A stretch of 64,000 bases of DNA from Streptomyces paludis (GTDB taxonomy: Bacteria; Actinomycetota; Actinomycetes; Streptomycetales; Streptomycetaceae), in NCBI RefSeq assembly GCF_003344965.1, contig NZ_CP031194.1, forward strand, positions 1,860,001 through 1,924,000. Reading direction: 5' to 3'. The position numbers and the translations under genes were made by a program. Positions 1-64,000 of this stretch are shown one piece after another. Positions within the stretch are counted from its first letter, which is position 1. Each line of letters begins with the position of its first letter. A model generated the notes under the pieces. The model was not told where the DNA came from. It saw only the letters and a program-made list of their open reading frames with translations, and made no database searches.

Positions 1-116
1 ATGCCTCGCCCGAAAATCCGGATCAAGTTCAGAATGCCGAACAAGCAGAACAAAGCGGTGAGGGCCGCGCCCCGCTGGATCGGGGTGCGGCCCTCGGGTG
101 TGCCGTACACGCACAT
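1..116 (-). CDS. Possible small membrane protein, cut by window edge
   Basis: A frame starting ATG at 116 on the minus strand runs to the window edge and encodes a short polar N-terminus followed by a hydrophobic stretch (AALTALFCLFGILNLI) and a basic end. It would lie 20 bp downstream of the oxidoreductase stop, in the same direction. No good ribosome binding site is visible and the same DNA forms a strong hairpin (60-95), so this may instead be a terminator region. Identity unknown; tentative. Confidence 0.3.
   Translation of the reverse strand, partial: MCVYGTPEGRTPIQRGAALTALFCLFGILNLIRIFGRG
60..95 (-). terminator. Hairpin downstream of the oxidoreductase gene
   Basis: Two 15-base arms (60-74 and 81-95) pair with a single mismatch around the 6-base loop CTGGAT. 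It sits about 40 bp past the oxidoreductase stop codon, as expected for a Streptomyces terminator without a U-tract. The alternative is that the symmetry lies inside a small membrane-protein gene (1-116). Confidence 0.45.
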
Positions 117-136
117 CGGCTCGTACGGAGTGCCGG

Positions 137-1144
137 TCAGCCCAGGGTGACGATCATCTTCCCGGTGTTGTCACCACGGAGTACACCCAGGAACGCGTCA
201 AAGCCGTTCTCAATACCCTCGACCGTCGTCTCGCGGTACTTCAGCTGTCCCGAGGCGATCCAGCCCGAGACATCCTGGACGAACTTCTCCTTGAGGCCGA
301 AGTGGTCGCTGACCAGCATGCCCTGGAGGCGCAGCCGCTTGCCGATGACCAGGGCGAGATTGCGCGGGCCGGCGGTCGGGCCCGTGTTGTTGTACTGCGC
401 GATGGCGCCGCACAGCGTCGCGCGGCCGTTCACGTTCAGCTCGGAGACCGCGGCTTCGAGGTGCTCCCCGCCCACATTGTCGAAGTAGACGTCGATGCCG
501 TCGGGCGCCGCCGCCGCGAGCTGCTCCCGGACCGGGCCGTCCTTGTAGTTGAACGCCGCGTCGAAGCCGTACTCCTCGATGAGCAGCTTGACCTTCTCGT
601 CCGAACCGGCCGAACCGATCACCCGCGAGGCGCCGTTGATCTTCGCGATCTGGCCGACCTGGCTGCCGACGGCGCCGGCTGCGCCGGAGACGAAGACGGC
701 GTCGCCCTCCTTGAAGGACGCGGTCTCGAAGAGTCCGGCGTACGCCGTGAGGCCGGTCATGCCCAGCACCCCGAGATACGCGGGGAGCGGCGCGTCGATC
801 CTGGTGGCGTGCGCGGCCGGGACCTCGGCGTACTCACGCCAGCCGAGGCCGTGCAGCACACTGTCACCGACGGCGAAGCCCTCGGCGTTCGACGCGATGA
901 CCTCGCCGACCGCGCCGCCGTCCATCGGCTGGTCCAGCTGGAACGGCGGGGTGTACGACTTCACGTCGTTCATCCGGCCGCGCATGTACGGGTCGACGGA
1001 GAAGTGCCGATTCCGGACCAGGATCCGCCCCTCCCCCGGCTCGGTCACCGGAACGTCGCGCAGGGCCACGTCCGACGGCACGGGCCAGCCGTCAGGACGG
1101 GCGACGAGATACCAGGCGCGGCCGGATGTGGGGAGTGCGGTCAT
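137..1144 (-). CDS. NADP-dependent MDR-family oxidoreductase (CurA/PTGR-like)
   Basis: A 335-residue zinc-free medium-chain reductase of the CurA / prostaglandin-reductase / leukotriene B4 dehydrogenase group, which reduces activated C=C bonds of enones with NADPH in the cytosol. The N-terminal catalytic domain carries the family signature VDPYMRGRMND. It is followed by a Rossmann segment with SGAAGAVGSQVGQIAK near residue 150 and the family YFDNVGGEHL element near residue 215. No structural-zinc cysteines are seen. The start ATG at 1144 is chosen because GAGGAGG lies 8 bases upstream; a longer frame begins at 1174 without such a site. It is divergent from a MarR regulator, which suggests control by that protein. 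The physiological substrate cannot be told from sequence. Confidence 0.9.
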   Translation of the reverse strand: MTALPTSGRAWYLVARPDGWPVPSDVALRDVPVTEPGEGRILVRNRHFSVDPYMRGRMNDVKSYTPPFQLDQPMDGGAVGEVIASNAEGFAVGDSVLHGLGWREYAEVPAAHATRIDAPLPAYLGVLGMTGLTAYAGLFETASFKEGDAVFVSGAAGAVGSQVGQIAKINGASRVIGSAGSDEKVKLLIEEYGFDAAFNYKDGPVREQLAAAAPDGIDVYFDNVGGEHLEAAVSELNVNGRATLCGAIAQYNNTGPTAGPRNLALVIGKRLRLQGMLVSDHFGLKEKFVQDVSGWIASGQLKYRETTVEGIENGFDAFLGVLRGDNTGKMIVTLG

Positions 1145-1186
1145 GGTGCGGATCCTCCTCGGACGGTCTTCCACGGAAAAGCTTCA

Positions 1187-1250
1187 CTACCTGAAACAAC
1201 CATGCCTCTGAATATTTCATGTTGTCAAGTATCTGGGTAGACTGTGTCCC
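1187..1250 (+). promoter_or_regulatory. Divergent promoter with imperfect palindrome; leaderless marR start
   Basis: An imperfect inverted repeat joins CTACCTGAAACAACCATG (1187-1204) to the element at 1218-1240 that ends in GTATCTGGGTAG. For the rightward gene a -10-like TAGACT (1238-1243) lies exactly 7 bases before the ATG at 1251 and there is no ribosome binding site, so the transcript is probably leaderless. The palindrome covers this promoter and is the natural place for the MarR product to bind and control both divergent genes. Inference only. Confidence 0.5.
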
Positions 1251-1691
1251 ATGGCCACTCCACTCGCCCGCACAGACCCACTGACCCTCGAAGTGGTCGA
1301 CCTGATAGGCACCGTCGTGGCGCGGTACTACGAGGAGTACGAACAGGCCGCCGCCCAGCACTCCCTCACCGGCGCGCAGGCGCGCGTCCTGCGGCTGCTG
1401 TCGCTGGAGCCCCTGCCGATGCGCCGCCTCGCGCGACAGCTGAAGTGCGAGCCGTCCAATGTCACCGGCATCATCGACCGGCTGGAGGCGCGCGAGCTGG
1501 TGGAGCGGCGGCCCGATCCGGCCGACCGCAGGGTGAAGCTGGCCGTCCCGACGGAGAAGGGCCTCGCGACGGCGGCGCTGATGCGGGACGCGCTGGACTT
1601 CGCCCGGGAACCGCTCGCCGGGCTCACGGTCACGGAGCGGGCGCTGCTGCGGGATCTGCTGAAGCGGATGCTGGGCGAGAGCCCGGTCTGA
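1251..1691 (+). CDS. MarR-family transcriptional regulator
   Basis: A 146-residue winged-helix protein of normal MarR length. The recognition-helix region reads LARQLKCEPSNVTGIIDRLE and is followed by the wing ERRPDPADRRVKLAVPT, with helical dimerisation segments at both ends. Proteins of this family are usually repressors released by small phenolics, oxidants or electrophiles. It is transcribed divergently from the enone-type reductase at 137-1144, an arrangement that suggests it senses a compound that enzyme detoxifies. The single cysteine near residue 62 falls just before the recognition helix; whether it is redox-active is unknown. Confidence 0.92.
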   Translation: MATPLARTDPLTLEVVDLIGTVVARYYEEYEQAAAQHSLTGAQARVLRLLSLEPLPMRRLARQLKCEPSNVTGIIDRLEARELVERRPDPADRRVKLAVPTEKGLATAALMRDALDFAREPLAGLTVTERALLRDLLKRMLGESPV

Positions 1692-1738
1692 CGGGGGCGG
1701 CCGGTCCGACGGGGGCGGCCGGTCTGACGGGGGCGGCC
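1685..1738. repeat. Three 18-bp tandem repeats across the marR stop
   Basis: Unit GGTCTGACGGGGGCGGCC occurs three times in tandem (1685-1702, 1703-1720, 1721-1738), the second with one substitution, followed by a partial copy. The first unit contains the marR stop codon. This looks like a replication-slippage duplication; no function is evident. Confidence 0.85.
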
Positions 1739-1783
1739 GGTTCTGACAGGCTCCCGGTGGTCAGGCGCGCCGCCGGCGGGTGG

Positions 1784-2614
1784 TCAGGTGCACCACCAGA
1801 GGAAGCGGGTGCAGGTCTCGGTCGGCTCGGGCGTGGGGGTCGCGGTGGGGGTGGGGCTGGTGGACGGCGTCGGGGTGGCGCCGGGGGTCCCGGTGGCCGG
1901 GGCGTCGGAGGCGGAGGTGCCGGTTCCGGTCGGCGTAGTGGTGCCCGGCTCCGGCGGCTGACCGCCACCGCTCGCCGTACCGGCGTCCGGGCGGCCCTCA
2001 CCGGCGGGCGCCGAAGGGACGGGCTGCCCCGACGCGTTCGGGCCGGCGCCACCGGCGCCCGTACCGCCGTCGCCGTCCTCCGGGTCCGTCGTCACTCCCG
2101 TCCCCGTACCGGCTCCGGTCTCCGCGCCCGGCGCCGGGCCGGACGCACTGGCGCCGGGGGCGTCGGGGACGGCCGGGCGGTCCGTACCGTCCCCGCCGCC
2201 GTCGGGGGCGACGACGGCGTCCTCCCGCACCGAGGTGGCGCCGTCCCGGCCTCCGGGGTCCGTCGTGAGGTGGGCCACTCCCAGCGCGCCCGCCGCCAGC
2301 ACCACCACGATCCCGCCGATCAGCGCCCCGCGACCGCGCCCGCGACTGCGGCTGTCCCGCGACCGGCGCGGTCCGGTACGGCCCGACGAGGTCGCGGAGG
2401 GCTCCGGTTCGCGCGGGGGCACGGTCAGCTCGTACGGGACGACCGCGTCCGGAGCCGATACGGGAGCCGGTGCCGGTGCCGGAGCCGACGCCCGAGCCGA
2501 CGCCGGAACCGCGTCCGCGCGCGGTTCGGGGCGTGCCTCGCCGGCGGGCGCGCCGCATCCCGGGCAGGCCAGCGCGCCATTGAGGTGCCGACGGCACGGG
2601 TCGCAGTAGTCCAT
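1784..2614 (-). CDS. Zinc-ribbon, single-pass membrane protein (SCO2400-like)
   Basis: A 276-residue protein with a cytosolic zinc ribbon formed by C4, C7, C17 and C20 (MDYCDPCRRHLNGALACPGC). A Pro/Ala-rich linker, a basic Arg/Ser patch (residues 83-96) and one transmembrane helix at about 97-116 follow. The long external tail is low-complexity, rich in Thr, Pro, Gly and Ser, and ends with an aromatic motif (TCTRFLWWCT) holding two cysteines. I recognise the N-terminus as that of the SCO2400-type family of Streptomyces, whose function is not known. Topology (N-in, C-out) follows the positive-inside rule. It may act as a membrane-anchored regulator or cell-wall-associated protein. Confidence 0.8.
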   Translation of the reverse strand: MDYCDPCRRHLNGALACPGCGAPAGEARPEPRADAVPASARASAPAPAPAPVSAPDAVVPYELTVPPREPEPSATSSGRTGPRRSRDSRSRGRGRGALIGGIVVVLAAGALGVAHLTTDPGGRDGATSVREDAVVAPDGGGDGTDRPAVPDAPGASASGPAPGAETGAGTGTGVTTDPEDGDGGTGAGGAGPNASGQPVPSAPAGEGRPDAGTASGGGQPPEPGTTTPTGTGTSASDAPATGTPGATPTPSTSPTPTATPTPEPTETCTRFLWWCT

Positions 2615-2707
2615 GAGGACCGCAGATTATTCGGCCGCGATGACAAGGAGACGCGCACTGTTGTGCGAATCCTGTGCAAACACCGGATTCCGAACGCATG
2701 ATGTCTT

Positions 2708-2733
2708 AATCCGGACGCCATGATGTCCGGATT
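2708..2733. promoter_or_regulatory. 9-bp inverted repeat between divergent genes
   Basis: AATCCGGAC (2708-2716) and GTCCGGATT (2725-2733) form a perfect inverted repeat with an 8-base spacer, and CATGATGTC is also repeated directly at 2698-2706 and 2719-2727. It lies 28 bp upstream of the rightward gene start and inside the divergent promoter region, so it is a candidate operator. The regulator is unknown. Confidence 0.45.
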
Positions 2734-2760
2734 CAAAACCCGGGACGGCAGGATGGCGGT

Positions 2761-3387
2761 ATGACGTCCCAGGGGCCTTTCGGGCCGCTCGATTTCCAGC
2801 TCGTACTGCTGCGCAGGATGGCCGACCACCAGCCCGAGCTGGTCGAAGACGCCCGCCGCGAGCTGGGTGTCTCCCTCGCCACCATGCGCGAGGCCAACCG
2901 GCGCTGGCAGGCGCGGGCGCGCTCGCCGCACGCCCGGGGCGCGCTGTCCCGCTACCGCGCCGCGCTCGGCGCGCCGGAGCACACCGTACGGCGGCGGATC
3001 GGTGACCTGGAGTGCGAGGCGCTGCTGTGGCCCGTCCCGCTCTGGCCCGATCTGCGCTTCGAGGTGACGACGGCACCCGGCGGCGCGGTCTGGAACGAGT
3101 GGCTGGTCCGCGCGCCGGGCGTCGCGGGTCCCGTGCTGCGTACGGCCGCCGATCTGCGTCCCTGGGCCTGCACGGTGGACGAGGTCGCCCGCGCGTTCCC
3201 GCCCGCCCGGCCGATGGAGGGCACCGCGCCGACACGGCTGCGGCTGGCTTTCACCCCGCCGGAGCGGGGGCCGGAGCATCAACCGGAGCCTCAACAAGCA
3301 CAGGAGCCTCAGCAGGGGCCGTGGGTCGCGGAGTTCACCTGGGGGCTGTTGCAGCGCTGGTCGCCGGGAGGCGCGCCGGCGCCGTAG
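2761..3387 (+). CDS. Conserved hypothetical protein
   Basis: A 208-residue soluble protein with no motif I can assign. The N-terminal half is helical and basic (ELVEDARRELGVSLATMREA), and could be a small helix-turn-helix-like or coiled segment. The second half is Trp/Pro-rich with a possible beta fold (WPVPLWPDLRFEV, WNEWLVRAPGV). The C-terminus is Glu/Gln-rich and ends EFTWGLLQRWSPGG. Codon use matches its neighbours, so it is a real gene. It is divergent from the zinc-ribbon membrane protein and lies 127 bp before mbl. No function is proposed. Confidence 0.75.
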   Translation: MTSQGPFGPLDFQLVLLRRMADHQPELVEDARRELGVSLATMREANRRWQARARSPHARGALSRYRAALGAPEHTVRRRIGDLECEALLWPVPLWPDLRFEVTTAPGGAVWNEWLVRAPGVAGPVLRTAADLRPWACTVDEVARAFPPARPMEGTAPTRLRLAFTPPERGPEHQPEPQQAQEPQQGPWVAEFTWGLLQRWSPGGAPAP

Positions 3388-3514
3388 CACGCCGTACACC
3401 GTACGCCGCCCGTACGGACCAGCCCGGCGGGCGCGGTGACCCGGTCGGCCGCAGGATGCGAAGAGGGCCGGCCGCCGCCGGTGAACCACCTCAGCGCTCT
3501 CGGGAGACCCTGCC

Positions 3515-4558
3515 GTGACCGTCAGTCTTGAGCAGTTGCGCCGCTGTCACCTCGCCGTCGACCTGGGGGCCGCCCGGACCCGGGTCTTCGTGAAGGGGGC
3601 CGGGCTCGTCGTGGACGAGCCCAGCGTCGCCGCCGTCAACACCCGTACGGGCGCGCTCATCGCGGTCGGGGCGCTCGCCGAGCAGATGACGGGCCGTACC
3701 CCCCACTACATCCAGGTCGCCCGGCCGGTCCGGGGCGGCACGGTCGTGGACGTCGAGATGGCGCAGCGGATGCTCCGGCACCTCATCGGCGACAAGCTCC
3801 GCCGCCAGCTGCGCCGCAAGCCCTTCCTGCGGGCCGCCGCCTGCACCCCGCACGACAGCGATCCGCTGGCCCAGCGCGCGGCCGTGGAGACGCTGGTCGG
3901 TCTGGGCGCGCGCCGGGTCGAGCTGGTCGACACGCTGATCGCCGCCGCCGTGGGCGCCGGGCTGCCGGTGGAACAGCCCACCGCCACCATGATCATGGTG
4001 TGCGGTGCGGCGACCACGCAGGTCGCGGTGCTCTCGCTCGGTTCGATCGTCACCGCGCAGCGGATCCCGATCGGCGGCAACGCCATCGATCACGCGGTGA
4101 TCCAGTACCTGCGCCACCAGCATGAACTGATGCTGCCCAGCCAGTCCGTCCGCCCGTTGCAGCTCGCGCTCAGCGGCAACGGGCTCAATCCGCACGGCCC
4201 GTCGACCACGGAGATCCACGGCCGGGACGTGGCGACCGGTATCGCGCGCTCGGTTCTCGTGGACACCGCCGCCGTACGGGCCGCGGTCTACACGCCGCTG
4301 ACGGCGGTCCTGGACGGCATCGGCAAGGTGCTGCGGGACTGCCCGCCCGATCTGGTGGCCGACCTCGCGGACCGCGGGATCATGATGGTCGGCGGCAGCG
4401 CGCTGCTGCCGGGCCTCGACCAGATGCTGCGCGACGCGACGGGTGTGCCGGTGGCGATCGCCGACCGGCCGGACATCTGCGCCGTACTGGGCATCGGGGC
4501 GATGCTGGAGGGCAAGGTCCGGCCGATGATCCTGGACCCGCTGGCCGAGGCGCACTGA
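3515..4558 (+). CDS. mbl: MreB-like cytoskeletal protein (Mbl type)
   Basis: A 347-residue actin-fold ATPase of the MreB family. Motifs in order: phosphate-1 loop LAVDLGAARTRVFVKG (residues 13-28), central MIMVCGAATTQVAVLSLGS (about 158-177) and the adenosine motif GIMMVGGSALLPGL (about 289-302). In Streptomyces, MreB and its paralogue Mbl act in spore-wall synthesis rather than in tip growth. This sequence diverges from canonical MreB (VDLGAARTRV instead of IDLGTANT) and fits the Mbl paralogue, so the symbol is by resemblance. The GTG start has GGGAGA about 8 bases upstream. It is followed after 10 bp by the GAF sensor protein, a probable two-gene transcription unit. Confidence 0.85.
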   Translation: MTVSLEQLRRCHLAVDLGAARTRVFVKGAGLVVDEPSVAAVNTRTGALIAVGALAEQMTGRTPHYIQVARPVRGGTVVDVEMAQRMLRHLIGDKLRRQLRRKPFLRAAACTPHDSDPLAQRAAVETLVGLGARRVELVDTLIAAAVGAGLPVEQPTATMIMVCGAATTQVAVLSLGSIVTAQRIPIGGNAIDHAVIQYLRHQHELMLPSQSVRPLQLALSGNGLNPHGPSTTEIHGRDVATGIARSVLVDTAAVRAAVYTPLTAVLDGIGKVLRDCPPDLVADLADRGIMMVGGSALLPGLDQMLRDATGVPVAIADRPDICAVLGIGAMLEGKVRPMILDPLAEAH

Positions 4559-4568
4559 GGCCGGGACG

Positions 4569-6290
4569 GTGAGGGGTGACGGCGAGGCGGGTGGTGGCGG
4601 GGCGGGTGGCGCGGACGGCGGCCCGCCTCCCGGGAACAGGCCGACACCGGCACCCGAGCCGCCCTCACCCCGGCCGCCCCCGCTCCCCCGGCTGCTCGAA
4701 GCCGTACTCGGCATCGGTACGGACCTCGAACTGCGCGCCACACTCCAGCACGTCGTCGACACCGCCACCGAACTCATCGGCGCGCGGTACGGCGCGCTCG
4801 GCGTCGTCGATGCCGAACGCGGCGGGCTGACCGAGCTGTTCACCGCCGGTCTGAGCGACACCGAACGGCACCGTATCGGCCGGCTCCCCGACGGTCACAC
4901 CGGGCTCCTCGGCGCCCTCATCGACGAGCCGGGGCCCATCCGGCTCGACGATCTGACCACCGACCCGCGCTCACGCGGGGTGCCGCCCGGCCACCCCCCG
5001 ATGCGCTCCTTTCTCGGGGTCCCGGTCCAGTTGGACGGCGAGGTCCTCGGCAATCTCTATCTGGCGGAGAAGCGGAGCGGCACCTTCACCGAGCAGGACC
5101 AGAGCCTGCTGCGGGTCCTGGCCGCGCAGGCGGCCGGCGCGATCGGCACCGCCAGGCTGTACGGGACGGCCCGGCAGCGCGAGCGCTGGATCGAGGGCGC
5201 CGCCGCCGTCACCACCGCCCTGCTGACCGGCCGGAACGCCGTGGACGCGCTGGAGACGGTGGCCGAGTCGGCCCGGGTGCTCGCGGACGCGTTCGCGGGC
5301 GTGGTCCTCCACCCGACCGAGGAGGGCGGGATGGAGATCGTCACCGCGTCCACGGTCGACGACCCCGGCGACCTCGTCGGCACGACCATCGAGCCCGGCT
5401 CCCCCGTACTCGTCCAACTGCTGGGCGGTGAGCCGGTGTTCATCGAGGATTCGGCCACGGATCCCCGGATGACCACGCATGTGCGCTCGCGCTTCGGCCC
5501 GAGCATGATGCTGCCGCTCCAGAGCGGCGGCAAGCTGATCGGCACGCTCGCCCTGCCGCGCAAGCGCGGGGGCCGTCCGTACCGTGCCGTGGACCGGCTG
5601 CTGGCCACCCAGTTCGCGTCGCAGGCGGCGCTGGCGCTGGTGCTGGCGGACGCGCAGCACGACCGGGAGCAGCTGGCGGTGTTCGAGGACCGCGACCGGA
5701 TCGCCCGCGATCTGCACGATCTGGTGGTGCAGCGGCTCTTCGCCACGGAAATGATGCTGGAGTCGACGCGGCGTCGGGTGGCGGACCCCGGTCTGGACGG
5801 GCTGCTCGGCCGGGCCGTGGACGAGCTGGACTCCACCATCCAGGAGGTGCGCACCACGATCTTCGCGCTCCAGCAGCCGCCCGCCGACGGCCCGACGAGC
5901 GTACGGGGCAAGGTGCTGCGCGAGACGGGAGGCGCGGCGGTCCTGCTGGGCTTCCGGCCGTCCGTACGCTTCACGGGCCCGGTGGACACCCTGGTCGGCG
6001 AGCCGGCGGGCGGTGAGCTGCTCGCCGCACTGCGGACGGCGCTGGCCGCCGCGCACCGCAGGGTCGGGGTGACGTCGATCGATGTGGAGGTCGACGCGAC
6101 GGCACGGCTGGCGGGCGACCGGGACGGGGTGCGGCTGACGGTGCGCGACAACGGCGTACGGGACAACGGCGTACGGGACGACGGCGTACGGGACGACGGC
6201 GCGCGGGACGACTCCGTACGGGACGACGGTGTGTACGACGCCGACAGCGGCGAGCGCGGTACGACGGTGACGTGGGAGGCCCCCCGATAG
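4569..6290 (+). CDS. GAF-GAF sensor kinase-like protein with degenerate ATPase domain
   Basis: A 573-residue protein with the plan of DevS/DosS sensors: a Gly/Pro-rich N-terminus, two GAF domains (about 40-190 and 215-370), then a HisKA_3 dimerisation helix with the phospho-acceptor box DRIARDLHDLVVQRL, His at 383. The C-terminal HATPase region is abnormal. The usual Asn-containing N box is replaced by LRTALAAAHRR, the G1 region has expanded into six pentapeptide copies of the type VRD(N/D)G encoded by a 15-bp DNA repeat (about 6145-6240), and no G2 (GxGL) box follows. I infer that it cannot bind ATP normally and may be a pseudokinase or pass-through partner. It is probably co-transcribed with mbl; no response regulator is adjacent. 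Confidence 0.85.
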   Translation: MRGDGEAGGGGAGGADGGPPPGNRPTPAPEPPSPRPPPLPRLLEAVLGIGTDLELRATLQHVVDTATELIGARYGALGVVDAERGGLTELFTAGLSDTERHRIGRLPDGHTGLLGALIDEPGPIRLDDLTTDPRSRGVPPGHPPMRSFLGVPVQLDGEVLGNLYLAEKRSGTFTEQDQSLLRVLAAQAAGAIGTARLYGTARQRERWIEGAAAVTTALLTGRNAVDALETVAESARVLADAFAGVVLHPTEEGGMEIVTASTVDDPGDLVGTTIEPGSPVLVQLLGGEPVFIEDSATDPRMTTHVRSRFGPSMMLPLQSGGKLIGTLALPRKRGGRPYRAVDRLLATQFASQAALALVLADAQHDREQLAVFEDRDRIARDLHDLVVQRLFATEMMLESTRRRVADPGLDGLLGRAVDELDSTIQEVRTTIFALQQPPADGPTSVRGKVLRETGGAAVLLGFRPSVRFTGPVDTLVGEPAGGELLAALRTALAAAHRRVGVTSIDVEVDATARLAGDRDGVRLTVRDNGVRDNGVRDDGVRDDGARDDSVRDDGVYDADSGERGTTVTWEAPR

Positions 6291-6302
6291 CGGAGGGCCT
6301 CC
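6275..6302. terminator. Hairpin between convergent genes
   Basis: GGAGGCCC (6275-6282) pairs perfectly with GGGCCTCC (6295-6302). It overlaps the last codons of the GAF protein and lies 46 bp before the convergent methyltransferase stop, so it can serve as a terminator. A 13-bp direct repeat (CTACGGCTTGCGG) follows at about 6335-6361. Confidence 0.5.
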
Positions 6303-6348
6303 CCATGCGACGGCCTTACGCGCGCGGCCCCGCGACTACGGCTTGCGG

Positions 6349-7182
6349 CTACGGCTTGCGGCCGACGCCGCAGTAGGCGTCCACCTCGGGCGCCGTACCG
6401 TCCGAGCCGTCGGATCCGTCCGTCTCCGGGCGCCACCGCGTGACCTGCGCGATGCCCGGCTCCGCCAGTTCGAGACCGTCGAAGAAGCCGCCGATCTCCT
6501 CGACACTGCGGACGTAGTACGGCACGGCGCCGCTCGCGTTGTACGCGTCCGAGGCGGCGATCATGCCCGCGCTGGTGGAGGTCGAGTCGCTGATCACCAG
6601 GTAACTGCCGGTCGGCAGACCGGCCATGAGCTGCGAGACCAGCGAACGGGCCTGCTCGTAGTCGGCGACATGGCCGAGCGTGTTGAGGATCATGAGCGCG
6701 ACCGGCTGCGAGAGATCGAGCGTGCCCGCGGCGGCCTTGAGGATCGCGGCCGGGTCGTAGAGGTCGGCGTCGAGGTAGTCCGTCCGGCCCTCGGGTGTGC
6801 TCGTCAGCAGCGCCCGGGCGTGTGCGAGGACCAGGGGGTCGTTGTCGACGTACACGATCCGCGCGTCCGGGGCGAGGCGCTGGGCGACCTCGTGGGTGTT
6901 GTCGGCGGTCGGCAGGCCCGTACCGATGTCCAGGAACTGCCGGACGCCCTGGTCCACGGCGAGGTGGCGGACCGCGCGGCCGAGGAAGTAACGGCTGGTG
7001 CGGGCCACATCGACCAGACCGGGGAAGATCTCCTTGATCTGATCGCCCACGGCGCGGTCGACGTCGTAGTTGTCCTTGCCGCCCACGAAGTAGTTCCAGA
7101 AGCGCGCGGAATGCGGCTTTCCGGTGTCGATCCGCGCCCGGATGGCGGCGGACGACTCAACACTGGGGTCACGATCGGACAC
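6349..7182 (-). CDS. DUF574-family SAM-dependent methyltransferase
   Basis: A 277-residue class I methyltransferase of the Methyltransf_19 (DUF574) group, which is abundant in Streptomyces. Family marks include the N-terminal RFWNYFVGGKDNYDVDR (28-44), the SAM loop FLDIGTGLPTADNTHEVA (83-100), the acidic strand VYVDNDPLVLAHARALL and the region around LMILNTLGHV. Substrates of this family are mostly unknown; some members are linked to cell-surface or regulatory modules. The GTG start at 7182 is preceded by AGGAGG with a 7-base spacer, which excludes the longer open frame upstream. It is transcribed alone, divergent from a lipoprotein gene across a 289-bp spacer in which I see no further gene. 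Confidence 0.9.
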   Translation of the reverse strand: MSDRDPSVESSAAIRARIDTGKPHSARFWNYFVGGKDNYDVDRAVGDQIKEIFPGLVDVARTSRYFLGRAVRHLAVDQGVRQFLDIGTGLPTADNTHEVAQRLAPDARIVYVDNDPLVLAHARALLTSTPEGRTDYLDADLYDPAAILKAAAGTLDLSQPVALMILNTLGHVADYEQARSLVSQLMAGLPTGSYLVISDSTSTSAGMIAASDAYNASGAVPYYVRSVEEIGGFFDGLELAEPGIAQVTRWRPETDGSDGSDGTAPEVDAYCGVGRKP

Positions 7183-7471
7183 GGGAGCGCCTCCTGTGGA
7201 AACGGGACATGGGACCTGGCCATGCGGTGCCCAACCTAAACGACATCTCAGCTCGAATGCACGTCCAAACGTCCGCCAACTGCGAATCGGAGTCCGGTAT
7301 TTGGCCGGGACGGGGCGATGGTCCCGGCGGGGGTCCGTGGTAGGGCGCGGACGGTGTGCGGCGGGCCGTGCGGCCGGGCCGTGAACGGAGCGCGGCCGCG
7401 CCCCGTACATACGTGACGAGGCGCAAGCCCACACGAGCCCCAACCGACCGGACCGACCCGAAGGACGACCT

Positions 7472-7957
7472 GTGACGGCAGCCCGTCCCCACCGCGCGCG
7501 CATCGCCGCCCTGCTCACCGCGCTCCTGCTCGCCCCCCTCGCGGTGGGCTGCTCGGCGGACGAGGCCGGCACACCGCCCGACGCCCGCTCCAAGAGCGGC
7601 ACGAGCGGCGCGTCCGCCCCGTCCACCACACCGCCGCCCACCCCCACGGCGGCACCCGCCCCCGCGAACATCGAGAAGATCGCCGCCCTGACCGGCTGCG
7701 AAGCCACGATCCGTATCGAGGCCGACGAACTCCGCGAGGGCGTGTGCGTCACCACACGGGGCAAGTGGATCGTGACGACGTTCCCGGAGGAGAAGTTCAA
7801 GGACATCTGGCTGGACACCGCGAGCATGTACGGCGGCACCTACCTCGTGGGCCCGAAGTGGGCCATCGGGGGCAAGGTGGAGATCCTCAACGAACTGCAC
7901 CCGGAAGTCGGCGGTGAGCTGCGCAAGCTGCGCGACATGTACGCACCCGCGACCTGA
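7472..7957 (+). CDS. Small secreted lipoprotein
   Basis: A 161-residue exported protein. A basic N-terminus and hydrophobic core lead to the lipobox LAVGC with Cys27, so the mature protein is lipid-anchored on the outer face of the membrane. A Ser/Thr/Pro linker (about 30-65) is followed by a small globular domain with two further cysteines (TGCEATIRIEADEL and GVCVTTRGKW) that may form a disulfide. No enzymatic motif is visible. The GTG start has GGACGACC just upstream. Function unknown. Confidence 0.8.
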   Translation: MTAARPHRARIAALLTALLLAPLAVGCSADEAGTPPDARSKSGTSGASAPSTTPPPTPTAAPAPANIEKIAALTGCEATIRIEADELREGVCVTTRGKWIVTTFPEEKFKDIWLDTASMYGGTYLVGPKWAIGGKVEILNELHPEVGGELRKLRDMYAPAT

Positions 7958-7986
7958 CTTCCCCCGCCGCCCGCCACACGCCGCCC

Positions 7987-8013
7987 CCCACGGCGGCCTG
8001 AAGCCGCTGTGGG
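7987..8013. terminator. Convergent terminator hairpin
   Basis: CCCACGGCGGC (7987-7997) pairs with GCCGCTGTGGG (8003-8013) through one G-U wobble around the loop CTGAA. It lies 29 bp past the lipoprotein stop and 52 bp before the stop of the oppositely oriented EF-hand-like gene. Confidence 0.6.
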
Positions 8014-8065
8014 AGTACGGGAGCCGCCGGCCCCGACGGCTTCCCGGCGCGGTGTCGGACCGGTG

Positions 8066-8308
8066 TCAGTCCTTGTGCGCGGGGTAGCCCCCGTCGCCCT
8101 GGACCGTCGCCGTGTTTCCGTCGTCGTCGACGTCCAGGATCGTCACGTCCACCTCGCCGTCGCCGTCCGTGTCGAACTGGAGCACGTCCGGCTTGCCGTC
8201 CCCGTCGGTGTCGAGGAACCAGACATCCGCCTTGCCGTCCCCGTTGGTGTCCTTCGCCATCAGCTCATGGCGCTCGCCACCCTGCGCCCCGGCCTCGTCC
8301 TCGCCCAT
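8066..8308 (-). CDS. Small acidic EF-hand/dockerin-like repeat protein
   Basis: An 80-residue acidic protein made almost entirely of four consecutive calcium-loop-like units: DTNGDGKADV, DTDGDGKPDV, DTDGDGEVDV and DVDDDGNTATV. The D-x-D/N-G-D-G spacing is that of EF-hand or dockerin type calcium loops, so calcium binding is likely. No signal peptide is visible, so it is probably cytosolic. The ATG at 8308 is chosen because GAGGAG lies just upstream; a GTG at 8326 is possible. It stands alone, convergent with the lipoprotein gene. Precise role unknown. Confidence 0.75.
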   Translation of the reverse strand: MGEDEAGAQGGERHELMAKDTNGDGKADVWFLDTDGDGKPDVLQFDTDGDGEVDVTILDVDDDGNTATVQGDGGYPAHKD

Positions 8309-8474
8309 AACAGCCTCTCCTCGCACGGCGGTTCCGCTCCGCTCTGTCGGACGTGATCCTACGCGGGCGCCATCAGGGCCGCCGTCAGCCTGCCGGGGCG
8401 GTCACGTCCGCCTCTTCGGCCCGGCCGCCTGACACACTTTCCCCATTCGTCCCCCTACCGGAAAGACCTCCGCC

Positions 8475-8810
8475 GTGCTCGTGGCCCGCTCCCTCGCCCT
8501 GTTCGCCGTCGCCGCACTGTTCGAGATCGGAGGCGCCTGGCTCGTCTGGCAGGGCATTCGTGAGCACAAGGGGTGGATCTGGATCGGCGCGGGTGTGATC
8601 GCGCTGGGGCTGTACGGGGTGGTGGCCACCTTCCAGAGCGATGAGAACTTCGGCCGTATCCTCGCCGCGTACGGTGGCATCTTCGTGGCGGGTTCGATCG
8701 GCTGGGGCATGGTCGCCGACGGCTACCGGCCCGACCGCTTCGATGTCATCGGCGCCCTCGTCTGCCTCGCCGGGATGGCCGTCATCATGTACGCGCCCCG
8801 AGGTCATTGA
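8475..8810 (+). CDS. YnfA/UPF0060-family membrane protein
   Basis: A 111-residue protein with four predicted transmembrane helices, the normal size and plan of the YnfA (UPF0060) family. Family-type sequence includes [19 protein letters not shown] near the start, [19 protein letters not shown] in the third helix region and [20 protein letters not shown] at the end. The family is distantly related to small multidrug resistance transporters, and an efflux role has been proposed for some members, but substrates are not settled. The GTG start is preceded by GAAAGACC. Transcribed alone, 22 bp before the TPR gene, so the two may be co-transcribed. Confidence 0.9.
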
Positions 8811-8831
8811 CCGGTCCTGTCCGGGACGCGC

Positions 8832-10319
8832 ATGATTCCGCCGGGGGGTCTCATGGGGGTTTTACGCGTACTGCTGCCCGGGGCGCGTTGGGTGGCACGG
8901 TGGGGTGGGCGGCCCGGTGACGCCCTGCTGGGCGCCGCGCTGCTGCGGTGCGTCGCACCGGGGTGGATGTGGCGGAACGAGCCGGCCGTCGCGCGGCGGC
9001 TGGCGTGGTCCGGTGAAGCGGTCGTGGTGTACCGCCGGCTTCCCCGGCGCCGGGACGGTCTGTGCCACGCGCTCGCGCTCCACGCCAACGCCCTGTGCGA
9101 GAGCGGCCGTTACGAAGAGGCGATCGCGGCGGTGGCGGAGTCGCCGGCCCGGACCGGCTACACACTGCACGTCCGCGCCAAGGCCCTGATGGGGGCGGGC
9201 CGGCTCGACGAGGCCCTGGTGGCGGTGGAGGAGAGTGTGGCCGCGTACCGGAACGCCGTACCGCGGCGTGAGGACCGGCCGCGCGAGGACCGGCCGCGCG
9301 AGGACCGGCCGAGGGAACACACCGTCAACGCGCTGCGCACCCAAGGGTGGATACTGGATCGTCTCGACCGCACGGCGGAGGCGGTGGTCGCCTATCAGGA
9401 GTGTGTCGCCCTGCTGCGGGACATGCCGCCGCGGCAGGCGCTGAGCCAGGCGCGCCTGAAGATCGTCGCGCTGACGGAGCTGGCCACCGCGCTGCGTGGC
9501 CTCGGCCGGTTCGACGAGGCCATCGAGGCCGGCACCAAGGCCCGGGCGGACACCGACCCTCCCATTCTGCGCCTCTACCCCGCGTTCCTGCCGCAGCGCG
9601 TCCAGCTCCTGATCGACCTGGCCTGGTGCCACGGCGCGACCGATGATCTGCCGGCGGCGCGTGAGGCCGCCGAGGAGGCCGTCGCCGCGGCCCGCACACT
9701 GATCGGGCACGACCGGGCCACCGGGGAGCACGGGCTCGTCCTGGCGCTGGAGTGTCTCTCCCATCACCTCGGTGAACTGGCCGAGGCGGCGGCGGAGTTG
9801 TCGGCCCTGAAGGAGCTGGCGGACCTCTGCGCCCGGCTCGCCCCCGCCGACCCCGAGAAGTACGAACCCCACCTCGCCGCGGCGCTGGACGACCTGGCGT
9901 ACCGGTACGAGGAGGACGGCGCCCGCCAGGAGTCCGTGGCGGCCACCGCGGAGAGCGTCGCCGTGTACCGCCGCACCGCCGCACGCGATCCGCTGCTCCA
10001 CGAAACGGAGTTGGCCCGGGTCCTGGCGAACCTCAGCATCCGCCAACGCGACACCGGAAGCGCGGACGCCGCCGTGGCGAGCGGCCGTGAGGCGCTGGCG
10101 ATCACCCGCCGGCTGACCGGGACCGCCCCGTACACGCACAGCCTGCTGACCGCCACCCGCCTGCGGATCCTCGCCGACGCACTGCGCCTGACCGGGCAGG
10201 ACACGGAAGCATCGGCCTGCCGCGCGGAGGCCAGGACCATCGACGCAGAAGCCGCCGAAGCCGCAGAGGCCGCCGAAGCCGCCGAAGCCGCGCCATACAA
10301 CCCCGCGGCGCCCTCGTGA
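8832..10319 (+). CDS. Tetratricopeptide-repeat protein
   Basis: A 495-residue alpha-helical protein composed of degenerate TPR-like units through most of its length (for example SGRYEEAIAAVAESPARTGY, LGRFDEAIEAGTKAR, TAEAVVAYQECVALL). TPR proteins act as interaction scaffolds. A 15-bp DNA repeat at 9270-9311 encodes three copies of PREDR in a loop between repeats, and the C-terminus is an Ala/Glu tract from a GCCGAAGCC-type repeat. No other domain, signal peptide or membrane helix is seen. The ATG at 8832 lacks a strong ribosome binding site and the ATG at 8853 is an alternative start. Partner proteins cannot be inferred. Confidence 0.8.
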   Translation: MIPPGGLMGVLRVLLPGARWVARWGGRPGDALLGAALLRCVAPGWMWRNEPAVARRLAWSGEAVVVYRRLPRRRDGLCHALALHANALCESGRYEEAIAAVAESPARTGYTLHVRAKALMGAGRLDEALVAVEESVAAYRNAVPRREDRPREDRPREDRPREHTVNALRTQGWILDRLDRTAEAVVAYQECVALLRDMPPRQALSQARLKIVALTELATALRGLGRFDEAIEAGTKARADTDPPILRLYPAFLPQRVQLLIDLAWCHGATDDLPAAREAAEEAVAAARTLIGHDRATGEHGLVLALECLSHHLGELAEAAAELSALKELADLCARLAPADPEKYEPHLAAALDDLAYRYEEDGARQESVAATAESVAVYRRTAARDPLLHETELARVLANLSIRQRDTGSADAAVASGREALAITRRLTGTAPYTHSLLTATRLRILADALRLTGQDTEASACRAEARTIDAEAAEAAEAAEAAEAAPYNPAAPS

Positions 10320-10375
10320 GTCTCCCCCACATCCGGACAGACCATGGATCCGGCCCCTCGACCCCTAGGAGTAGC

Positions 10376-11149
10376 ATGCGCGCGCGTCACACCGTGGTCG
10401 TCGCCCTCGCTCCCCTGGTCCTCATCGGCACCGTGGCGCCCACCGTCCACGCCGACACGGCCGTGGGAGACACCCGCATCACATCCGTCACCGTCAAGCC
10501 GGCCACCGGCGTCGGAGCCGACCTCAAGACAGGGGTCACCGTCTCCCTGACCGCCACGGACAACTCCGGGATCGACCGCGTCATCGGCACCAAACTGACG
10601 GGCCCCGACGGGCTGGTCATCCCCGCCTCCAGCACCACCTGCAAGGCGCGGAGCGCGATCACCGTCCAGTGCCGGATCTTCTTCCCGCTCTGGCCGAAGG
10701 GTACGGACCCGGGGAATCTGCGGAACAGCGCGGCGGGCGCCTGGCGCTTCACGGCCAAGGCCGTTGCCGTGAACGGCGATTCCCACCGCCTGTCACCGGG
10801 CAAACTGCTCCACGTCAAGCGGCACGCCACGCTCCAGTCCTTGGAGGCCACGCCCCGCCCGGTCGGCAAGGGCGGCAAACTCACCCTCTCGGGCCGACTC
10901 CAACGGGCCAACTGGGACACCAACTCCTGGGAGGGATACGCGGGCCGGCCCGTCGCCCTCCAGTTCCGCAAGTCCGGCACCAAGAAGTTCAAGCCCGTCA
11001 AGACGGTCACCACCGACAGCGCCGGACGGCTGCACACCACGGTCACCGCGAAGACCACCGGCAGCTGGCGCTGGCGGTTCACCGCCGACACCGAATCCAC
11101 CGGCGCGAAGTCGCAGCACCAACGAGTGGTGGTGCGTCAGCAGTCCTGA
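10376..11149 (+). CDS. Secreted beta-rich protein (Ig-like/adhesion-type fold)
   Basis: A 257-residue exported protein. The signal peptide (residues 1-24, MRARHTVVVALAPLVLIGTV with AxA-like cleavage near VHADT) precedes two beta-rich segments. Residues about 30-130 resemble an Ig-like domain (VKPATGVGADLKTGVTVSLT) with two cysteines that may pair. The second segment (about 150-255) carries KGGKLTLSGRLQRA and RKSGTKKFKPVKTVTTDSAG, the pattern of surface beta-sandwich domains in actinobacteria. The ATG at 10376 is chosen for AGGAG five bases upstream; the longer frame from 10316 would disrupt the signal peptide. Role unknown. Convergent with arsC, only 7 bp from its stop. Confidence 0.78.
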   Translation: MRARHTVVVALAPLVLIGTVAPTVHADTAVGDTRITSVTVKPATGVGADLKTGVTVSLTATDNSGIDRVIGTKLTGPDGLVIPASSTTCKARSAITVQCRIFFPLWPKGTDPGNLRNSAAGAWRFTAKAVAVNGDSHRLSPGKLLHVKRHATLQSLEATPRPVGKGGKLTLSGRLQRANWDTNSWEGYAGRPVALQFRKSGTKKFKPVKTVTTDSAGRLHTTVTAKTTGSWRWRFTADTESTGAKSQHQRVVVRQQS

Positions 11150-11156
11150 CGCACGG

Positions 11157-11660
11157 TCAGAAACACGGTGGGACACCGAGGTCGGCCAGCAGGCCGCGGA
11201 CACGTCGCTCGATCTCGTCGCGGATGGGGCGTACGGCGTCGATGCCCCGGCCCGCCGGGTCGTCGAGGCTCCAGTCGAGGTACGTCTTGCCGGGGAAGAC
11301 CGGGCAGGTGTCGCCGCAGCCCATGGTGATCACCACGTCGGACGCCCGCACGGCGTCGACGGTCAGTGTCTTCGGCGTCTCGGCGGACATGTCGATACCG
11401 GCCTCCGCCATGGCCGCGACGGCGGCCGGGTTCACGGCGTCGGCCGGTACGGACCCGGCCGACCGTACCTCGACCCGTCCCTCGGAGAGATGGGTGAGAT
11501 AGGCGGCGGCCATCTGCGAGCGGCCCGCGTTGTGCACACACACGAAGAGCACGGACGGCTTCGAGGACCCGGACACGGTGACGGACGAGGACTCGGACTC
11601 GGACTCGGACTCGGACTCGGACTCGGACTCGGGCACAGGCTCTGAAGCGGACTCAGACAT
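11157..11660 (-). CDS. arsC: Arsenate reductase (low-Mr phosphatase type)
   Basis: A 167-residue ArsC of the low-molecular-weight tyrosine-phosphatase fold, reducing arsenate to arsenite in the cytosol. The active-site loop is CVHNAGRS (C41 to R47, CX5R), and downstream cysteines in MGCGDTCPVF are placed as in the thioredoxin- or mycothiol-linked relay of this class. A Ser/Glu dipeptide tract (residues 11-24) from a hexanucleotide repeat precedes the catalytic domain, which is unusual for the family. The ATG at 11660 overlaps the end of the acr3 gene by 8 bp, showing translational coupling. Third gene of the arsR-acr3-arsC operon. Confidence 0.92.
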   Translation of the reverse strand: MSESASEPVPESESESESESESESSSVTVSGSSKPSVLFVCVHNAGRSQMAAAYLTHLSEGRVEVRSAGSVPADAVNPAAVAAMAEAGIDMSAETPKTLTVDAVRASDVVITMGCGDTCPVFPGKTYLDWSLDDPAGRGIDAVRPIRDEIERRVRGLLADLGVPPCF

Positions 11661-12732
11661 GGGCGGAACCTTCCGGGAGAACGGCCTGCCCGGCCGTCGG
11701 TACGGTACGGGGAAAGAAGCGCCGGGCGGCGAGCCCGACATGGACCAGCCCGATCAGGACCGGCACTTCGATGAGCGGTCCCACCACCCCCGCGAGCGCC
11801 TGGCCCGAGGCCGCGCCGAAGGAGGCGATGGCGACCGCGATGGCGAGTTCGAAGTTGTTGCCCGCCGCCGTGAACGCCAGTGTCGTCGCCTTCGGATGGT
11901 CCAGCCCGACCGCCCGGCCGACCGCCAGGGACCCGGCCCACATCACCGCGAAGTACACCAGCAGCGGCAGCGCGATCCGTACGACATCCAGGGGGCGCGC
12001 GGTGATGGCGTCGCCCTGGAGCGCGAAGAGTACGACGACGGTGAACAGCAGCCCGTACAGCGCGAACGGCCCGATCCGGGGCAGCAGCCGCGCCTCGTAC
12101 CAGGCGCGCCCCCTGGCCCGCTCGCCCAGGCGGCGGGTGGCGTACCCGGCCAGCAGCGGAATGCCGAGGAAGATCAGCACGGAGCGCGCGATCTCCCACA
12201 CGGAGACATCGAGCGCGGTCCGCTCCAGACCGAGCCACCCCGGCAGCACACTCAGGTAGAACCAGCCCAGCCCGGCGAACGCGACCACCTGGAACACCGA
12301 GTTCAGCGCGACAAGGACGGCGGCGGACTCGCGGTCGCCGCCCGCGAGATCGTTCCAGATGATCACCATCGCGATACAGCGCGCCAGGCCGACGATGATC
12401 AGGCCGGTACGGTACTCGGGCAGATCCGGCAGAAAGGCCCAGGCCAGCGCGAACATCAGAGCCGGGCCGACGATCCAGTTCAGGACGAGGGACGGCACGA
12501 TGAGGCGCCGGTCGCGGGTGACGGTGTCCAGCCGGTCGTAACGGACCTTCGCGAGCACCGGGTACATCATCACCAGCAGCCCGAGCGCGATGGGCAGCGA
12601 GACACCGGTGACGGTGACCCCCGCGAGGGCGTCCCCGAGGCCGGGCACCAGCCGCCCCAGCCCGAGGCCGCCGGCCATCGCGAGCAGAATCCACACGGCG
12701 AGGAAGCGGTCCAGGAACGAGAGCCGCCTCAC
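11653..12732 (-). CDS. acr3: Arsenite efflux transporter, ACR3 family
   Basis: A 359-residue polytopic membrane protein with about ten transmembrane helices, the normal size of ACR3 carriers that extrude arsenite using the proton gradient. Diagnostic sequence includes RLIVPSLVLNWIVGPALMF, the essential-cysteine region LARCIAMVIIWNDLA and FTAAGNNFELAIAVAIA. The GTG start at 12732 overlaps the arsR stop as GTGA, so the two genes are translationally coupled; the longer open frame upstream is the arsR gene in another frame. With ArsR and ArsC it makes a complete arsenate/arsenite resistance unit. Confidence 0.93.
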   Translation of the reverse strand: MRRLSFLDRFLAVWILLAMAGGLGLGRLVPGLGDALAGVTVTGVSLPIALGLLVMMYPVLAKVRYDRLDTVTRDRRLIVPSLVLNWIVGPALMFALAWAFLPDLPEYRTGLIIVGLARCIAMVIIWNDLAGGDRESAAVLVALNSVFQVVAFAGLGWFYLSVLPGWLGLERTALDVSVWEIARSVLIFLGIPLLAGYATRRLGERARGRAWYEARLLPRIGPFALYGLLFTVVVLFALQGDAITARPLDVVRIALPLLVYFAVMWAGSLAVGRAVGLDHPKATTLAFTAAGNNFELAIAVAIASFGAASGQALAGVVGPLIEVPVLIGLVHVGLAARRFFPRTVPTAGQAVLPEGSAHV

Positions 12733-13163
12733 GACCCGGACCCGGCCGACGGGGACTCCGCCGACGGGGACTCCGCCGCCGAAGCCCCGGCGGGGCGGGT
12801 GAGGACCGCCGCGAGCCGGTCGGTCATCTGCGGAAGCGGCCGGTAGTACACCCATGTCCCGCGCCGCTCCGAGTCGATGAGCCCGGCCTGCTTGAGCAGT
12901 TTGAGATGGTGGGAGATCGTCGGCTGGGCCAGATCGAAGGCCGGTGTGAGGTCACAGACACAGACCTCGCCACCGGCGCGGGAGGCGATCATCGACAGCA
13001 GCCGCAGCCGCACCGGGTCGCCCAGCGCCTTGAACACCTTCGCCAGATCCGCGGCCTGCGCCTCGTCCAGCGGGGCGTCCAGCAGCGCGGGGCAGCATCC
13101 GTCGCCAGTATCGGTGTCGGCATCGCAGTCCTGGCCGAGCACCACAAGCTCTTGTTTCGACAT
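12729..13163 (-). CDS. arsR: ArsR/SmtB-family metalloregulator
   Basis: A 144-residue winged-helix repressor. The metal-sensing CxC is present in the DNA-binding helix region (EVCVCDL, C68 and C70), followed by the recognition helix AQPTISHHLKLLKQAGL and the wing RRGTWVYYRPL. The N-terminus holds three more cysteines (C13, C23, C24), possible extra arsenic ligands. The C-terminal tail is a Ser/Ala/Glu repeat. It heads the ars operon and should repress it until arsenite binds. Its promoter must lie in the 24-bp gap and the end of the upstream kinase gene; AT-rich sequence with TTGAAT and TATCAATATAGA sits just before the ATG. Confidence 0.93.
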   Translation of the reverse strand: MSKQELVVLGQDCDADTDTGDGCCPALLDAPLDEAQAADLAKVFKALGDPVRLRLLSMIASRAGGEVCVCDLTPAFDLAQPTISHHLKLLKQAGLIDSERRGTWVYYRPLPQMTDRLAAVLTRPAGASAAESPSAESPSAGSGS

Positions 13164-13187
13164 ACTTCTATATTGATACTCTTCGAT

Positions 13188-14681
13188 TCAAGAAGCAAGG
13201 GCTCCCTCGACGGGAGCGTCGTCAGGCGCCGCCGGGACGCGCAGCAGGAAGCACGCTCCCAGCGTCCGCGGGGCCAGTGTGAGTGTGCCGCTATGGCGGT
13301 GGGCCAGGTCGCGGGCGATGGCCAGGCCCAGGCCCGTACCCCCGCGGTCGCGCGAGCGGGCGTCGTCGAGCCGGACGAAGCGCTCGAAAACACGCTCGGC
13401 GTCCTCGGTGGGCACCCCCGGCCCGTCGTCGTGCACGGTGAGGACGACCCAGCCGTCCTCGTTCCGTACGGTGATCTGGACGCGGTGCGCGGCATGGCGG
13501 GTGGCGTTGTCGATGAGGTTGCGCAGCAGCCGCTCGCACTCGTCCGGATTTCCTTGTACGGGGACGGGTCCCGTCGAGTCGCAGTCGAGGGCCAACGACC
13601 GCTCGGTGAGGGGGTACTGCTCGGTCAGGCGGGAGGCCAGGGCCCCCAGGTCGACGGTGCTCGTGCGGACCGCCGGGGTGCGGGTGTCGAGGCGGGCGAG
13701 CAGCAGCAGGTCCTCGGCCAGCGCCTGGAGGCGGCGGGTCTGCCGCGCGGCGGTGGTGGCCGCGGCCGGCCAGTCGGTGCGCTCCGGGTAGGCGAGCGCG
13801 ACTTCCAGGCTGGCCAGCAGGGTGGTGAGGGGGCTGCGCAGCTCGTGGGCGGCGTCCGCGACGAAGCGGCGCTGCTGGGCGGCGGCGCTCTCAAGGCGCT
13901 GGAGGGTGGTGTTGATGGTGGTGGCCAGGGCGGCGATCTCGTGTCCGGTGGCGGGGACGACGACCCGTTCCCGGGGGTCGCTCGCGGTGACCGAGGCGGT
14001 GAGGACCCGGATGGCCTCGACCGGCCGCAGCGCGATCCGGACGGCGAAGTAGGCGACGGCGGCGATCAGTACGAGACCGACGAGCCCGGCCCGCAGCAGC
14101 AGTCCGTCCGTGGTGGCGGCGATCGTCTCGGCCGTGTGCGGGGACATCACCACATAGACCCGCAGGGTGGAGTCGGCGGCGACGCCCAGGGTGATGGCCT
14201 TGGCGGCGCCGAGGTCACGGGCACTGACATCGGTGTGCATGCCCATGTAGGTGCCGCCGGCCAGTTCGAACCGGTCGCGGGGGTTGTAGTCGCGGCGCTC
14301 CGGCAGACGGAGGGGGGCGATCGTCCAGCCCCCGGACGCTCTCGCCTCCGCCGGGGCGGGCAGTACATGGCGGGTGCCGGGGTCGAAGTCCGCCATGCCT
14401 CCGCCGTAGGCGACGGCGGAGCGCCGGCCGGTCGCGACGATCTCGTACGGCACGGCGCTTCTGTCGACGGGTATCCGCCCCTCGTTCAGCTGGTCGACGA
14501 GGGACCAGAGCTGTTCCTGGGCCTGGGACTCGGTGATCTCCATGCTCTGGCGGTACACCTCGCGGTGCACCCACCAGCCGATGCTCATCAGGACGACGGC
14601 GGCGGCAGCGGCGGCGGCCAGGGCGGCGCGGGCCCGTACGGAACGCGGCCACCAGCGGCGGCGCGGCTCAGCCGCGTTCAC
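13188..14681 (-). CDS. Two-component sensor histidine kinase
   Basis: A roughly 497-residue membrane sensor kinase: first transmembrane helix near the N-terminus (ALAAAAAAAVVLMSIGWWV), an extracytoplasmic domain of about 140 residues, a second helix (GLVLIAAVAYFAVRI), HAMP, the H box ADAAHELRSPLTTLL, N box LLRNLIDNATRHA, G1 HDDGPGVP and G2 GTGLGLAIARD. All catalytic boxes are intact. The GTG at 14681 is preceded by AGGG; a GTG at 14726 is an alternative start, and both overlap the response-regulator gene. Ligand unknown. The ars operon starts 24 bp downstream in the same direction, which may allow read-through. Confidence 0.9.
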   Translation of the reverse strand: MNAAEPRRRWWPRSVRARAALAAAAAAAVVLMSIGWWVHREVYRQSMEITESQAQEQLWSLVDQLNEGRIPVDRSAVPYEIVATGRRSAVAYGGGMADFDPGTRHVLPAPAEARASGGWTIAPLRLPERRDYNPRDRFELAGGTYMGMHTDVSARDLGAAKAITLGVAADSTLRVYVVMSPHTAETIAATTDGLLLRAGLVGLVLIAAVAYFAVRIALRPVEAIRVLTASVTASDPRERVVVPATGHEIAALATTINTTLQRLESAAAQQRRFVADAAHELRSPLTTLLASLEVALAYPERTDWPAAATTAARQTRRLQALAEDLLLLARLDTRTPAVRTSTVDLGALASRLTEQYPLTERSLALDCDSTGPVPVQGNPDECERLLRNLIDNATRHAAHRVQITVRNEDGWVVLTVHDDGPGVPTEDAERVFERFVRLDDARSRDRGGTGLGLAIARDLAHRHSGTLTLAPRTLGACFLLRVPAAPDDAPVEGALAS

Positions 14682-15408
14682 GGTCGCCCTGTTCTCGGTC
14701 GTCACGTTCACGGTCGCCCTGCTCACGGTCGTCCTGTTCGCGGTCGTCGACCAGCCGGTAGCCGGTCCCGCGTACGGTCTGGAGGGACCTCCGGCCGAAC
14801 GCGGAGTCCACCTTCTTGCGCAGGGCGCTGACGCGCGCCTCGACCAGGTTCGGGTCCCATGCCTCGTCGGGCCACGCGTGGTACAGCAGATCGGACTTGG
14901 AGACCGCCTGGCCCGCCCGCCGGGCCAGCATCTCCAGTACGGCGAACTCCCGGGGCGTCAGCTCCACCCGGGTGCCGGCCCGGCGGCAGACCCGGGCGGC
15001 GACATCCACCGAGAGGTCGCCCACGGCGAGGACGGGCGGGGCGGTCGTGGCGGCCCGCCGCACCAGGGCCCGCAGCCGGGCGACGAGCACCACGTAGGAG
15101 AAGGGTTTGGCCAGGTAGTCGTCGGCCCCGGTGTCCAGGGCCTCCGCCTGGTCCCATTCCCCGTCCTTCGCGGTGAGCACCAGGATGGGCGTGGTGTCGC
15201 CCTCCCGGCGCAGCTGGGCGCAGACCTTGTAGCCGTTGAGTCCGGGCAGCATCAAGTCCAGTACGACGACGGCGTATTCGCCGTTCCGGGCCATCCACAG
15301 ACCCTGGCGGCCGTCATGGGCGAGATCGACACTGTAGCCCTCCGCGGTCAGACCGGTGCGCAGTGTGTGTGCGAGGTCCACCTCGTCTTCGACCACCAGG
15401 ATGCGCAT
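14668..15408 (-). CDS. OmpR-family response regulator
   Basis: A 246-residue response regulator paired with the kinase that follows and overlaps it. The receiver has the acidic pocket VVEDEVD and the phospho-acceptor Asp51 in VVVLDLMLPGLNGY, with the conserved lysine in LAKPFSY. The C-terminal winged helix is OmpR-type (VELTPREFAVLEMLA ... ARVSALRKKVD ... VRGTGYRLV). After the DNA-binding domain comes an unusual tail of DDREQ/GDRER pentapeptides encoded by a 15-bp-type repeat that also forms the start region of the kinase gene in another frame. The ATG at 15408 gives the usual N-terminus; a GTG at 15438 with GGAAGG upstream is an alternative. Confidence 0.92.
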   Translation of the reverse strand: MRILVVEDEVDLAHTLRTGLTAEGYSVDLAHDGRQGLWMARNGEYAVVVLDLMLPGLNGYKVCAQLRREGDTTPILVLTAKDGEWDQAEALDTGADDYLAKPFSYVVLVARLRALVRRAATTAPPVLAVGDLSVDVAARVCRRAGTRVELTPREFAVLEMLARRAGQAVSKSDLLYHAWPDEAWDPNLVEARVSALRKKVDSAFGRRSLQTVRGTGYRLVDDREQDDREQGDRERDDREQGDRERG

Positions 15409-15441
15409 GTTGTGCAGCTTCGCACAGTGCCCGCACACCTT

Positions 15442-15459
15442 CCTGACCTTCCGGTCAGG
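15442..15459. promoter_or_regulatory. Perfect 7-bp palindrome upstream of the response regulator
   Basis: CCTGACC (15442-15448) and GGTCAGG (15453-15459) flank TTCC. On the minus-strand transcript the loop and 3' arm contain GGAAGG, the best ribosome binding site for the alternative GTG start at 15438. It could be an operator for autoregulation or a structure masking the binding site. Confidence 0.45.
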
Positions 15460-15497
15460 TTGGATCAGGAAACGGTCAACGACGTCCGGGCACCCTG

Positions 15498-15550
15498 GCG
15501 GGGTGTTTCCTCGCCGCCGCGGAAGGCGCGGGGTGTGTCCTCGCCGCCGC
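15498..15550. repeat. Direct repeat in the divergent spacer
   Basis: The 23-base element GCGGGGTGT(T/G)TCCTCGCCGCCGC occurs at 15498-15520 and again at 15528-15550, a 30-bp period, between the response regulator and the glycosyltransferase. It may be a duplicated regulator site or simple slippage. Confidence 0.6.
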
Positions 15551-15568
15551 TGAAAGGCTCTGCCCCCG

Positions 15569-17101
15569 ATGTCCCTTGATGAACGCGCCCCCGCCGCGGT
15601 CCGGACGCTCGCTCCTCCCGTACCCGCTCCTCCCGTACCCGCCCGTGCCTACGTACCGCGCCTGTCCGGGGCGGTGGTCGCCCTCGCGCCCGCGCTGCTG
15701 ACCGTGGTGCTCGGGCTCTGGGGCATCCGCAGACAGAACAGCATGTGGGGGGACGAGTCCGTCACGTACCAGCTCGCCCACCGCGAGCTGTCGGAGATCT
15801 GGCTCACCGCCCAGCACGTCGATCTGGTCCATGCGCTCCACTACGCCCTGATGCACGGGCTCTACGGCGTCTTCGGCGGCGGGCTGCTGACGCTGCGACT
15901 GCCGTCGGTGCTGGCGATGGCCCTGGCGGCGGCCGGAGTCGGGCTGCTGGGGCTGCGGCTGGCGGGTCCCCGCGCGGGGCTGCTGGCCGGGCTGGTGTTT
16001 CCGCTCATCCCCCAGATGCAGCGGTACGCGCAGGAGGGCCGCTCGTACGCGCTGGTGTGCGCCCTGGTCACCTGGGCCACGTACGCGCTCGTCGTCGGTG
16101 TCGCGCGGCACGCCCGGTGGCGGTGGGCGCTCTACGGCGCCACCATGCTGCTCGCCTGTCTGCTCCATGAGTTCGCGGTCCTCGCCCTGGTCGCACACGG
16201 TGTCACCCTGTTTGTCTCCGGGGTGCCGCGGCCGGTGCTGCGGGCGTGGAGTGTGACCGCCGCGGTCGTCGTGGTGGCGCTGCTGCCGCTGGTGGTCGGC
16301 AGTGCGGGGCAGTCGGGGCAGGTGTCCTGGATCGGCTGGCCGGGGACACGGCTGCTGGGTTTCCTGGTCATGGTGGCCGTGGGACTGGTGTGTGCCCGGG
16401 CGCCGCTGGCGGCGCGGGGGCCCGTACGGCTGCCTGTGCTGGCGCTGCCGATCCTGGTGCTTCCGACCCTTCTGCTGCTGCTCGCCGCCCCGGTCAAGCC
16501 GCTCTATGTCGACCGGTACGTGCTCTACAGCGGTATCGGGTTCGCGTTGCTGCTGGGCGCCTGGATGGACCATATGCACCGGCTCCACCCGTCCTCCCGT
16601 ATCGCGTGGGTCGCGGTGGTGGTCGCCCTGGCCTCGCTCGTCCCGACGACCCTTTCGCTGCGGACGCCCGCGAGCCGGGGCGACGATGTCATCGCCATCG
16701 GCGCCGCCGTACGGGAGCAGGGCCGTCCCGGCGACGGGCTGATCTATCTCTCCGGCCGGCACCGGGTCTGGACGGAGGCGTACCCGGAGGACACCCGGGC
16801 CCTGACGGATCTGGCCCTGGACCGGGATCCCGTCGCCTCGAACACACTGGCCGGTGTGGAGCTTCCGGCCCGGGAGATAGCGGCGCGCATGCTGGAGTTC
16901 GACCGGATCGTCGCGGTCCGCGACCCGTTCCGCGGGCAGTCGCACATGAACCCGCAGGAGGAGGCGAAGACACGCACCCTGCGGCGCCACTTCCGCGAGG
17001 ACGGGACAACGCACGTCAGGGGCGCGCGGATCACTGTCTACGTACGCGACCACACCAAGTCACCCGAACAGGCGCAGGCGCCGCTGCCGACCGCGAGGTG
17101 A
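15569..17101 (+). CDS. GT-C fold membrane glycosyltransferase (ArnT/PMT-like)
   Basis: A 510-residue integral membrane protein with about ten to twelve hydrophobic segments and a soluble C-terminal region of about 140 residues. The first extracytoplasmic loop holds WGDESVTYQLAHRELSEIW, the acidic motif of GT-C transferases that use polyprenyl-phosphate sugars, and a second loop has QRYAQEGRSYAL, typical of the actinobacterial 'glycosyltransferase family 39-like' group. Such proteins transfer sugars to cell-surface glycans, lipids or proteins outside the membrane. Acceptor unknown. It is divergent from the two-component system and may be regulated by it, which is inference from position only. 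Confidence 0.8.
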   Translation: MSLDERAPAAVRTLAPPVPAPPVPARAYVPRLSGAVVALAPALLTVVLGLWGIRRQNSMWGDESVTYQLAHRELSEIWLTAQHVDLVHALHYALMHGLYGVFGGGLLTLRLPSVLAMALAAAGVGLLGLRLAGPRAGLLAGLVFPLIPQMQRYAQEGRSYALVCALVTWATYALVVGVARHARWRWALYGATMLLACLLHEFAVLALVAHGVTLFVSGVPRPVLRAWSVTAAVVVVALLPLVVGSAGQSGQVSWIGWPGTRLLGFLVMVAVGLVCARAPLAARGPVRLPVLALPILVLPTLLLLLAAPVKPLYVDRYVLYSGIGFALLLGAWMDHMHRLHPSSRIAWVAVVVALASLVPTTLSLRTPASRGDDVIAIGAAVREQGRPGDGLIYLSGRHRVWTEAYPEDTRALTDLALDRDPVASNTLAGVELPAREIAARMLEFDRIVAVRDPFRGQSHMNPQEEAKTRTLRRHFREDGTTHVRGARITVYVRDHTKSPEQAQAPLPTAR

Positions 17102-17172
17102 CAGAACGGCGCATCCCACAACTCCGGTCCGGCCGGGGGCAGTCGCGCCTCCCGGCCGGTCCGGCCCGAACG

Positions 17173-17219
17173 CCGCAGCCGTAGCAAACGCCACCCCCGG
17201 GCGCCCGCTACGGCTGCGG
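17173..17219. terminator. Convergent terminator with perfect 13-bp stem
   Basis: CCGCAGCCGTAGC (17173-17185) pairs with GCTACGGCTGCGG (17207-17219) around a 21-base loop. The right arm overlaps the last codons of the SorC-type gene. A second imperfect stem (about 17125-17160) lies just upstream, so the pair probably ends transcription from both sides. Confidence 0.65.
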
Positions 17220-18305
17220 CTCGTCGACCAGCCGCCGGGCCGTGGTGCTGTCGGTGACCAGGGCGGTGATCCAGCGGCCGCGGACCGCGCCCAGCACCGC
17301 CGGGTACTTCGCGGCCCCGCCCGCGACGCCGATCCGGCGCGGCACGGTGCGCAGTTGGTCGACGGAGATCCCGATGGTCCGCTCGCCCAGCCCGGCGTCG
17401 ACGTGGATCCCGTTCTCGTCGAAGAAGCGCTGGCAGATGTCGCCGACGGCGCCCAGCGACCGCAGCCGGGCCATCTCCTCCGCCGCGATGGCGTTGCCGC
17501 TCAGCCGGAGCAGCGGTGACGGCTCCAGGCTCCCTATCCCGACCAGTACGGCGGTGAGCCGCTGCCACGCCTGGCTGACCTCGGTCACCGACGGGTCGTG
17601 CAGCAGCGACAGCCGGGCCTCGGCCGAGCCGACCAGCCCGGGGGCCCGTACGAACAGCGGTGTGCCGCCGGTCAGTTGGGCCAGCCGTACGGTGAGCCGG
17701 GTCGCCTGCACCTGTCCCTGCGGGTCGCCCATGCCGCCCATCAGCTGCACCACCTGGTCGGCCACCTGGTGCTTGCCCGGCTGCATGGCGCTGGCCGCCT
17801 CCAGCAGGGTCTCGCTCCAGGTGGAGACGCCGATGAAGTCCCCGGCCCGGAAGGCGGTCTCCAGATAGCTGGCCGCCGCCGAACCGAGCGCCCGCAGCAG
17901 GCTGCGGGGGTGGTCCAGGAAGTCGTCCCCCTCGACGATCACCACGTCCGCCAGCTGGTACCGCTCCGCGACCGCGTCCTCCAGCTCGCTGTGGATGCCC
18001 TCCGGGGACACCACGACGGTACGGACCACACCGAGCGAGGCGGCGGTGCGCAGCAGCCGGGACACGCCGGCCTGCGAGAGGTTGAGCGCGTCGGCGATCT
18101 GCGCCTGGCGCAGGCCGCGTTCGTGGTACATCCGGGCGACGCGGACGATCAGCCGGAGCTTGTCGACCGACTCATGGCCGGTGAGGTCAGGGGACACCCG
18201 CCGAAGACTACTGAGGTTCGGGCGGGTTGGACCTGCCGGGGAACCTCCGGGATCAAGGGCCCGGGCCCGGTCGGGGGTTCCCGGCGGGAGCGCCGGCGGA
18301 CTCAT
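17208..18305 (-). CDS. SorC/DeoR-type sugar-binding transcriptional regulator
   Basis: A 365-residue regulator. After a Pro/Arg-rich N-terminus of about 55 residues comes a helix-turn-helix (LRQAQIADALNLSQAGVSRLL) and a large SorC-type effector domain (VVSPEGIHSELEDAVAERYQ ... GVAGGAAKYPAVLGAVRGRW) that binds phosphorylated sugars in known members. The ATG at 18305 overlaps the kinase stop as ATGA and has GGAGGTGA seven bases upstream, so the extended N-terminus is real. It is the last gene of the transketolase operon. I infer that it binds the palindrome TGAATATNNATTCA found in front of both divergent operons and is released by a sugar phosphate made by the kinase. Confidence 0.9.
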   Translation of the reverse strand: MSPPALPPGTPDRARALDPGGSPAGPTRPNLSSLRRVSPDLTGHESVDKLRLIVRVARMYHERGLRQAQIADALNLSQAGVSRLLRTAASLGVVRTVVVSPEGIHSELEDAVAERYQLADVVIVEGDDFLDHPRSLLRALGSAAASYLETAFRAGDFIGVSTWSETLLEAASAMQPGKHQVADQVVQLMGGMGDPQGQVQATRLTVRLAQLTGGTPLFVRAPGLVGSAEARLSLLHDPSVTEVSQAWQRLTAVLVGIGSLEPSPLLRLSGNAIAAEEMARLRSLGAVGDICQRFFDENGIHVDAGLGERTIGISVDQLRTVPRRIGVAGGAAKYPAVLGAVRGRWITALVTDSTTARRLVDEPQP

Positions 18306-19816
18306 GGTGTGCTCACCTCCACGGGTCCGGTGGCGTGCCCCCGGGAGCGGGCCACCGCGCGGTGCCAGTCCGCCGTACGCCGCAGCCGGTCGGCCTCCGG
18401 GAGCGCCGGGCGGTGGATGTCGCGGTCCCGGGCCCGGCCCGCGAGGTCCTCGCGGGTGAGCAGGCCGAGGGCGGTGCCCGCCAGGTCGGCGGCGCCGAGC
18501 GCGGACAGGTCGCGGACCCGGGGGCGTTCCACGGTCCGGCCGGAGGTGTCGGCCTGGAGCCGCATCAGGGCGGCGTTGTCGGTGGGGCCGCCGTCGGCGA
18601 GGATCACCGAGACCCGGCCGGCCGCCCGGTCCACGGCCGCGATCACGTCCTCGGTCTGGAAGGCGATCGACTCCAGTGCGGCGCGGGCCAGTTGGGGCAG
18701 TCCGGCGCCCAGGGTGAGGCCGCTGATCAGTCCGCTGGCGTCGTTGTCCCACCAGGGCGCGGCGAGTCCGCCGAAGGCGGGCACCAGATGGACGCCGCCG
18801 GAGTCCTCGGCGGCGCGGGCGGCGAGTTCGCCCTCGCTCTGTCCGAAGAGCCCGGCCAGCCAGCGCAGGGTGGCGCCGGAGGAGCGGATATTGCCTTCCA
18901 GGGCGTATGCGGGCGTGCCGTCGTCCCAGGCGATGGTGAGGCACAACTCGCTTCCGGCTAGGGCCCGTTCCGGCTCCGTGACGAGTCCCATCACCGAGGA
19001 GCCGGTGCCGTACGTGGCCTTCACCCGGCCGGGGCGGAACACCCCGTGGCCCAGCAGGGCGGCGTGCGAGTCGCCGAGGACCGCCGCGACCGGGGTGCCG
19101 TCCCGCAGTGGCGCCAGGCCCAGGACCGGGCGGAACGGGCCGGTGGAGGCGGTCACCCGGGGCAGTGCCTGCCGGGGGACGCCGAAGAGGCCGAGCAGCG
19201 CGTCGTCCCACGTACGGCGGTGGATGTCCAGGAGTTGAGTACGGGCGGCGTTGCCGACCTCGATGACGTGCTCGCCGCCCGCCGCGCCGCCGCCGAGCCG
19301 CCACAGCAGCCAGGAGTCGACGGTGCCCAGACAGAGTTCGCCGCGCCGGGCCCGGTCCCGCCCGGGGTCGTAGGTGTCCAGCAGCCACTGGGCCTTCAGC
19401 GCGCTGAACATCGGGTCGAGCGGCAGTCCGGTGGTGGCCCGGATCTCCGGGCCCGCGCCCTCGGCGGTCAGCCGGGCGCAGCCGGCGGCGGTGCGCCGGT
19501 CCTGCCAGCCGAGTACGGGCCCGGCGGGCTCGCCGGTGGCGCGCTCCCAGAGCAGCAGGGACTCGCGCTGGGTGCTGAGCCCGAGGCCCGCGACCCGGGC
19601 CGGGTCCTGTCCGGCGAGGCAGCCCCGGACGGCGGTGGTCACGCTCTGCCAGATCTCCTCGGCCGACTGCTCCACCCAGCCGGGCCGGGGGTGGGCACTG
19701 CCCAGCGGGGCGGAGGCGGCGGCGACCACCGTACCGGCCGGGTCGACGAGCAGGGCCTTGGTGGCGGAGGTGCCCTGGTCGACGGCGAGCAGCAGCGGGC
19801 CCGGGGCCACGGTCAC
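18302..19816 (-). CDS. FGGY-family carbohydrate kinase
   Basis: A 504-residue sugar kinase of the glycerol/xylulose kinase superfamily. The N-terminal phosphate loop is LLAVDQGTSATKALLVD, the substrate region reads LGLSTQRESLLLWE and VLGWQDRR, and the C-terminal domain holds TYGTGSSVMG and VILADGGPTDNAALMRLQAD with the catalytic-base type aspartate. Length is normal. The GTG start at 19816 overlaps the stop of the transketolase C-subunit gene as GTGA. Placed between a split transketolase and a sugar regulator, it should phosphorylate a ketose that the transketolase then cleaves. In the known D-apiose pathway this step is D-apulose kinase; xylulose or another ketose remains possible. Confidence 0.9.
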   Translation of the reverse strand: MTVAPGPLLLAVDQGTSATKALLVDPAGTVVAAASAPLGSAHPRPGWVEQSAEEIWQSVTTAVRGCLAGQDPARVAGLGLSTQRESLLLWERATGEPAGPVLGWQDRRTAAGCARLTAEGAGPEIRATTGLPLDPMFSALKAQWLLDTYDPGRDRARRGELCLGTVDSWLLWRLGGGAAGGEHVIEVGNAARTQLLDIHRRTWDDALLGLFGVPRQALPRVTASTGPFRPVLGLAPLRDGTPVAAVLGDSHAALLGHGVFRPGRVKATYGTGSSVMGLVTEPERALAGSELCLTIAWDDGTPAYALEGNIRSSGATLRWLAGLFGQSEGELAARAAEDSGGVHLVPAFGGLAAPWWDNDASGLISGLTLGAGLPQLARAALESIAFQTEDVIAAVDRAAGRVSVILADGGPTDNAALMRLQADTSGRTVERPRVRDLSALGAADLAGTALGLLTREDLAGRARDRDIHRPALPEADRLRRTADWHRAVARSRGHATGPVEVSTP

Positions 19817-20787
19817 ACCACCGCCGCGGCGAGCACCTGGTGGACGGCCCGGCGGATGCCCTCGGCGGTGAGCCCGAAGTGTTCCAGCAGGAAGGCGGCG
19901 TCACCGGTGGGGGCGAAGCCGTTGACGCCGAGGAGCCGCATCGGGACCGGGCGGTGCTGGCTGACCAGCGAGGCGACGGCCGCGCCGAGGCCGCCGCTGA
20001 GGGTGGCCTCCTCGACGGTGACCAGGGCACCGGTCTCGGCGGCGGCGCGCAGCACGGTCTCCTCGTCCAGCGGATCGACGAAGGGCGTGTTGAGCACCCG
20101 TACGGAGATGCCCTCGGCGGCCAGCTCCCGGGCCGCGTCCAGGGCGCGGGAGACGAGCGTGCCGATGGCGATGACGGTGACGTCGGTGCCCTCGCGCAGG
20201 GTCACCGCGCGGCCGGGGGCGAAGGGGGCGCCGGGCGGGATGACGTCGGGCACCTTGAAGCGGGGTATCCGCAGGTAGCAGGGGCCTTCGGCGGCGTAGG
20301 CCCAGCGGATGGCGGCGCGGGTCTGCTCGCGGTCGGTGGGCACGAGCACGGGCAGGTCGGCGACCGCGCGGAGCCAGGACAGGTCCTCGATGGAGTGGTG
20401 GGTGGGGCCCAGCTCTCCGTAGGCCATGCCGGGGCTCTGGCCGCAGAGGACGACCTTGTGCCCGCTGTAGGCGCAGTCGGCCTTGATCTGCTCCAGCGCC
20501 CGCCCGGTGAGGAAGGGACCGGCGGCGGAGACGAAGGGGATGAGGCCGCCGTTGGCCAGGCCGGCGCCGACGCCGACGAGGTCCTGTTCCGCGATGCCGA
20601 CGTTGATCAGCCGGTCGGGGAACTCGTCGCGGAAGCCGGTGAGGTTGCTGGAGCCGACGGAGTCGTTGCAGACGGCCACCACCCGGGAGTCCTCACGGGC
20701 CAGGGCGGTCAGCTCCTCCGCGAAGACCTGGCGGCAGTCGTAAACGGGGGCGGGGACGGGCGCGGGGGCGGTGATCGTGTTCGTCAA
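19813..20787 (-). CDS. Transketolase, C-terminal subunit
   Basis: A 324-residue protein equivalent to the middle and C-terminal domains of transketolase. It contains the pyrimidine-binding part (GSSNLTGFRDEFPDRLINVG, GIAEQDLVG) with the catalytic glutamate context and the GPTHHSIEDLSWLRAVADLP segment, then the C-terminal domain. It must pair with the N-subunit encoded just upstream to bind thiamine diphosphate. The start is TTG at 20787, overlapping the upstream stop as TTGA, with GAGGAG eight bases before; the longer open frame ignores this. Split transketolases in catabolic operons are typical of dedicated pathways such as apulose 4-phosphate cleavage to glyceraldehyde-3-P and dihydroxyacetone-P. 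Confidence 0.92.
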   Translation of the reverse strand: MTNTITAPAPVPAPVYDCRQVFAEELTALAREDSRVVAVCNDSVGSSNLTGFRDEFPDRLINVGIAEQDLVGVGAGLANGGLIPFVSAAGPFLTGRALEQIKADCAYSGHKVVLCGQSPGMAYGELGPTHHSIEDLSWLRAVADLPVLVPTDREQTRAAIRWAYAAEGPCYLRIPRFKVPDVIPPGAPFAPGRAVTLREGTDVTVIAIGTLVSRALDAARELAAEGISVRVLNTPFVDPLDEETVLRAAAETGALVTVEEATLSGGLGAAVASLVSQHRPVPMRLLGVNGFAPTGDAAFLLEHFGLTAEGIRRAVHQVLAAAVV

Positions 20788-21665
20788 CGGGACAGCTCCT
20801 CGATCGCGGCGTGCACCTGCTGCTGGTCGGGCACCTTGTGGTGCCACTCGACGCGGTCCTCCATGAAGGAGACACCCTTGCCCTTGACGGTGTCCGCGAT
20901 CACCGCGACCGGGCGGCCGGTGGCCGAGGGCGCGAAGGCGGCGAGCAGCTGGGCGTGGTCATGGCCGTCGACACGGCGGGCCTCCCAGCCGAAGGCGGTC
21001 CATTTGTCGGCCAGCGGCTCCAGCGTCTTGGTGTCCTCGGTACGGGCGCCCTGCTGGAGCCGGTTGCGGTCGACGACCGCGGTGAGCGAGGTCAGCCCGT
21101 AGTGGCCGGCGGTCATGGCCGCCTCCCAGTTGCTGCCCTCCTGCATCTCGCCGTCGCCGAGGACGACCACGGTGCGCCGGTTCTCACCGCGCAGCCGGGC
21201 CGCCAGGGCGGTGCCGACGGCGACCGGGAAGCCGTGGCCGAGGGGGCCGGTGTTGGTCTCCACGCCCGGGACCTTGCGGCGGTTGGGGTGGCCGTTGAGG
21301 GCCGAGAGCGGGGCCATGAAGGTGTCCAGCTCGGCATCGGGGAAGTAGCCGCAGTGGGAGAGCGTGGAGTAGAGGGCGGCGGCGCAGTGGCCCTTGCTCA
21401 GGATGAAGCGGTCCCGGCCCGGGTCGTGGGGGTGCTCGGGATCGACGTCCAGTACGGCCCCGAAGAGCGTGACCAGGATGTCGGTGACGGACAGATCGCC
21501 GCCGATGTGGCCCAGCTGGGACCGGTCGATCATGGTCACGATCCGCAGACGGATGTCGGTGGACATGGCCCGGAGGACTTCCAGGGTCTCGTCCGCTCCG
21601 CCGTCGCGCGTGGCCTTCCGCAGATCGCGATAACGCGCCGCGGCTGCCGGGTCAGCGGTAAGCAT
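20784..21665 (-). CDS. Transketolase, N-terminal subunit
   Basis: A 293-residue protein equal to the first domain of transketolase. It holds the conserved histidines in GHIGGDLSVTDILV and LSKGHCAAALYS, the GPLGHGFPVAVGTALA loop and the thiamine-diphosphate motif GDGEMQEGSNWEAAM ending in VVDRN. It forms the cofactor site with the C-subunit encoded by the next gene. First gene of the four-gene leftward operon, in which every junction is a 4-bp overlap. The promoter and operator lie at 21668-21734. The presence of a separate housekeeping transketolase elsewhere is expected, so this pair is probably pathway-specific. Confidence 0.93.
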   Translation of the reverse strand: MLTADPAAAARYRDLRKATRDGGADETLEVLRAMSTDIRLRIVTMIDRSQLGHIGGDLSVTDILVTLFGAVLDVDPEHPHDPGRDRFILSKGHCAAALYSTLSHCGYFPDAELDTFMAPLSALNGHPNRRKVPGVETNTGPLGHGFPVAVGTALAARLRGENRRTVVVLGDGEMQEGSNWEAAMTAGHYGLTSLTAVVDRNRLQQGARTEDTKTLEPLADKWTAFGWEARRVDGHDHAQLLAAFAPSATGRPVAVIADTVKGKGVSFMEDRVEWHHKVPDQQQVHAAIEELSR

Positions 21666-21667
21666 GG

Positions 21668-21734
21668 TGAATATCCATTCACGCGTTGATGTCTATGTGG
21701 GGCGATAGTGAGGCACCCCCCACCGATGCGTCAA
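21668..21734 (-). promoter_or_regulatory. Promoter and operator of the transketolase operon
   Basis: On the minus strand TTGACG (21729-21734) is followed after 18 bases by CACTAT (21705-21710), giving a predicted start near 21698. The palindrome TGAATATCCATTCA lies at 21668-21681, downstream of that start and 3 bases before the first ATG, the position of a road-block or start-site repressor. The same palindrome core is found before the divergent operon. Confidence 0.65.
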
Positions 21735-21797
21735 GGGATGTGCGAGGCGAGCCGAATGCCCGGTTTAGTTGGGTAGAGAAACGTTCCGGCAATACCC

Positions 21798-21867
21798 TTG
21801 ACACGCCTTTGCGCCCCGGCTTACGTTCCCGGCATTCACCAATCAACGGCATCTGAATATTAATTCA
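21798..21867 (+). promoter_or_regulatory. Promoter and operator of the isomerase-transporter-hydrolase operon
   Basis: TTGACA (21798-21803) and TTACGT (21821-21826) are spaced by 17 bp, a good vegetative-type promoter with a start near 21833. The palindrome TGAATATTAATTCA occupies 21854-21867 and touches the ribosome binding site AGGAGG (21867-21872). It matches the palindrome at 21668-21681 in the motif TGAATATNNATTCA, so one regulator, most likely the SorC-type protein, should control both operons. Confidence 0.7.
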
Positions 21868-21877
21868 GGAGGACCGA

Positions 21878-22849
21878 GTGGCAGTGCGGAATTACGCCGG
21901 CGGCATGTGGAGCTTCGGCCGCATCATCGACCGGTACGCCACCAACGGCTACGGCCCGCCGGTCGGAACCCTGGAGACCATCGAACTGGCGGCCAGGACC
22001 AAAGAGCTGACCGGCCTCGACCTCAACTACCCCTTCGACGAAGGGGTGACCGTCGAACAGGTCAAGGCGGCGCTGACCGCCCACGGTCTGACCGCCACCA
22101 ACATCACCCCCGTCATCTACGACCGCGGCTTCCGCAGCGGGTCCTTCACCTCCGCGGACCCGGACATCCGGCGCGCCGCGACGGACCTCGCCCACGAGTC
22201 GGTCGAGGTGGCCCGCGCCCTGGACGCGCGCTACGTCAAGTTCTGGCCCGGCCAGGACGGCTACGACTACCCGTTCCAGGTGGACTACCCGACCCTGCGG
22301 CGGCACGCCATCGAGGGCATCCGTGATGTCGCCCGTAACTTCCCCGATGTCACCTTCGCCATCGAGTACAAGCTCAAGGAGCCCCGCAACCGGCTCTTCT
22401 GGAGCACCGCCGCCGCCAGCCTGCTCGCCATCGAGCAGATGGGCGCCGACAACGTCGGCCTCGTCGTGGACTTCGGCCACTCCCTCTTCGCCAAGGAGAA
22501 CCCGGCCGAGGCCCTCAGCCTCGCGCACAGCATGGGCCGGCTGGTCGATGTCGAGGTGGACGACAACTACCGCGAGTGGGACGACGACCTGACGGCCGGC
22601 GCCCTCCACCTGGTGGAGACCCTGGAGTTCCTGCACGTCGTCCGCACCATCGACTGGCCCCACCCGCTCAAGCTGGACCTCTTCCCCTACCGGGAGGACC
22701 CGGGCGAGGCCGTCCGGGAGAGCGTCGCCACACTGCGCTCCCTGGAGGACGCCGCCGCCCGGCTTCCCCTCGACGCGCTCCACGCGGCCCAGTCCCGCCA
22801 CGACGCCATGGCCGTACAGCGCCTGGTCCGTACCGCCCTGCTCGGCTGA
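21878..22849 (+). CDS. TIM-barrel sugar isomerase/epimerase (apiose isomerase candidate)
   Basis: A 323-residue xylose-isomerase-like TIM-barrel protein. Metal-binding strands are recognisable: TFAIEYKLKEPRN (Glu), GLVVDFGHSLFAKENPAEAL (Asp and His) and VDVEVDDNYREWDDDL (Glu/Asp), all consistent with a divalent-metal sugar isomerase. The N-terminal WSFGRIIDRYATNGYG is typical of aldose-ketose isomerases of this superfamily. The GTG start follows AGGAGGACCGA. First gene of the rightward operon and divergent from a ketose kinase and split transketolase, so I infer that it makes the ketose for the kinase. In characterised D-apiose pathways an isomerase of this superfamily converts D-apiose to D-apulose. 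Other aldoses cannot be excluded. Confidence 0.85.
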   Translation: MAVRNYAGGMWSFGRIIDRYATNGYGPPVGTLETIELAARTKELTGLDLNYPFDEGVTVEQVKAALTAHGLTATNITPVIYDRGFRSGSFTSADPDIRRAATDLAHESVEVARALDARYVKFWPGQDGYDYPFQVDYPTLRRHAIEGIRDVARNFPDVTFAIEYKLKEPRNRLFWSTAAASLLAIEQMGADNVGLVVDFGHSLFAKENPAEALSLAHSMGRLVDVEVDDNYREWDDDLTAGALHLVETLEFLHVVRTIDWPHPLKLDLFPYREDPGEAVRESVATLRSLEDAAARLPLDALHAAQSRHDAMAVQRLVRTALLG

Positions 22850-22944
22850 TTCCCGCCCCACCTGTCGGACCGGCCCACAACGCCCGCCGGTGAACCCTCC
22901 CCTTCTCTTCTCCCACCCCCCTCCCCGCCCACCCTTGTCTTAGC

Positions 22945-22958
22945 GTTCCCGAGGGAAC
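22945..22958. promoter_or_regulatory. Palindrome before the solute-binding protein gene
   Basis: GTTCCC (22945-22950) and GGGAAC (22953-22958) form a palindrome with a 2-base centre, 22 bp before the ATG at 22980. The 130-bp spacer from the isomerase stop also has a long pyrimidine-rich tract (22884-22940). It may be an mRNA processing or stabilising element that raises binding-protein output, or a second operator. Confidence 0.4.
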
Positions 22959-22979
22959 CAAGATCCTGGAGTTCCAGTC

Positions 22980-24503
22980 ATGCGAAGAGTTCTCATAGGC
23001 GCCGGAGTCGTCGCCGTCCTGGTCGGTACCGCAGCCTGCTCGGGCGGCGCCGCCACCGGGGGCGGGAGCGGGAGCAGGACCCTGACACTCGCGCCGCTCG
23101 TCCCGGCCCAGCCCTGGGACCTGAAGGACGCCGGGCTCGGCAACAACACCCAGTACTACCAGCCGGTCTACGACTCGCTGCTCCGGCTGGACACCGAGGC
23201 CGAGCCCAAGGCCAACCTCGCCACCGAGTGGAGCTACGACAGCACCAACACCGTGCTGACCCTCAAGCTCCGCGACGGTGTGAAGTTCACCGACGGCACC
23301 ACACTGGACGCCGCCGCCGTCAAGGCCAACCTGGAGCACAACAAGACCGGCTCCCAGGAGGCGGCCGGGCAGCTCAAGGGGATCAAGAGCGTCGCGACCG
23401 AGGGCACCGACACCGTCAGGATCACCCTCGCCGCCCCCGACCCGTCGTTCGTCGCCAACCTCGGCTCCGTCGCCGGGATGATCGCCAGCCCCAAGGCCAT
23501 CGAGGCGGGCACCCTCAAGAGCACCCCGGTCGGCTCCGGCCCGTACACCTTGGACAAGTCGGCCACCACCGGCGGCAGCGTCTACACCTTCGTCCGTAAC
23601 AAGGACTACTGGAACATCAAGGCGTTCCCCTTCGACAAGATCGTCCTCAAGCCGCTGAACGACCCCACCGCCGTGCTCAACGCGCTGCGCTCCGGCCAGG
23701 TCGACGGGGCACTCATCACCACCCCGAAGAACGTCGCCGCGGCCAAGTCCGGCGGCCTGAACATCCTGAAGTACGCGCCGGGCGACGTGGCCGGCGTCTA
23801 CATCTGGGACCGCGGCGGCAAGATCTCCCCTCCCCTGGGCAAGCTCAAGGTCCGCCAGGCCATCAACTACGCCTTCGACCGCACCGAGCTGATCAAGTCC
23901 GTGTACCAGGGCGACGGCCAGGCCACCGCTCAGGTCTTCAACCCCACCAGCACCGCCTACGACACCGCCCTCAACGAGAAGTACCCGTACGACCCGGCGA
24001 AGGCGAAGGCCCTGCTGGCCGAGGCCGGCTACCCCAAGGGCTTCAAGGTCGACATCCCCGACCTCAGCGCGATCTTCCCCGAGGCACAGGCCGCCATGGT
24101 CCAGCAGCTCGCCGACGTGGGCATCACCGCCAAGCTGGTGACCGTCCCGCCGGGCGAGGTCATCAACCAGCTGCTCGCCGGCAAGTTCGCGATGTCCTAC
24201 ATGTCGCTCGCCTCCTTCCACTCCTGGGACACGGTGCAGATCCAGATCGGCAAGGACACCACCTGGAACATCTTCAAGAACCAGGACCCCACGGTCACCA
24301 AGCTGATCAACACCGCCCAGCACTCCACCGGCGCCGAGCAGGACACCGCGTTCAAGGAGCTGGACACCCACCTCGTCGACCAGGCGTGGAACGCCCCCTG
24401 GGCCGTCGTGGAGAACTCCTACGCCTACAGCAAGAAGGTCAAGGTCGTCCCGCAGGCGTTCACCCCCGTGCCGGGCATCTACAACTTCACGCCCGCCAAC
24501 TAG
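22980..24503 (+). CDS. ABC transporter solute-binding lipoprotein (SBP_bac_5)
   Basis: A 507-residue extracellular binding protein of the peptide/oligosaccharide class. The signal peptide ends in the lipobox VGTAAC with Cys20. Family marks are YQPVYDSLLRLDTEAEPKAN near the start, LKLRDGVKFTDGTTLDAAAV, and the C-terminal lobe with VRQAINYAFDRTELIKSVYQ and DPAKAKALLAEAGYPKGFK. Although named for peptides, this transporter class also imports plant oligosaccharides in several bacteria, and here all neighbours are carbohydrate genes, so the ligand is inferred to be an apiose-, arabinose- or galactose-containing oligosaccharide. ATG follows CTGGAG. The permease gene begins 24 bp later. Confidence 0.92.
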   Translation: MRRVLIGAGVVAVLVGTAACSGGAATGGGSGSRTLTLAPLVPAQPWDLKDAGLGNNTQYYQPVYDSLLRLDTEAEPKANLATEWSYDSTNTVLTLKLRDGVKFTDGTTLDAAAVKANLEHNKTGSQEAAGQLKGIKSVATEGTDTVRITLAAPDPSFVANLGSVAGMIASPKAIEAGTLKSTPVGSGPYTLDKSATTGGSVYTFVRNKDYWNIKAFPFDKIVLKPLNDPTAVLNALRSGQVDGALITTPKNVAAAKSGGLNILKYAPGDVAGVYIWDRGGKISPPLGKLKVRQAINYAFDRTELIKSVYQGDGQATAQVFNPTSTAYDTALNEKYPYDPAKAKALLAEAGYPKGFKVDIPDLSAIFPEAQAAMVQQLADVGITAKLVTVPPGEVINQLLAGKFAMSYMSLASFHSWDTVQIQIGKDTTWNIFKNQDPTVTKLINTAQHSTGAEQDTAFKELDTHLVDQAWNAPWAVVENSYAYSKKVKVVPQAFTPVPGIYNFTPAN

Positions 24504-24527
24504 CCGGTATCCACGGGAGAAGCAGCC

Positions 24528-25469
24528 ATGAAGTCCTTCCTGGCCCGGCGTCTGCTGTCGGGCGTGGTCCTGGTGTTCGTCATCTCGACCCTGACCTTCG
24601 TGCTCATGCGCATGACCGGCACCGATGTCGCGCGGAATATCGCGGGTGTCACCGCCAGCTCCGCGCAGGTCGCCGAGAAGAAGACCGAACTGGGCCTGGA
24701 CCGGCCCGTGTTCAGCCAGTATCTCGACTGGCTCGGCGGGGCGCTCCAGGGCGATCTGGGCCGGTCCTGGTTCAGCGGCGACCCGGTCACCGCCACCCTC
24801 ACCGACAAGCTGCCCGTCACCTTGTCGATCGTGCTGGGCGGGCTGCTTCTCTCCGCCGTGGTCAGTGTCCTGCTCGGGGTCGCCGCGGCGGTCCGGGGCG
24901 GGGTGCTGGACCGGGTCGTCCAGGTCGTGGCCGTCATCGGCTTCGCCCTGCCCAGCTTCCTGGTGGCGCTGATCCTGGCCTTCTTCGTCGGGGTGAAGTG
25001 GGGGCTGCTGCCGGCCACCGGCTACACCACCTTCGCCGAATCACCGGGCGCCTGGGCCCAGTCGGTCATCCTGCCGTCGCTCTCCCTGGCCGTCGGCGCC
25101 ATCGCCGCCACCGCCCAGCAGGTCCGCGGCTCCATGCTCGACATCCTGGCCAAGGACTACATCCGCACCCTGCGCAGCCGGGGGCTCAGCAACCGCAGCC
25201 TGCTGCTCAAGCACGCGCTGCGCAACGCCGCCCCGGCCGCCCTCACGGTGCTCGGCCTCCAGTTCATCGGGCTGGTCGGCGGGGCGGTCGTGGTGGAGAA
25301 GGTCTTCGGGCTCGCCGGAATCGGCAGTACGGCCAATGTCGCCGCCGGCCAGGGCGACGTACCGCTGCTGATGGGGGTGGTGGTCGTGATGGTGACGCTC
25401 GTCGTCGTGGTCAATCTCCTGCTGGACGTCGCCCAAGGGTGGCTCAACCCGAAGGTGCGTGTCGGATGA
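24528..25469 (+). CDS. ABC transporter permease (DppB type)
   Basis: A 313-residue integral membrane subunit with about six transmembrane helices. Family sequence includes the N-terminal FLARRLLSGVVLVFVISTLT, a large first loop (GLDRPVFSQYLDWLGGALQG, DLGRSWFSGDPV) and the cytoplasmic EAA-like coupling loop DYIRTLRSRGLSNRSLLLKH. It pairs with the permease half of the next protein. The ATG follows GGGAGAAG. Its stop overlaps the next start as ATGA. Part of the rightward sugar-uptake operon. Confidence 0.92.
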   Translation: MKSFLARRLLSGVVLVFVISTLTFVLMRMTGTDVARNIAGVTASSAQVAEKKTELGLDRPVFSQYLDWLGGALQGDLGRSWFSGDPVTATLTDKLPVTLSIVLGGLLLSAVVSVLLGVAAAVRGGVLDRVVQVVAVIGFALPSFLVALILAFFVGVKWGLLPATGYTTFAESPGAWAQSVILPSLSLAVGAIAATAQQVRGSMLDILAKDYIRTLRSRGLSNRSLLLKHALRNAAPAALTVLGLQFIGLVGGAVVVEKVFGLAGIGSTANVAAGQGDVPLLMGVVVVMVTLVVVVNLLLDVAQGWLNPKVRVG

Positions 25470-27297
25470 CCGTCCCCCTCCTCGACCCCGCCGCCGCCCC
25501 GGCCGGCGAACCCGGCTCCGTACCGCGCCGTGACAAGACCCTGCGGCGGCTGCTCAGGGACCCCGTCGCCGTGACCTGTCTGGCGCTGCTGGCGCTGATC
25601 GCCCTGGCCAGCGTCTGCGCGCCGCTGCTGACCTCGCACGACCCGTACCGCTCGAACCTCTCCGACGCCCTCGCCCCGATCAGCGCCGACCATCCGCTCG
25701 GCGGCGACGGCGTCGGCCGGGACATCCTGGCGCGGCTGCTGTACGGGGCCCGGACCAGCATGCTCGGCACCGTACTGGCCGCCGCCATCGCCCTCGCCAT
25801 CGGTGTCCCGGCGGGTCTGCTCGCCGGTTACTACCGGGGCTGGTTCGACGGTATCGCCGGCTGGGTGTCCAACCTCGTCATGTCCATCCCGGCGATCATC
25901 CTGCTGCTGGTGGTGCTGGGCTCGGTCGGCCAGAGCACGTACCTGGCCATGGGCGTCTTCGGCGTGCTGATGGCCCCGGGCGTCTTCCGGCTGGTCCGCG
26001 GCTCGGTCAACGCCGTGCGCGAGGAGCTGTACGTCGACGCCGCCCGGGTCTCCGGGCTGCCGGACGCCCGGATCGTACGGCGGCACGTCCTGCCGGTGAT
26101 CCAGGCCCCGGTGATCATCCTGGCCGCGCAAATGCTCGGCGTCGGCATCCTCATCCAGTCCGGTCTGGAGTTCCTCGGTCTCGGCTCGGCGAGCCAGCCC
26201 AGCTGGGGATCGATGCTCAACGACGCCTTCGGCAACATCTACACCGAGCCGCTGCTGCTGGTCTGGCCCGGTCTGGCCATCGCGATCACCGTCACCGCCT
26301 CGGCGCTGCTCGGCAACTCCCTCACCGATGTCCTGGTGAACGGCGGCAAGCGGCGTACGCGGCGCGGGGACACCCCGGCGGCCGGGGACGCCCCCGCCGA
26401 GGACGACGGCGTTCCCGCCTCGGTCCCGCTCGGCCCGTTGACCGGCGAGGAACTCCTCGTCGTGGAGGATCTGCGGGTCTCGTACCCGAAGAACACCGGC
26501 ACCGGCAGCAGCACCGTGGTCGACGGGGTCTCCCTCACCGTCCGCCGGGGCGAAGTCCTCGGCCTGGTCGGTGAGTCGGGCTCCGGCAAGAGCCAGACCG
26601 CCTTCTCCGTCCTCGGCCTCCTGCCGTCCACCGCCCGGATCACCGCGGGCGCCCTGGTCTTCGACGGTACGGATCTCGGCACCGCCGGGGCCGGCGCGCG
26701 CGGCGGTGTCCGGGGGCGGCGGATCGCGTACGTACCGCAGGAGCCGATGTCCAATCTGGACCCGTCCTTCCGGATCGGCTCCCAGCTGGTCGAGCCCATG
26801 CGCCGGCACCTGGGGCTGCGGGCCGGCGAGGCCAGGGAGAAGGCGCTGGCGCTGCTGGACCGGGTGGGCATCGCGGACCCGGCCCGGGTCTACGCGGCCT
26901 ACCCGCACCAGATCTCCGGCGGTATGGCGCAGCGTGTGCTGATCGCCGCCGCGATCTCCTGCGACCCCGACCTGCTGATCGCGGACGAGCCCACCACCGC
27001 GCTCGATGTCACCGTGCAGGCCGAGGTACTGGATCTGATGCGCTCCCTCCAGAAGGAGCGCGACATGGGGATGATCCTGGTCACCCATGACTTCGGGGTG
27101 GTCGCCGACATCTGCGACCGGGTGTCGGTCATGCAGAACGGCCGGATCGTGGAGTCCGCCCCGGCCGACGAGCTGTTCGCCGACCCGCGGCACCCGTACA
27201 CCCGGATGCTGCTGGAATCCACGCTGGAGGACAGCGAGCCCCGCCGCCCGCCGGGCGACGACGCCACCACCAGCCCGATCGAGCAAGGAGCCGACGC

Positions 27298-27301
<4 letters not shown>
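25466..27301 (+). CDS. Fused ABC permease (DppC type) and ATPase (DppD type)
   Basis: A 611-residue natural fusion. Residues about 25-300 are a DppC-type permease with the family LLTSHDPYRSNLSDALAPI, HPLGGDGVGRDILARLLYGA and the coupling loop ELYVDAARVSGLPDARIVRR. After an acidic linker of about 30 residues comes a complete ATP-binding subunit with Walker A GESGSGKSQT (near residue 370), signature ISGGMAQR, Walker B LLIADEPTTALDV and the C-terminal peptide-transporter extension. The DNA shows one uninterrupted frame through the junction. Fusion fixes permease-ATPase pairing; such fusions occur in actinobacterial peptide-type transporters. Starts and ends in ATGA overlaps with its neighbours. 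Confidence 0.92.
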
Positions 27302-28202
<901 letters not shown>

Positions 28203-28206
<4 letters not shown>

Positions 28207-29792
28207 GCGCCCTCAACCCGTTGATCCCCGGGTTTCATCCGGACCCGAGCGTCTGCCGGGTCGGGGACGACTACTACCTGGCGTGTTCCACCTTCGAGTA
28301 TCTGCCCGGCATCCCCGTGTTCCACAGCCGGGACCTCGCCGAATGGACGCTGATCGGTCATGTCGCCGAGCGGGCCTCCCAGTTGGCGGTGGCGGAGGTG
28401 CCCACCCTCGGCGGGGCCTGGGCGCCGACCATCCGGCACCACGACGGCCGGTTCTGGTGTGTGGTCACGGACGCGATGGGCCGGGGCAGTCTCATCTTCA
28501 CCGCCGAGCGCCCCGAGGGCCCCTGGTCGGAGGGGACCGTCATGCGCGGTGTCTCCGGCATCGACCCGGACATCGTCTGGGACGAGGACGGCACCTGTTA
28601 TGTCACGTACTCCGGTCTGCAACTCGACACGTCCGCCGGGTCCGCCACCCACCTGGGCATCCAGCAGGTACGGATGGACCCGGAGACCGGCCGGGCGCTG
28701 GAGGAGCCCCGCTCGCTCTGGTCCGGTACGGGCCTGATGTTCCCCGAGGCCCCGCACCTCTACCGGATCGACGGCCACTGGTATCTGATGATCGCCGAGG
28801 GCGGCACCGAGCGCGGCCACAGTGTCAGCATCGCCCGCTCCGACCGCCCGGACGGGCCCTTCGAGGGCTGCCCCGCCAACCCCGTGCTCAGCGCGCGCAG
28901 CACGGAGCGCCCGGTCCAGAACACCGGCCACGGCGATCTGGTACGCGCCCCCGACGGCTCCTGGCTGATGGTGCTGCTCGGTATGCGCCCCCGGGGGATG
29001 ACCCGGGCCTTCTCCGCGATGGGCCGCGAGACCTTCGCCACCGCGCTGCGGTGGGAGGACGGCTGGCCGGTGGTCGACCCGGTCACCCTGGGCGAGCCGC
29101 GCCCGGAGTTCCGCGACCGCGACGAGCTGCCGGGTCCGGCGCTGGCCCCGGAGTGGGTGGCGATCCGTCAGGAACCTTCGGTCGTAGGCGACTTGGCCGG
29201 GCGTCCCGGCTGGGTCCGCCTGACGGCGGCGGACGGCGAGACGGGCGTGGAGGGCTCCGGGGACTCGGCGGACACCGCCATGGACTCCCCCCGCCCCGCG
29301 TTCCTCGGCCGCCGCCAGCTGCACGAACGGGCCTCGTTCACCGCGCTGTTCGACGTCGGCCGGGGCACCGGCGGGCTCACCCTGCGGATGGACGAGTTCC
29401 ACCACTACGACATCGAGGCGGGCGCCGGCCAGGTCCGTGCCCGAGCCAGGATCGGACCCGTCCGCCAGACCTGGGAGAGGCCGCTGACCGGCGACCCCGG
29501 TTCCGTGGAACTGCGGATCATCACGGAGCCGGTCGGTGCGGACGGTCTGGAGCGGATGGGACCTGACACCGTACGCCTGGCATTCCGTACGGGCGGGGAC
29601 GGCGACGGGGACGACGGCGGCCGGGACGACGGTCCGGGCGGTGGCTGGCAGGAGCTGGCCGCGCTCGACGGCCGTTATATCGCCGCCGAGACCGCCGCCT
29701 CCTTCACCGGCCGGGTCGCCGGGGTGTACGCCGCCGAGGGCGTGGTCGACGTCGACTGGTTCGCGTACACCGGGCAGGACAACGCCCGATGA
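28203..29792 (+). CDS. GH43 glycoside hydrolase (arabinofuranosidase/xylosidase type)
   Basis: A 529-residue inverting glycosidase. The five-bladed propeller shows the three GH43 acids: base Asp14 in IPGFHPDPSVC, pKa-tuning Asp123 in GIDPDIVWDEDG and acid Glu182 in MFPEAPHLYRIDGHWYLMIA. Residues about 310-529 form a beta-sandwich accessory domain typical of GH43 beta-xylosidases/arabinofuranosidases. It contains a low-complexity Gly/Asp loop near residue 465. No signal peptide is present, so it acts in the cytosol on imported oligosaccharides. Start overlaps the ATPase stop, end overlaps the GH42 start. Specificity for arabinose, xylose or another pentose cannot be settled here. Confidence 0.9.
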
Positions 29793-32008
29793 GCGCCGCC
29801 GAGAACACTCCCGGGACCGGGGGCGGGACTGGGACCGGGGGCGGGACCCGGGGCATCCTGTTCGGCGCCGCCTACTACCACGAGTACCAGCCCCACCCCC
29901 GGCTGGAGCAGGACCTCGATCTGATGGCCGAGGGCGGTTTCAATGTCATCCGGGTCGGCGAGTCCGTCTGGTCGACCTGGGAGCCGCGCGAGGGCGAGTT
30001 CGACCTCGACTGGCTGGAGCCGGTGCTCGACGCCGCCCACCGGCGCGGGATCGCCGCCATCGTCGGCACGCCCACGTACGCCGTCCCGCCCTGGCTGCGC
30101 CGTACGTATCCGGAGACCACCCTCGACACCGCCACCGGCACCCCGATGCCGTACGGCATGCGCCAGGACATCAACTACGCCCACCCGGCCTTCCGTTACC
30201 TCGCCGAGCGGCTGATCCGGAAGATCGTCACCCGGTACGCCGGACACCCCGCCGTGATCGGCTGGCAGGTCGACAACGAGCCCGGACTGCGGCTGATCCA
30301 CAACCACTCGGTCTTCCAGGGCTTCCTGGAGTATCTGCGCGAGCGCCACGGCGATATCGAGACCCTCAACAGACGCTGGGGGCTGACCTATTGGTCCCAC
30401 CGGCTGAGCGAGTGGGCCGATCTGTGGACCCCGGAGGGCAACTCCACCCCCTCCTACGATCTGGCCTGGCGCCGCTACCAGGCCCTGCTGAGCCATGAGT
30501 TCATCGCCTGGCAGGCCGGGATCGTACGGGAGCTGGTGCCCGCCGGGCAGACCGTGACCACCTGTGTGGCGCTCGGCCAGCCCGGCCAGGACATCTCCGT
30601 CATCGGCGCGCCGCTGGACGTCGTCGGGACCAACATCTACTACGCCACCCAGGACGGTCTGGCCCTGCCGGGACCGGACGGGCTCAGCCGCGAGGGCGCC
30701 CCCTTCTTCGTGCCGTGGACCGGCCCCGCGTACGTCGCCTACCAGGCCGATCTGTCGCGCGGCACCAAGCAGGCGCCGTTCCTGGTCACCGAGACCAACG
30801 CCACCAACATCGGCGGCACCGCCGACAACTTCCCCGCCTACCGGGGCCAGCGCCGCCAGATCGTCTGGCAGCTGGTCGCCCGGGGGGCCAGGATGGTCGA
30901 GTACTGGCACTGGCACACCCTGCACTACGGCGCGGAGACCTACTGGGGCGGCATCCTCGGCCACAGCCTCACCCCCGGCCGCACCTACCGGGAGCTGTCG
31001 GAGGTCGCCGGGGAGCTGCGCGACCACGCCGGACTGCTCGGCGGGCTGACGGCGCTCAGCGAGGTGTCGCTGCTGGTCGGCGCGGAGAGCCGCTGGGCAA
31101 TGGAGTTCGCGGGCCCGCTCCAGGGCGCCGAGCCCAACTGGAGCGGCGACCCGGCCTCGTACGAACGGATCGTCGCCGCCTTCTACCGGGGCCTGTACGA
31201 CGCGGGGCTCTCGGTGGACATCGTCAGCCCCGGTCAACTCACCCAGGACGCGGAGGAGTTGGCGAGGCTCCGGCCGGTGCTGGTGGTCCCCGCGCTCTAC
31301 ATCGCCGACGATGCGACGCTCGATCTCCTCGACCGTTACGCGCGCGCCGGGGGCCACTTGGTGCTGACCCCGCGTACGGGCTACGCCGACGAGGAGGCCG
31401 TCGCCCGCGCCGAGGTCATGCCGGGCGCGCTGCGGGAGGCGGCGGGGGCGCACTACCTGGAGTACACGAACCTGCTCCATGACGTCCCGGTCACGCACGT
31501 CCCCATCACTCACCCGTCAGCCGGTGCTCCGCTCTCCGGTCCTCCACTCTCCGGCAGGGCCACCGGGTGGGCCGACGGTCTGATCCCCGACACCGCCACC
31601 GTGCTCGCCGGGTACGACCACCCCCACCTGGGCGAGTTCGCCGCCGTCACCACCCGTCCCCACGGCCGGGGCCGGACCACGTACATCGGCACCGTCCCCG
31701 ACCGCGAGCTGTCCCGCACCCTCGCGGAGTGGATCGCCGCCGTCTCGCTGCCCGCCGACCCCTGGCGCACCGCCCACCCGTCGACGGTGACCCACTGCGC
31801 CGCCCGTACCGCCGACGGCCGGGTGCTGCGCGTACTGCACAACTGGTCCTGGGAGCCGGCCGGGCGGACCGCCCCGGAGGCCGCCACCGACCTGCTCACC
31901 GGCGCGGCCGTCGCGCCGGGCGAGGCGCTGCGCCTCGGCCCCTGGGACGTCCGCGTCCTCGTCACCGACCGGCGGCCCGACCCCACTCATACTCCTGGAG
32001 CGTCCTGA
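29789..32008 (+). CDS. GH42 beta-galactosidase-type hydrolase
   Basis: A 739-residue clan GH-A enzyme. After a Gly/Thr-rich N-terminus comes the family start GILFGAAYYHEYQPHPRLEQ, the acid/base Glu164 in GWQVDNEPGLR and the nucleophile Glu335 in FLVTETNATNIGG. The YWHWHTLHYGAETYWGGILG segment and the trimerisation and C-terminal beta domains of GH42 follow. No signal peptide, so cytosolic. GH42 enzymes act on beta-galactosides and some on alpha-L-arabinopyranosides. In this operon it probably trims galactose or arabinose from imported plant cell-wall fragments. Joined to its neighbours by an ATGA and a TGATG overlap. Confidence 0.9.
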   Translation: MSAAENTPGTGGGTGTGGGTRGILFGAAYYHEYQPHPRLEQDLDLMAEGGFNVIRVGESVWSTWEPREGEFDLDWLEPVLDAAHRRGIAAIVGTPTYAVPPWLRRTYPETTLDTATGTPMPYGMRQDINYAHPAFRYLAERLIRKIVTRYAGHPAVIGWQVDNEPGLRLIHNHSVFQGFLEYLRERHGDIETLNRRWGLTYWSHRLSEWADLWTPEGNSTPSYDLAWRRYQALLSHEFIAWQAGIVRELVPAGQTVTTCVALGQPGQDISVIGAPLDVVGTNIYYATQDGLALPGPDGLSREGAPFFVPWTGPAYVAYQADLSRGTKQAPFLVTETNATNIGGTADNFPAYRGQRRQIVWQLVARGARMVEYWHWHTLHYGAETYWGGILGHSLTPGRTYRELSEVAGELRDHAGLLGGLTALSEVSLLVGAESRWAMEFAGPLQGAEPNWSGDPASYERIVAAFYRGLYDAGLSVDIVSPGQLTQDAEELARLRPVLVVPALYIADDATLDLLDRYARAGGHLVLTPRTGYADEEAVARAEVMPGALREAAGAHYLEYTNLLHDVPVTHVPITHPSAGAPLSGPPLSGRATGWADGLIPDTATVLAGYDHPHLGEFAAVTTRPHGRGRTTYIGTVPDRELSRTLAEWIAAVSLPADPWRTAHPSTVTHCAARTADGRVLRVLHNWSWEPAGRTAPEAATDLLTGAAVAPGEALRLGPWDVRVLVTDRRPDPTHTPGAS

Positions 32009-33762
32009 TGCCCTACAGCCCGGAATCGATCCTCTGGGATCTCCTGCGCGACAAGCGGGCCACCACCGTGCTGCGCAAGCATCTGCCCGGCATCGTCAAC
32101 GCGCCGCTGGGGGCCCAGCTGGCCTACGTACCGCTGGCGCAGGTGGTCGAGCTGCTGGACGCCACCAAGACCGACCCGGCCGCGCAGCGCGCCTTCTTCG
32201 CCGCGCTGGCCGACCTCGAACACGCCCCGCCGCCGGCCCCGGACGCGGCCGAGACCGTGACCGTACCCGCCGCCGACTACGAACCCGCCACGGTGGCCCG
32301 GGGCAGCGCGCACGCCAACTGGCCTACTTCGGCTGCTCGTTGGCAGCCGTTCGAGGTGGAGCTGCGCGGTCCCTCGCACGGCAACCCGTTCACCGATGTC
32401 GAGCTGACCGCCGAGTTCCGGCACGGCGAGCGCACCCTGACGGCGTACGGCTTCCACGACGGCGACGGGGTGTGCCGGGTCCGGCTGATGCCCGACGAGG
32501 AGGGCGACTGGACCTTCCGCACCACCAGCAACGCCCGTTCGCTGGACGGCATCGACGGCGCCTTCACCTGCGGCCCCCCGCCGCCGGGGCAGCACGGCCC
32601 GGTCCGGGTCCACGACACCTTCCACTTCCGGCACGCCGACGGCACCCGCCACCAGCCCATCGGCACCACCGCCTACGCCTGGACCCACCAGGGCGAGGAA
32701 CTGGAGAAGCGCACCCTGGCCACGCTCGCGGAATCGCCCTTCAACAAGCTGCGGATGTGCGTCTTCCCGAAGGCGTACCTCTTCAACACCGACGAGCCGC
32801 CGCTGTACCCCTTCGAGGGCTCCACCGAGGCGGGCTGGGACTTCCGCCGCCCCAACCCGGCCTTCTTCACCCACCTGGAGCGGCGGATCCGGGAACTCGG
32901 CGAGCTGGGCGTCCAGGCCGATCTGATCCTCTTCCACCCCTACGACCGCTGGGGCTTCGCCGACATGGGCCCGGTCGCCGCCGACCGCTACACCGCCTAC
33001 GTGGTCTCCCGGCTGGCCGCCTTCCCGCATGTGTGGTGGTCACTGGCCAACGAGTACGACCTCATGACGGACCGCACGGCCGAGGACTGGCACCGTACCG
33101 CCGAGGTCGTCCGGCGGCACGACCCGCACGGCCACCTCATCGGCATCCACAACTGCATGGCCTTCTGGGACAACACCGCCGACTGGGTGACCCACTCCAG
33201 TGTGCAGCGGGTCGATGTCTACCGCACCGCCGAGAACACCGACGGCTGGCGGCAGGAGTGGGGCAAGCCGGTGGTGGTCGACGAGTGCGGCTACGAGGGC
33301 GACATCGACCAGGGCTGGGGCAATCTCACCGGCCGGGAGATGGTCCGCCGCTTCTGGGAGGGCGCGGTACGCGGCGGCTACATCGGCCACGGCGAGACCT
33401 ACCTCGCCGACGACGAGGTCCTGTGGTGGTCGAAGGGCGGCGTCTTCAAGGGCGAGTCCCCCGCCCGTATCGCCTTCCTCCGCGCCATCCTGGAGGACGC
33501 CCCGGACATCTCCCCGCTCCCCTCCGACTGGGACGTCCCCGTCGGCGGCGTCCAAGGCGTCTACCACCTCACCTACTTCGGCGCCAACCAGCCCCGCTAC
33601 CGCACCTTCGTGATGCCCCCCGGCACCCGCTACCACGCCGACATCATCGACACCTGGAACATGACCATCACCCCCACCGAGGGCCCCCACGAGGGCGTCT
33701 TCACCCTCCCCCTCCCCGGCCTCCCGTACATCGCGGTCCGCCTCCGCGCGGTCAGCGCCTGA
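32008..33762 (+). CDS. DUF5060/DUF4038 glycosidase, apiosidase-like (GH140-type)
   Basis: A 584-residue protein with three parts: a small helical N-terminal domain (about 1-70, WDLLRDKRATTVLRKHLPGI) that resembles the helical tail of some actinobacterial beta-glucosidases; a DUF5060 beta domain (about 105-190, WQPFEVELRGPSHGNPF); and a TIM barrel of the DUF4038 type with Glu349 in WWSLANEYDLM and Glu426 in VVVDECGYEGD placed as acid/base and nucleophile of a clan-A enzyme. A DUF5605-like C-terminus follows. DUF4038 is the catalytic module of GH140 apiosidases that remove apiose from plant rhamnogalacturonan-II. Cytosolic by lack of a signal peptide. Starts at the TGATG overlap with GH42 and is last in the operon. 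Confidence 0.85.
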   Translation: MPYSPESILWDLLRDKRATTVLRKHLPGIVNAPLGAQLAYVPLAQVVELLDATKTDPAAQRAFFAALADLEHAPPPAPDAAETVTVPAADYEPATVARGSAHANWPTSAARWQPFEVELRGPSHGNPFTDVELTAEFRHGERTLTAYGFHDGDGVCRVRLMPDEEGDWTFRTTSNARSLDGIDGAFTCGPPPPGQHGPVRVHDTFHFRHADGTRHQPIGTTAYAWTHQGEELEKRTLATLAESPFNKLRMCVFPKAYLFNTDEPPLYPFEGSTEAGWDFRRPNPAFFTHLERRIRELGELGVQADLILFHPYDRWGFADMGPVAADRYTAYVVSRLAAFPHVWWSLANEYDLMTDRTAEDWHRTAEVVRRHDPHGHLIGIHNCMAFWDNTADWVTHSSVQRVDVYRTAENTDGWRQEWGKPVVVDECGYEGDIDQGWGNLTGREMVRRFWEGAVRGGYIGHGETYLADDEVLWWSKGGVFKGESPARIAFLRAILEDAPDISPLPSDWDVPVGGVQGVYHLTYFGANQPRYRTFVMPPGTRYHADIIDTWNMTITPTEGPHEGVFTLPLPGLPYIAVRLRAVSA

Positions 33763-33772
33763 AACGCCACCC

Positions 33773-33809
33773 ACCTGTGGGGCGCCGTGCATCACGGCGC
33801 CCCACAGGT
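33773..33809. terminator. Strong terminator ending the sugar operon
   Basis: Arms 33773-33789 and 33793-33809 are perfectly complementary over 17 bp around the loop CAT. It starts 11 bp past the apiosidase-like stop. No U-tract follows, as usual in Streptomyces. It cleanly closes the 12-kb rightward operon. Confidence 0.9.
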
Positions 33810-33846
33810 CTGTCGGACGTCGCCCATGAGGTGCAGAATCAGCCAT

Positions 33847-34956
33847 ATGACGATCGCCGCGGGCGCACCGCCCACGCACAGCACGCCTGCCGGTCTCGCT
33901 TTCGGGTTTTTGACGGGCGGGGTGATCGGGGCGTCGTTGACCGCCTTTATCGGTGGCTGTGTCGTGGGGAGGGCGCCGCTGATCATCACGGGCCTGGCCC
34001 TGCCGGCGGCGTACGGGCTGCTGTTCTTCCTGGGTACGCTGCCGCGCCGGCTTCGGGAGGCGGCTGTGGCGCCGTCCACGGCGCTGGCGGTGGTCGAGGA
34101 CTTCGAGGCCATCGGGGGTGAGGGCAGCGATGTGCCGGTGCGGTTCGAGCTGTCCGTGGTGCCGGACGGCGCGCCCGGGTTCCGGGTCGAGTTCCGGCAG
34201 GCCGTCAACCTGGTGGAGCTGGCCGAATACCGGCCACGGAGTGTCGTGGTGGTGGAGTACCCGCCGGACCGGCCGTGGAAGACCCGGATCGTGCGCCGGC
34301 CCACGCCCGAGTGGGAGGAGCGGGCGGCCGGGGCCCAGGTGGATTCGGTGCCCGGTCCGGTCATGCGGAGCGAGACCTCGGACGGCTGCTTCGTCGGGTT
34401 CCTCAACCTGCTCGGGCTGCTGCTCGGCGTGGCCGCCGTACTCGTGTTCTTCCGCGCGGACCTGTTTGGCTCGTCCGGGACCGACAGCGGCGCGCCCGGG
34501 CCGTCCGTCTCCTCCTCGCCGTCCGCGTCGGCCACATCGTCCACCACCATTACGGTGACGTCGGCCACCGGCATGGTCACTCTCGGTCCCGGACAGTCGA
34601 TGCTTGACAAGGGCGAACTGCGCAGAGCCGTCGAGTCGTTGACGCGCGGCGAGGACAAGCGCGAGGCGCTGACCGTGGTGGTGCAGGACCGCATGCTGAC
34701 GGTCGTCTTCTCCCCCAGCGGTGTGCCGGCCGGCGGGTTCGACCCGAGGTCCCTGCCCTACGACCGTATTCCCGCTCTGGTGAAGGAGGCGGGGTCCGGT
34801 CCCGGTGCCGGGTCGCCGGAGGGCTGGCAGGTGACCGCCGACGGTGTCACCGGCGCGCTGCGGCTCCGGGTTGTGGTCACCGGTGGCGACGGCGGGGGTA
34901 CGGGGGTACTGGAGGCGGACGGCCGGGGCAGAGTGCTCCAGCGCGACGGCGGTTGA
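33847..34956 (+). CDS. Two-segment membrane protein, function unknown
   Basis: A 369-residue protein with two hydrophobic hairpins or helices near the N-terminus (about 15-70, LAFGFLTGGVIGASLTAFI and PLIITGLALPAAYGLLFFL), a cytosolic or external beta-rich domain (about 85-180), another transmembrane helix (about 190-210, VGFLNLLGLLLGVAAVLVFF) and a Ser/Thr-rich stalk leading to a C-terminal domain. I recognise no family. The ATG at 33847 is the best placed of several; an ATG at 33826 is possible. It is followed after 51 bp by a DUF3592 gene with a similar overall plan, suggesting a related pair. Confidence 0.7.
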   Translation: MTIAAGAPPTHSTPAGLAFGFLTGGVIGASLTAFIGGCVVGRAPLIITGLALPAAYGLLFFLGTLPRRLREAAVAPSTALAVVEDFEAIGGEGSDVPVRFELSVVPDGAPGFRVEFRQAVNLVELAEYRPRSVVVVEYPPDRPWKTRIVRRPTPEWEERAAGAQVDSVPGPVMRSETSDGCFVGFLNLLGLLLGVAAVLVFFRADLFGSSGTDSGAPGPSVSSSPSASATSSTTITVTSATGMVTLGPGQSMLDKGELRRAVESLTRGEDKREALTVVVQDRMLTVVFSPSGVPAGGFDPRSLPYDRIPALVKEAGSGPGAGSPEGWQVTADGVTGALRLRVVVTGGDGGGTGVLEADGRGRVLQRDGG

Positions 34957-35007
34957 CCGGGGTCAAGCGGGGCTGGGCCGGGTTCGGTTGGGCTGGAGGA
35001 GGGGCGT

Positions 35008-35877
35008 ATGGGGTGGGACGAGGCTCTGCTGCTGTGGTGCGGGGTGTGGGGGGTGGTGGCGCTGGCCGGGTTCGGTATGTCCGTGGCCGGGGTGACCAGG
35101 GAGCAGCGGACGGTGCGGCTGGTGGGCCGGATTGTGCGGGTGCGGGTGCCTGTGCACGGTGGTTCGCGGGCGGGTGGGGTGTCGGTGGTCGTCTCCTACC
35201 GTGATCCGGTCTCGGGCCGGGAGGTGACGGTGACGAACGACGGTGAGCGGGGGGATACGGTCGTGGTCGCGTGGGTGGGCCGGGAGATCGGGGTCGCCCA
35301 TCTGCGGGGCAGGCCGCACGCGTACCGGTTCACCGGTGTGCCGCTGGAGCCCGGTCGCGGACTGTTCCTGCCGGGGGTCGCGGTCTTCCTCGTCTACGCG
35401 GGGCTGGTGGCCCTCGCCGCGGTCGCGTGGGGGTGGCCGTGGGCGCTGGTCGGGCTCGGCGGGCCGTGGGCGGTCTTCGGCACCGCGCATCTGCCCGGGG
35501 CGGTCCGTGCGAAGGACCGCCGTGTCGAGCGGCTGGCCGCGATGGACACCGTCCCGGGCAAGGTCGTCGCGGTCCTCAAGGACGTCACCGTCGACCAGGA
35601 CGACGGCCACACCGCGACCACCCTCACCCCCGTCATCGAGTTCACCACCCGCGAGGGCACGGCCGTCACGGCCTACTGCACCACCCACCTCCCGGACCCC
35701 GCCCACGCACACGGCCGGGACCTCACCGTCCACTACACCCCCACCGACCCGGCCGACTTCACACTGAACCCCACCGCCGACCAGCACGCCGCACACCGCG
35801 AAATGATCTTCGACCTCACCGTATCCGCCACACTCGTGACGGCACTCATCACCGGGGTCACACTGCTGCTGCTCTGA
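35008..35877 (+). CDS. DUF3592 membrane protein
   Basis: A 289-residue protein with an N-terminal transmembrane helix (about 7-28), a beta domain with GRIVRVRVPVHGGSRAGGVS and VVVSYRDPVSGREVTV, two central helices (about 120-165), a second beta domain of the same type (GKVVAVLKDVTVDQDDGHTA, VIEFTTREGTAVTAYC) and a C-terminal helix. The duplicated beta segments followed by helices are the DUF3592 pattern. No function is known for the family. ATG preceded by GGAGGAGGGGCGT, a strong ribosome binding site. Probably co-transcribed with the preceding membrane-protein gene. Confidence 0.82.
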   Translation: MGWDEALLLWCGVWGVVALAGFGMSVAGVTREQRTVRLVGRIVRVRVPVHGGSRAGGVSVVVSYRDPVSGREVTVTNDGERGDTVVVAWVGREIGVAHLRGRPHAYRFTGVPLEPGRGLFLPGVAVFLVYAGLVALAAVAWGWPWALVGLGGPWAVFGTAHLPGAVRAKDRRVERLAAMDTVPGKVVAVLKDVTVDQDDGHTATTLTPVIEFTTREGTAVTAYCTTHLPDPAHAHGRDLTVHYTPTDPADFTLNPTADQHAAHREMIFDLTVSATLVTALITGVTLLLL

Positions 35878-35912
35878 CACACTGCCACACTGCCGCGCTG
35901 GTGAACCCGGCC

Positions 35913-36896
35913 CTACGCCGCTCCGTCGCCCGCCGTCAGGTTGGCGGGGCCCGTGGGGTACGCGGCCTCGGGGTACGCGGCCTCCGCGACGGTGGTGGCT
36001 GTGCGGACGAAGGCGGCGATGGCCGGTGACCGGGACTCTCTCGGCCAGGCGAGGGCGAGGGTGAGCGGGGGGAGGTCGTCGACGGGGCGGTAGACGATGC
36101 CGGGGCGGGGGTGGCGGCGGGCTACGGACGCGGGCGGGAACCAGATGACGCTCCCCAGCTCGATGAGGCTGAAGATCTGCGCCAGGTCCATGATCCTCGG
36201 CCGGGCCGCGGCCAGCGGGGGCCCCGCATCGTCCGCCGGCTTCCGCTGCTGAGGGTCCCCAGCGCCGCCGACGCCGGTAAGGGGGTGGCCCTCCCGGTCG
36301 GCGGGCTTTCCGTCGGGCAGTGTCCGGCCGGCCAGGTCGGCCAGGCGCAGGCCCGGCCGGGCGGCCAGCGGATCGGTCGTCGCCAGGGCGACGAGCCGGG
36401 GCTCGGTCAGCAGCGGCTCGGCGTCCAGGCCCAGGGTGTCGAAGGGTACGGGCAGCAGCGCGATGTCCGCCCGGCCGCCGCGCAGTGCGGGCAGTTGCTC
36501 GCCCTTCCCGACCAGCATCAACTCGACCGGCAGCGCGGCCGTTTCGTGCCGGTACGCGGCGAGGATCCGCGGCAGGAGCCCGCCGTCGTAGTCCGCCTTC
36601 ATCGCCAGCCGCAGTCCCGGATCGGGCCGGCCCGCGTGCTGGGCGCGCCGGACGGCCGCCGCGACGGTGTCGAGCACGGTACGGGCGTCACGGAGCAGGA
36701 CCTCCCCGGCCGCTGTGAGCCTGACCTGACGGGTCGTCCGCTCCAACAGCGTGACGCCCAGCTGCCGTTCGAGGTCCCGGATGGCCCGCGACAGCGGTGG
36801 CTGCGCCATGTCCAGCCGCCGGGCCGCCCGCCCGAAGTGCAACTCCTCGGCGACGGTCACGAAATACCGGAGCTGTCGGACGTGCAGATCACTCAT
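35913..36896 (-). CDS. LysR-family transcriptional regulator
   Basis: A 327-residue LysR regulator. The N-terminal helix-turn-helix reads VAEELHFGRAARRLDMAQPPLSRAI, followed by the linker helix and a two-lobed effector domain (LRLAMKADYDGGLLPRILAAY ... LVALATTDPLAARPGLRLAD). A loop near residues 195-225 (DGKPADREGHPLTGVGGAGD) is longer than usual. It is divergent from the exported hydrolase gene at 37046, the usual arrangement for a LysR activator and its target. Effector unknown. Confidence 0.92.
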   Translation of the reverse strand: MSDLHVRQLRYFVTVAEELHFGRAARRLDMAQPPLSRAIRDLERQLGVTLLERTTRQVRLTAAGEVLLRDARTVLDTVAAAVRRAQHAGRPDPGLRLAMKADYDGGLLPRILAAYRHETAALPVELMLVGKGEQLPALRGGRADIALLPVPFDTLGLDAEPLLTEPRLVALATTDPLAARPGLRLADLAGRTLPDGKPADREGHPLTGVGGAGDPQQRKPADDAGPPLAAARPRIMDLAQIFSLIELGSVIWFPPASVARRHPRPGIVYRPVDDLPPLTLALAWPRESRSPAIAAFVRTATTVAEAAYPEAAYPTGPANLTAGDGAA

Positions 36897-37045
36897 ACCT
36901 TCACGGTATCAATCACGCGCGGATCGGTCCTTCAGGTCCACCCGGGTGCCGGGTTGACTGAGGTGCACCCCCCACCGGCCGGTCGGCCCCTTGATCCGAG
37001 CCCCGCTCCAGGTCGGCGTCGTAACAACACAAGGAGAATGCAGCT

Positions 37046-38116
37046 ATGGGCGACCGTCCGAACAGGCGGCAGATGCTGGGTACCTCCATGGGCGCGGCGA
37101 CCGCCCTCGGCCTCGCCGCGACGGGGGCGCTCACCGGCGCCCGGCCGGCCGCGGCGGCGGTGAGCGACCCCGGCGCGGGCGCGGCCAACTCCCCCGCGAG
37201 CGCCGCCGATTCCGAGGCGCTGCTCACGCAGTTCGCCGACGCGTTCAGCTTTACGCAGCGGTCCCCGATCCTCCACACGCCGGACGAGCACGGTCTCGAC
37301 TACGAGGACATCACCTTCCCCGCCCGGGACGGAGTGCCGCTGGAAGGCTGGTTCATCCCCGCGCGCGGATCCGACAAGGTGATCATCGCCAACCACCCCA
37401 TGGGGTTCAGCCGGTCGGGGCTGCCCTCCCATCTGGAGCCCTGGCGCTCACTGTGGGCGCCGAGCGGCAACGGGTTCGAGGTCGACCTCACCCCGGACCT
37501 CAAGATCCTCCACGACGCGGGCTACAACGTACTCACCTACGACCTGCGGAACCTGGGCCACAGCGGCGCCGCCAACGGAGGACTCGCGTCCAGCGGCATC
37601 TACGAGGCCAGGGACGTCGTCGGGTCGCTGGACTACGTACGCGGCCGTCGCGACACACGCCGTATGAAGATCGGGCTGTTCAGCCGGTGCCTGGGGTGCA
37701 GCTCCACATTCGCCGCGATGGCGCAGTTCCCCGAGGCGTTCGCCGGGGTGCGCTGTCTGGTCGGCCCTCAGCCCGTGACCGCGAAGACCATCCTCCAGCG
37801 GCGGCTGGCCATGATCGGTCTCCCCGACGAGATCGACCGGCTCGAACAGCTCATCATCATGCGTACGAGCATCGGCTTCGCGCGGCGGAGCCCGATCGAC
37901 TGGGCGAAGAGCGTCAGCGTGCCGACGTTCCTCTACCAGGTGCGTGGCGATGTGCTCACCCTGCCGAGCGACGTGCAGACGATGTTCGACAACATCCCCG
38001 TCGCGCGGAAGAAGCTCCAGTGGATCGAGGGCACCACGGCACGCTGGGACGGCTACTTGGAGTTCCAGCGCCGCCCGGAGCCGATGCTCGAATGGTTCGC
38101 GGCGCACTTCGCCTGA
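37046..38116 (+). CDS. Tat-exported alpha/beta hydrolase with Cys nucleophile
   Basis: A 356-residue alpha/beta-hydrolase of the dienelactone-hydrolase/dipeptidyl-peptidase-like superfamily. The N-terminus has a twin-arginine motif (NRRQMLGTS), a hydrophobic stretch and an Ala-rich cleavage region near residue 38, so it is probably secreted folded. The nucleophile elbow reads GLFSRCLGCSS with Cys215 where most hydrolases have Ser, as in dienelactone hydrolases. The oxyanion region is IIANHPMGFSRSGL. A plausible catalytic acid lies in VRGDVLTLPSD; the catalytic histidine is not obvious near the C-terminus. AAGGAGAA precedes the ATG. It is divergent from a LysR regulator. Substrate unknown. Confidence 0.8.
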   Translation: MGDRPNRRQMLGTSMGAATALGLAATGALTGARPAAAAVSDPGAGAANSPASAADSEALLTQFADAFSFTQRSPILHTPDEHGLDYEDITFPARDGVPLEGWFIPARGSDKVIIANHPMGFSRSGLPSHLEPWRSLWAPSGNGFEVDLTPDLKILHDAGYNVLTYDLRNLGHSGAANGGLASSGIYEARDVVGSLDYVRGRRDTRRMKIGLFSRCLGCSSTFAAMAQFPEAFAGVRCLVGPQPVTAKTILQRRLAMIGLPDEIDRLEQLIIMRTSIGFARRSPIDWAKSVSVPTFLYQVRGDVLTLPSDVQTMFDNIPVARKKLQWIEGTTARWDGYLEFQRRPEPMLEWFAAHFA

Positions 38117-38220
38117 GACCGCGCCCTGGCCTTCCACGGCTTGGCCTTCTCTCCGTCCCGCCGCCCAACTCGCGCGGCCGGATGCCGTGTTACACAGCAG
38201 CGCCCCGACGAAGGGACAGC

Positions 38221-38510
38221 ATGAACATCGTCAACGTCAGCTCCGGCACAACGGTCCTCGCCCCGCCCGGAGTCGGCGCCTACGCCGCGTCCAAGTCGGC
38301 GGTGAACATGCTCAGCACCGTGGCGCGCAAGGAACTCGCCGCGATGGCATCGACGTCTCGCTCGTCCTGCCGTCCATCACCGCGACCGCGTTCGGCGGCG
38401 GGATCTTCCGTGACAGCGGCAATGTGCCGGCCGGTCTGGTCGCGCACAGCCCCGAGCAGCCGGAGTCCCGGCGGCCCCCGGAGCGTGACCGCCCCCCACC
38501 CTCGCAGTGA
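38221..38510 (+). pseudogene. Broken short-chain dehydrogenase (SDR) remnant
   Basis: The first frame gives MNIVNVSSGTTVLAPPGVG and then the SDR active-site YAASKSAVNMLSTVARKELA. At about 38341 the homology jumps frame and continues GIDVSLVLPSITATAFGGG followed by GLVAHSPEQPE. The Rossmann nucleotide-binding half that should precede it is absent, and the C-terminus ends early at 38510. A one-base deletion (or two-base insertion) plus loss of both ends makes this a decayed gene. It lies just past the Tat hydrolase and marks the start of about 0.9 kb of gene-poor DNA. Confidence 0.75.
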
Positions 38511-38728
38511 CGAACGTCACAATCGAGCCCACGTCGACTGAAGGTAATAGTCCGTTCCGCCGAATGCTCGCGATTTCCCCAATGACGCACACATAAAGGG
38601 AAAGATTCCGCGACTCTCGGTCACCGGGAGATCGAATGGAGCGGACACGGCCCAGCATTTGGCTTCCCGCCGAGGTGTCGCGATAGGTACGTTCCTGGAG
38701 TGCCAGCGGGGGCGGCCGGTTCAACAGA

Positions 38729-38774
38729 GCATGGGTTACCGCATGGGTTACTGCATGGGTTACCGCATGGGTTC
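38729..38774. repeat. 12-bp tandem repeat, nearly four copies
   Basis: The unit GCATGGGTTACC is repeated at 38729, 38741, 38753 and 38765, the second copy with one change and the last incomplete. In one minus-strand frame it would read as NPCG/NPCS repeats, but no gene context supports coding. Likely a slippage-prone minisatellite. Confidence 0.85.
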
Positions 38775-39016
38775 AAGATCCTCCCCGCGGCGTGGATAAT
38801 TCGCACATTTACGGGGGCGACATGATCCATCCGGTACGACGATTTTGCAAGCCAGGCGCCAAGGCGCGGGGCACGTTTCGCGCGGCGGGCCCCCTCTCGG
38901 AGCCGCCCAGGCATTTCGTCCGCCAAGGGGCCGACGTCCCCCTTGGGGAATACAAGGAATTGCGTTACGGATCCGCCCGGCCGCGTACGGCGTGCGCCCG
39001 GATGCGCCTTGCGAAC

Positions 39017-39054
39017 ATGGCCATGGTGATCTCCACGGAGATCGCCATGGCCAT
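39017..39054. terminator. 17-bp stem-loop of unknown role
   Basis: Arms 39017-39033 and 39038-39054 pair over 17 bp with one G-T pair around the loop CACG; the palindromic core is ATGGCCATGG. It lies about 400 bp upstream of the SARP gene. It may be a terminator, an attenuator of SARP expression or part of a small RNA. Confidence 0.45.
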
Positions 39055-39155
39055 CTTCAGGAACCCCGCCGAGCGCCGGAAGACAGCGGCCCGTCGATGT
39101 CTTCCCGCCGACACTCCGTACTGACGCCGACCCACGACGCCACGTTCATCGGAGA

Positions 39156-39326
39156 ATGCCCCGCGTGACCTGCGGCTCCGCCGCTCGGGCAGCGCTCTGC
39201 GCTTCTGCGCTCCCGCGGTGTACTCCGGTTGGTACCGCCGTGGCCGCCGTAGCTGTCGACGTCCGCAGCGCTCTCTCGGCCGGTCTCCCGGCCGCCTCCG
39301 CCGCGCACGCGACCGCTCCTGGCTGA
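39156..39326 (+). CDS. Possible 56-residue peptide
   Basis: An ATG preceded closely by GGAG opens a frame of 56 codons rich in Ala, Val and Ser, with three cysteines in the first half (MPRVTCGSAARAALCASALP). The amino acids are weakly hydrophobic, like a signal-peptide-like segment. No homology is recognised and the spacing of the binding site is too short, so it may be spurious. Confidence 0.2.
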   Translation: MPRVTCGSAARAALCASALPRCTPVGTAVAAVAVDVRSALSAGLPAASAAHATAPG

Positions 39327-39454
39327 AGCCTGCCCCTGATCGCCGGTCCTGACACGGCTCGTACCCAACCACACATGCCCCCGAAGCCGCCCGCGAAACC
39401 AACCCCCCGGCCAACGTCCCCGGTCGTCAACTCCCACTCCTGGAAGGATGAGTC

Positions 39455-41440
39455 ATGTCGGAACCGAGTCAACAAGGCTTCGCCGTCAATCTGCTTGGCC
39501 CCCTCCGCCTGCGAATGGGCCACCGCGAACTCACCGTGGGGCCGCCCAAACAGCAGGCCGTCCTGGCCCTGCTCGCCGGCCACCGGGGCGCCGTCGTCAG
39601 CCGCGCGCAGATCGTGGACGCGCTCTGGGGCACCGAAGCCCCCTCCTCGTCCGCCAACGCCGTACACACCTACGTCGCCGGACTGCGCCGTACCCTCGAA
39701 CCCGACCGCGGCAGCCGGGACTCCGGCGCCTTCCTCGTCTCCCGGCCCGGCGGCTACGAACTCCGGCTGCCCGCCGAGGCCGTGGACTCCGCGGTGTTCG
39801 TGGACCGCTACCAAGGAGCCAGGAAGCTGGCCGCGGCCGGCGAGGCCACGGCCCTCGACCGCTTCGAGTCGGCGCTCGCGCTCTGGCGCGGTGAGGCCCT
39901 CGCGGGGATCCCCGGGCCGTACGCGGCGCTGGAGCGCACCCGGCTGCGCGAGCTGCGCTACGCCGCCACCGAGGGCTGGCTCGCCGGACTGATCGACGCC
40001 GGCCGGTACGAGGCCGCGATCGTCGCGTCCGCCGACGCCATCGCCCAGGAGCCGCTGCGCGAGCCACTGCGCCGCCTCAGCATGGTGGCGCTCTACCGGA
40101 GCGGCCGGGCCGCCCACGCGATCCGGGCGTACGACGAGACCAGGGCGCTGCTGCGGGAGGAGCTGGGGATAGACCCCGGCCCCGAGTTACGCGAGCTGCA
40201 CCGACGCATGCTGGCCGGTGACCTGGCGGATGACCTGGCCCCCGGCCCCCGGCCGCCCCGCCAGTCCCCGGGACCCACCCCCGGCCCAACCCCGGCCTCA
40301 CCGGCCCCCGTTCGGAGGTCCACGCCCGTACGCTGGTCGCCTCCCCATCAATTGCCCCCGGCGGCACGTGTTTTCGTGGGCCGGGACACGGAACTCCGTC
40401 ATGCGCGAGGCGCGTTGATGGCGGACCCCGCCCGACCCGAAGGCCCGGCGCCGTTCCTGGTGATCGACGGTCCCGCCGGGGTCGGCAAGACCGCCTTCGC
40501 CCTTCAACTGGCTTACACCTGCGCGGAGTTCTACCCCGAGGGGCGGCTCCACGTCGACCTCCGCGGCACCCACCCCGCCGGGCCCCGCTCACCGGGCGAC
40601 GCCCTCGCCTGCCTTCTGACCGGCCTCGGTATCGCCGCCGACCGGCTGCCGCGGGACGTCGAGGGCCGCAGCGCGCTCTACCGGGGTCTGATGCACGGCC
40701 GCCGTACGCTCCTGCTGCTCGACGACGCGCGCGACGCCGAGCAACTGCGGCCCCTCCTGCCGCCGGGGCCCTCCGCCGTGCTGGTCACCAGCCGCTGGCT
40801 ACAGCGCGGGCTCCTGGCCCGGGAGGGTGCCCAGCGGATCGGGCTGAGCCCGCTGGACCGGCGGGCCGCGGTCGGCCTCTTCACCGGTCTGCTCGGCCCG
40901 GAGCGGTGTGCCGGCCAGAGCACGGAGATCGCCCTGCTCGCCGACTTCTGCGGGCGGCTGCCGCTGGCGATCCGTATCGCCGCCGGGACGCTGGTCGCCA
41001 ACCCCTATCTGAGCCCGCGCGACCTGGCCCGGCGCTACGCGGACCCGCGGACGCGGCTCGACCACCTGAGCGTGGACGGGGACGCCGCGACCAGCGTCCG
41101 GGCCGCCCTCGACGCGAGCCACCGCACACTGCCGCCGGACGCCGCGCGTCTGCTGTGTGCCCTGGGCCGCTCGGGCACCACCACCACCGGCCCCTCCGCC
41201 GCCGCCGTACACACCGGCGGTGACACGGCCGCCGCCTGCCGCCAGCTGGACGTGCTCGCTGACACCGGGCTGCTGGAGCGCACCGGCCCCGACGCGTACC
41301 GGCTGGCGGAACTGGTCCGTATCTACGCGGCGGAACGCGCCGACGAGGCCGACCGGGCGGCCATGACCCTGCTGTCCCTGCCACTGCGCGGCGAGATCGG
41401 CCCCGGCCGCGGCCGGCCGGAAGCCCTGGCCGCCCGCTGA
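39455..41440 (+). CDS. SARP-family pathway activator with NB-ARC module
   Basis: A 661-residue Streptomyces antibiotic regulatory protein. It has an OmpR-type winged helix (about 10-100, KQQAVLALLAGHRGAVVSRA and ANAVHTYVAGLRRTLEP), a bacterial transcriptional activation domain (about 110-255, ending IDPGPELRELHRRMLAG) and a Pro-rich linker. An NB-ARC type ATPase follows with P-loop GPAGVGKTAFALQL near residue 340, TLLLLDDAR and VLVTSRW. It stops soon after the ATPase, without the TPR tail of AfsR. Such proteins activate biosynthetic operons by binding 7-bp direct repeats on an 11-bp pitch. Exactly such repeats precede the next gene at 41510-41527, so this protein is the likely activator of the following four-gene operon. 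GGAAGG precedes the ATG. Confidence 0.93.
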   Translation: MSEPSQQGFAVNLLGPLRLRMGHRELTVGPPKQQAVLALLAGHRGAVVSRAQIVDALWGTEAPSSSANAVHTYVAGLRRTLEPDRGSRDSGAFLVSRPGGYELRLPAEAVDSAVFVDRYQGARKLAAAGEATALDRFESALALWRGEALAGIPGPYAALERTRLRELRYAATEGWLAGLIDAGRYEAAIVASADAIAQEPLREPLRRLSMVALYRSGRAAHAIRAYDETRALLREELGIDPGPELRELHRRMLAGDLADDLAPGPRPPRQSPGPTPGPTPASPAPVRRSTPVRWSPPHQLPPAARVFVGRDTELRHARGALMADPARPEGPAPFLVIDGPAGVGKTAFALQLAYTCAEFYPEGRLHVDLRGTHPAGPRSPGDALACLLTGLGIAADRLPRDVEGRSALYRGLMHGRRTLLLLDDARDAEQLRPLLPPGPSAVLVTSRWLQRGLLAREGAQRIGLSPLDRRAAVGLFTGLLGPERCAGQSTEIALLADFCGRLPLAIRIAAGTLVANPYLSPRDLARRYADPRTRLDHLSVDGDAATSVRAALDASHRTLPPDAARLLCALGRSGTTTTGPSAAAVHTGGDTAAACRQLDVLADTGLLERTGPDAYRLAELVRIYAAERADEADRAAMTLLSLPLRGEIGPGRGRPEALAAR

Positions 41441-41509
41441 CACCACGCTGACACCGCGCCCTTCCACACTGTGCTCGAACGAGTCCACGGGAAGGTGCCC
41501 CGGACACGC

Positions 41510-41541
41510 TTCAGAGCTTCTTCAGAGGTCTCGCGCACAAT
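41510..41541 (+). promoter_or_regulatory. SARP box and promoter of the diiron-oxygenase operon
   Basis: TTCAGAG occurs at 41510-41516 and again at 41521-41527, a 4-bp gap giving the 11-bp pitch of SARP sites. Eight bases after the second copy lies a -10-like CACAAT (41536-41541). Heptamer repeats ending 8 bp upstream of the -10 is the known geometry of SARP-activated promoters, where the repeats take the place of a -35 box. Predicted start near 41548, giving a leader of about 67 bases. Confidence 0.75.
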
Positions 41542-41614
41542 CCCGTCACGCACCCAACTTCAGGCCAACTGCCGTGGGCACATGCCCAAAGCGGTGGAGC
41601 GACGGAGGAGCATG

Positions 41615-43027
41615 ATGTCCACCAGCACCAGTCCGGAGAGCGCCTACAGAAGCCCAACAGCCCCCGGAAGCAAGACCGCGACCGCCCCCGGGAGCCCAAC
41701 TGCCCCCGGGAGCCTGCCTGACGACCGCGTTCGCTTCAGCCGCTTCTCCCAATTCCGCCCGACCAGCGCGCCGTTCATCAAGGACAACCCGTACCACCGC
41801 CCCTTGGACCCCGAGCGCGTCGCGGCGCTCGACTGGAGCCGGCCGATCACGGAGGAGACCTTCACCTCCGACCGCAGCCTGCTCGCCAACCGCCTGCTGA
41901 TGAATGTGTACGAGAGCGATGCCCTTTTCCTGCCGGCCGCCGGACTGCGCAAGTTCGAGGCCGACTTCCACGCCTTCTACCACTCCGACAGCCGACGGGC
42001 GGGCGACCTCATCCGCCCCGAGACGGAGCGCTTCGCCTTCGGCTTCCTCGATGACACCGTCAGTGTGTCCGGGCAGTGGGACGAGGAAACCCTCCGCGCC
42101 CATCTGCGGCACGCCGTCGACCGCGCCAACAGCCCGGCCGTCCGGCCCGCCTTCGAGGCGATCCGCGCCGCGAAGAACCCCAAGGTCGCCGCCGGCAGCC
42201 AGATCGTGCAGATGGCGCTCGACGGGCTGACCGAGGCCACCGCGATGTCGCAGAACCTCGGCGGCGCCTTCGGCCCGGAGCAGAGCGAACTCTTCAAGAT
42301 CTTCGTCGACGAGTTCGGCTACGGCGTCTTCCCCGCCAAACACAGCACCCTCTTCATGGACCTGTGCTCCAGCGTCGGCATGGCGACCACCTCGCACCAC
42401 TACTGGTTCTTCTATCTGCCCAGCTCGATCGCCATCAACAACTACTTCTACTGGGCCACCCGCAACCGCACCGGTTTCTTCCGGTACATCGGTGCGATGG
42501 CCTTCCTGGAGGCCACTTTCGCGGCCTGGTTCGGCGACCTCACCAAGGTCTTCCGGGACGTGTACGGCGATACGGTCGACACGCGCTACTGCGACGAGCA
42601 CGCCCATATCGACCAGCACCACGGCCGTATGGCCATCGACGACCTGCTCATCCCGCTCGCCCGCAAACACGGGCCCGTCGCCGTCAAGGGGCTGCTTCAG
42701 GGCGTCGAGGAGATCCAGTACCTCGACCGGCTCGCGGGCGCCGACCTGCTCCGCCAGATCACCTGGGACCCGGCGCTCTCCGGGACCCCCGAGGACGCCC
42801 CGGCCGGCGCGGTCGGTGAACTCGACGCCAACAGCGCCTTCGACACCCAGGTCGCCGCCGTCGACACCCGGCTGCGCGTACTGAGCGGCGAGGCGCTCCT
42901 CTACCACTCCGCCACCGACGACCCACTGCGGGTGCCGCAGGGCAGCAGTGTGCTCGTACCGGCAGGGCGTCTGTACGGTGTACGGGCGGAGAGCCGCGCC
43001 GAGATCGCCACCGGACCCGAGGCATGA
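41615..43027 (+). CDS. SznF-like diiron N-oxygenase (haem-oxygenase fold) with degenerate cupin
   Basis: A 470-residue protein with the three-part plan of SznF, the N-nitrosourea-forming enzyme of streptozotocin: an N-terminal helical domain, a central haem-oxygenase-like diiron oxygenase (HDO) domain and a short C-terminal cupin-like domain. Candidate iron ligands are Glu207, Glu233, His243, His329, Asp333 and His336 (last three in EHAHIDQHHGR). Their spacing equals that of the SznF ligands as I remember them, each shifted by 18 residues. The C-terminal domain keeps the cupin turn GSSVLVPAGRLYG but has Tyr where motif 2 has its metal His, and motif 1 lacks HxH. I infer N-hydroxylation of an arginine-type substrate without the cupin-dependent rearrangement. 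GGAGGAG decides the ATG at 41615. First gene of the operon. Confidence 0.85.
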   Translation: MSTSTSPESAYRSPTAPGSKTATAPGSPTAPGSLPDDRVRFSRFSQFRPTSAPFIKDNPYHRPLDPERVAALDWSRPITEETFTSDRSLLANRLLMNVYESDALFLPAAGLRKFEADFHAFYHSDSRRAGDLIRPETERFAFGFLDDTVSVSGQWDEETLRAHLRHAVDRANSPAVRPAFEAIRAAKNPKVAAGSQIVQMALDGLTEATAMSQNLGGAFGPEQSELFKIFVDEFGYGVFPAKHSTLFMDLCSSVGMATTSHHYWFFYLPSSIAINNYFYWATRNRTGFFRYIGAMAFLEATFAAWFGDLTKVFRDVYGDTVDTRYCDEHAHIDQHHGRMAIDDLLIPLARKHGPVAVKGLLQGVEEIQYLDRLAGADLLRQITWDPALSGTPEDAPAGAVGELDANSAFDTQVAAVDTRLRVLSGEALLYHSATDDPLRVPQGSSVLVPAGRLYGVRAESRAEIATGPEA

Positions 43028-43467
43028 GGCCCGCCGAAGGCGCCACGGCCCCGGCGGCACCCGCGGCCCCGGCAACGCACACAACACAAGCAGCCTCCAC
43101 AACACGAGCGGCCCCCGCGGCCCGTACATCCACCACTCCGCCCCGTATCCGCGTCGAGTTCGACCGCTCCCGGCACAACGCGCTCATCGCCGGTGACGAC
43201 ATCTACTTCGCCATGGACCGCGGCAGGGCCGTCCATGTCCTCAGCAGCGCCTGCCCGCACCGGGGCGGCCCGCTGCACCTCGGTGACATCGAGGGGGAAC
43301 GGCTGCGCTGCCCCTGGCACGGCAGCCTCTTCCCGGTCGGCCGGCTCTGCGACCGGTCCCACCCCGCCGTCCGCGTCGGGAGCACCGTCACGGTGTACCT
43401 CCCCGCGAGCGAGCACCCGCCCGTCCCCGTCCACACCATGGTGCGAGCAGGAGTGAGTGCGGCATGA
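43024..43467 (+). CDS. Rieske [2Fe-2S] protein
   Basis: A 147-residue protein: an Ala/Thr/Pro-rich N-terminus of about 40 residues, then a ferredoxin-type Rieske domain. Cluster ligands are Cys77 and His79 (ACPHRGGPLHLG) and Cys96 and His99 (LRCPWHGSLF). It has no oxygenase domain and no signal peptide, so it is a soluble electron-transfer protein. It starts in an ATGA overlap with the diiron oxygenase gene and ends in another with the methyltransferase gene, so it is expressed in step with both. The simplest role is to feed electrons to the diiron centre; a catalytic role is not expected. No matching reductase is in the window. Confidence 0.9.
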   Translation: MRPAEGATAPAAPAAPATHTTQAASTTRAAPAARTSTTPPRIRVEFDRSRHNALIAGDDIYFAMDRGRAVHVLSSACPHRGGPLHLGDIEGERLRCPWHGSLFPVGRLCDRSHPAVRVGSTVTVYLPASEHPPVPVHTMVRAGVSAA

Positions 43468-44555
43468 ACCTGACCGCCACAGAAGTCGCCACCGACAGTC
43501 TCGTCATCCCCCGTGAGCCCGTGGAGGCCACCGGACCGTCCGAGAAAGCCCTCGCCCTCGGTAACGAGGCGATGAGCCGGCGTCAGTACGAGCGCGCCTA
43601 CGACCTGTTCAGCGCCGCGGCCCGCGCCGACGCCGGCGAGCGGCGCTTCCGCCGGGAGATCAACCGTGCCGTCCGCGCCCTGGTGCCCCGCTGGCACTTC
43701 GGCATGATGAACGACGCCGAACGCAACCAGGCGTACGCCCGCGCGATCGCGCGGAGCGTCGGCGCGGGGCAGTCCGTCCTCGACATCGGCACCGGCGCCG
43801 GACTGCTCGCCCTGCTGTCCGCCCGCTCCGGCGCGGACCATGTCGTCACCTGCGAAGGTGTCGACGTGGTCGCCGCCACCGCCCGCGAGATCGTCGAGCG
43901 GAACGGTTACGCGGAGACCATCACGGTGGTCTCCCGCCTCTCCACCGAGCTGCGTGTCGGCGTCGACCTGCCGCGGCGGGCCGATGTCCTGGTCACCGAG
44001 ATCTTCGACTGCGCCCTGCTCGGTGAGTTCGCACTGCCCGCGCTCCAGCACGCGCGCCGCGAACTGCTCACCCCGGACGCGACGATCCTGCCCCGGTCGG
44101 CCCGGCTGTTCGCCCAGTTCGTGGAGAGTACGGAGCTGCACTCCCTCAACCACGTCGGGGAGGTGGAGGGCTTCGACTTCAGCCCGTTCACCTCCCTCAG
44201 CTCGCTGGAGTACTTCTCCACCGCCCTCGGCAACTACCGGCACCGGCCGCTGACCGACCCGGTGGAGATCTTCCGCTTCGACTTCGGCCAGGACATCGCG
44301 CCCGCGGCGCACACGGTGGCGGCCGTCCCGGCGGAGAGCGGCACCGCGCACGCCGTCGTCATGTGGTTCGAACTCGACCTCGCGGACGGCATCACTCTCT
44401 CCAACAGCCCTTCGGACCGGGGCTCCCACTGGAAACAGGCCATTCAGACCCTGCCGGAGCCCTGGAGACTGAATAAGCACTCCCCCGTCGAGTTCCGGGC
44501 CTCCCATGATGGGCAGCGCGTTCTGGTCAGCCCCACGATCACTACCCCCGGGTGA
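43464..44555 (+). CDS. PRMT-like N-methyltransferase (SznE-like)
   Basis: A 363-residue SAM-dependent methyltransferase with marks of protein arginine methyltransferases. These are HFGMMNDAERNQAYARAI (about 78-95), the SAM loop VLDIGTGAGLLAL (105-117), a double-E loop TEIFDCALLGE with Glu179 and Glu188, and a THW-type loop GSHWKQ (320-325). The two glutamates bind the guanidinium in this family. An N-terminal TPR-like helix pair (about 25-60) precedes the catalytic core. In streptozotocin biosynthesis a PRMT-like enzyme, SznE, methylates free L-arginine before SznF acts, and the same pairing here suggests the same first step. ATGA overlap with the Rieske gene. Product methylation site cannot be read from sequence. 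Confidence 0.88.
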   Translation: MNLTATEVATDSLVIPREPVEATGPSEKALALGNEAMSRRQYERAYDLFSAAARADAGERRFRREINRAVRALVPRWHFGMMNDAERNQAYARAIARSVGAGQSVLDIGTGAGLLALLSARSGADHVVTCEGVDVVAATAREIVERNGYAETITVVSRLSTELRVGVDLPRRADVLVTEIFDCALLGEFALPALQHARRELLTPDATILPRSARLFAQFVESTELHSLNHVGEVEGFDFSPFTSLSSLEYFSTALGNYRHRPLTDPVEIFRFDFGQDIAPAAHTVAAVPAESGTAHAVVMWFELDLADGITLSNSPSDRGSHWKQAIQTLPEPWRLNKHSPVEFRASHDGQRVLVSPTITTPG

Positions 44556-44559
44556 GGTA

Positions 44560-45867
44560 ATGGCAGTCACGAATGAAGGACAGACCACCGAGGCCCAGCA
44601 TCCGGGTTCCGAGCTGCACAAGACGCTGACCGTGCCGCGGGGCATCGGGGTCGCCACCGGCATGATCATCGGCAGCGGTCTGCTCGTGCTGCCCGGCCTC
44701 GCCTATGTCCAGGTCGGCTCCAGCGCCGTCTACGCCTGGCTGTCCGCCGCCGTCGTGGTCCTTCCCCTCCTCGTCATCTTCGCCCAGCTCGGCTCCCGTT
44801 ACCCCACAGCGGGCGGCGTCCAGGGCTTCGCCCAGGCCGCGTTCGGCGCCCGGGGGTCCACCTGCGCGGCGGTGATCCTGATCGGCGCCTGCGCGTTCGG
44901 CGGGGCCGTGATGGCGATCAGCGGCGGCAACTACGTCGCGGCCCTCTTCGGCGCGAGCGGGGCCGGCGGCTGGGTGGCCCTCGGCTATCTGGTGGTCATC
45001 GGCCTGCTCCAGGCCGCCGGCTCCCGGCTGGCCGGCGGCATCCAGTCGGCCGTCACCATCGGGCTGCTGCTGCTCCTGGGCCTCGTCGCGTTCGCCCCGG
45101 TGATGGTCGACGCCGGCTCCCTCCAGGGGGCCGTGGCCGCGCCCAGCGCCTGGCTGTCCGCGATGCCGGCCGTCGGCCTGGTGTTCTTCGCGTACACCGG
45201 CTGGGAACTGGTCGCCTCGACCGCGGAGGAGTACCGCAACCCCAAGCGCGACTTCCCGCTCGTCATCGGCATCACCTTCGCGATCGTCGTCGCGCTGTAC
45301 ATCGGCATCTCCCTGGCCGTGCAACTGGTCGTCGCCCCCGGCGACCCCCTGCTCGGGGAAGCCCCGGTGGTCGCCGTACTCCAGGAGGCCCTGGGCGACG
45401 CCAGCGGCCGGGTCGCCGCGGCCCTGGGCGCCGCGATCATCTTCGCCACGCTCATGGGCGGCACCTGGGCCACCTCCCGCATCGTCTACGCGACCGCCCG
45501 GGACCGCCTCCTGCCCGCCGTACTCACCCACGTGGACGCCCGCTCCGGCGCCCCCCGCCCGGCGGTACTGCTCTCGGTCCTCATGTTCGGCGCGGTGGTC
45601 CTCGCCCACTCACTGAAACTGATCAGCCTGACCCTGGTGGTGGAGCTGTCCACCGTCAACTTCGTCATCGGCTACGCGATCTCCGTACTCAGCTACGCCA
45701 AACTCTACCGACGCCCCGCCCAACGCCTCCTGGCCGTCATCGCCGGCCTACCGGTCCTGGCGATGCTGGCCGGCTTCGGCTGGGTCCTGCTCTACCCCAC
45801 AGCCCTCCTGGCCTTCGCGGCCCTGGTACACCACACCCGCCAACGCCGCCGGCCCGCTACTGGCTAG
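44560..45867 (+). CDS. APC-family amino-acid permease
   Basis: A 435-residue membrane transporter with about twelve hydrophobic segments. The N-terminus has the APC start GIGVATGMIIGSGLLVLPGL, with the unwound first-helix motif GSG, and the sixth-helix region reads VGLVFFAYTGWELVASTAEE. The sequence is nearer the YjeH/amino-acid exporter-like branch than to the high-affinity lysine or arginine importers. It begins 4 bp after the methyltransferase stop, with GAGG as ribosome binding site, so it belongs to the operon. It may export the modified amino acid or import arginine. Convergent with the decayed gene at 45864, overlapping it by about 4 bp. Confidence 0.88.
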   Translation: MAVTNEGQTTEAQHPGSELHKTLTVPRGIGVATGMIIGSGLLVLPGLAYVQVGSSAVYAWLSAAVVVLPLLVIFAQLGSRYPTAGGVQGFAQAAFGARGSTCAAVILIGACAFGGAVMAISGGNYVAALFGASGAGGWVALGYLVVIGLLQAAGSRLAGGIQSAVTIGLLLLLGLVAFAPVMVDAGSLQGAVAAPSAWLSAMPAVGLVFFAYTGWELVASTAEEYRNPKRDFPLVIGITFAIVVALYIGISLAVQLVVAPGDPLLGEAPVVAVLQEALGDASGRVAAALGAAIIFATLMGGTWATSRIVYATARDRLLPAVLTHVDARSGAPRPAVLLSVLMFGAVVLAHSLKLISLTLVVELSTVNFVIGYAISVLSYAKLYRRPAQRLLAVIAGLPVLAMLAGFGWVLLYPTALLAFAALVHHTRQRRRPATG

Positions 45868-46861
45868 GGGCGGTCGTTGTCGATGAGGTCGTGCTGCCTG
45901 GCTCTGTTGACTTCTTCGTGCATTCGATTTATCAGGCGATCGATTTCGCGCCACGCAGTTTCATTTACACGCGCGGCCGCGTCGTCATGCCGCCACCTGT
46001 CGATGGTGCTCTCACCGACGACGCCCGCTCGACGCCGATGCCACCGAAGTCCGCGTTGAGGAGATGCCCGGCGACAAAAGTTTCGTTGGAGTAGTAAGCA
46101 CGTGCGGCATCGATGGCCGGGGGAAGCCGGGGGGTGGCGTCCGACCCACGGCCCGAGTAGCCGTACGGTCCCAGAGTCGCGGTGGCGCGGGTCCCACCCC
46201 CGTTTGTGCCACGGGCGGCGTAGTACGTCGGAGGGGCGAGGTACACAGCGTGCCGCAGCTCCGCGACATTGACCGGTATCCGCCGTCGCGGCCGCTCCAC
46301 GACGGCCGGGGTGCCGCCGCCCCCGTAGCCACCGCCTCCGCCTCCGTAGCCGCCTCCGCCGTAGCCACCACCTCCGCCTCCGTAGCCGCCTCCGCCGTAG
46401 CCGCCACCACCGCCGTATCCGCCGCCCCCGTACCCGCTTCCGCCGCCGCCTCCGTAGCCGTATCCGCTGGTGTAGGAAATGTTCCTGCTACTGGAACCCC
46501 CACCCCCGTACCCGCCCCCGTACCCGTACGGGTCATATCCGCTGCGCTGCACGACATACCCGGGGGCTCTGTGGTCACTTGCCGACTCCGCCGGGGCCCG
46601 CTGCACCGAATCGGTCTACGATGCGGGACCGGAGGGCACCTGCTGGACGGTGTCCTCCCGCCCAACGCCGCCCTCGCCACGCTGCGCCAAGTCCCGGACA
46701 GCGGCCGCGTTGCCGGCCGCCCGCTGCAACTGCTCGATCATCGCCGCGTCCATCGGCCCGCCACGGTGGACGGCATTGACAGGGGACGCACTCTGAGCAG
46801 CGCCTCCCCTGTCCCGCTTGTCCCTCTCCCCGGTACGCCGCCCTCTTCCCATATCCCGCAT
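45864..46861 (-). pseudogene. Decayed eCIS-cargo-like protein (LQRAAGNAA signature)
   Basis: Reading from ATG 46861 the product has a basic, disordered start and then MIEQLQRAAGNAAAVRDL, a signature typical of proteins associated with extracellular contractile injection systems and DUF4157 toxins. At 46616-46618 an in-frame TAG follows PSGPAS; the same frame then continues TDSVQRAPAESAS and VVQRSGYDPYGYGG, with the VQR motifs common in such proteins. Next come a long Gly/Tyr-rich linker (about 46300-46560) and a C-terminal region ending FVAGHLLNADFGGIGVE. Near 46010 the coding signal shifts frame and continues ESTIDRWRHDDAAARVN to a TAG at 45864. One nonsense and one frameshift make an intact product unlikely. 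Sequencing error would be the alternative. Confidence 0.65.
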
Positions 46862-47243
46862 AGCCCGCGCTCGTCCCCTCGATCGACGATCCCGCTTCCC
46901 GGTCAGTCTCCGACCACGACCGCGCCCCGGGCAATCGGAACGGAGGGCACGATTTCCGGCTTCGGGGGCAGCGATCAGAGTGCCGATGGCATAAACGTGC
47001 TGGACTTCCGCACGACCGGCACATATGAGCAGTGGACGACATCCAGGACGGGCAATTGCTCGCGGTACGGCCGGCGCCAGAAGGCGGCCCTGGAAAACCA
47101 GCCGAGTTATGCATACAAGGCAGTACGTGACCTCGCGCAAAACATTAGCAACTGAAGGCCCCAGACCCCCCCTATCGTGAAGCGATCACCACTACGCCGA
47201 CCCGGCTCAGGAGCCGCGTGATCACTGCTGGAGGATGTGGCGC

Positions 47244-47768
47244 ATGCAGTCGTTGATCACCGCCATCCGGGAGAACGAAGACGCCTCCCGCTATCTGGCA
47301 TGGCCGGCCGACTTCGATCTGGACCGGGGCGACCACTGCGAGGACGTCCACCTTGCCTCGGGCGCCCCACTGGACGGCTTCGCCGGTGACGGAGCCGGCG
47401 GCACGTACTTCTTCTGCGGCGAGGGCGGCGAGGAACGCCCGGTGCTGTACGCGGACTCCGAGGGCGGCGCGGCTCTTGTCGCAGTCGGCCTGACGGAGCT
47501 GCTGCGGCTCCTGCTGGTCGCCCCCTGGTGGCATGACTGCCGCTCCTTCACCACGGACGAGAGCACCGAGCTGGCCGCCGAGTATCTGGTGAACACACCT
47601 GACCTGGCAGCACGACGTGCCCGCGCGGCCACCGCGCTCGGCCTCGACCTACCCACAACGGCCGACGCCCTGGCCCGCCTCCGTAAGGTCGCCACGGAAG
47701 CGGGCGAAGGGTTCGTCCTGATCTTCACACCGGAGAACAAGCCCTACGAACCGCTGATCCCCAGCTGA
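47244..47768 (+). CDS. Small acidic protein, SUKH/immunity-like
   Basis: A 174-residue acidic soluble protein with ADSEGGAALVAVGLTELLRL and a GTYFFCGEGGEERPVLY beta segment, the kind of sequence seen in SUKH-type immunity proteins, but resemblance is weak. The ATG at 47244 is chosen because GGAGG lies nine bases upstream; the ATG at 47235 overlaps that site. It is divergent from the decayed cargo-like gene across a spacer of about 380 bp and convergent with a clear SMI1/KNR4 gene, which supports an immunity role in an old toxin locus. Confidence 0.6.
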   Translation: MQSLITAIRENEDASRYLAWPADFDLDRGDHCEDVHLASGAPLDGFAGDGAGGTYFFCGEGGEERPVLYADSEGGAALVAVGLTELLRLLLVAPWWHDCRSFTTDESTELAAEYLVNTPDLAARRARAATALGLDLPTTADALARLRKVATEAGEGFVLIFTPENKPYEPLIPS

Positions 47769-47783
47769 GCGACTCAGACCCGT

Positions 47784-48407
47784 TCACCAGCCGACCAGAT
47801 CCATGGAACTTCGCGCGAGCCAGTCCGTGAACGACACAGGCTGACCGTCAAGGTTCAGAGGAAGGATCTGGTCGCAGGTGGCCCGGCCGTCGAACCACAG
47901 TGAGCCCCGGTGCGGACCGGTGACAACGAGCAGGGTGGCGAAGCCACAGCCGTTGTCCTGGATGAAAACAGCGCCGGACGTCTTGCGCTCCTGGAACACC
48001 TCGTACTCGGCGTCCCACTGCTGCCATGCCGCTCGGTACGTGTGGTGGTCCGGGAATGCCGGTGCCAGCGGCTCGCGCGCGTCCAGTTCCTGCTCGTAGG
48101 CACGGTAGGAGTCGGGATGAGGGAAGTCAGCAGTGAGCAGGTCGTAGTTGGTACGTGAGTCCCCCTGCCACCCCCAGCCTGCCGGCGATCGGCGTAGGCG
48201 CTTCATCGCGCCGCCGGCGCTCTCCCGGAGCAAGTGCGCTCGGTACTGGTCCGGGAATGTGATGCCCAGCTCCGCCTCCGCTTCGCGGATCTCCGCTTCG
48301 GACAGCGGCGGCGGGGAAGCGCCCTGGCTCGCGGATAGACGGGGCAGGTCGCCGCAGCGCCGGCCCCTGGCCAATTGCCTGGCTTCCGCTGTCCAATCGA
48401 TCGCCAT
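47784..48407 (-). CDS. SMI1/KNR4-family (SUKH) protein
   Basis: A 207-residue cytosolic protein of the SMI1/KNR4 superfamily. The family core is clear: LSEAEIREAEAELGITFPDQYRAHL near residue 35, the central WQGDSRTNYDLL and the C-terminal GCGFATLLVVTGPHRGSLWFDGRA followed by SFTDWLARSSMDL. In bacteria such proteins most often neutralise polymorphic toxins. Its neighbours are another SUKH-like gene and a decayed toxin-like gene, so an immunity role is reasonable. It ends 16 bp from its convergent neighbour. No strong ribosome binding site is seen before the ATG at 48407. Confidence 0.88.
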   Translation of the reverse strand: MAIDWTAEARQLARGRRCGDLPRLSASQGASPPPLSEAEIREAEAELGITFPDQYRAHLLRESAGGAMKRLRRSPAGWGWQGDSRTNYDLLTADFPHPDSYRAYEQELDAREPLAPAFPDHHTYRAAWQQWDAEYEVFQERKTSGAVFIQDNGCGFATLLVVTGPHRGSLWFDGRATCDQILPLNLDGQPVSFTDWLARSSMDLVGW

Positions 48408-48482
48408 ACAGATGAGGGTAGACCGCGCGATCCGTGAGGACTCTGCCGTCGCATTGATGCGCGCCGCCGGCTCGGCGGCTGC

Positions 48483-49769
48483 TCACGGTGGCATACGGCG
48501 TGCCAGCCTGCGGCCCAGGGTCTGGCACGGCGCTTCGATGTAGCGGTAGGTCAGTAGGCACAGGGGCAGCAGCACGGCGAAGAACGCGGCTTCGAGTGCG
48601 GGATTGTCCTGCCGCCGTCGGCCGGTCGTGCTGTCGATGACCGCCAGCAGTACGGGATGCACCAGGTAGACCGAGTAGCTGATCGTGCCCAGTCCGGTCA
48701 GCGTCCGCGGCATGCGCCGGCGGCGCGAGGCCAGTCCCGCGCCGAAGGTGAGCACAGCCAGCAGGAACGCGACGATCCAGCCGCGCCGGGTGAAGTGGTA
48801 GCCGTCGCCGTACCGGTACGCGCTCCCCACGGCGCAGGCGACCACCACGCCGGCGGTGGCCGCCGCACAGCGCCAGGCGGTCTGACCGTTCTCGGCGCGG
48901 TGGACGGCAGTGCCGAGGAACATCACGGCGAGGATCGCCAGGCCCTCCCACAACGGAACCGTGCCGTTGAACGGGACCAGGACGAGCGCCGTCACCCCGC
49001 CCAACACGCCGCCGAATACGCGGAGTACGTGCGAGCCCGCGCTCGCACAGCAGATGGCGACCACCATGGCGGTCGAGGCACACACGATCAGCGGACCGGT
49101 GCCGGCCAGGCCGGACAGGGCAGAGGCCGGCAGCACCGCCCCTGCCGTCACGCTCACAACGCCGAGCACGGCGAGCGCGGCAAGGACGACCGCGACCGCC
49201 GCCGACCGCTGGTGAAGACGGACCGTGAAGAGAGCGACGCACAGCAGATAGAAGGACATCTCGTAGGAGAGCGTCCACAGGACGAGCAGAAGATTGGGTG
49301 TCCCCAGTAACTCCTGGAGCATGGTGGCGTGGGCTACCGCCACGGTGACAGCGCTCTGCCGGCCGAAGTCACGCGACTCCACCATGCCCAAGAGGCCGGC
49401 GCCGAGGAACACAGCGACCACAGCCGCCCACAGCGGGTACACACGGAAGACGCGGCCGATCCAGAACGTACGGACGCAGCCCCCGCGCTCCAGGGACGCG
49501 GGGATGACATAGCCGCTCACCAGGAAGAACACCATGATGCCGTAGCGGCTGGTGTTGAAGTGCGGCATCAGCTCCCCCCGGAAGTCGGCCATGAAGGTGT
49601 ACGACGAGTGGTCGAACACCACGACCAGTGCGGCGATGCCGCGCAACGCGTCCAGCCAGCCCCACCGCGCGCCCTGCCGCGCGCCCCGCCTCGGTCCCCA
49701 CCGCGCGCCCCACCGCGACGGACCGGCCGCCGCGGACTCGGTCCTGGTCCTGGTCCTGGTCCTCTGCAC
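48483..49769 (-). CDS. Acyltransferase family 3 membrane protein (OafA-like)
   Basis: A 428-residue integral membrane acyltransferase. The family start WLDALRGIAALVVVFDHSSY contains the catalytic histidine, followed by RYGIMVFFLVSGYVIPASLE and the fixed arginine region RTFWIGRVFRVYP, then about ten transmembrane helices ending near TISYSVYLVHPVLL. These enzymes move acyl groups to sugars of surface glycans or natural products. The GTG at 49769 is preferred because GGAAGG lies eight bases upstream. Its first residues are an Arg-Thr repeat from a hexamer DNA repeat. A longer frame from ATG 49862 lacks a binding site. Divergent from the STAND protein gene. Confidence 0.87.
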   Translation of the reverse strand: MQRTRTRTRTESAAAGPSRWGARWGPRRGARQGARWGWLDALRGIAALVVVFDHSSYTFMADFRGELMPHFNTSRYGIMVFFLVSGYVIPASLERGGCVRTFWIGRVFRVYPLWAAVVAVFLGAGLLGMVESRDFGRQSAVTVAVAHATMLQELLGTPNLLLVLWTLSYEMSFYLLCVALFTVRLHQRSAAVAVVLAALAVLGVVSVTAGAVLPASALSGLAGTGPLIVCASTAMVVAICCASAGSHVLRVFGGVLGGVTALVLVPFNGTVPLWEGLAILAVMFLGTAVHRAENGQTAWRCAAATAGVVVACAVGSAYRYGDGYHFTRRGWIVAFLLAVLTFGAGLASRRRRMPRTLTGLGTISYSVYLVHPVLLAVIDSTTGRRRQDNPALEAAFFAVLLPLCLLTYRYIEAPCQTLGRRLARRMPP

Positions 49770-49859
49770 TGGTTCGTTCCTTCCGGTGCGCCGCGACCTG
49801 CGCGCTCCCCGCGGCTCAGCTCTCCGCGCCGCTCTCCTCACCGAGTTCAGCGGCCGGAG

Positions 49860-49896
49860 CATTGTTCGGCAGCACCGTTCCGGCGGCCGAACAATG
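49860..49896. promoter_or_regulatory. 11-bp inverted repeat in the divergent promoter region
   Basis: CATTGTTCGGC (49860-49870) and GCCGAACAATG (49886-49896) are perfect inverted copies with a 15-base spacer, lying between the acyltransferase and the XRE-STAND gene. Because the rightward gene begins with a DNA-binding-type domain, this is a candidate autoregulatory operator. Confidence 0.5.
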
Positions 49897-49981
49897 AGAC
49901 GGGCCGCGCCCCTTCGCGTGTCATGGATGTGCGTCGATTGGCTGCCCGCGCCGACGCGGGGCGGCCGGAGGGGGTGAAGGT

Positions 49982-52900
49982 GTGGCGGGGCGTCGTGAGG
50001 TGCCGGTGGATCCGGCGGCGGGGCCGGTACAGCGGTTCGCGTGCGACTTGCGCGATCTGCGGGCCGGGGCGGACGGAATCACCTACCGGTCGCTGGCCCG
50101 GCGGGCGGGCTACTCGGTGACCACGCTGTCGCGGGCCGCGGCGGGCGAGCAGCTGCCGACCCTGCCGGTGGCCCTGGCCTATGCGGGGGCGTGCGGGGGC
50201 GACCCGGCGGAATGGGAGGCCCGCTGGCAGAAGGCCGCGGAGGAGTCCGCCGGCAACGGCACTCGGGCCGACGACGCGGCACTCGCGCCGTACCGGGGGC
50301 TGGCCCGGTTCGAGACAGGGGACAGCGGCCTGTTCTTCGGACGGGAGCACCTCACCGCCGACCTGGTCGACCTGCTGCGCCGCCGGCGGTTCGCGGCGGT
50401 CTTCGGCCCCTCCGGCAGCGGCAAGTCCTCTCTGCTGCGGGCCGGCCTGATCCCCGTACTCCAGCACGCTCAGGAGCCGGACCTGCGTCCGGCCGCGATC
50501 CGGATCCTGACGCCGGGGGCACGCCCCGCCCGCGGCCACGCGGCCCTTCTGACACCCGCGCTTCCCCGCGCCGGCGACGCCGCCTCCGTAGCCGGGACGG
50601 ACACGTTTGTGATCATCGACCAGTTCGAGGAGGTCTTCACCCTCTGCCACGACGCGGCCGAGCGCGCTCGCTTCATCGATCTGTTGCTGACGGCCCGGCG
50701 GCCCGAGAGCCGCCTGCGCGTGCTGCTGGCGGTGCGCGGCGACTTCTACGGCCGCTGCGCCGAACACCCCGGCCTGGCCGACGCGCTGCGCGATGCCAAC
50801 CTGCTGGCCGGCGCGATGAGCCAGGCGGAGCTGCGCGACGCCGTCGTCAAGCCGGCCACGGCCGCCGGGCTGACCGTGGAACGCGCCCTCACCACCCGGC
50901 TGGTCAAGGAGGTCACCGACGCGCCGGGCGGGCTGCCGCTGCTGTCCCACGCGTTACTGGAGACCTGGCGTCGCCGCCGTGGCAAGACACTGACCATGGC
51001 GGGGTACGAGGCGGCCGGCTGCCTGGACGGCGCGATCGCCAGGACCGCCGAGAGGGTCTACGGCGGATTCACCGAGGACCAGGCGGCCACCGCCCGCCGC
51101 GTGCTGCTCCGCCTGGTCGCCCCCGGCGACGGCACCCCCGACACCCGCCGTCCCGTCAAGCGTGCGGAACTGCCCACTACCGGCCGGGACGACACCGCCC
51201 AGGTGATGGAGGCACTCGCGCGGGCGCGGCTGCTCGCCCTGGACGGCGATACGGTCGAGATGGCCCACGAGGCCCTGATCACGGCCTGGCCCCGGCTGCG
51301 CGAGTGGACCGGGGAAGACCGTGAGCGCCTGCGTGTGCACCGGAACCTGACCGAGGCCGCCCACACCTGGCGGGAACTGGGGCACGAAAAGGAGTCTCTG
51401 TACCGAGGAAGCAGGCTCGCCGCCGCCCAGGAACACTTCGGCGGCGCACCGCGCGAGGACCTGACCGATACGGAGCACGCTTTCCTCGACGCCAGTCGCG
51501 ACCACGAGCGGAAGGGCCGTCGCCGCTCCCGTCTGGTGCTCACCGCGGTCACCGCCGCCCTGTGTCTCGCCCTCGTCGCCGCCGGCCTGGCCGTGGGGCA
51601 GTGGCGGAGCGCGGTCAGCGCCCAAGAGCTGGCCCAGTCCCGGCAACTGGCCGCCCAGTCCGGCGCGTTGCTGGACTCCGAGCCCGATCTCGCCTCACTG
51701 CTCGCTGTCCACGCCTACCGGACCAGTCCGACCCGCGAAGCCGCCGCCGCCCTGTACGCCGCCGCGGCGCTGCCGCTGCGCAAGACCCTGACCGGCGGCA
51801 CCCAGCCCGTGGGTTCCCTCGCGCTCAGCCCGGACGGACACACCCTTGCCACCCACAGCCGGGACGGCAAGGTACGGGTCTGGAATCTGCCGGGAGGCCG
51901 GCTCCGGCACACGCTCACAGCGGGAGACCTCGGTGAAGTCGCGGCGTTCAGCCCCGACGGACGCACCCTCGCCGTCGCTGCCCTCGATGGCACCGACTGG
52001 GTCATCGCCCTGTGGGATCCCGTCACCGGCAGGAAACTCAGAGACTTCGCCGTCCCCGACGGTTCGGTACGCGAAATGGCCTTCAGCCCGGACAGCCGCA
52101 CCATGGCCGCCACCTCCCCCTCGGTCGTACGGGTGTGGGACGTGGCCACGGGCCGCACCCTGCACAGCTTCACCAGCCACCCCGACCCGCTGACGGTCGC
52201 CTTCGGCCCGGACGGCCGTACGGTCGCCACGGTGGGCCACGGCGGAGAAGTGCGGGTGTGGGATACGGCCACCGGCCGCACCCGGACCGCTCACGACAGC
52301 GAATCCGGGGGCAGGGCGGTGGCGTTGAGCCCTGACGGCAGAACCTACGCGGTGGTCCGCGCCGATGGTCCCGTGCAACTGCGGGAGACGGCCACCGGCA
52401 TGGTCCGGCGCACCATCAGGGACGTTCCCATCGGATTGAACGAGGTGACTTTCGCCCCGGACGGCCGCACCCTCGCCACCCTGGGCCCCGGGGACACCGT
52501 CCAGCTGTGGGACACCGCCTCCGGCGCCCCGCAGGCCACCGTGACCGCCGGTCACCACGGCCGGGGAATCATGAGAGTGGCCCTGGGCGCGGACGGCCAC
52601 ACCCTTGTCACCAGCAGCAATCTGGACCCCGCCGTCCGCGTCCACCGCCTGTCCGCCGACCGCTCACGGACCACTCCGCCGGGCCAGACCACCACCTATA
52701 TCGCCGGCATGGCGTTCAGTCCGGACGGACGCACGATGGCCACGGTTCGCCAAGGGCCGCCCGGCGGTGGATCGGCGCAGCTCTGGGACGTCAGGACCGG
52801 TGATCGCGAAGCCACACTGACGCTCGACTCCGGGTCCAACTCCGCCTTCGACCTCGACTCCGACCTTGCCCCCAACTCCGACTCCGACTCCAACTCCCAC

Positions 52901-53764
52901 TCCGACCCGTCGCTCCGGAAGAAGCAGCCGCTCGTCATGGCGTCGCGCCTCGGTGCTGTGGGGTTCAGCCCGACCGGGCGCGCCCTGGCCGCCAGGGCCG
53001 TCAAGAACGGGGTGATCGAGGTACGGGACCTCGCCACCGGCCGGCTTCGCCAGAGCCGTGCCCTGGACTCCACCGACACGGCGGTCTTCAGTCCCGACGG
53101 AACACGGCTCGCCGTTGTCGGCATGAAGGGGTCGGTACAGATCTGGCACCTCTCCACCGGCGCGCTGCACACCGTCCACACCGGCCACGGCCAATCCGTG
53201 AGGACCATCGCGTTCACCCCGGACAGCCGCACACTCGCCGTCGTGGACATCGAGGCCAACGGCGAACAGATCACACTGCTCGACGCCGAGACGGGCCGCA
53301 CACAGCACACCATCGACCCGGACACCCGGAGCCCGCTGTCCCTCGCGTTCAGCCCGGACGGGCACACCCTGGCGACCGTGAGCAGCAGAAACGGGGTCGT
53401 CAAGACATGGGACACGCGCACCGGTCGGCTCCAGGGCGGCTTCAGTCTCAGCGCTGAAGCCGCGTCGCCGGCCTTCAGCCCCGACGGACGCACCCTGGCG
53501 GCGAGCAGCCTGAGAGGAATCCAGCTGTGGGATCTCGCCACCGGCCGCCCGAGAATCACCCTGCCGCCCCGCTCACTCGCAGCACTGGCGTTCAGCCCGG
53601 ACGGACGGACCCTGGCCATCAGCACGGGCAGCTCCGTCCAGCTGAGAAGCATCGACCTGCCCGACCCCGCCCACGCGATCCGTAGCATCTGCGAGGCCAT
53701 CGGCACCGGCCGTACCGCCCCGGAGCAGCCCCCGGAGACCGGCTGCCGGTCAGCCGCTCGATGA
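49982..53764 (+). CDS. XRE-STAND NTPase with 14 WD40 repeats
   Basis: A 1260-residue signalling protein. An XRE-like helix-turn-helix (about 10-75, LARRAGYSVTTLSRAAAGEQ) is followed by an nSTAND1 NTPase with P-loop FGPSGSGKSSLLRAGL (near 140-155) and FVIIDQFEEVF. A helical region and a transmembrane helix (about 519-540) lead to fourteen WD40 units recognised by motifs such as FSPDGRTLA, enough for two seven-bladed propellers. A Ser/Asp-rich linker (about residues 945-980) separates blades 8 and 9. GTG start after GGAGGGGGTGAAGG. STAND proteins act as ligand-gated switches in stress, development or phage defence in actinobacteria; the specific trigger is unknown. Confidence 0.9.
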   Translation: MAGRREVPVDPAAGPVQRFACDLRDLRAGADGITYRSLARRAGYSVTTLSRAAAGEQLPTLPVALAYAGACGGDPAEWEARWQKAAEESAGNGTRADDAALAPYRGLARFETGDSGLFFGREHLTADLVDLLRRRRFAAVFGPSGSGKSSLLRAGLIPVLQHAQEPDLRPAAIRILTPGARPARGHAALLTPALPRAGDAASVAGTDTFVIIDQFEEVFTLCHDAAERARFIDLLLTARRPESRLRVLLAVRGDFYGRCAEHPGLADALRDANLLAGAMSQAELRDAVVKPATAAGLTVERALTTRLVKEVTDAPGGLPLLSHALLETWRRRRGKTLTMAGYEAAGCLDGAIARTAERVYGGFTEDQAATARRVLLRLVAPGDGTPDTRRPVKRAELPTTGRDDTAQVMEALARARLLALDGDTVEMAHEALITAWPRLREWTGEDRERLRVHRNLTEAAHTWRELGHEKESLYRGSRLAAAQEHFGGAPREDLTDTEHAFLDASRDHERKGRRRSRLVLTAVTAALCLALVAAGLAVGQWRSAVSAQELAQSRQLAAQSGALLDSEPDLASLLAVHAYRTSPTREAAAALYAAAALPLRKTLTGGTQPVGSLALSPDGHTLATHSRDGKVRVWNLPGGRLRHTLTAGDLGEVAAFSPDGRTLAVAALDGTDWVIALWDPVTGRKLRDFAVPDGSVREMAFSPDSRTMAATSPSVVRVWDVATGRTLHSFTSHPDPLTVAFGPDGRTVATVGHGGEVRVWDTATGRTRTAHDSESGGRAVALSPDGRTYAVVRADGPVQLRETATGMVRRTIRDVPIGLNEVTFAPDGRTLATLGPGDTVQLWDTASGAPQATVTAGHHGRGIMRVALGADGHTLVTSSNLDPAVRVHRLSADRSRTTPPGQTTTYIAGMAFSPDGRTMATVRQGPPGGGSAQLWDVRTGDREATLTLDSGSNSAFDLDSDLAPNSDSDSNSHSDPSLRKKQPLVMASRLGAVGFSPTGRALAARAVKNGVIEVRDLATGRLRQSRALDSTDTAVFSPDGTRLAVVGMKGSVQIWHLSTGALHTVHTGHGQSVRTIAFTPDSRTLAVVDIEANGEQITLLDAETGRTQHTIDPDTRSPLSLAFSPDGHTLATVSSRNGVVKTWDTRTGRLQGGFSLSAEAASPAFSPDGRTLAASSLRGIQLWDLATGRPRITLPPRSLAALAFSPDGRTLAISTGSSVQLRSIDLPDPAHAIRSICEAIGTGRTAPEQPPETGCRSAAR

Positions 53765-53826
53765 GTTGACGGCAACGGAGTTGACGGCCGCGATCCCGTC
53801 GGCGACGACCAGCGGCATCAGCGCGT

Positions 53827-53879
53827 GAGGAGCCCGGCATTCTTCGGACAGGGTCCGACCGGAGAATGCCGGGCTCCTC
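53827..53879. terminator. Two-level convergent terminator hairpin
   Basis: Outer arms 53827-53843 and 53863-53879 are perfect over 17 bp. Inside the loop a second stem TCGGAC/GTCCGA (53844-53849 and 53853-53858) stacks on the left side, leaving CCGG unpaired. It lies between the STAND gene and the oppositely oriented PKS-NRPS gene and probably ends transcription from both. Confidence 0.85.
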
Positions 53880-53889
53880 GCCGTGGGGC

Positions 53890-56800
53890 TCAGTCCTCCG
53901 TCACCTCCCGCAGCAGTTCCGTGAAGCCCTTCCCCCACGCCTCGACGGTCTCGTGGGTGAACAGGTCCGTGGAGTACTCCAGGGTGACGGTGATGATGTC
54001 CGCCGCCGGCACGACGACGAAGTACAGCTCGTTGCGTGCCACCCCCGAGGTGGGCAGGTCCCGTACGGTGGCCCGCGCCGAACGGAGGTCCAGGGTGGGG
54101 GGCGGGGTGGTGACCACGGTGAACAGGACCGTGGGGAAGGGCGCGTCCCCGGTGCCGGGCGAGACGAGTTCGACCACGTCGTTGAGCGGCAGGTCCTGGT
54201 GGTCCAGTGCGGTGAACAGGGCCGAACCCAGCTGTGCCACCAGGCCGGCGAAGGTTTCGGCCTCGCCGATACGGGCGCGCAGCAGGACCGCGTCGCCCAG
54301 CATGCCGACCGTACCGGCGTGTTCGCGCCGGGTGCGGTTCGCGCTGGAGGCGGCCAGCACCACGTCGGAGGAGCCGCCGCGGACTCCGGCCGCCCAGGTG
54401 GCGAAGGTCGCGGCCAGCACGGTGTACGGGGTTGTGCCCAGACGCGTGGCGGTGTGCGCGAGCTGCCCGGGGATCTTCCCTTCGACGGTCCAGGTGTGCA
54501 GGGCGCCACGGCCGGAGAGCGTCTGTGGCCTCGGCCGGTCGCAGGGCAGGGCGAGATCCAGGGTCGCGCCGTCGAGTTCGGTGCGCCAGAAGCGCTCCAG
54601 TTCCGCTCTGCGGGTGGGGTCCAGAGCCTGTTCCGCGCGGGCGAAGTCGGTGAACTGCGAGGTGGGCGGCGGCAGTTCCTTGCCGTCACCGTGGTTCCGG
54701 GTGCGGTACAGCTCCTGGAGTTCGCGGTGGATGACGCCCATCGACCAGCCGTCGCAGACGGCGTGGTGGAAGACGGTCACCAGGACCCAGTGGTCAGGTC
54801 CGCACCGGGCCAGCCGGAAGCGGAACAGCGGCGCCCGGTCCATGTCCAGCGGCCGGGAGGCGTGTTCCTGGCACCAGCGCTCGACGGCGGTGTCGTCCCC
54901 GGCGTGGGCGGACAGGTCGGTGACCGGCAGCTCCACGGGAACCTCGGGCAGCACCTCGACGAGGTACTGCCCGTCGCGCCGTACGGCCCGGCTGCGCAGG
55001 GCGTGATGGCGGGCCACCAGGTCCTCCAGCGCGCCCGCGAGGTCGCGGGGGGACAGGTCGCCGCGCAGGTCGATGCGGTGGGCGACGTTGTTGACACCGG
55101 GGTCGCTCAGCCCGTGGTGCCGTCGCCACAGTCTGCGCTGGGTGGCGGTCATGGGCACGGTCTCCACCGGCCGTACGGCGGGGGCCCGGCGGGTTCCGTG
55201 TGCCGCGATGCCCCGGATCGTGGGGTCGCGGAAGAACTCCGCCATGGAGATCTCGATCTCCAGCTGGTCCGTCACGCTGTTCAGCAGCCTGATCGCGCTC
55301 AGCGAGTGGCCGCCCAGTTCGAAGAACGACCGGGTCACCGGCGCCCGGTCCACACCGAGTTCGTCGCACCACAGTTCGTGCAGGGACTTCTCCAGCGGGG
55401 TGGCCGGCCGGCCGTCAATGTCCGGGCCGTCGCCCGCGGGCTCCGGCTCGGGCAGCCGGGACCGGTCGAGTTTGCCCGCGGCGTTCACCGGGAGCCGGTC
55501 CAGCCGCGCCCAGCGGCTCGGCACCAGGTGGCCGGGGAGCCGGGCGCCGAGTGCGGCGCGCAGTGTGGACAGGTCGTCCGACGGGGTCGAGGGAACCACG
55601 TACGCGACGAGTTCGGTGTCGCCGTGCCGGTCGCGTACGGCCACCACGGCGGCATCGCGAACCCCGGCGACGGCGCTCAACGCCGTTTGTACTTCGGCCG
55701 GTTCGACGCGGTGGCCGCGGATCTTGACCTGCTCGTCGGCGCGCCCGAGGTACTGGAGCGAGCCGTCGGCGCGCCAGCGCGCGAGGTCTCCGGTGCGGTA
55801 GCGCCGGGCCCCGGTGCCGTCGTCGAGGAAGGCGGCGGCGGTCTCGGCGGGCCGGGCGTGGTAGCCGAGGGCGACCGGCGTACCACTGACGTGGATCTCC
55901 CCGACGGCCCCCCGGGGTACGTCCCGGCCGGCGCCGTCCAGCAGCCGGATCCGCGCTCCCGGCACAGGTGTGCCGATGGGCGGCCACTCGCCGTCGTCGC
56001 CGGGACGGACCCGGTGCGAGGTGACGATGACGGAGGCTTCGGTGGGCCCGTACTGGTTGTAGAGCGCGCACCGCGGGTGCGCGGTGAGGAACCGGCGGAA
56101 GGACGGAGTGAGCTGGAGGGCCTCGCCGGCCGAGAACAGCTCACGCAGGGACGGCAGTTCGGGGGCGGTGTGGATCAGGTACTTCAGTGGTGTGCAGGGC
56201 ATGAACATCCGCTGCACCTCATGGCGGCGTACCGTCTCGGCGACGGCCGCCGGGTCGTTCCGTGCCGCGTCGTCGATGAGGACGAGCGCCGCTCCGCAGG
56301 ACAGCGTGGTGAAGATCTCCTGGACGCTGACGTCGAAGGAGGGCGAGGTCCACTGGAGGGTACGCAGCGCCGGGTGGCGGGCCAGGTGCCCGCGTACGAG
56401 GTGGGCCGGGCCGCGGTGCGGTACGACGACCGCCTTGGGGCGTCCGGTCGATCCGGAGGTGTAGATCCAGTAGGCGGGATCCTCGGGGCGGGCCGCCCTG
56501 TCGTCGGTCAGATCGTGGGCCGCCGGGGCGGTCCCGTCGGTGCGGTAGGTGCCGTCCTTGTCATCCGTGTCGTCCACCAGGTGTACGGGCAGACCGGGCG
56601 CGAGCCCCGGATGCCGGGCCAGGGTGGTGCCGCTGGTCAACAGCAGGGCGGGGGTGGCGTCTTCGAGGAGCGCGGTGAGCCGCGAGGTGGGCACGGCGGG
56701 GTCGATCGGCAGGTACGCGGCGCCGCTCTTGAGCACCCCCAGCAGTGCGGTGATCAGTTCCGGGCCCCGGGGCAGCAGCACCGCGACCCGCTCGCCGCGG

Positions 56801-59800
56801 CCCGCGCCCAGGGCGCGCAGCCAGTGGGCGAGCGACTCCGCGCGGGCGTCCAGCTCCTGGTAGCTGACACTGTTCTCGTCGTCCACGAGGGCGACGGCGT
56901 CCGGTGTCCGCCGGGCCTGCTGCTCGAAGAGCCCGTGCAGGACGTCTTCGCTGGCGGGTGCCGGTTCGTCCAACTGCCCCCACCGGGCGATGCTCTCGCG
57001 GTCGGCGGCGGTCACGGCGGTGAGTTCGTCCAGCAGTGCGCCGGGGGTGTCGAGGGCGCGGCGCAGTACCTGCTCCACGTACTCCACGAGGCGGCGCACG
57101 GTGCTCTCGTCGAAGAGGGCCGTGTCGTACTCGGCCATGAACCGCACACCGGTGCGGTGGTGGGTCAGGTAGATGCCGATGTCGAAGGGGGCGCGCGGGC
57201 TCGGCATGTCGAGCAGGGCGGCCGTCAGGCGGGGCGGGTCGAACTCCACCTCGCTCTCGTTCTCGTACTCCACCATCACCTGGAAGACCGGGGTACGTCC
57301 GGCGTCCCGCCGCGGGTTGAGCGCCCCGACCAGCTCGTCGAAGGGCACGTCGCGGTGCTCGTACGCCGCGCTGCTGCTGTCCCGTACGCGGTGCAGCAGG
57401 GCCGGGAAGTCCGGTTCGCCGGTGAGGTCGACGCGCAGCGGCACGGTGTCGAGGAAGAGGCCGACGTGGTGTTCGGCGCCGGCGGGCCGGGCGGCGACCG
57501 CGGTGCCGAGGACCACGTCCTGTTGTCCGCTGAACCGGCCGAGTACGGCCGCGACCGCGCCGGTCAGTGCCATGAACGGGGTGACCCGGTGGGAGGCGGC
57601 GAACTTCCGCAGCCTGCCAGTGAGTTCGGCGTCGAGATGGTGGGTGAGGCTGGCTCCCGCTCCCGAGCGGACCGGGGGGCGGGGCCGGTCGGTGGGCAGC
57701 GAGAGTTCCGGGGCCCCGGCCATCTCCCGCCGCCAGAAGTCGAGGGAGGGGGAAGGCCCATTGGACCCGGACGCGGCGTCGGACCCGGACGCCGACGCCG
57801 GGTCCGGCGCCGCCTCGGTCAACTCCGGCAGCCCGGCGTCTCCGTCCGGCCCCGCGCGGTAGAAGGCGGCGATGTCACCGACGAGCACCGCTGTGGAGGA
57901 GGAGTCGAAGACGATGTGGTGGGCCAGCAGGAAGAGCACATGCCGCTCCGGTGACAGGCGCAGCAGCCGCGCCGTGACCAGCGGTCCGTCGGCCAGGTCG
58001 AGGATCCGGCGCCCCTCGGTCGCGAGGACCGCGGCCAGGGCTTCCTCCTCGGTCGCCCCGCTGTGGTCGTCGACCGGGCAGTCGAGCCGTATCCGGTCAA
58101 CCGTCTCCTGGTAGGGCACTCCGTCGGCGGTCCGGAAGACCGTGCGCAGCGCCGGGTGCCGGTCCGCGGCCCGCTGGAGCGCCCACCGCAGTGTCCCGGT
58201 GTCCAGCGGACCGTCCAGCCGGACCGCCTTGGGCTCGTGGTACATGCTGCTCCCCGGATGGAGCTGCTCCAGGAACCAGATGCGGCGCTGCGCGGGCGAC
58301 AGCGGCTTCCGCCGGCGCGTGAGCACCGTACGTTCCCGTGTCGCGGTCTGTTCCCGGCGGCGGACCCGGTCGAGTACCGGCAGCGCGGCCAGCACCTGTC
58401 CGGCCGGCACCCCGAAGTCCACGAAGCAGGCGATCTCGTCCGCGCCCGCGTCCACCAGGCGGCGTACCGTCTCGGCGGCGGTGTCCTCGTCGCCGATGAG
58501 GGCACGTGACTCGCAGTAGCGCTCGTAGGCGCGGCCGAGCAGGAACTCCACGTCCTCCTCGGCGGTGTTGGCGAGGTCCACCTGGAACCCCAGGCTGTTG
58601 GTGACCTGGTCGAAGAGGGAGAGCGAGGAACGCAGATACGACACGAAGGGCCCGTACGCCTCGGCCTTCGCCCGCTCCGCGTCGTCGCCGAGGTACGTGT
58701 GCACCAGCACCACGACCCGGCCGGCCGCGGGGTCGAGCCCGTGCTCGGCGCGGGTACGGCGGTAGAGCGCGATGTTCTCCGCCAGCTGCTCCACGGTCTG
58801 GGTCATCAGGTTGGTGACCACCCCGAGGTCCTCGACGGCCGCCCGGCGGTAGCTGTCCGGGTTGCCGACGATGGCCACGTACATGGGGATTTGCGGCTGT
58901 ACGGGACGGGGTTGCAGGGATATCTCGACCGGCTTGCCGTCGCCCGCGACCGTGGCGTACGGCTGCCCGGACCAGAGCTGCCGTACGGTGGCCAGCTGCT
59001 CGTACATCACCTCGCGGTGCCGGCCGAAGTTGTGCGGGGCGAGGGTGAAGTCGGTGGCGTGCCAGCCGTTGGCGATGCACAGGCCCGCCCTGCCGCCGGA
59101 GATGTTGTCGACCACCGACCACTCCTCCGCGACCCTGACCGGATGGTGCAGGGGCAGCACGACCGAGCCCGCGTGCAGCCGGATACGGCTGGTCCTGGCC
59201 GCGAGCGCGGCGGCGAGGACGGAGGGGTTGGGGAAGAGCGCGCCGAAGGAGTTGAAGTGGCGCTCCGGGAACCACAGGGCGTGGAATCCGTGGGTGTCGG
59301 CGTACTCCGACGCCGCCATGATGAGCCCGTACTTGTCGTGGGCGGCGGTCTCGGGGTAGTCACCGAAGAAGTAGAGGCTGAAGTCGCACCCGGTGGCGGA
59401 GACCGGATCCGGCGCGCCGAGCGCCGGTACGGGAAGCGCCGGTACGGGCGCTGACGCTGAGGCCGGGGCCGGGGCCGGGGCCGGGGCGACAGGCACGAGG
59501 GCCGGAACCGGAACCGGAGCGGCCTGCGCCGGGGCCGGGACAGCGGCCGTCGGCGTTGCGGTCCCCGCGAGCACATCGAGCTGGCGGGAGATCACTCCGG
59601 CCACTTGGTCGATGAGACTCTGCGTCATTCTGAGCTGCTGCCCGAACAGCTCATGGAGTTCCGGGGAGGACCCTGCGGGCGCGGAGACAGAGACGGGCAC
59701 AGACACAGGAACAGACGGTACGGATACGGGCAGCGGCGCGGACCCAGGTGCGGCCCCCGCGCCCGTCGCCTGCCGGGGCGGCTCCGTGGGACCGGCCGCG

Positions 59801-62800
59801 TCCCCCCGCAGCCGTACGAGCAGCGCGGCCAGCGCGCGCGGAGTGTCCGCCGAGGAGAACAGCTCCCGGACCGGAACCCGTACGCCGTAACGCTGTTCGA
59901 GTTCCGTCGTCATGCCCATGAGGGAGAGCGAGTCGGCGCCGAGGTCGAAGAAGGAAGCGTCGGGAGTGACGTCCGCCGGGCTGCTGCCGAGCTTGTGGGC
60001 CGTCATCTCGATGATTTCCCCCAGCAGTTCGCCGGGGGCAGCGGCCTCTGCCGCAGTCACCGTCACAGCAGCAGTCACAGCAGCAGCCGGTGTGGTCCGG
60101 GGCGCGACCGGCTGCCGCCGGAGGGGATGCCCGGGGAGCGGGATCCGCCCGCCGGGAGGGTTGACCGCCCGCCAGTCCAGCTCGGCACCGTCACGGTAGA
60201 GCGACCCCAGGGCCGTCAGAAGCCCCTCCACCTGACCGGCCGCCCTGCTGCCCGGGCCCTGCCCGCCCAGCCAGCGGCTCTCCGGAGCACAGTGCCGGCC
60301 GAGTCCGGTGAGGACTTCCCCGGCGCCGATCTCCACGAACTGCCCGGGGCCCTCCGCTGTGGCGGCGTCCATGGCGAGATCCCAGCGGACCGGCCGGCGG
60401 GCCTGGCGGCAGAGGTACTCCGCGTCGACGGTCCATCCGGCCGGGCGCGGATCGCCATCGGCCGTGGTGACCAGCGGGATACGCAGCGGACCGTACGTCA
60501 ACGACTCGGCGCGGGACCGGAATTCACGCAGCGCCGGTTCGACGGCGGCGGAGTGGAACGCCCGGTCCACGGGCAGCCTCCGCCACCGCAGACCCTCGGC
60601 GTCGAGCAGACGTACCGCCTCCTCAACTGCCTCCGGCGGGCCGGAGATCACCTGGGCGCGCGGGCCGTTGACGGCGGCCATTTCGGCACCGGCGGCCTTC
60701 GCGACGCGCTGCGCCGTGGCGTGGTCGGCGCGGACGGCGAGCATGCCGCCGGGCGCGCAGGACCGGCCCATCAGCCGGCCCCGCCACCCGGTGAGCCGCA
60801 CTCCGTCGTCGAGGGTGAAGGCACCGGCCGTGTGCAGAGCCGCGTACTCACCGATGCTGTGGCCGAGCAGCAGCGCGGGGCGCACACCGGCGGCGCGCCA
60901 TACGGCGGCGAGCGCCGACTGGTGGGCGAAGAGAGCGGCCTGGGCGGTCTCGGTGGGCCAGCTGTCGTCCTCGGCGGCGGACTCGTCCAGCAGGAGCGGG
61001 AGCAGTGTGCCGCCGAACTCGTCGGCGTAGACCTCCTCACAGCGGTCCAGGATCCGCCGGGCCTCGGGATACGCGGCGTACAGACCGCTCGCCATCCCGC
61101 GGCGCGCGCTCCCCTGCCCGGAGAAGGCGAAGGCGACCGGGCCGACCTGGCCGGGCACGCCCCGGGGTGTGGGCCGGGGTGCGGGCCGGGGCTCGTCCAG
61201 CGCGCGGGCCAGCTCCCCGGCGGTCCGGCCGACGGCCACCGTCCGGGCAGCGCGGTGCGGGCGGCCCAGTGCCATGGTGGCCGCCACGTCCACGGCCGCC
61301 GGTGCCGGCTGTCGCCGCAGCCGGTCGCGGAGCCGGCCGGTGAGTTCGTCCAGATCCTGTCCGTCGCGGGCGGACAGCGGTACGAGCACGGGCAGCCCGG
61401 GACCGGCCGCCGCCGCCCCGGCCCCCACAAGGGTTTCGGGGGCCAAGGGGGCTTCCTCCAGGACCACATGGGCGTTGGTGCCGCCGACACCGAGCGCGCT
61501 GACCCCGGCCCGGCGCGGCGCGCCCGCCGGGGACGGCCACGGCCGCAGCTCGGTGCCGAGCACCAGCGGGCCGCTGTCCAGGCGGAGTTCGGGGTTCGGG
61601 CGGGTCAGATGGAGCGTGGGGACCAGCGTGCGGTGCCGCAGCATGAGCACGGTCTTGATCAGGCCGGCCATCCCGGCGCAGCTGTCGAGGTGTCCGATGC
61701 CCGGCTTCACCGATCCGACGGTGCACGGCTCGGTACGTCCCGTACCCTCGCCGAGGGCTCTGCCGAGCGCCTCGAACTCCACCGGATCGCCGAGCCTGGT
61801 GCCCGTCCCGTGCGCCTCGACGTACGAGATCGTGGCTGCCGGGACGTCCGCCGTACGCAGCGCCTGGCGGACGACATCGACCTGGCCGGCGACACCGGGC
61901 GCGGTGAATCCGACCTTGGCGGCGCCGTCGTTGTTGACGGCGGAGCCGAGGATCACGGCGTGCACGGTGTCACCGTCGGCGATCGCCCGGTCGAGCCGCT
62001 TGAGCAGGACCGCGGCCACTCCGTTGCCGCCGACGGTCCCGTCGGCCTCCGCGTCGAAGGCCCGGCAGCGTCCCGTCGGGGACAGGATGGAGCCGGGGTG
62101 GCTGAAGTAGCCGGTCTCCTGCGGGAGATGGACGGCCGCGGCGCCCGCCAGGGCGAGGTCCGACTCGCCGCTCAGCAGCGACTGGACGGCCAGGTGGACG
62201 GCGACGAGCGAGGTGGAGCAGGCCGTCTGCACGCCGATGGCGGGACCGGTGAGCCCGAGCCGGTAGGCCACCCGGGAGGCGAGGAAGTCGGGTTGCTCCC
62301 CGATGACGGCCTGTATACCGGTCGCCGGGTCCGCCGGGTCCGCCGCGTCGTCGGCCGGGCCCGTCGTCGGCGGGTGCTGATGGTCGTAGAGGTTCATTCC
62401 CGCGCCCGCGAACACCCCTGTCCTGGTGCCCGGTTCGGGCGCCGCGTGGCCGCCGTGCTCCAGGGCCTCGTGGCAGCACTCCAGGAACAGCCGGTGCGCC
62501 GGGTGGGTGAGCCGGGCCTCCTTGGGGCTCATCCCGAAGAAGTCCGTGTCGAACCCGTCGACCTCGTCGAGGACCCCGGCCACCGGCACCAGCCCGGGGG
62601 CGCGCCGCTGCTCCGGGCTCAGACCTGCCGCGGCCAACTCCTCCTCGCCGAACACCCGGACGCTGTCGACACCGTCCCGCAGGTTGGACCAGAACTGCTC
62701 GACGGAGTCCGCGCCCGGGAAGCGCAGCGACAGCCCGATGACCGCGACGCGCCGGTCAGCCGTATCGCGGTCGGCTGTGCGGCGGTCCGCTGTATCGCGG

Positions 62801-64000
62801 CCGGCCGGTGCGGAGACTGCGAGATGCGCGGCCAGCGCGGCGGCCGTGGGGTGTTCGAAGAAGGCGGTCAGGGCGACCGGGGTCCCCAGCCGCTCTTCCA
62901 GGCGGGCCCGCAGCCGTGCGAGGTGTACGGAGGCCAGCCCGAGTTCGTAGAAGGGCACCTGCTCGTCCACCGGGTGGCCCAGCACGGCGGCGATCTCCTC
63001 CCGCACCACCAGAGTCACACCAGCGAGATCGGGCGCGGCATCGTCAGAGACAGGGACAGCCAGAGCGGGAGTGGTCGGCGAACCACCGCTCATCAGGCGT
63101 TCCCGCAGCTCGGCCCGGCGGACCTTCCCCGCGGGGGTCCTCGGGAACTCGGCCTCGGGGACGGGCAGGACATGGGCGGCGGTGAGACGGAGCCTGCTGA
63201 ACAGCGCGGCCCGTACCTCCCGTGCGATACGGGTGTCCTCGGCGGCGCCCCGGCTCACGAAAAGCACGGCCAGGTCCTCCGTACCGCTGTCGGCGTGCGG
63301 TACACCGCAGGCGGCCACCTCGCCCGGCCGGATGCCGTCGACGACGGCGGCGGCCTCCTCGACCTCGTGGCAGTAGACGTTGTGCCCGTTGAGGATGATC
63401 AGGTCCTTGCGCCGGCCGGTGATCACCACCTGGCCGCTGTCGAGGAAGGCCAGGTCACCGGAGTCCAGCCACTCCCGTCCCATGGGGTAGGCCGCCGCGT
63501 CCGCCTCGGGGGCGTTCACGTAGCCGGGGGTGAGCCGGGCGGGTGTACGCACCTGGAGCCGGCCGATCCGGCCGCTGGGCACCGGCGCGCCGAGGTCGTC
63601 CACGATGCGCAGGGTGACGCCGTGCGCGGGCGATCCGGCCGCGATGAAGGTGACGTACTCCTCCGGCGCGGTCTGTTCGTCCGCCCGCAGCAGGTCGCCG
63701 CCCAGGCTGCTCTTGAGCAGGCGGTGTACGGTGCCCGGCCGGTCGAGCCGTCCGAAGGTGACGGCCGTGACGGTCTCGGCCATGCCCCACGCCGGGACGA
63801 TGTGCCCCTCGCGGACCCCGGAGGCGGCGGTCGCGTCGAGGAAGCGGCGCAGGACCGGCAGGACGATCTGCTCGCCGCCGCAGAGCAGGCTCTTGAGGCC
63901 GCTCAGGTCCCGGCGGCCCTGCGGGCGCTCGTCGAGCGCGTCCGCGACGAGTCCGTAGGCGAAGGTCGGTGCCCAGGAGTGCTGCGCGCCGTGCTCCTCC
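53890..64000 (-). CDS. Hybrid PKS-NRPS with luciferase-like monooxygenase domain (5' end beyond window)
   Basis: One frame stays open to the right window edge, so at least 3,369 residues are encoded and the start is missing. Order: acyl-AMP ligase (PAWGMAETVTAVTF, FPRTPAGKVRRAEL; 64000-63100); ACP (FYELGLASVHLARL, about 62940); KS (QTACSTSLVAVH about 62220; EAHGTGTRLGDPVEFEALG); AT (FAFSGQGSARRG, GHSIGEYAAL, DRAFHS, malonyl-type; 61150-60250); ACP (FFDLGADSLSLMG, about 59935); flavin monooxygenase of the MupA/luciferase-like type (ASEYADTHGFHALWFPERHF; 59400-58370); C (HHIVFDSSS, about 57910); A (YTSGSTGRPKAVVVPHRG, NQYGPTEASV; 56940-55450); PCP (FFELGGHSLSAIRL, about 55310); C (HHAVCDGWS, about 54755). 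No KR, DH, ER or thioesterase is present. A-domain pocket residues read about D-V-Q-F-F-A-Q-V-I, nearest proline-type codes. The final C domain implies transfer to, or condensation with, a partner not seen here. Confidence 0.95.
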   Translation of the reverse strand, partial: EEHGAQHSWAPTFAYGLVADALDERPQGRRDLSGLKSLLCGGEQIVLPVLRRFLDATAASGVREGHIVPAWGMAETVTAVTFGRLDRPGTVHRLLKSSLGGDLLRADEQTAPEEYVTFIAAGSPAHGVTLRIVDDLGAPVPSGRIGRLQVRTPARLTPGYVNAPEADAAAYPMGREWLDSGDLAFLDSGQVVITGRRKDLIILNGHNVYCHEVEEAAAVVDGIRPGEVAACGVPHADSGTEDLAVLFVSRGAAEDTRIAREVRAALFSRLRLTAAHVLPVPEAEFPRTPAGKVRRAELRERLMSGGSPTTPALAVPVSDDAAPDLAGVTLVVREEIAAVLGHPVDEQVPFYELGLASVHLARLRARLEERLGTPVALTAFFEHPTAAALAAHLAVSAPAGRDTADRRTADRDTADRRVAVIGLSLRFPGADSVEQFWSNLRDGVDSVRVFGEEELAAAGLSPEQRRAPGLVPVAGVLDEVDGFDTDFFGMSPKEARLTHPAHRLFLECCHEALEHGGHAAPEPGTRTGVFAGAGMNLYDHQHPPTTGPADDAADPADPATGIQAVIGEQPDFLASRVAYRLGLTGPAIGVQTACSTSLVAVHLAVQSLLSGESDLALAGAAAVHLPQETGYFSHPGSILSPTGRCRAFDAEADGTVGGNGVAAVLLKRLDRAIADGDTVHAVILGSAVNNDGAAKVGFTAPGVAGQVDVVRQALRTADVPAATISYVEAHGTGTRLGDPVEFEALGRALGEGTGRTEPCTVGSVKPGIGHLDSCAGMAGLIKTVLMLRHRTLVPTLHLTRPNPELRLDSGPLVLGTELRPWPSPAGAPRRAGVSALGVGGTNAHVVLEEAPLAPETLVGAGAAAAGPGLPVLVPLSARDGQDLDELTGRLRDRLRRQPAPAAVDVAATMALGRPHRAARTVAVGRTAGELARALDEPRPAPRPTPRGVPGQVGPVAFAFSGQGSARRGMASGLYAAYPEARRILDRCEEVYADEFGGTLLPLLLDESAAEDDSWPTETAQAALFAHQSALAAVWRAAGVRPALLLGHSIGEYAALHTAGAFTLDDGVRLTGWRGRLMGRSCAPGGMLAVRADHATAQRVAKAAGAEMAAVNGPRAQVISGPPEAVEEAVRLLDAEGLRWRRLPVDRAFHSAAVEPALREFRSRAESLTYGPLRIPLVTTADGDPRPAGWTVDAEYLCRQARRPVRWDLAMDAATAEGPGQFVEIGAGEVLTGLGRHCAPESRWLGGQGPGSRAAGQVEGLLTALGSLYRDGAELDWRAVNPPGGRIPLPGHPLRRQPVAPRTTPAAAVTAAVTVTAAEAAAPGELLGEIIEMTAHKLGSSPADVTPDASFFDLGADSLSLMGMTTELEQRYGVRVPVRELFSSADTPRALAALLVRLRGDAAGPTEPPRQATGAGAAPGSAPLPVSVPSVPVSVPVSVSAPAGSSPELHELFGQQLRMTQSLIDQVAGVISRQLDVLAGTATPTAAVPAPAQAAPVPVPALVPVAPAPAPAPASASAPVPALPVPALGAPDPVSATGCDFSLYFFGDYPETAAHDKYGLIMAASEYADTHGFHALWFPERHFNSFGALFPNPSVLAAALAARTSRIRLHAGSVVLPLHHPVRVAEEWSVVDNISGGRAGLCIANGWHATDFTLAPHNFGRHREVMYEQLATVRQLWSGQPYATVAGDGKPVEISLQPRPVQPQIPMYVAIVGNPDSYRRAAVEDLGVVTNLMTQTVEQLAENIALYRRTRAEHGLDPAAGRVVVLVHTYLGDDAERAKAEAYGPFVSYLRSSLSLFDQVTNSLGFQVDLANTAEEDVEFLLGRAYERYCESRALIGDEDTAAETVRRLVDAGADEIACFVDFGVPAGQVLAALPVLDRVRRREQTATRERTVLTRRRKPLSPAQRRIWFLEQLHPGSSMYHEPKAVRLDGPLDTGTLRWALQRAADRHPALRTVFRTADGVPYQETVDRIRLDCPVDDHSGATEEEALAAVLATEGRRILDLADGPLVTARLLRLSPERHVLFLLAHHIVFDSSSTAVLVGDIAAFYRAGPDGDAGLPELTEAAPDPASASGSDAASGSNGPSPSLDFWRREMAGAPELSLPTDRPRPPVRSGAGASLTHHLDAELTGRLRKFAASHRVTPFMALTGAVAAVLGRFSGQQDVVLGTAVAARPAGAEHHVGLFLDTVPLRVDLTGEPDFPALLHRVRDSSSAAYEHRDVPFDELVGALNPRRDAGRTPVFQVMVEYENESEVEFDPPRLTAALLDMPSPRAPFDIGIYLTHHRTGVRFMAEYDTALFDESTVRRLVEYVEQVLRRALDTPGALLDELTAVTAADRESIARWGQLDEPAPASEDVLHGLFEQQARRTPDAVALVDDENSVSYQELDARAESLAHWLRALGAGRGERVAVLLPRGPELITALLGVLKSGAAYLPIDPAVPTSRLTALLEDATPALLLTSGTTLARHPGLAPGLPVHLVDDTDDKDGTYRTDGTAPAAHDLTDDRAARPEDPAYWIYTSGSTGRPKAVVVPHRGPAHLVRGHLARHPALRTLQWTSPSFDVSVQEIFTTLSCGAALVLIDDAARNDPAAVAETVRRHEVQRMFMPCTPLKYLIHTAPELPSLRELFSAGEALQLTPSFRRFLTAHPRCALYNQYGPTEASVIVTSHRVRPGDDGEWPPIGTPVPGARIRLLDGAGRDVPRGAVGEIHVSGTPVALGYHARPAETAAAFLDDGTGARRYRTGDLARWRADGSLQYLGRADEQVKIRGHRVEPAEVQTALSAVAGVRDAAVVAVRDRHGDTELVAYVVPSTPSDDLSTLRAALGARLPGHLVPSRWARLDRLPVNAAGKLDRSRLPEPEPAGDGPDIDGRPATPLEKSLHELWCDELGVDRAPVTRSFFELGGHSLSAIRLLNSVTDQLEIEISMAEFFRDPTIRGIAAHGTRRAPAVRPVETVPMTATQRRLWRRHHGLSDPGVNNVAHRIDLRGDLSPRDLAGALEDLVARHHALRSRAVRRDGQYLVEVLPEVPVELPVTDLSAHAGDDTAVERWCQEHASRPLDMDRAPLFRFRLARCGPDHWVLVTVFHHAVCDGWSMGVIHRELQELYRTRNHGDGKELPPPTSQFTDFARAEQALDPTRRAELERFWRTELDGATLDLALPCDRPRPQTLSGRGALHTWTVEGKIPGQLAHTATRLGTTPYTVLAATFATWAAGVRGGSSDVVLAASSANRTRREHAGTVGMLGDAVLLRARIGEAETFAGLVAQLGSALFTALDHQDLPLNDVVELVSPGTGDAPFPTVLFTVVTTPPPTLDLRSARATVRDLPTSGVARNELYFVVVPAADIITVTLEYSTDLFTHETVEAWGKGFTELLREVTED

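What the first reader, a model, noticed from the sequence alone, without database searches (positions are those of the whole stretch)
41615..45867. SznE/SznF-like arginine N-oxidation cassette with its own Rieske protein and permease
Seen: a four-gene operon (two ATGA overlaps, then a 4-bp gap) of a haem-oxygenase-fold diiron oxygenase, Rieske protein, PRMT-like methyltransferase and APC permease. The oxygenase has Glu207, Glu233, His243, His329, Asp333 and His336, matching the SznF ligand spacing (from memory) at a constant offset of 18. The methyltransferase has double-E and THW-like loops that bind guanidinium. Known: in streptozotocin biosynthesis SznE methylates L-arginine and SznF N-hydroxylates and rearranges it. 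Inference: this operon makes an N-methyl, N-hydroxylated arginine product.
Basis: partly seen in the sequence, partly recalled or inferred. Interest (0 to 1): 0.9.

Follow-up and report, generated by a model that had tools for sequence, protein, structure and literature searches.

The report
Arginine N-oxidizing operon, nitrosation site lost
A small Streptomyces operon carries a natural 'half' version of the enzyme that builds the anticancer drug streptozotocin: the oxygen-adding half looks intact while the nitroso-forming half has lost its metal site, so it probably makes and exports an N-hydroxylated, N-methylated arginine rather than a nitrosourea.

Summary
In detail: 41615-45867 holds a tight four-gene operon (SznF-like diiron oxygenase, Rieske protein, PRMT/SznE-like methyltransferase, APC permease). 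None of the three His is kept in 9 of 9 window-clade loci; a sister clade of tandem oxygenases, mostly Actinomadura, has partial sets. The Rieske gene is not special to this operon: it follows the oxygenase in 38 of 40 live-oxygenase loci fetched (the other two are cut by contig ends), streptozotocin-type ones included, and was not found in 3 of 3 fully covered relatives with a dead diiron site. It is therefore probably the oxygenase's electron donor. In S. lateritius the operon with its SARP gene is followed by polyphosphate kinase, so it looks self-contained there. Substrate and product are untested. New variant of a known kind.

The parts
39455..41440 (+). AfsR-like SARP regulator (Trans_reg_C + BTAD + ATPase), directly upstream
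   Evidence: the upstream gene in L002 is 61% identical
41509..41527 (+). Putative SARP operator: CTTCAGA(G) direct repeat with 11-bp period (TTCAGAG at 41510 and 41521)
   Evidence: same repeat and period in L002 (which has the SARP neighbour), no exact repeat upstream in L003, L005, L008 (5 of 9 window-type upstream regions examined); 61 of 5000 shuffles of the 174-nt region give an exact 7-mer repeat at that spacing; 16 such repeats in the whole window
41536..41541 (+). -10-like CACAAT, 8 nt after the second repeat (9 nt in L002)
   Evidence: sequence; its role is an inference
41615..43027 (+). SznF-like haem-oxygenase-fold diiron N-oxygenase with a degenerate C-terminal cupin
42233..42622 (+). 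Seven diiron ligands E207, E233, H243, E299, H329, D333, H336
   Evidence: same letters in 57 of 57 rows
42848..42976 (+). Lost cupin iron site: Q412, A414, Y454 in place of SznF H407, H409, H448
43024..43467 (+). Rieske [2Fe-2S] protein, proposed electron donor of the oxygenase (C77, H79, C96, H99)
43464..44555 (+). PRMT7/SznE-like arginine methyltransferase
44560..45867 (+). APC-family amino acid permease, probable exporter or exchanger of the product

Best explanation
A self-contained arginine-modifying pathway under SARP control. The SznE-like methyltransferase puts one methyl group on the guanidine of L-arginine (giving Nω-methyl-L-arginine). The SznF-like diiron oxygenase, reduced by the neighbouring Rieske protein, hydroxylates the guanidine nitrogens. 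Because the cupin that rearranges this intermediate to an N-nitrosourea in SznF has lost all three iron ligands, the pathway stops at the hydroxylated stage (Nδ-hydroxy- and/or Nδ,Nω-dihydroxy-Nω'-methyl-L-arginine). The APC permease moves that amino acid out. Shown by sequence: family membership, intact diiron ligands, lost cupin ligands, Rieske linkage, operon structure. Inferred: substrate, product, electron flow, direction of transport.
For: Homology over residues 56-460 to SznF, 38% overall and 48% in the HDO core. The 7 diiron ligands are the same in 57 of 57 locus rows, while 0 of 9 window-clade rows keep any of the three cupin His. In SznF, H407/H409/H448 substitutions accumulate the dihydroxylated intermediate (PMC11705231 passages). 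The HDO core is the most constrained part of the gene (omega 0.03 and 0.07 in two pairwise comparisons). Cupin-lost rows (22 of the 52 given to the tree) lie on one side of a 100/100 branch; all 52 lie opposite the szn rows. Oxygenase-Rieske adjacency: 34 of 36 loci, the other two cut by contig ends, plus 4 of 4 distant live loci; not found in 3 of 3 fully covered dead-HDO loci. PRMT gene in 35 of 36 loci, with double-E and HW motifs in all 35 and in PRMT7. In L002 the next gene after the permease is polyphosphate kinase. AGT (alkyl-DNA repair) motif: 3 of 8 loci with intact cupin triad and live HDO, 0 of 32 cupin-lost loci, Fisher p 0.006. No convincing SznF-like cupin elsewhere in the genome (best E 0.36).
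Against: No substrate or product data. 27 of 155 HDO-core columns differ consistently between szn and window clades, several next to ligands (for example szn P/F/S to L/G/T at 202/204/206). The selection test does not single out the cupin: its remnant (omega 0.24 and 0.42) is no more relaxed than the N-terminal domain (0.31 and 0.36), so it may keep a role. In one search one near relative (P0029) keeps H448. Two of four distant live loci (L068, L069) show no PRMT match. Three of eight window-type relatives (L005-L007) have NRPS-like domains near the cassette. AGT and Rieske counts are on related loci; HHH loci with a dead HDO also lack AGT (0 of 4). The dihydroxyarginine made by ChmN was gone after a week at room temperature, so a dihydroxy product might not persist. 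No structure model could be made.
Confidence: 0.55

Rival explanations
1. The oxygenase has been re-purposed: same diiron fold and same operon, but a different guanidino or amine substrate or a different oxidation (for example a single hydroxylation, desaturation or C-hydroxylation), with the methyltransferase acting on another guanidine.
For: 27 type-specific columns in the HDO core; HDO chemistry is very diverse (PMC13108848, passages); tandem-type relatives carry two diverged oxygenases, and 19 of those loci an amidinotransferase.
Against: A PRMT/SznE-like gene in 35 of 36 loci and 48% identity to SznF in the core, with its 3H/4C ligand set kept.
Confidence: 0.24
2. The product is an amino acid building block for a nonribosomal peptide, such as that of the NRPS/PKS gene at 53890-64000 (-).
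For: An NRPS/PKS lies about 8 kb away in the window. NRPS-like domains lie near the cassette in 3 of 8 window-type relatives, the Pseudonocardiaceae L005, L006 and L007; in L006 a C-A-T gene is divergent from it.
Against: No match to the window's C, A or KS domains in L002, L003, L004, L008 or L009 (5 of 8); in L002 a housekeeping gene follows the permease; the window NRPS is on the other strand behind unrelated genes; the cassette has its own permease.
Confidence: 0.14
3. A full streptozotocin-type N-nitrosourea pathway: the cupin still works with other ligands, or another cupin acts in trans.
For: Sources name close relatives 'nitrosourea synthase' (P0011, P0015); most tandem-type rows keep one, and 8 of 43 keep two, of the three His.
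Against: All three His are gone in 9 of 9 window-clade rows; published substitutions abolish the step; no convincing SznF-like cupin elsewhere in the genome; no AGT motif in the window and no match in it to the ATP-grasp or MFS queries.
Confidence: 0.06

Closest known systems
SznF/StzF with SznE (streptozotocin biosynthesis; PDB 6m9r, 6m9s, 6vzy)
   Same: Oxygenase alignable over the N-terminal domain, HDO and cupin region, all 7 diiron ligands, SznE-like methyltransferase and adjacent Rieske gene in four szn-type loci L059-L062. Those loci are called szn-type by 72-88% identity to SznF, not by name.
   Different: The cupin 3-His iron site is absent; no ATP-grasp genes; an APC permease; cluster reduced to four genes plus SARP. 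Gene order also differs (PRMT-HDO-Rieske there), but an intact-cupin Pantoea locus has the window's order, so order is not a marker.
ChmM/GrbD/MobE-type SznF homologues (chalkophomycin, gramibactin, tistrellabactin)
   Same: SznF relatives in which one of two catalytic halves is lost.
   Different: The converse: diiron site dead, cupin HHH kept (L064-L066, L072), with hydroxylation shown for the haem enzyme ChmN in chalkophomycin biosynthesis (PMC10849742, sections 6 and 11). No Rieske gene was found in L064, L066 and L072; L065 is cut on its downstream side.
Tandem-oxygenase clusters of Actinomadura, Actinoallomurus, Dactylosporangium and a Micromonosporaceae MAG (L010-L032 without L031; 20 complete)
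   Same: Sister clades of the window oxygenase, same HDO-Rieske-PRMT order.
   Different: A second oxygenase, partial cupin ligand sets, and in most an amidinotransferase, ATP-grasp enzymes and an MFS transporter.
MboA-MboB (mangotoxin HDO and its redox partner)
   Same: An HDO with a dedicated redox partner in the operon (PMC13185094, passages).
   Different: MboB is an NAD(P)H/flavin/Fe2S2 reductase; here the partner is a small Rieske protein with no reductase gene in the operon, and the oxygenase is of the 3H/4C SznF type.

Membership tests
SznF-type N-oxygenase (HDO half) | Seven diiron ligands (3 His, 4 carboxylates) at SznF positions | tested here: met
   EEHEHDH in the window and in 57 of 57 locus rows; 119 of 121 proteins (exceptions P0037, P0057)
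SznF nitrosourea synthase (whole enzyme) | Cupin iron site H407/H409/H448 | tested here: not met
   Q412/A414/Y454; 0 of 121 proteins have HHH
SznF nitrosourea synthase (whole enzyme) | Conversion of Nω-methylarginine to an N-nitrosourea | not testable with these tools
   needs an enzyme assay
SznE/PRMT-type guanidine methyltransferase | SAM motif, double-E loop and THW-like HW motif | tested here: met
   DIGTGAGLL from residue 107, E179/E188, H322-W323
SznE (free L-arginine Nω-monomethyltransferase) | Activity on free L-arginine | not testable with these tools
   38-41% identity to the szn-locus methyltransferases, 35% to PRMT7
Rieske [2Fe-2S] protein | CxH...CxxH cluster ligands | tested here: met
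   motif in 34 of 34 Rieske proteins
Dedicated electron donor of SznF-type oxygenases | Genetic linkage to live, not dead, oxygenases | tested here: met
   38 of 38 assessable live loci; not found in 3 of 3 fully covered dead-HDO loci (a fourth, L065, is cut downstream)
Dedicated electron donor of SznF-type oxygenases | Reduces the diiron site | not testable with these tools
   needs a biochemical assay
Streptozotocin-type (szn) gene cluster | ATP-grasp genes beside SznE/SznF | tested here: not met
   ATP-grasp matches in 4 of 4 szn-type loci, none in the 64-kb window at E 1e-6

The most novel reading that the evidence does not exclude
A naturally split-off class of SznF enzymes, working as stand-alone guanidine N-hydroxylases with a dedicated Rieske electron donor, makes and secretes a free N-hydroxylated Nω-methylarginine: a small amino acid antimetabolite or NO-pathway effector produced by three proteins and one permease. 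By extension, the Rieske protein is the physiological reductant of all SznF-type enzymes with a live diiron site, streptozotocin's included.
Probability: 0.37. Interest if true: 0.75.

Novelty: new variant of a known kind. Interest (0 to 1): 0.6.

Why it matters
It gives a natural experiment on SznF, with oxygenase kept and rearrangement site lost, and predicts a new arginine-derived natural product. It warns that the source name 'nitrosourea synthase' on such proteins is probably wrong. It also offers a concrete candidate, present in every assessable live locus, for the electron donor of SznF-type oxygenases; [quoted passage not shown]

Tried and rejected
Rejected: 'the Rieske gene makes this operon unusual' - szn-type loci and distant proteobacterial and cyanobacterial loci have it too. 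Rejected: a reciprocal-loss model for the tandem oxygenases (one keeping H409, the other H448) - 8 of 43 tandem-type rows keep both. Rejected: the upstream GTG start at 41471 - the homologue L002 aligns from the 41615 ATG and the SARP repeat lies between the two. Led nowhere: structure prediction (switched off); wider searches for more loci: window type in 246 genomes of the class (only the own genome), dead-HDO type in 14 genomes of one family (only the one known) and in 246 of the phylum (none); primary SznF papers not held. Row cautions: L029_6799 has an unreliable C-terminus (667-aa open frame) and was kept in the counts; L012 and L031 are two contigs of one genome and probably two parts of one cluster; of 159 proteins passing only the best 120 were listed and examined.
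Full report
OBSERVATION. The window lies in an 8.45-Mb genome that I take to be Streptomyces from its nearest relatives; it is not named. The four genes are present at the stated coordinates with two ATGA overlaps and a 4-bp gap. The oxygenase matches SznF over residues 56-460 (E 8e-86). The methyltransferase matches PRMT7 (E 6.5e-52) and has a double-E loop and HW motif. The third gene encodes a Rieske domain with all four cluster ligands; its nearest solved relatives are Rieske domains of oxygenases and small Rieske proteins, at weak E-values (1.5e-6 at best). The fourth is an APC permease whose best NCBIfam model is the L-methionine/branched-chain amino acid transporter, at 159 bits against a cut-off of 284.

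SznF has two catalytic sites: the HDO diiron site hydroxylates Nω-methylarginine twice, and a mononuclear iron cupin rearranges the product to the N-nitrosourea. A review reports that substitutions of H407, H409 and H448 in the cupin led to build-up of the dihydroxylated intermediate (PMC11705231, passages). In the window protein these positions are Q412, A414 and Y454. Among the 121 proteins (the query and the 120 listed of 159 hits, one of them the window's own protein), 119 keep the seven HDO ligands and none has the HHH triad; among P0001-P0041, the closest, only P0029 keeps one of the three His. In 57 locus rows the HDO ligands are EEHEHDH in 57; HHH is found in 5 (SznF and four szn-type loci); none of the three His is kept in 9 of 9 window-clade rows; the 43 tandem-type rows keep one or two. 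In a tree of 34 rows (22 of the 52 cupin-lost rows, 8 HHH rows with live HDO, 4 HHH rows with dead HDO; drawn with a midpoint root) the cupin-lost rows are one side of a 100/100 branch, with long-branch warnings for L066, L071 and L072. Between the window gene and L002 and L003, omega is 0.03 and 0.07 in the HDO core, 0.24 and 0.42 in the cupin remnant, 0.31 and 0.36 in the N-terminal domain, and 0.42 and 0.80 in the linker (own Nei-Gojobori script): the oxygenase core is tightly kept, and the remnant is no more relaxed than the N-terminal domain. The claim that the cupin is dead rests on its ligands, not on selection.

THE RIESKE PROTEIN. In one search, 34 of 36 loci have the Rieske gene next to an oxygenase; the two without (L017, L031) are cut by contig ends there. 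This includes four szn-type Streptomyces loci (order PRMT-HDO-Rieske). Four distant plasmid loci with live HDO and HHH (Azospirillum, Gloeothece, Methylobacterium, Pantoea) also have HDO-Rieske. In relatives whose diiron ligands are lost but whose cupin is HHH, no Rieske motif or convincing tblastn match was found in L064, L066 and Tistrella L072, each covered on both sides in 18-19 kb (best weak match E 0.02); L065 is also without one, but its downstream side is cut by the contig end. The loci are related and the dead set is small, but the pattern is what a dedicated electron donor predicts. Two full-text searches found no paper in the held library that links SznF to a Rieske protein (the one paper with both words, PMC13108848, uses 'Rieske' for other enzymes in the passages I saw); the primary SznF papers are not held, so I do not claim that it is unreported.

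SURROUNDINGS. Three arrangements share the core. szn type: PRMT-HDO-Rieske with ATP-grasp matches in 4 of 4 and an MFS match in L059 and L060. Tandem type (20 complete loci, 3 truncated): HDO-Rieske-PRMT-HDO, with an amidinotransferase (AGAT family, E 1e-110) in 19 of 23, plus ATP-grasp and MFS genes. Window type: HDO-Rieske-PRMT in 9 of 9, with an APC permease in 6 of 9 (same strand in 5); L006 and L007 have an MFS transporter nearby instead. In S. lateritius L002 the neighbouring SARP gene is 61% identical and the gene after the permease is polyphosphate kinase, so the pathway looks complete in four genes there. In three Pseudonocardiaceae (L005-L007) NRPS-like domains lie near the cassette; in L002, L003, L004, L008 and L009 none matched. 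Azospirillum L068 has HDO-Rieske-permease (permease 35.5% identical) with no PRMT match in the locus. The own genome has a single SznF-like gene at E 0.001 and no convincing SznF-like cupin elsewhere (E 0.36).

REGULATION. A CTTCAGA direct repeat with an 11-bp period lies 88-106 bp before the oxygenase start, 8 nt before CACAAT; L002 has the same repeat and period. L003, L005 and L008 show no exact repeat; the other four relatives were not examined. SARP sites are generally heptamer direct repeats with 4-15 nt spacers (PMC10972967, passages). 61 of 5000 shuffles reach such a repeat and the whole window holds 16, so the conservation in L002 is the stronger argument.

SELF-RESISTANCE. The alkylguanine-DNA-alkyltransferase motif appears in 3 of 8 HHH/live loci (L061, L062, L071, the last beside an annotated ada gene), in 0 of 32 cupin-lost loci and in 0 of 4 HHH/dead-HDO loci (3/8 against 0/32 gives p 0.006, loci not independent and of unequal length). 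This fits a non-alkylating product here but is weak.

HOW IT LIKELY WORKS. Methylation of arginine, Rieske-fed hydroxylation, no rearrangement, export. What sequence cannot settle: the substrate (27 HDO-core columns are type-specific), the number of hydroxylations, and the direction of transport. The closest precedent for losing half of SznF is the converse case ChmM (PMC10849742: outline, abstract, sections 6 and 11, and passages seen). That paper aligned 426 SznF homologues and shows ligand diversity in its Figure 1D, which I could not see, so this class may already be visible there; the text I saw discusses only the HDO-dead class.

Noticed in passing
53890-64000 (-): Large hybrid NRPS/PKS gene running off the window: ketosynthase, acyltransferase, luciferase-like monooxygenase, two condensation domains, one full adenylation domain and three carrier domains.
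   Followed up: partly
49982-53764 (+): 1260-aa open frame that looks like an N-terminal helix-turn-helix, NTPase and WD40-like repeat protein; judged by eye only.
   Followed up: no
45965-47140 (-): Glycine-rich open frames with a motif (LQRAAGNAAAVRDLAQR) that from memory resembles DUF4157-type proteins linked to contractile injection systems.
   Followed up: no
L073:6600-8100: Rhizobium leguminosarum plasmid: an unannotated SznF-like oxygenase stretch whose frame stops after the HDO part, followed by a Rieske gene; possibly an independent loss of the cupin, or a decayed gene.
   Followed up: partly
L068:6884-9925: Azospirillum plasmid p5: SznF-like gene with complete HDO and cupin ligands, Rieske and amino acid permease, no methyltransferase match found; a possible unmethylated counterpart.
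   Followed up: partly
L012-L029, L032: Tandem-oxygenase clusters in Actinomadura and relatives with an AGAT-type amidinotransferase, suggesting transfer of a modified amidino group or a guanidino-peptide product.
   Followed up: partly
L071:5748-6824: Pantoea dispersa plasmid: an ada alkyl-DNA repair gene directly before an intact-cupin HDO-Rieske-PRMT-MFS-ATP-grasp set, a likely self-resistance gene.
   Followed up: partly
P0011, P0015: Close cupin-lost relatives carry the source name 'nitrosourea synthase', which the missing cupin ligands speak against.
   Followed up: yes
L006:6041-9178 (-); also L005, L007: Kutzneria: a C-A-T NRPS gene lies divergently beside the same cassette, and L005 and L007 have NRPS-like matches nearby, so in some lineages the product may enter a peptide.
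   Followed up: partly
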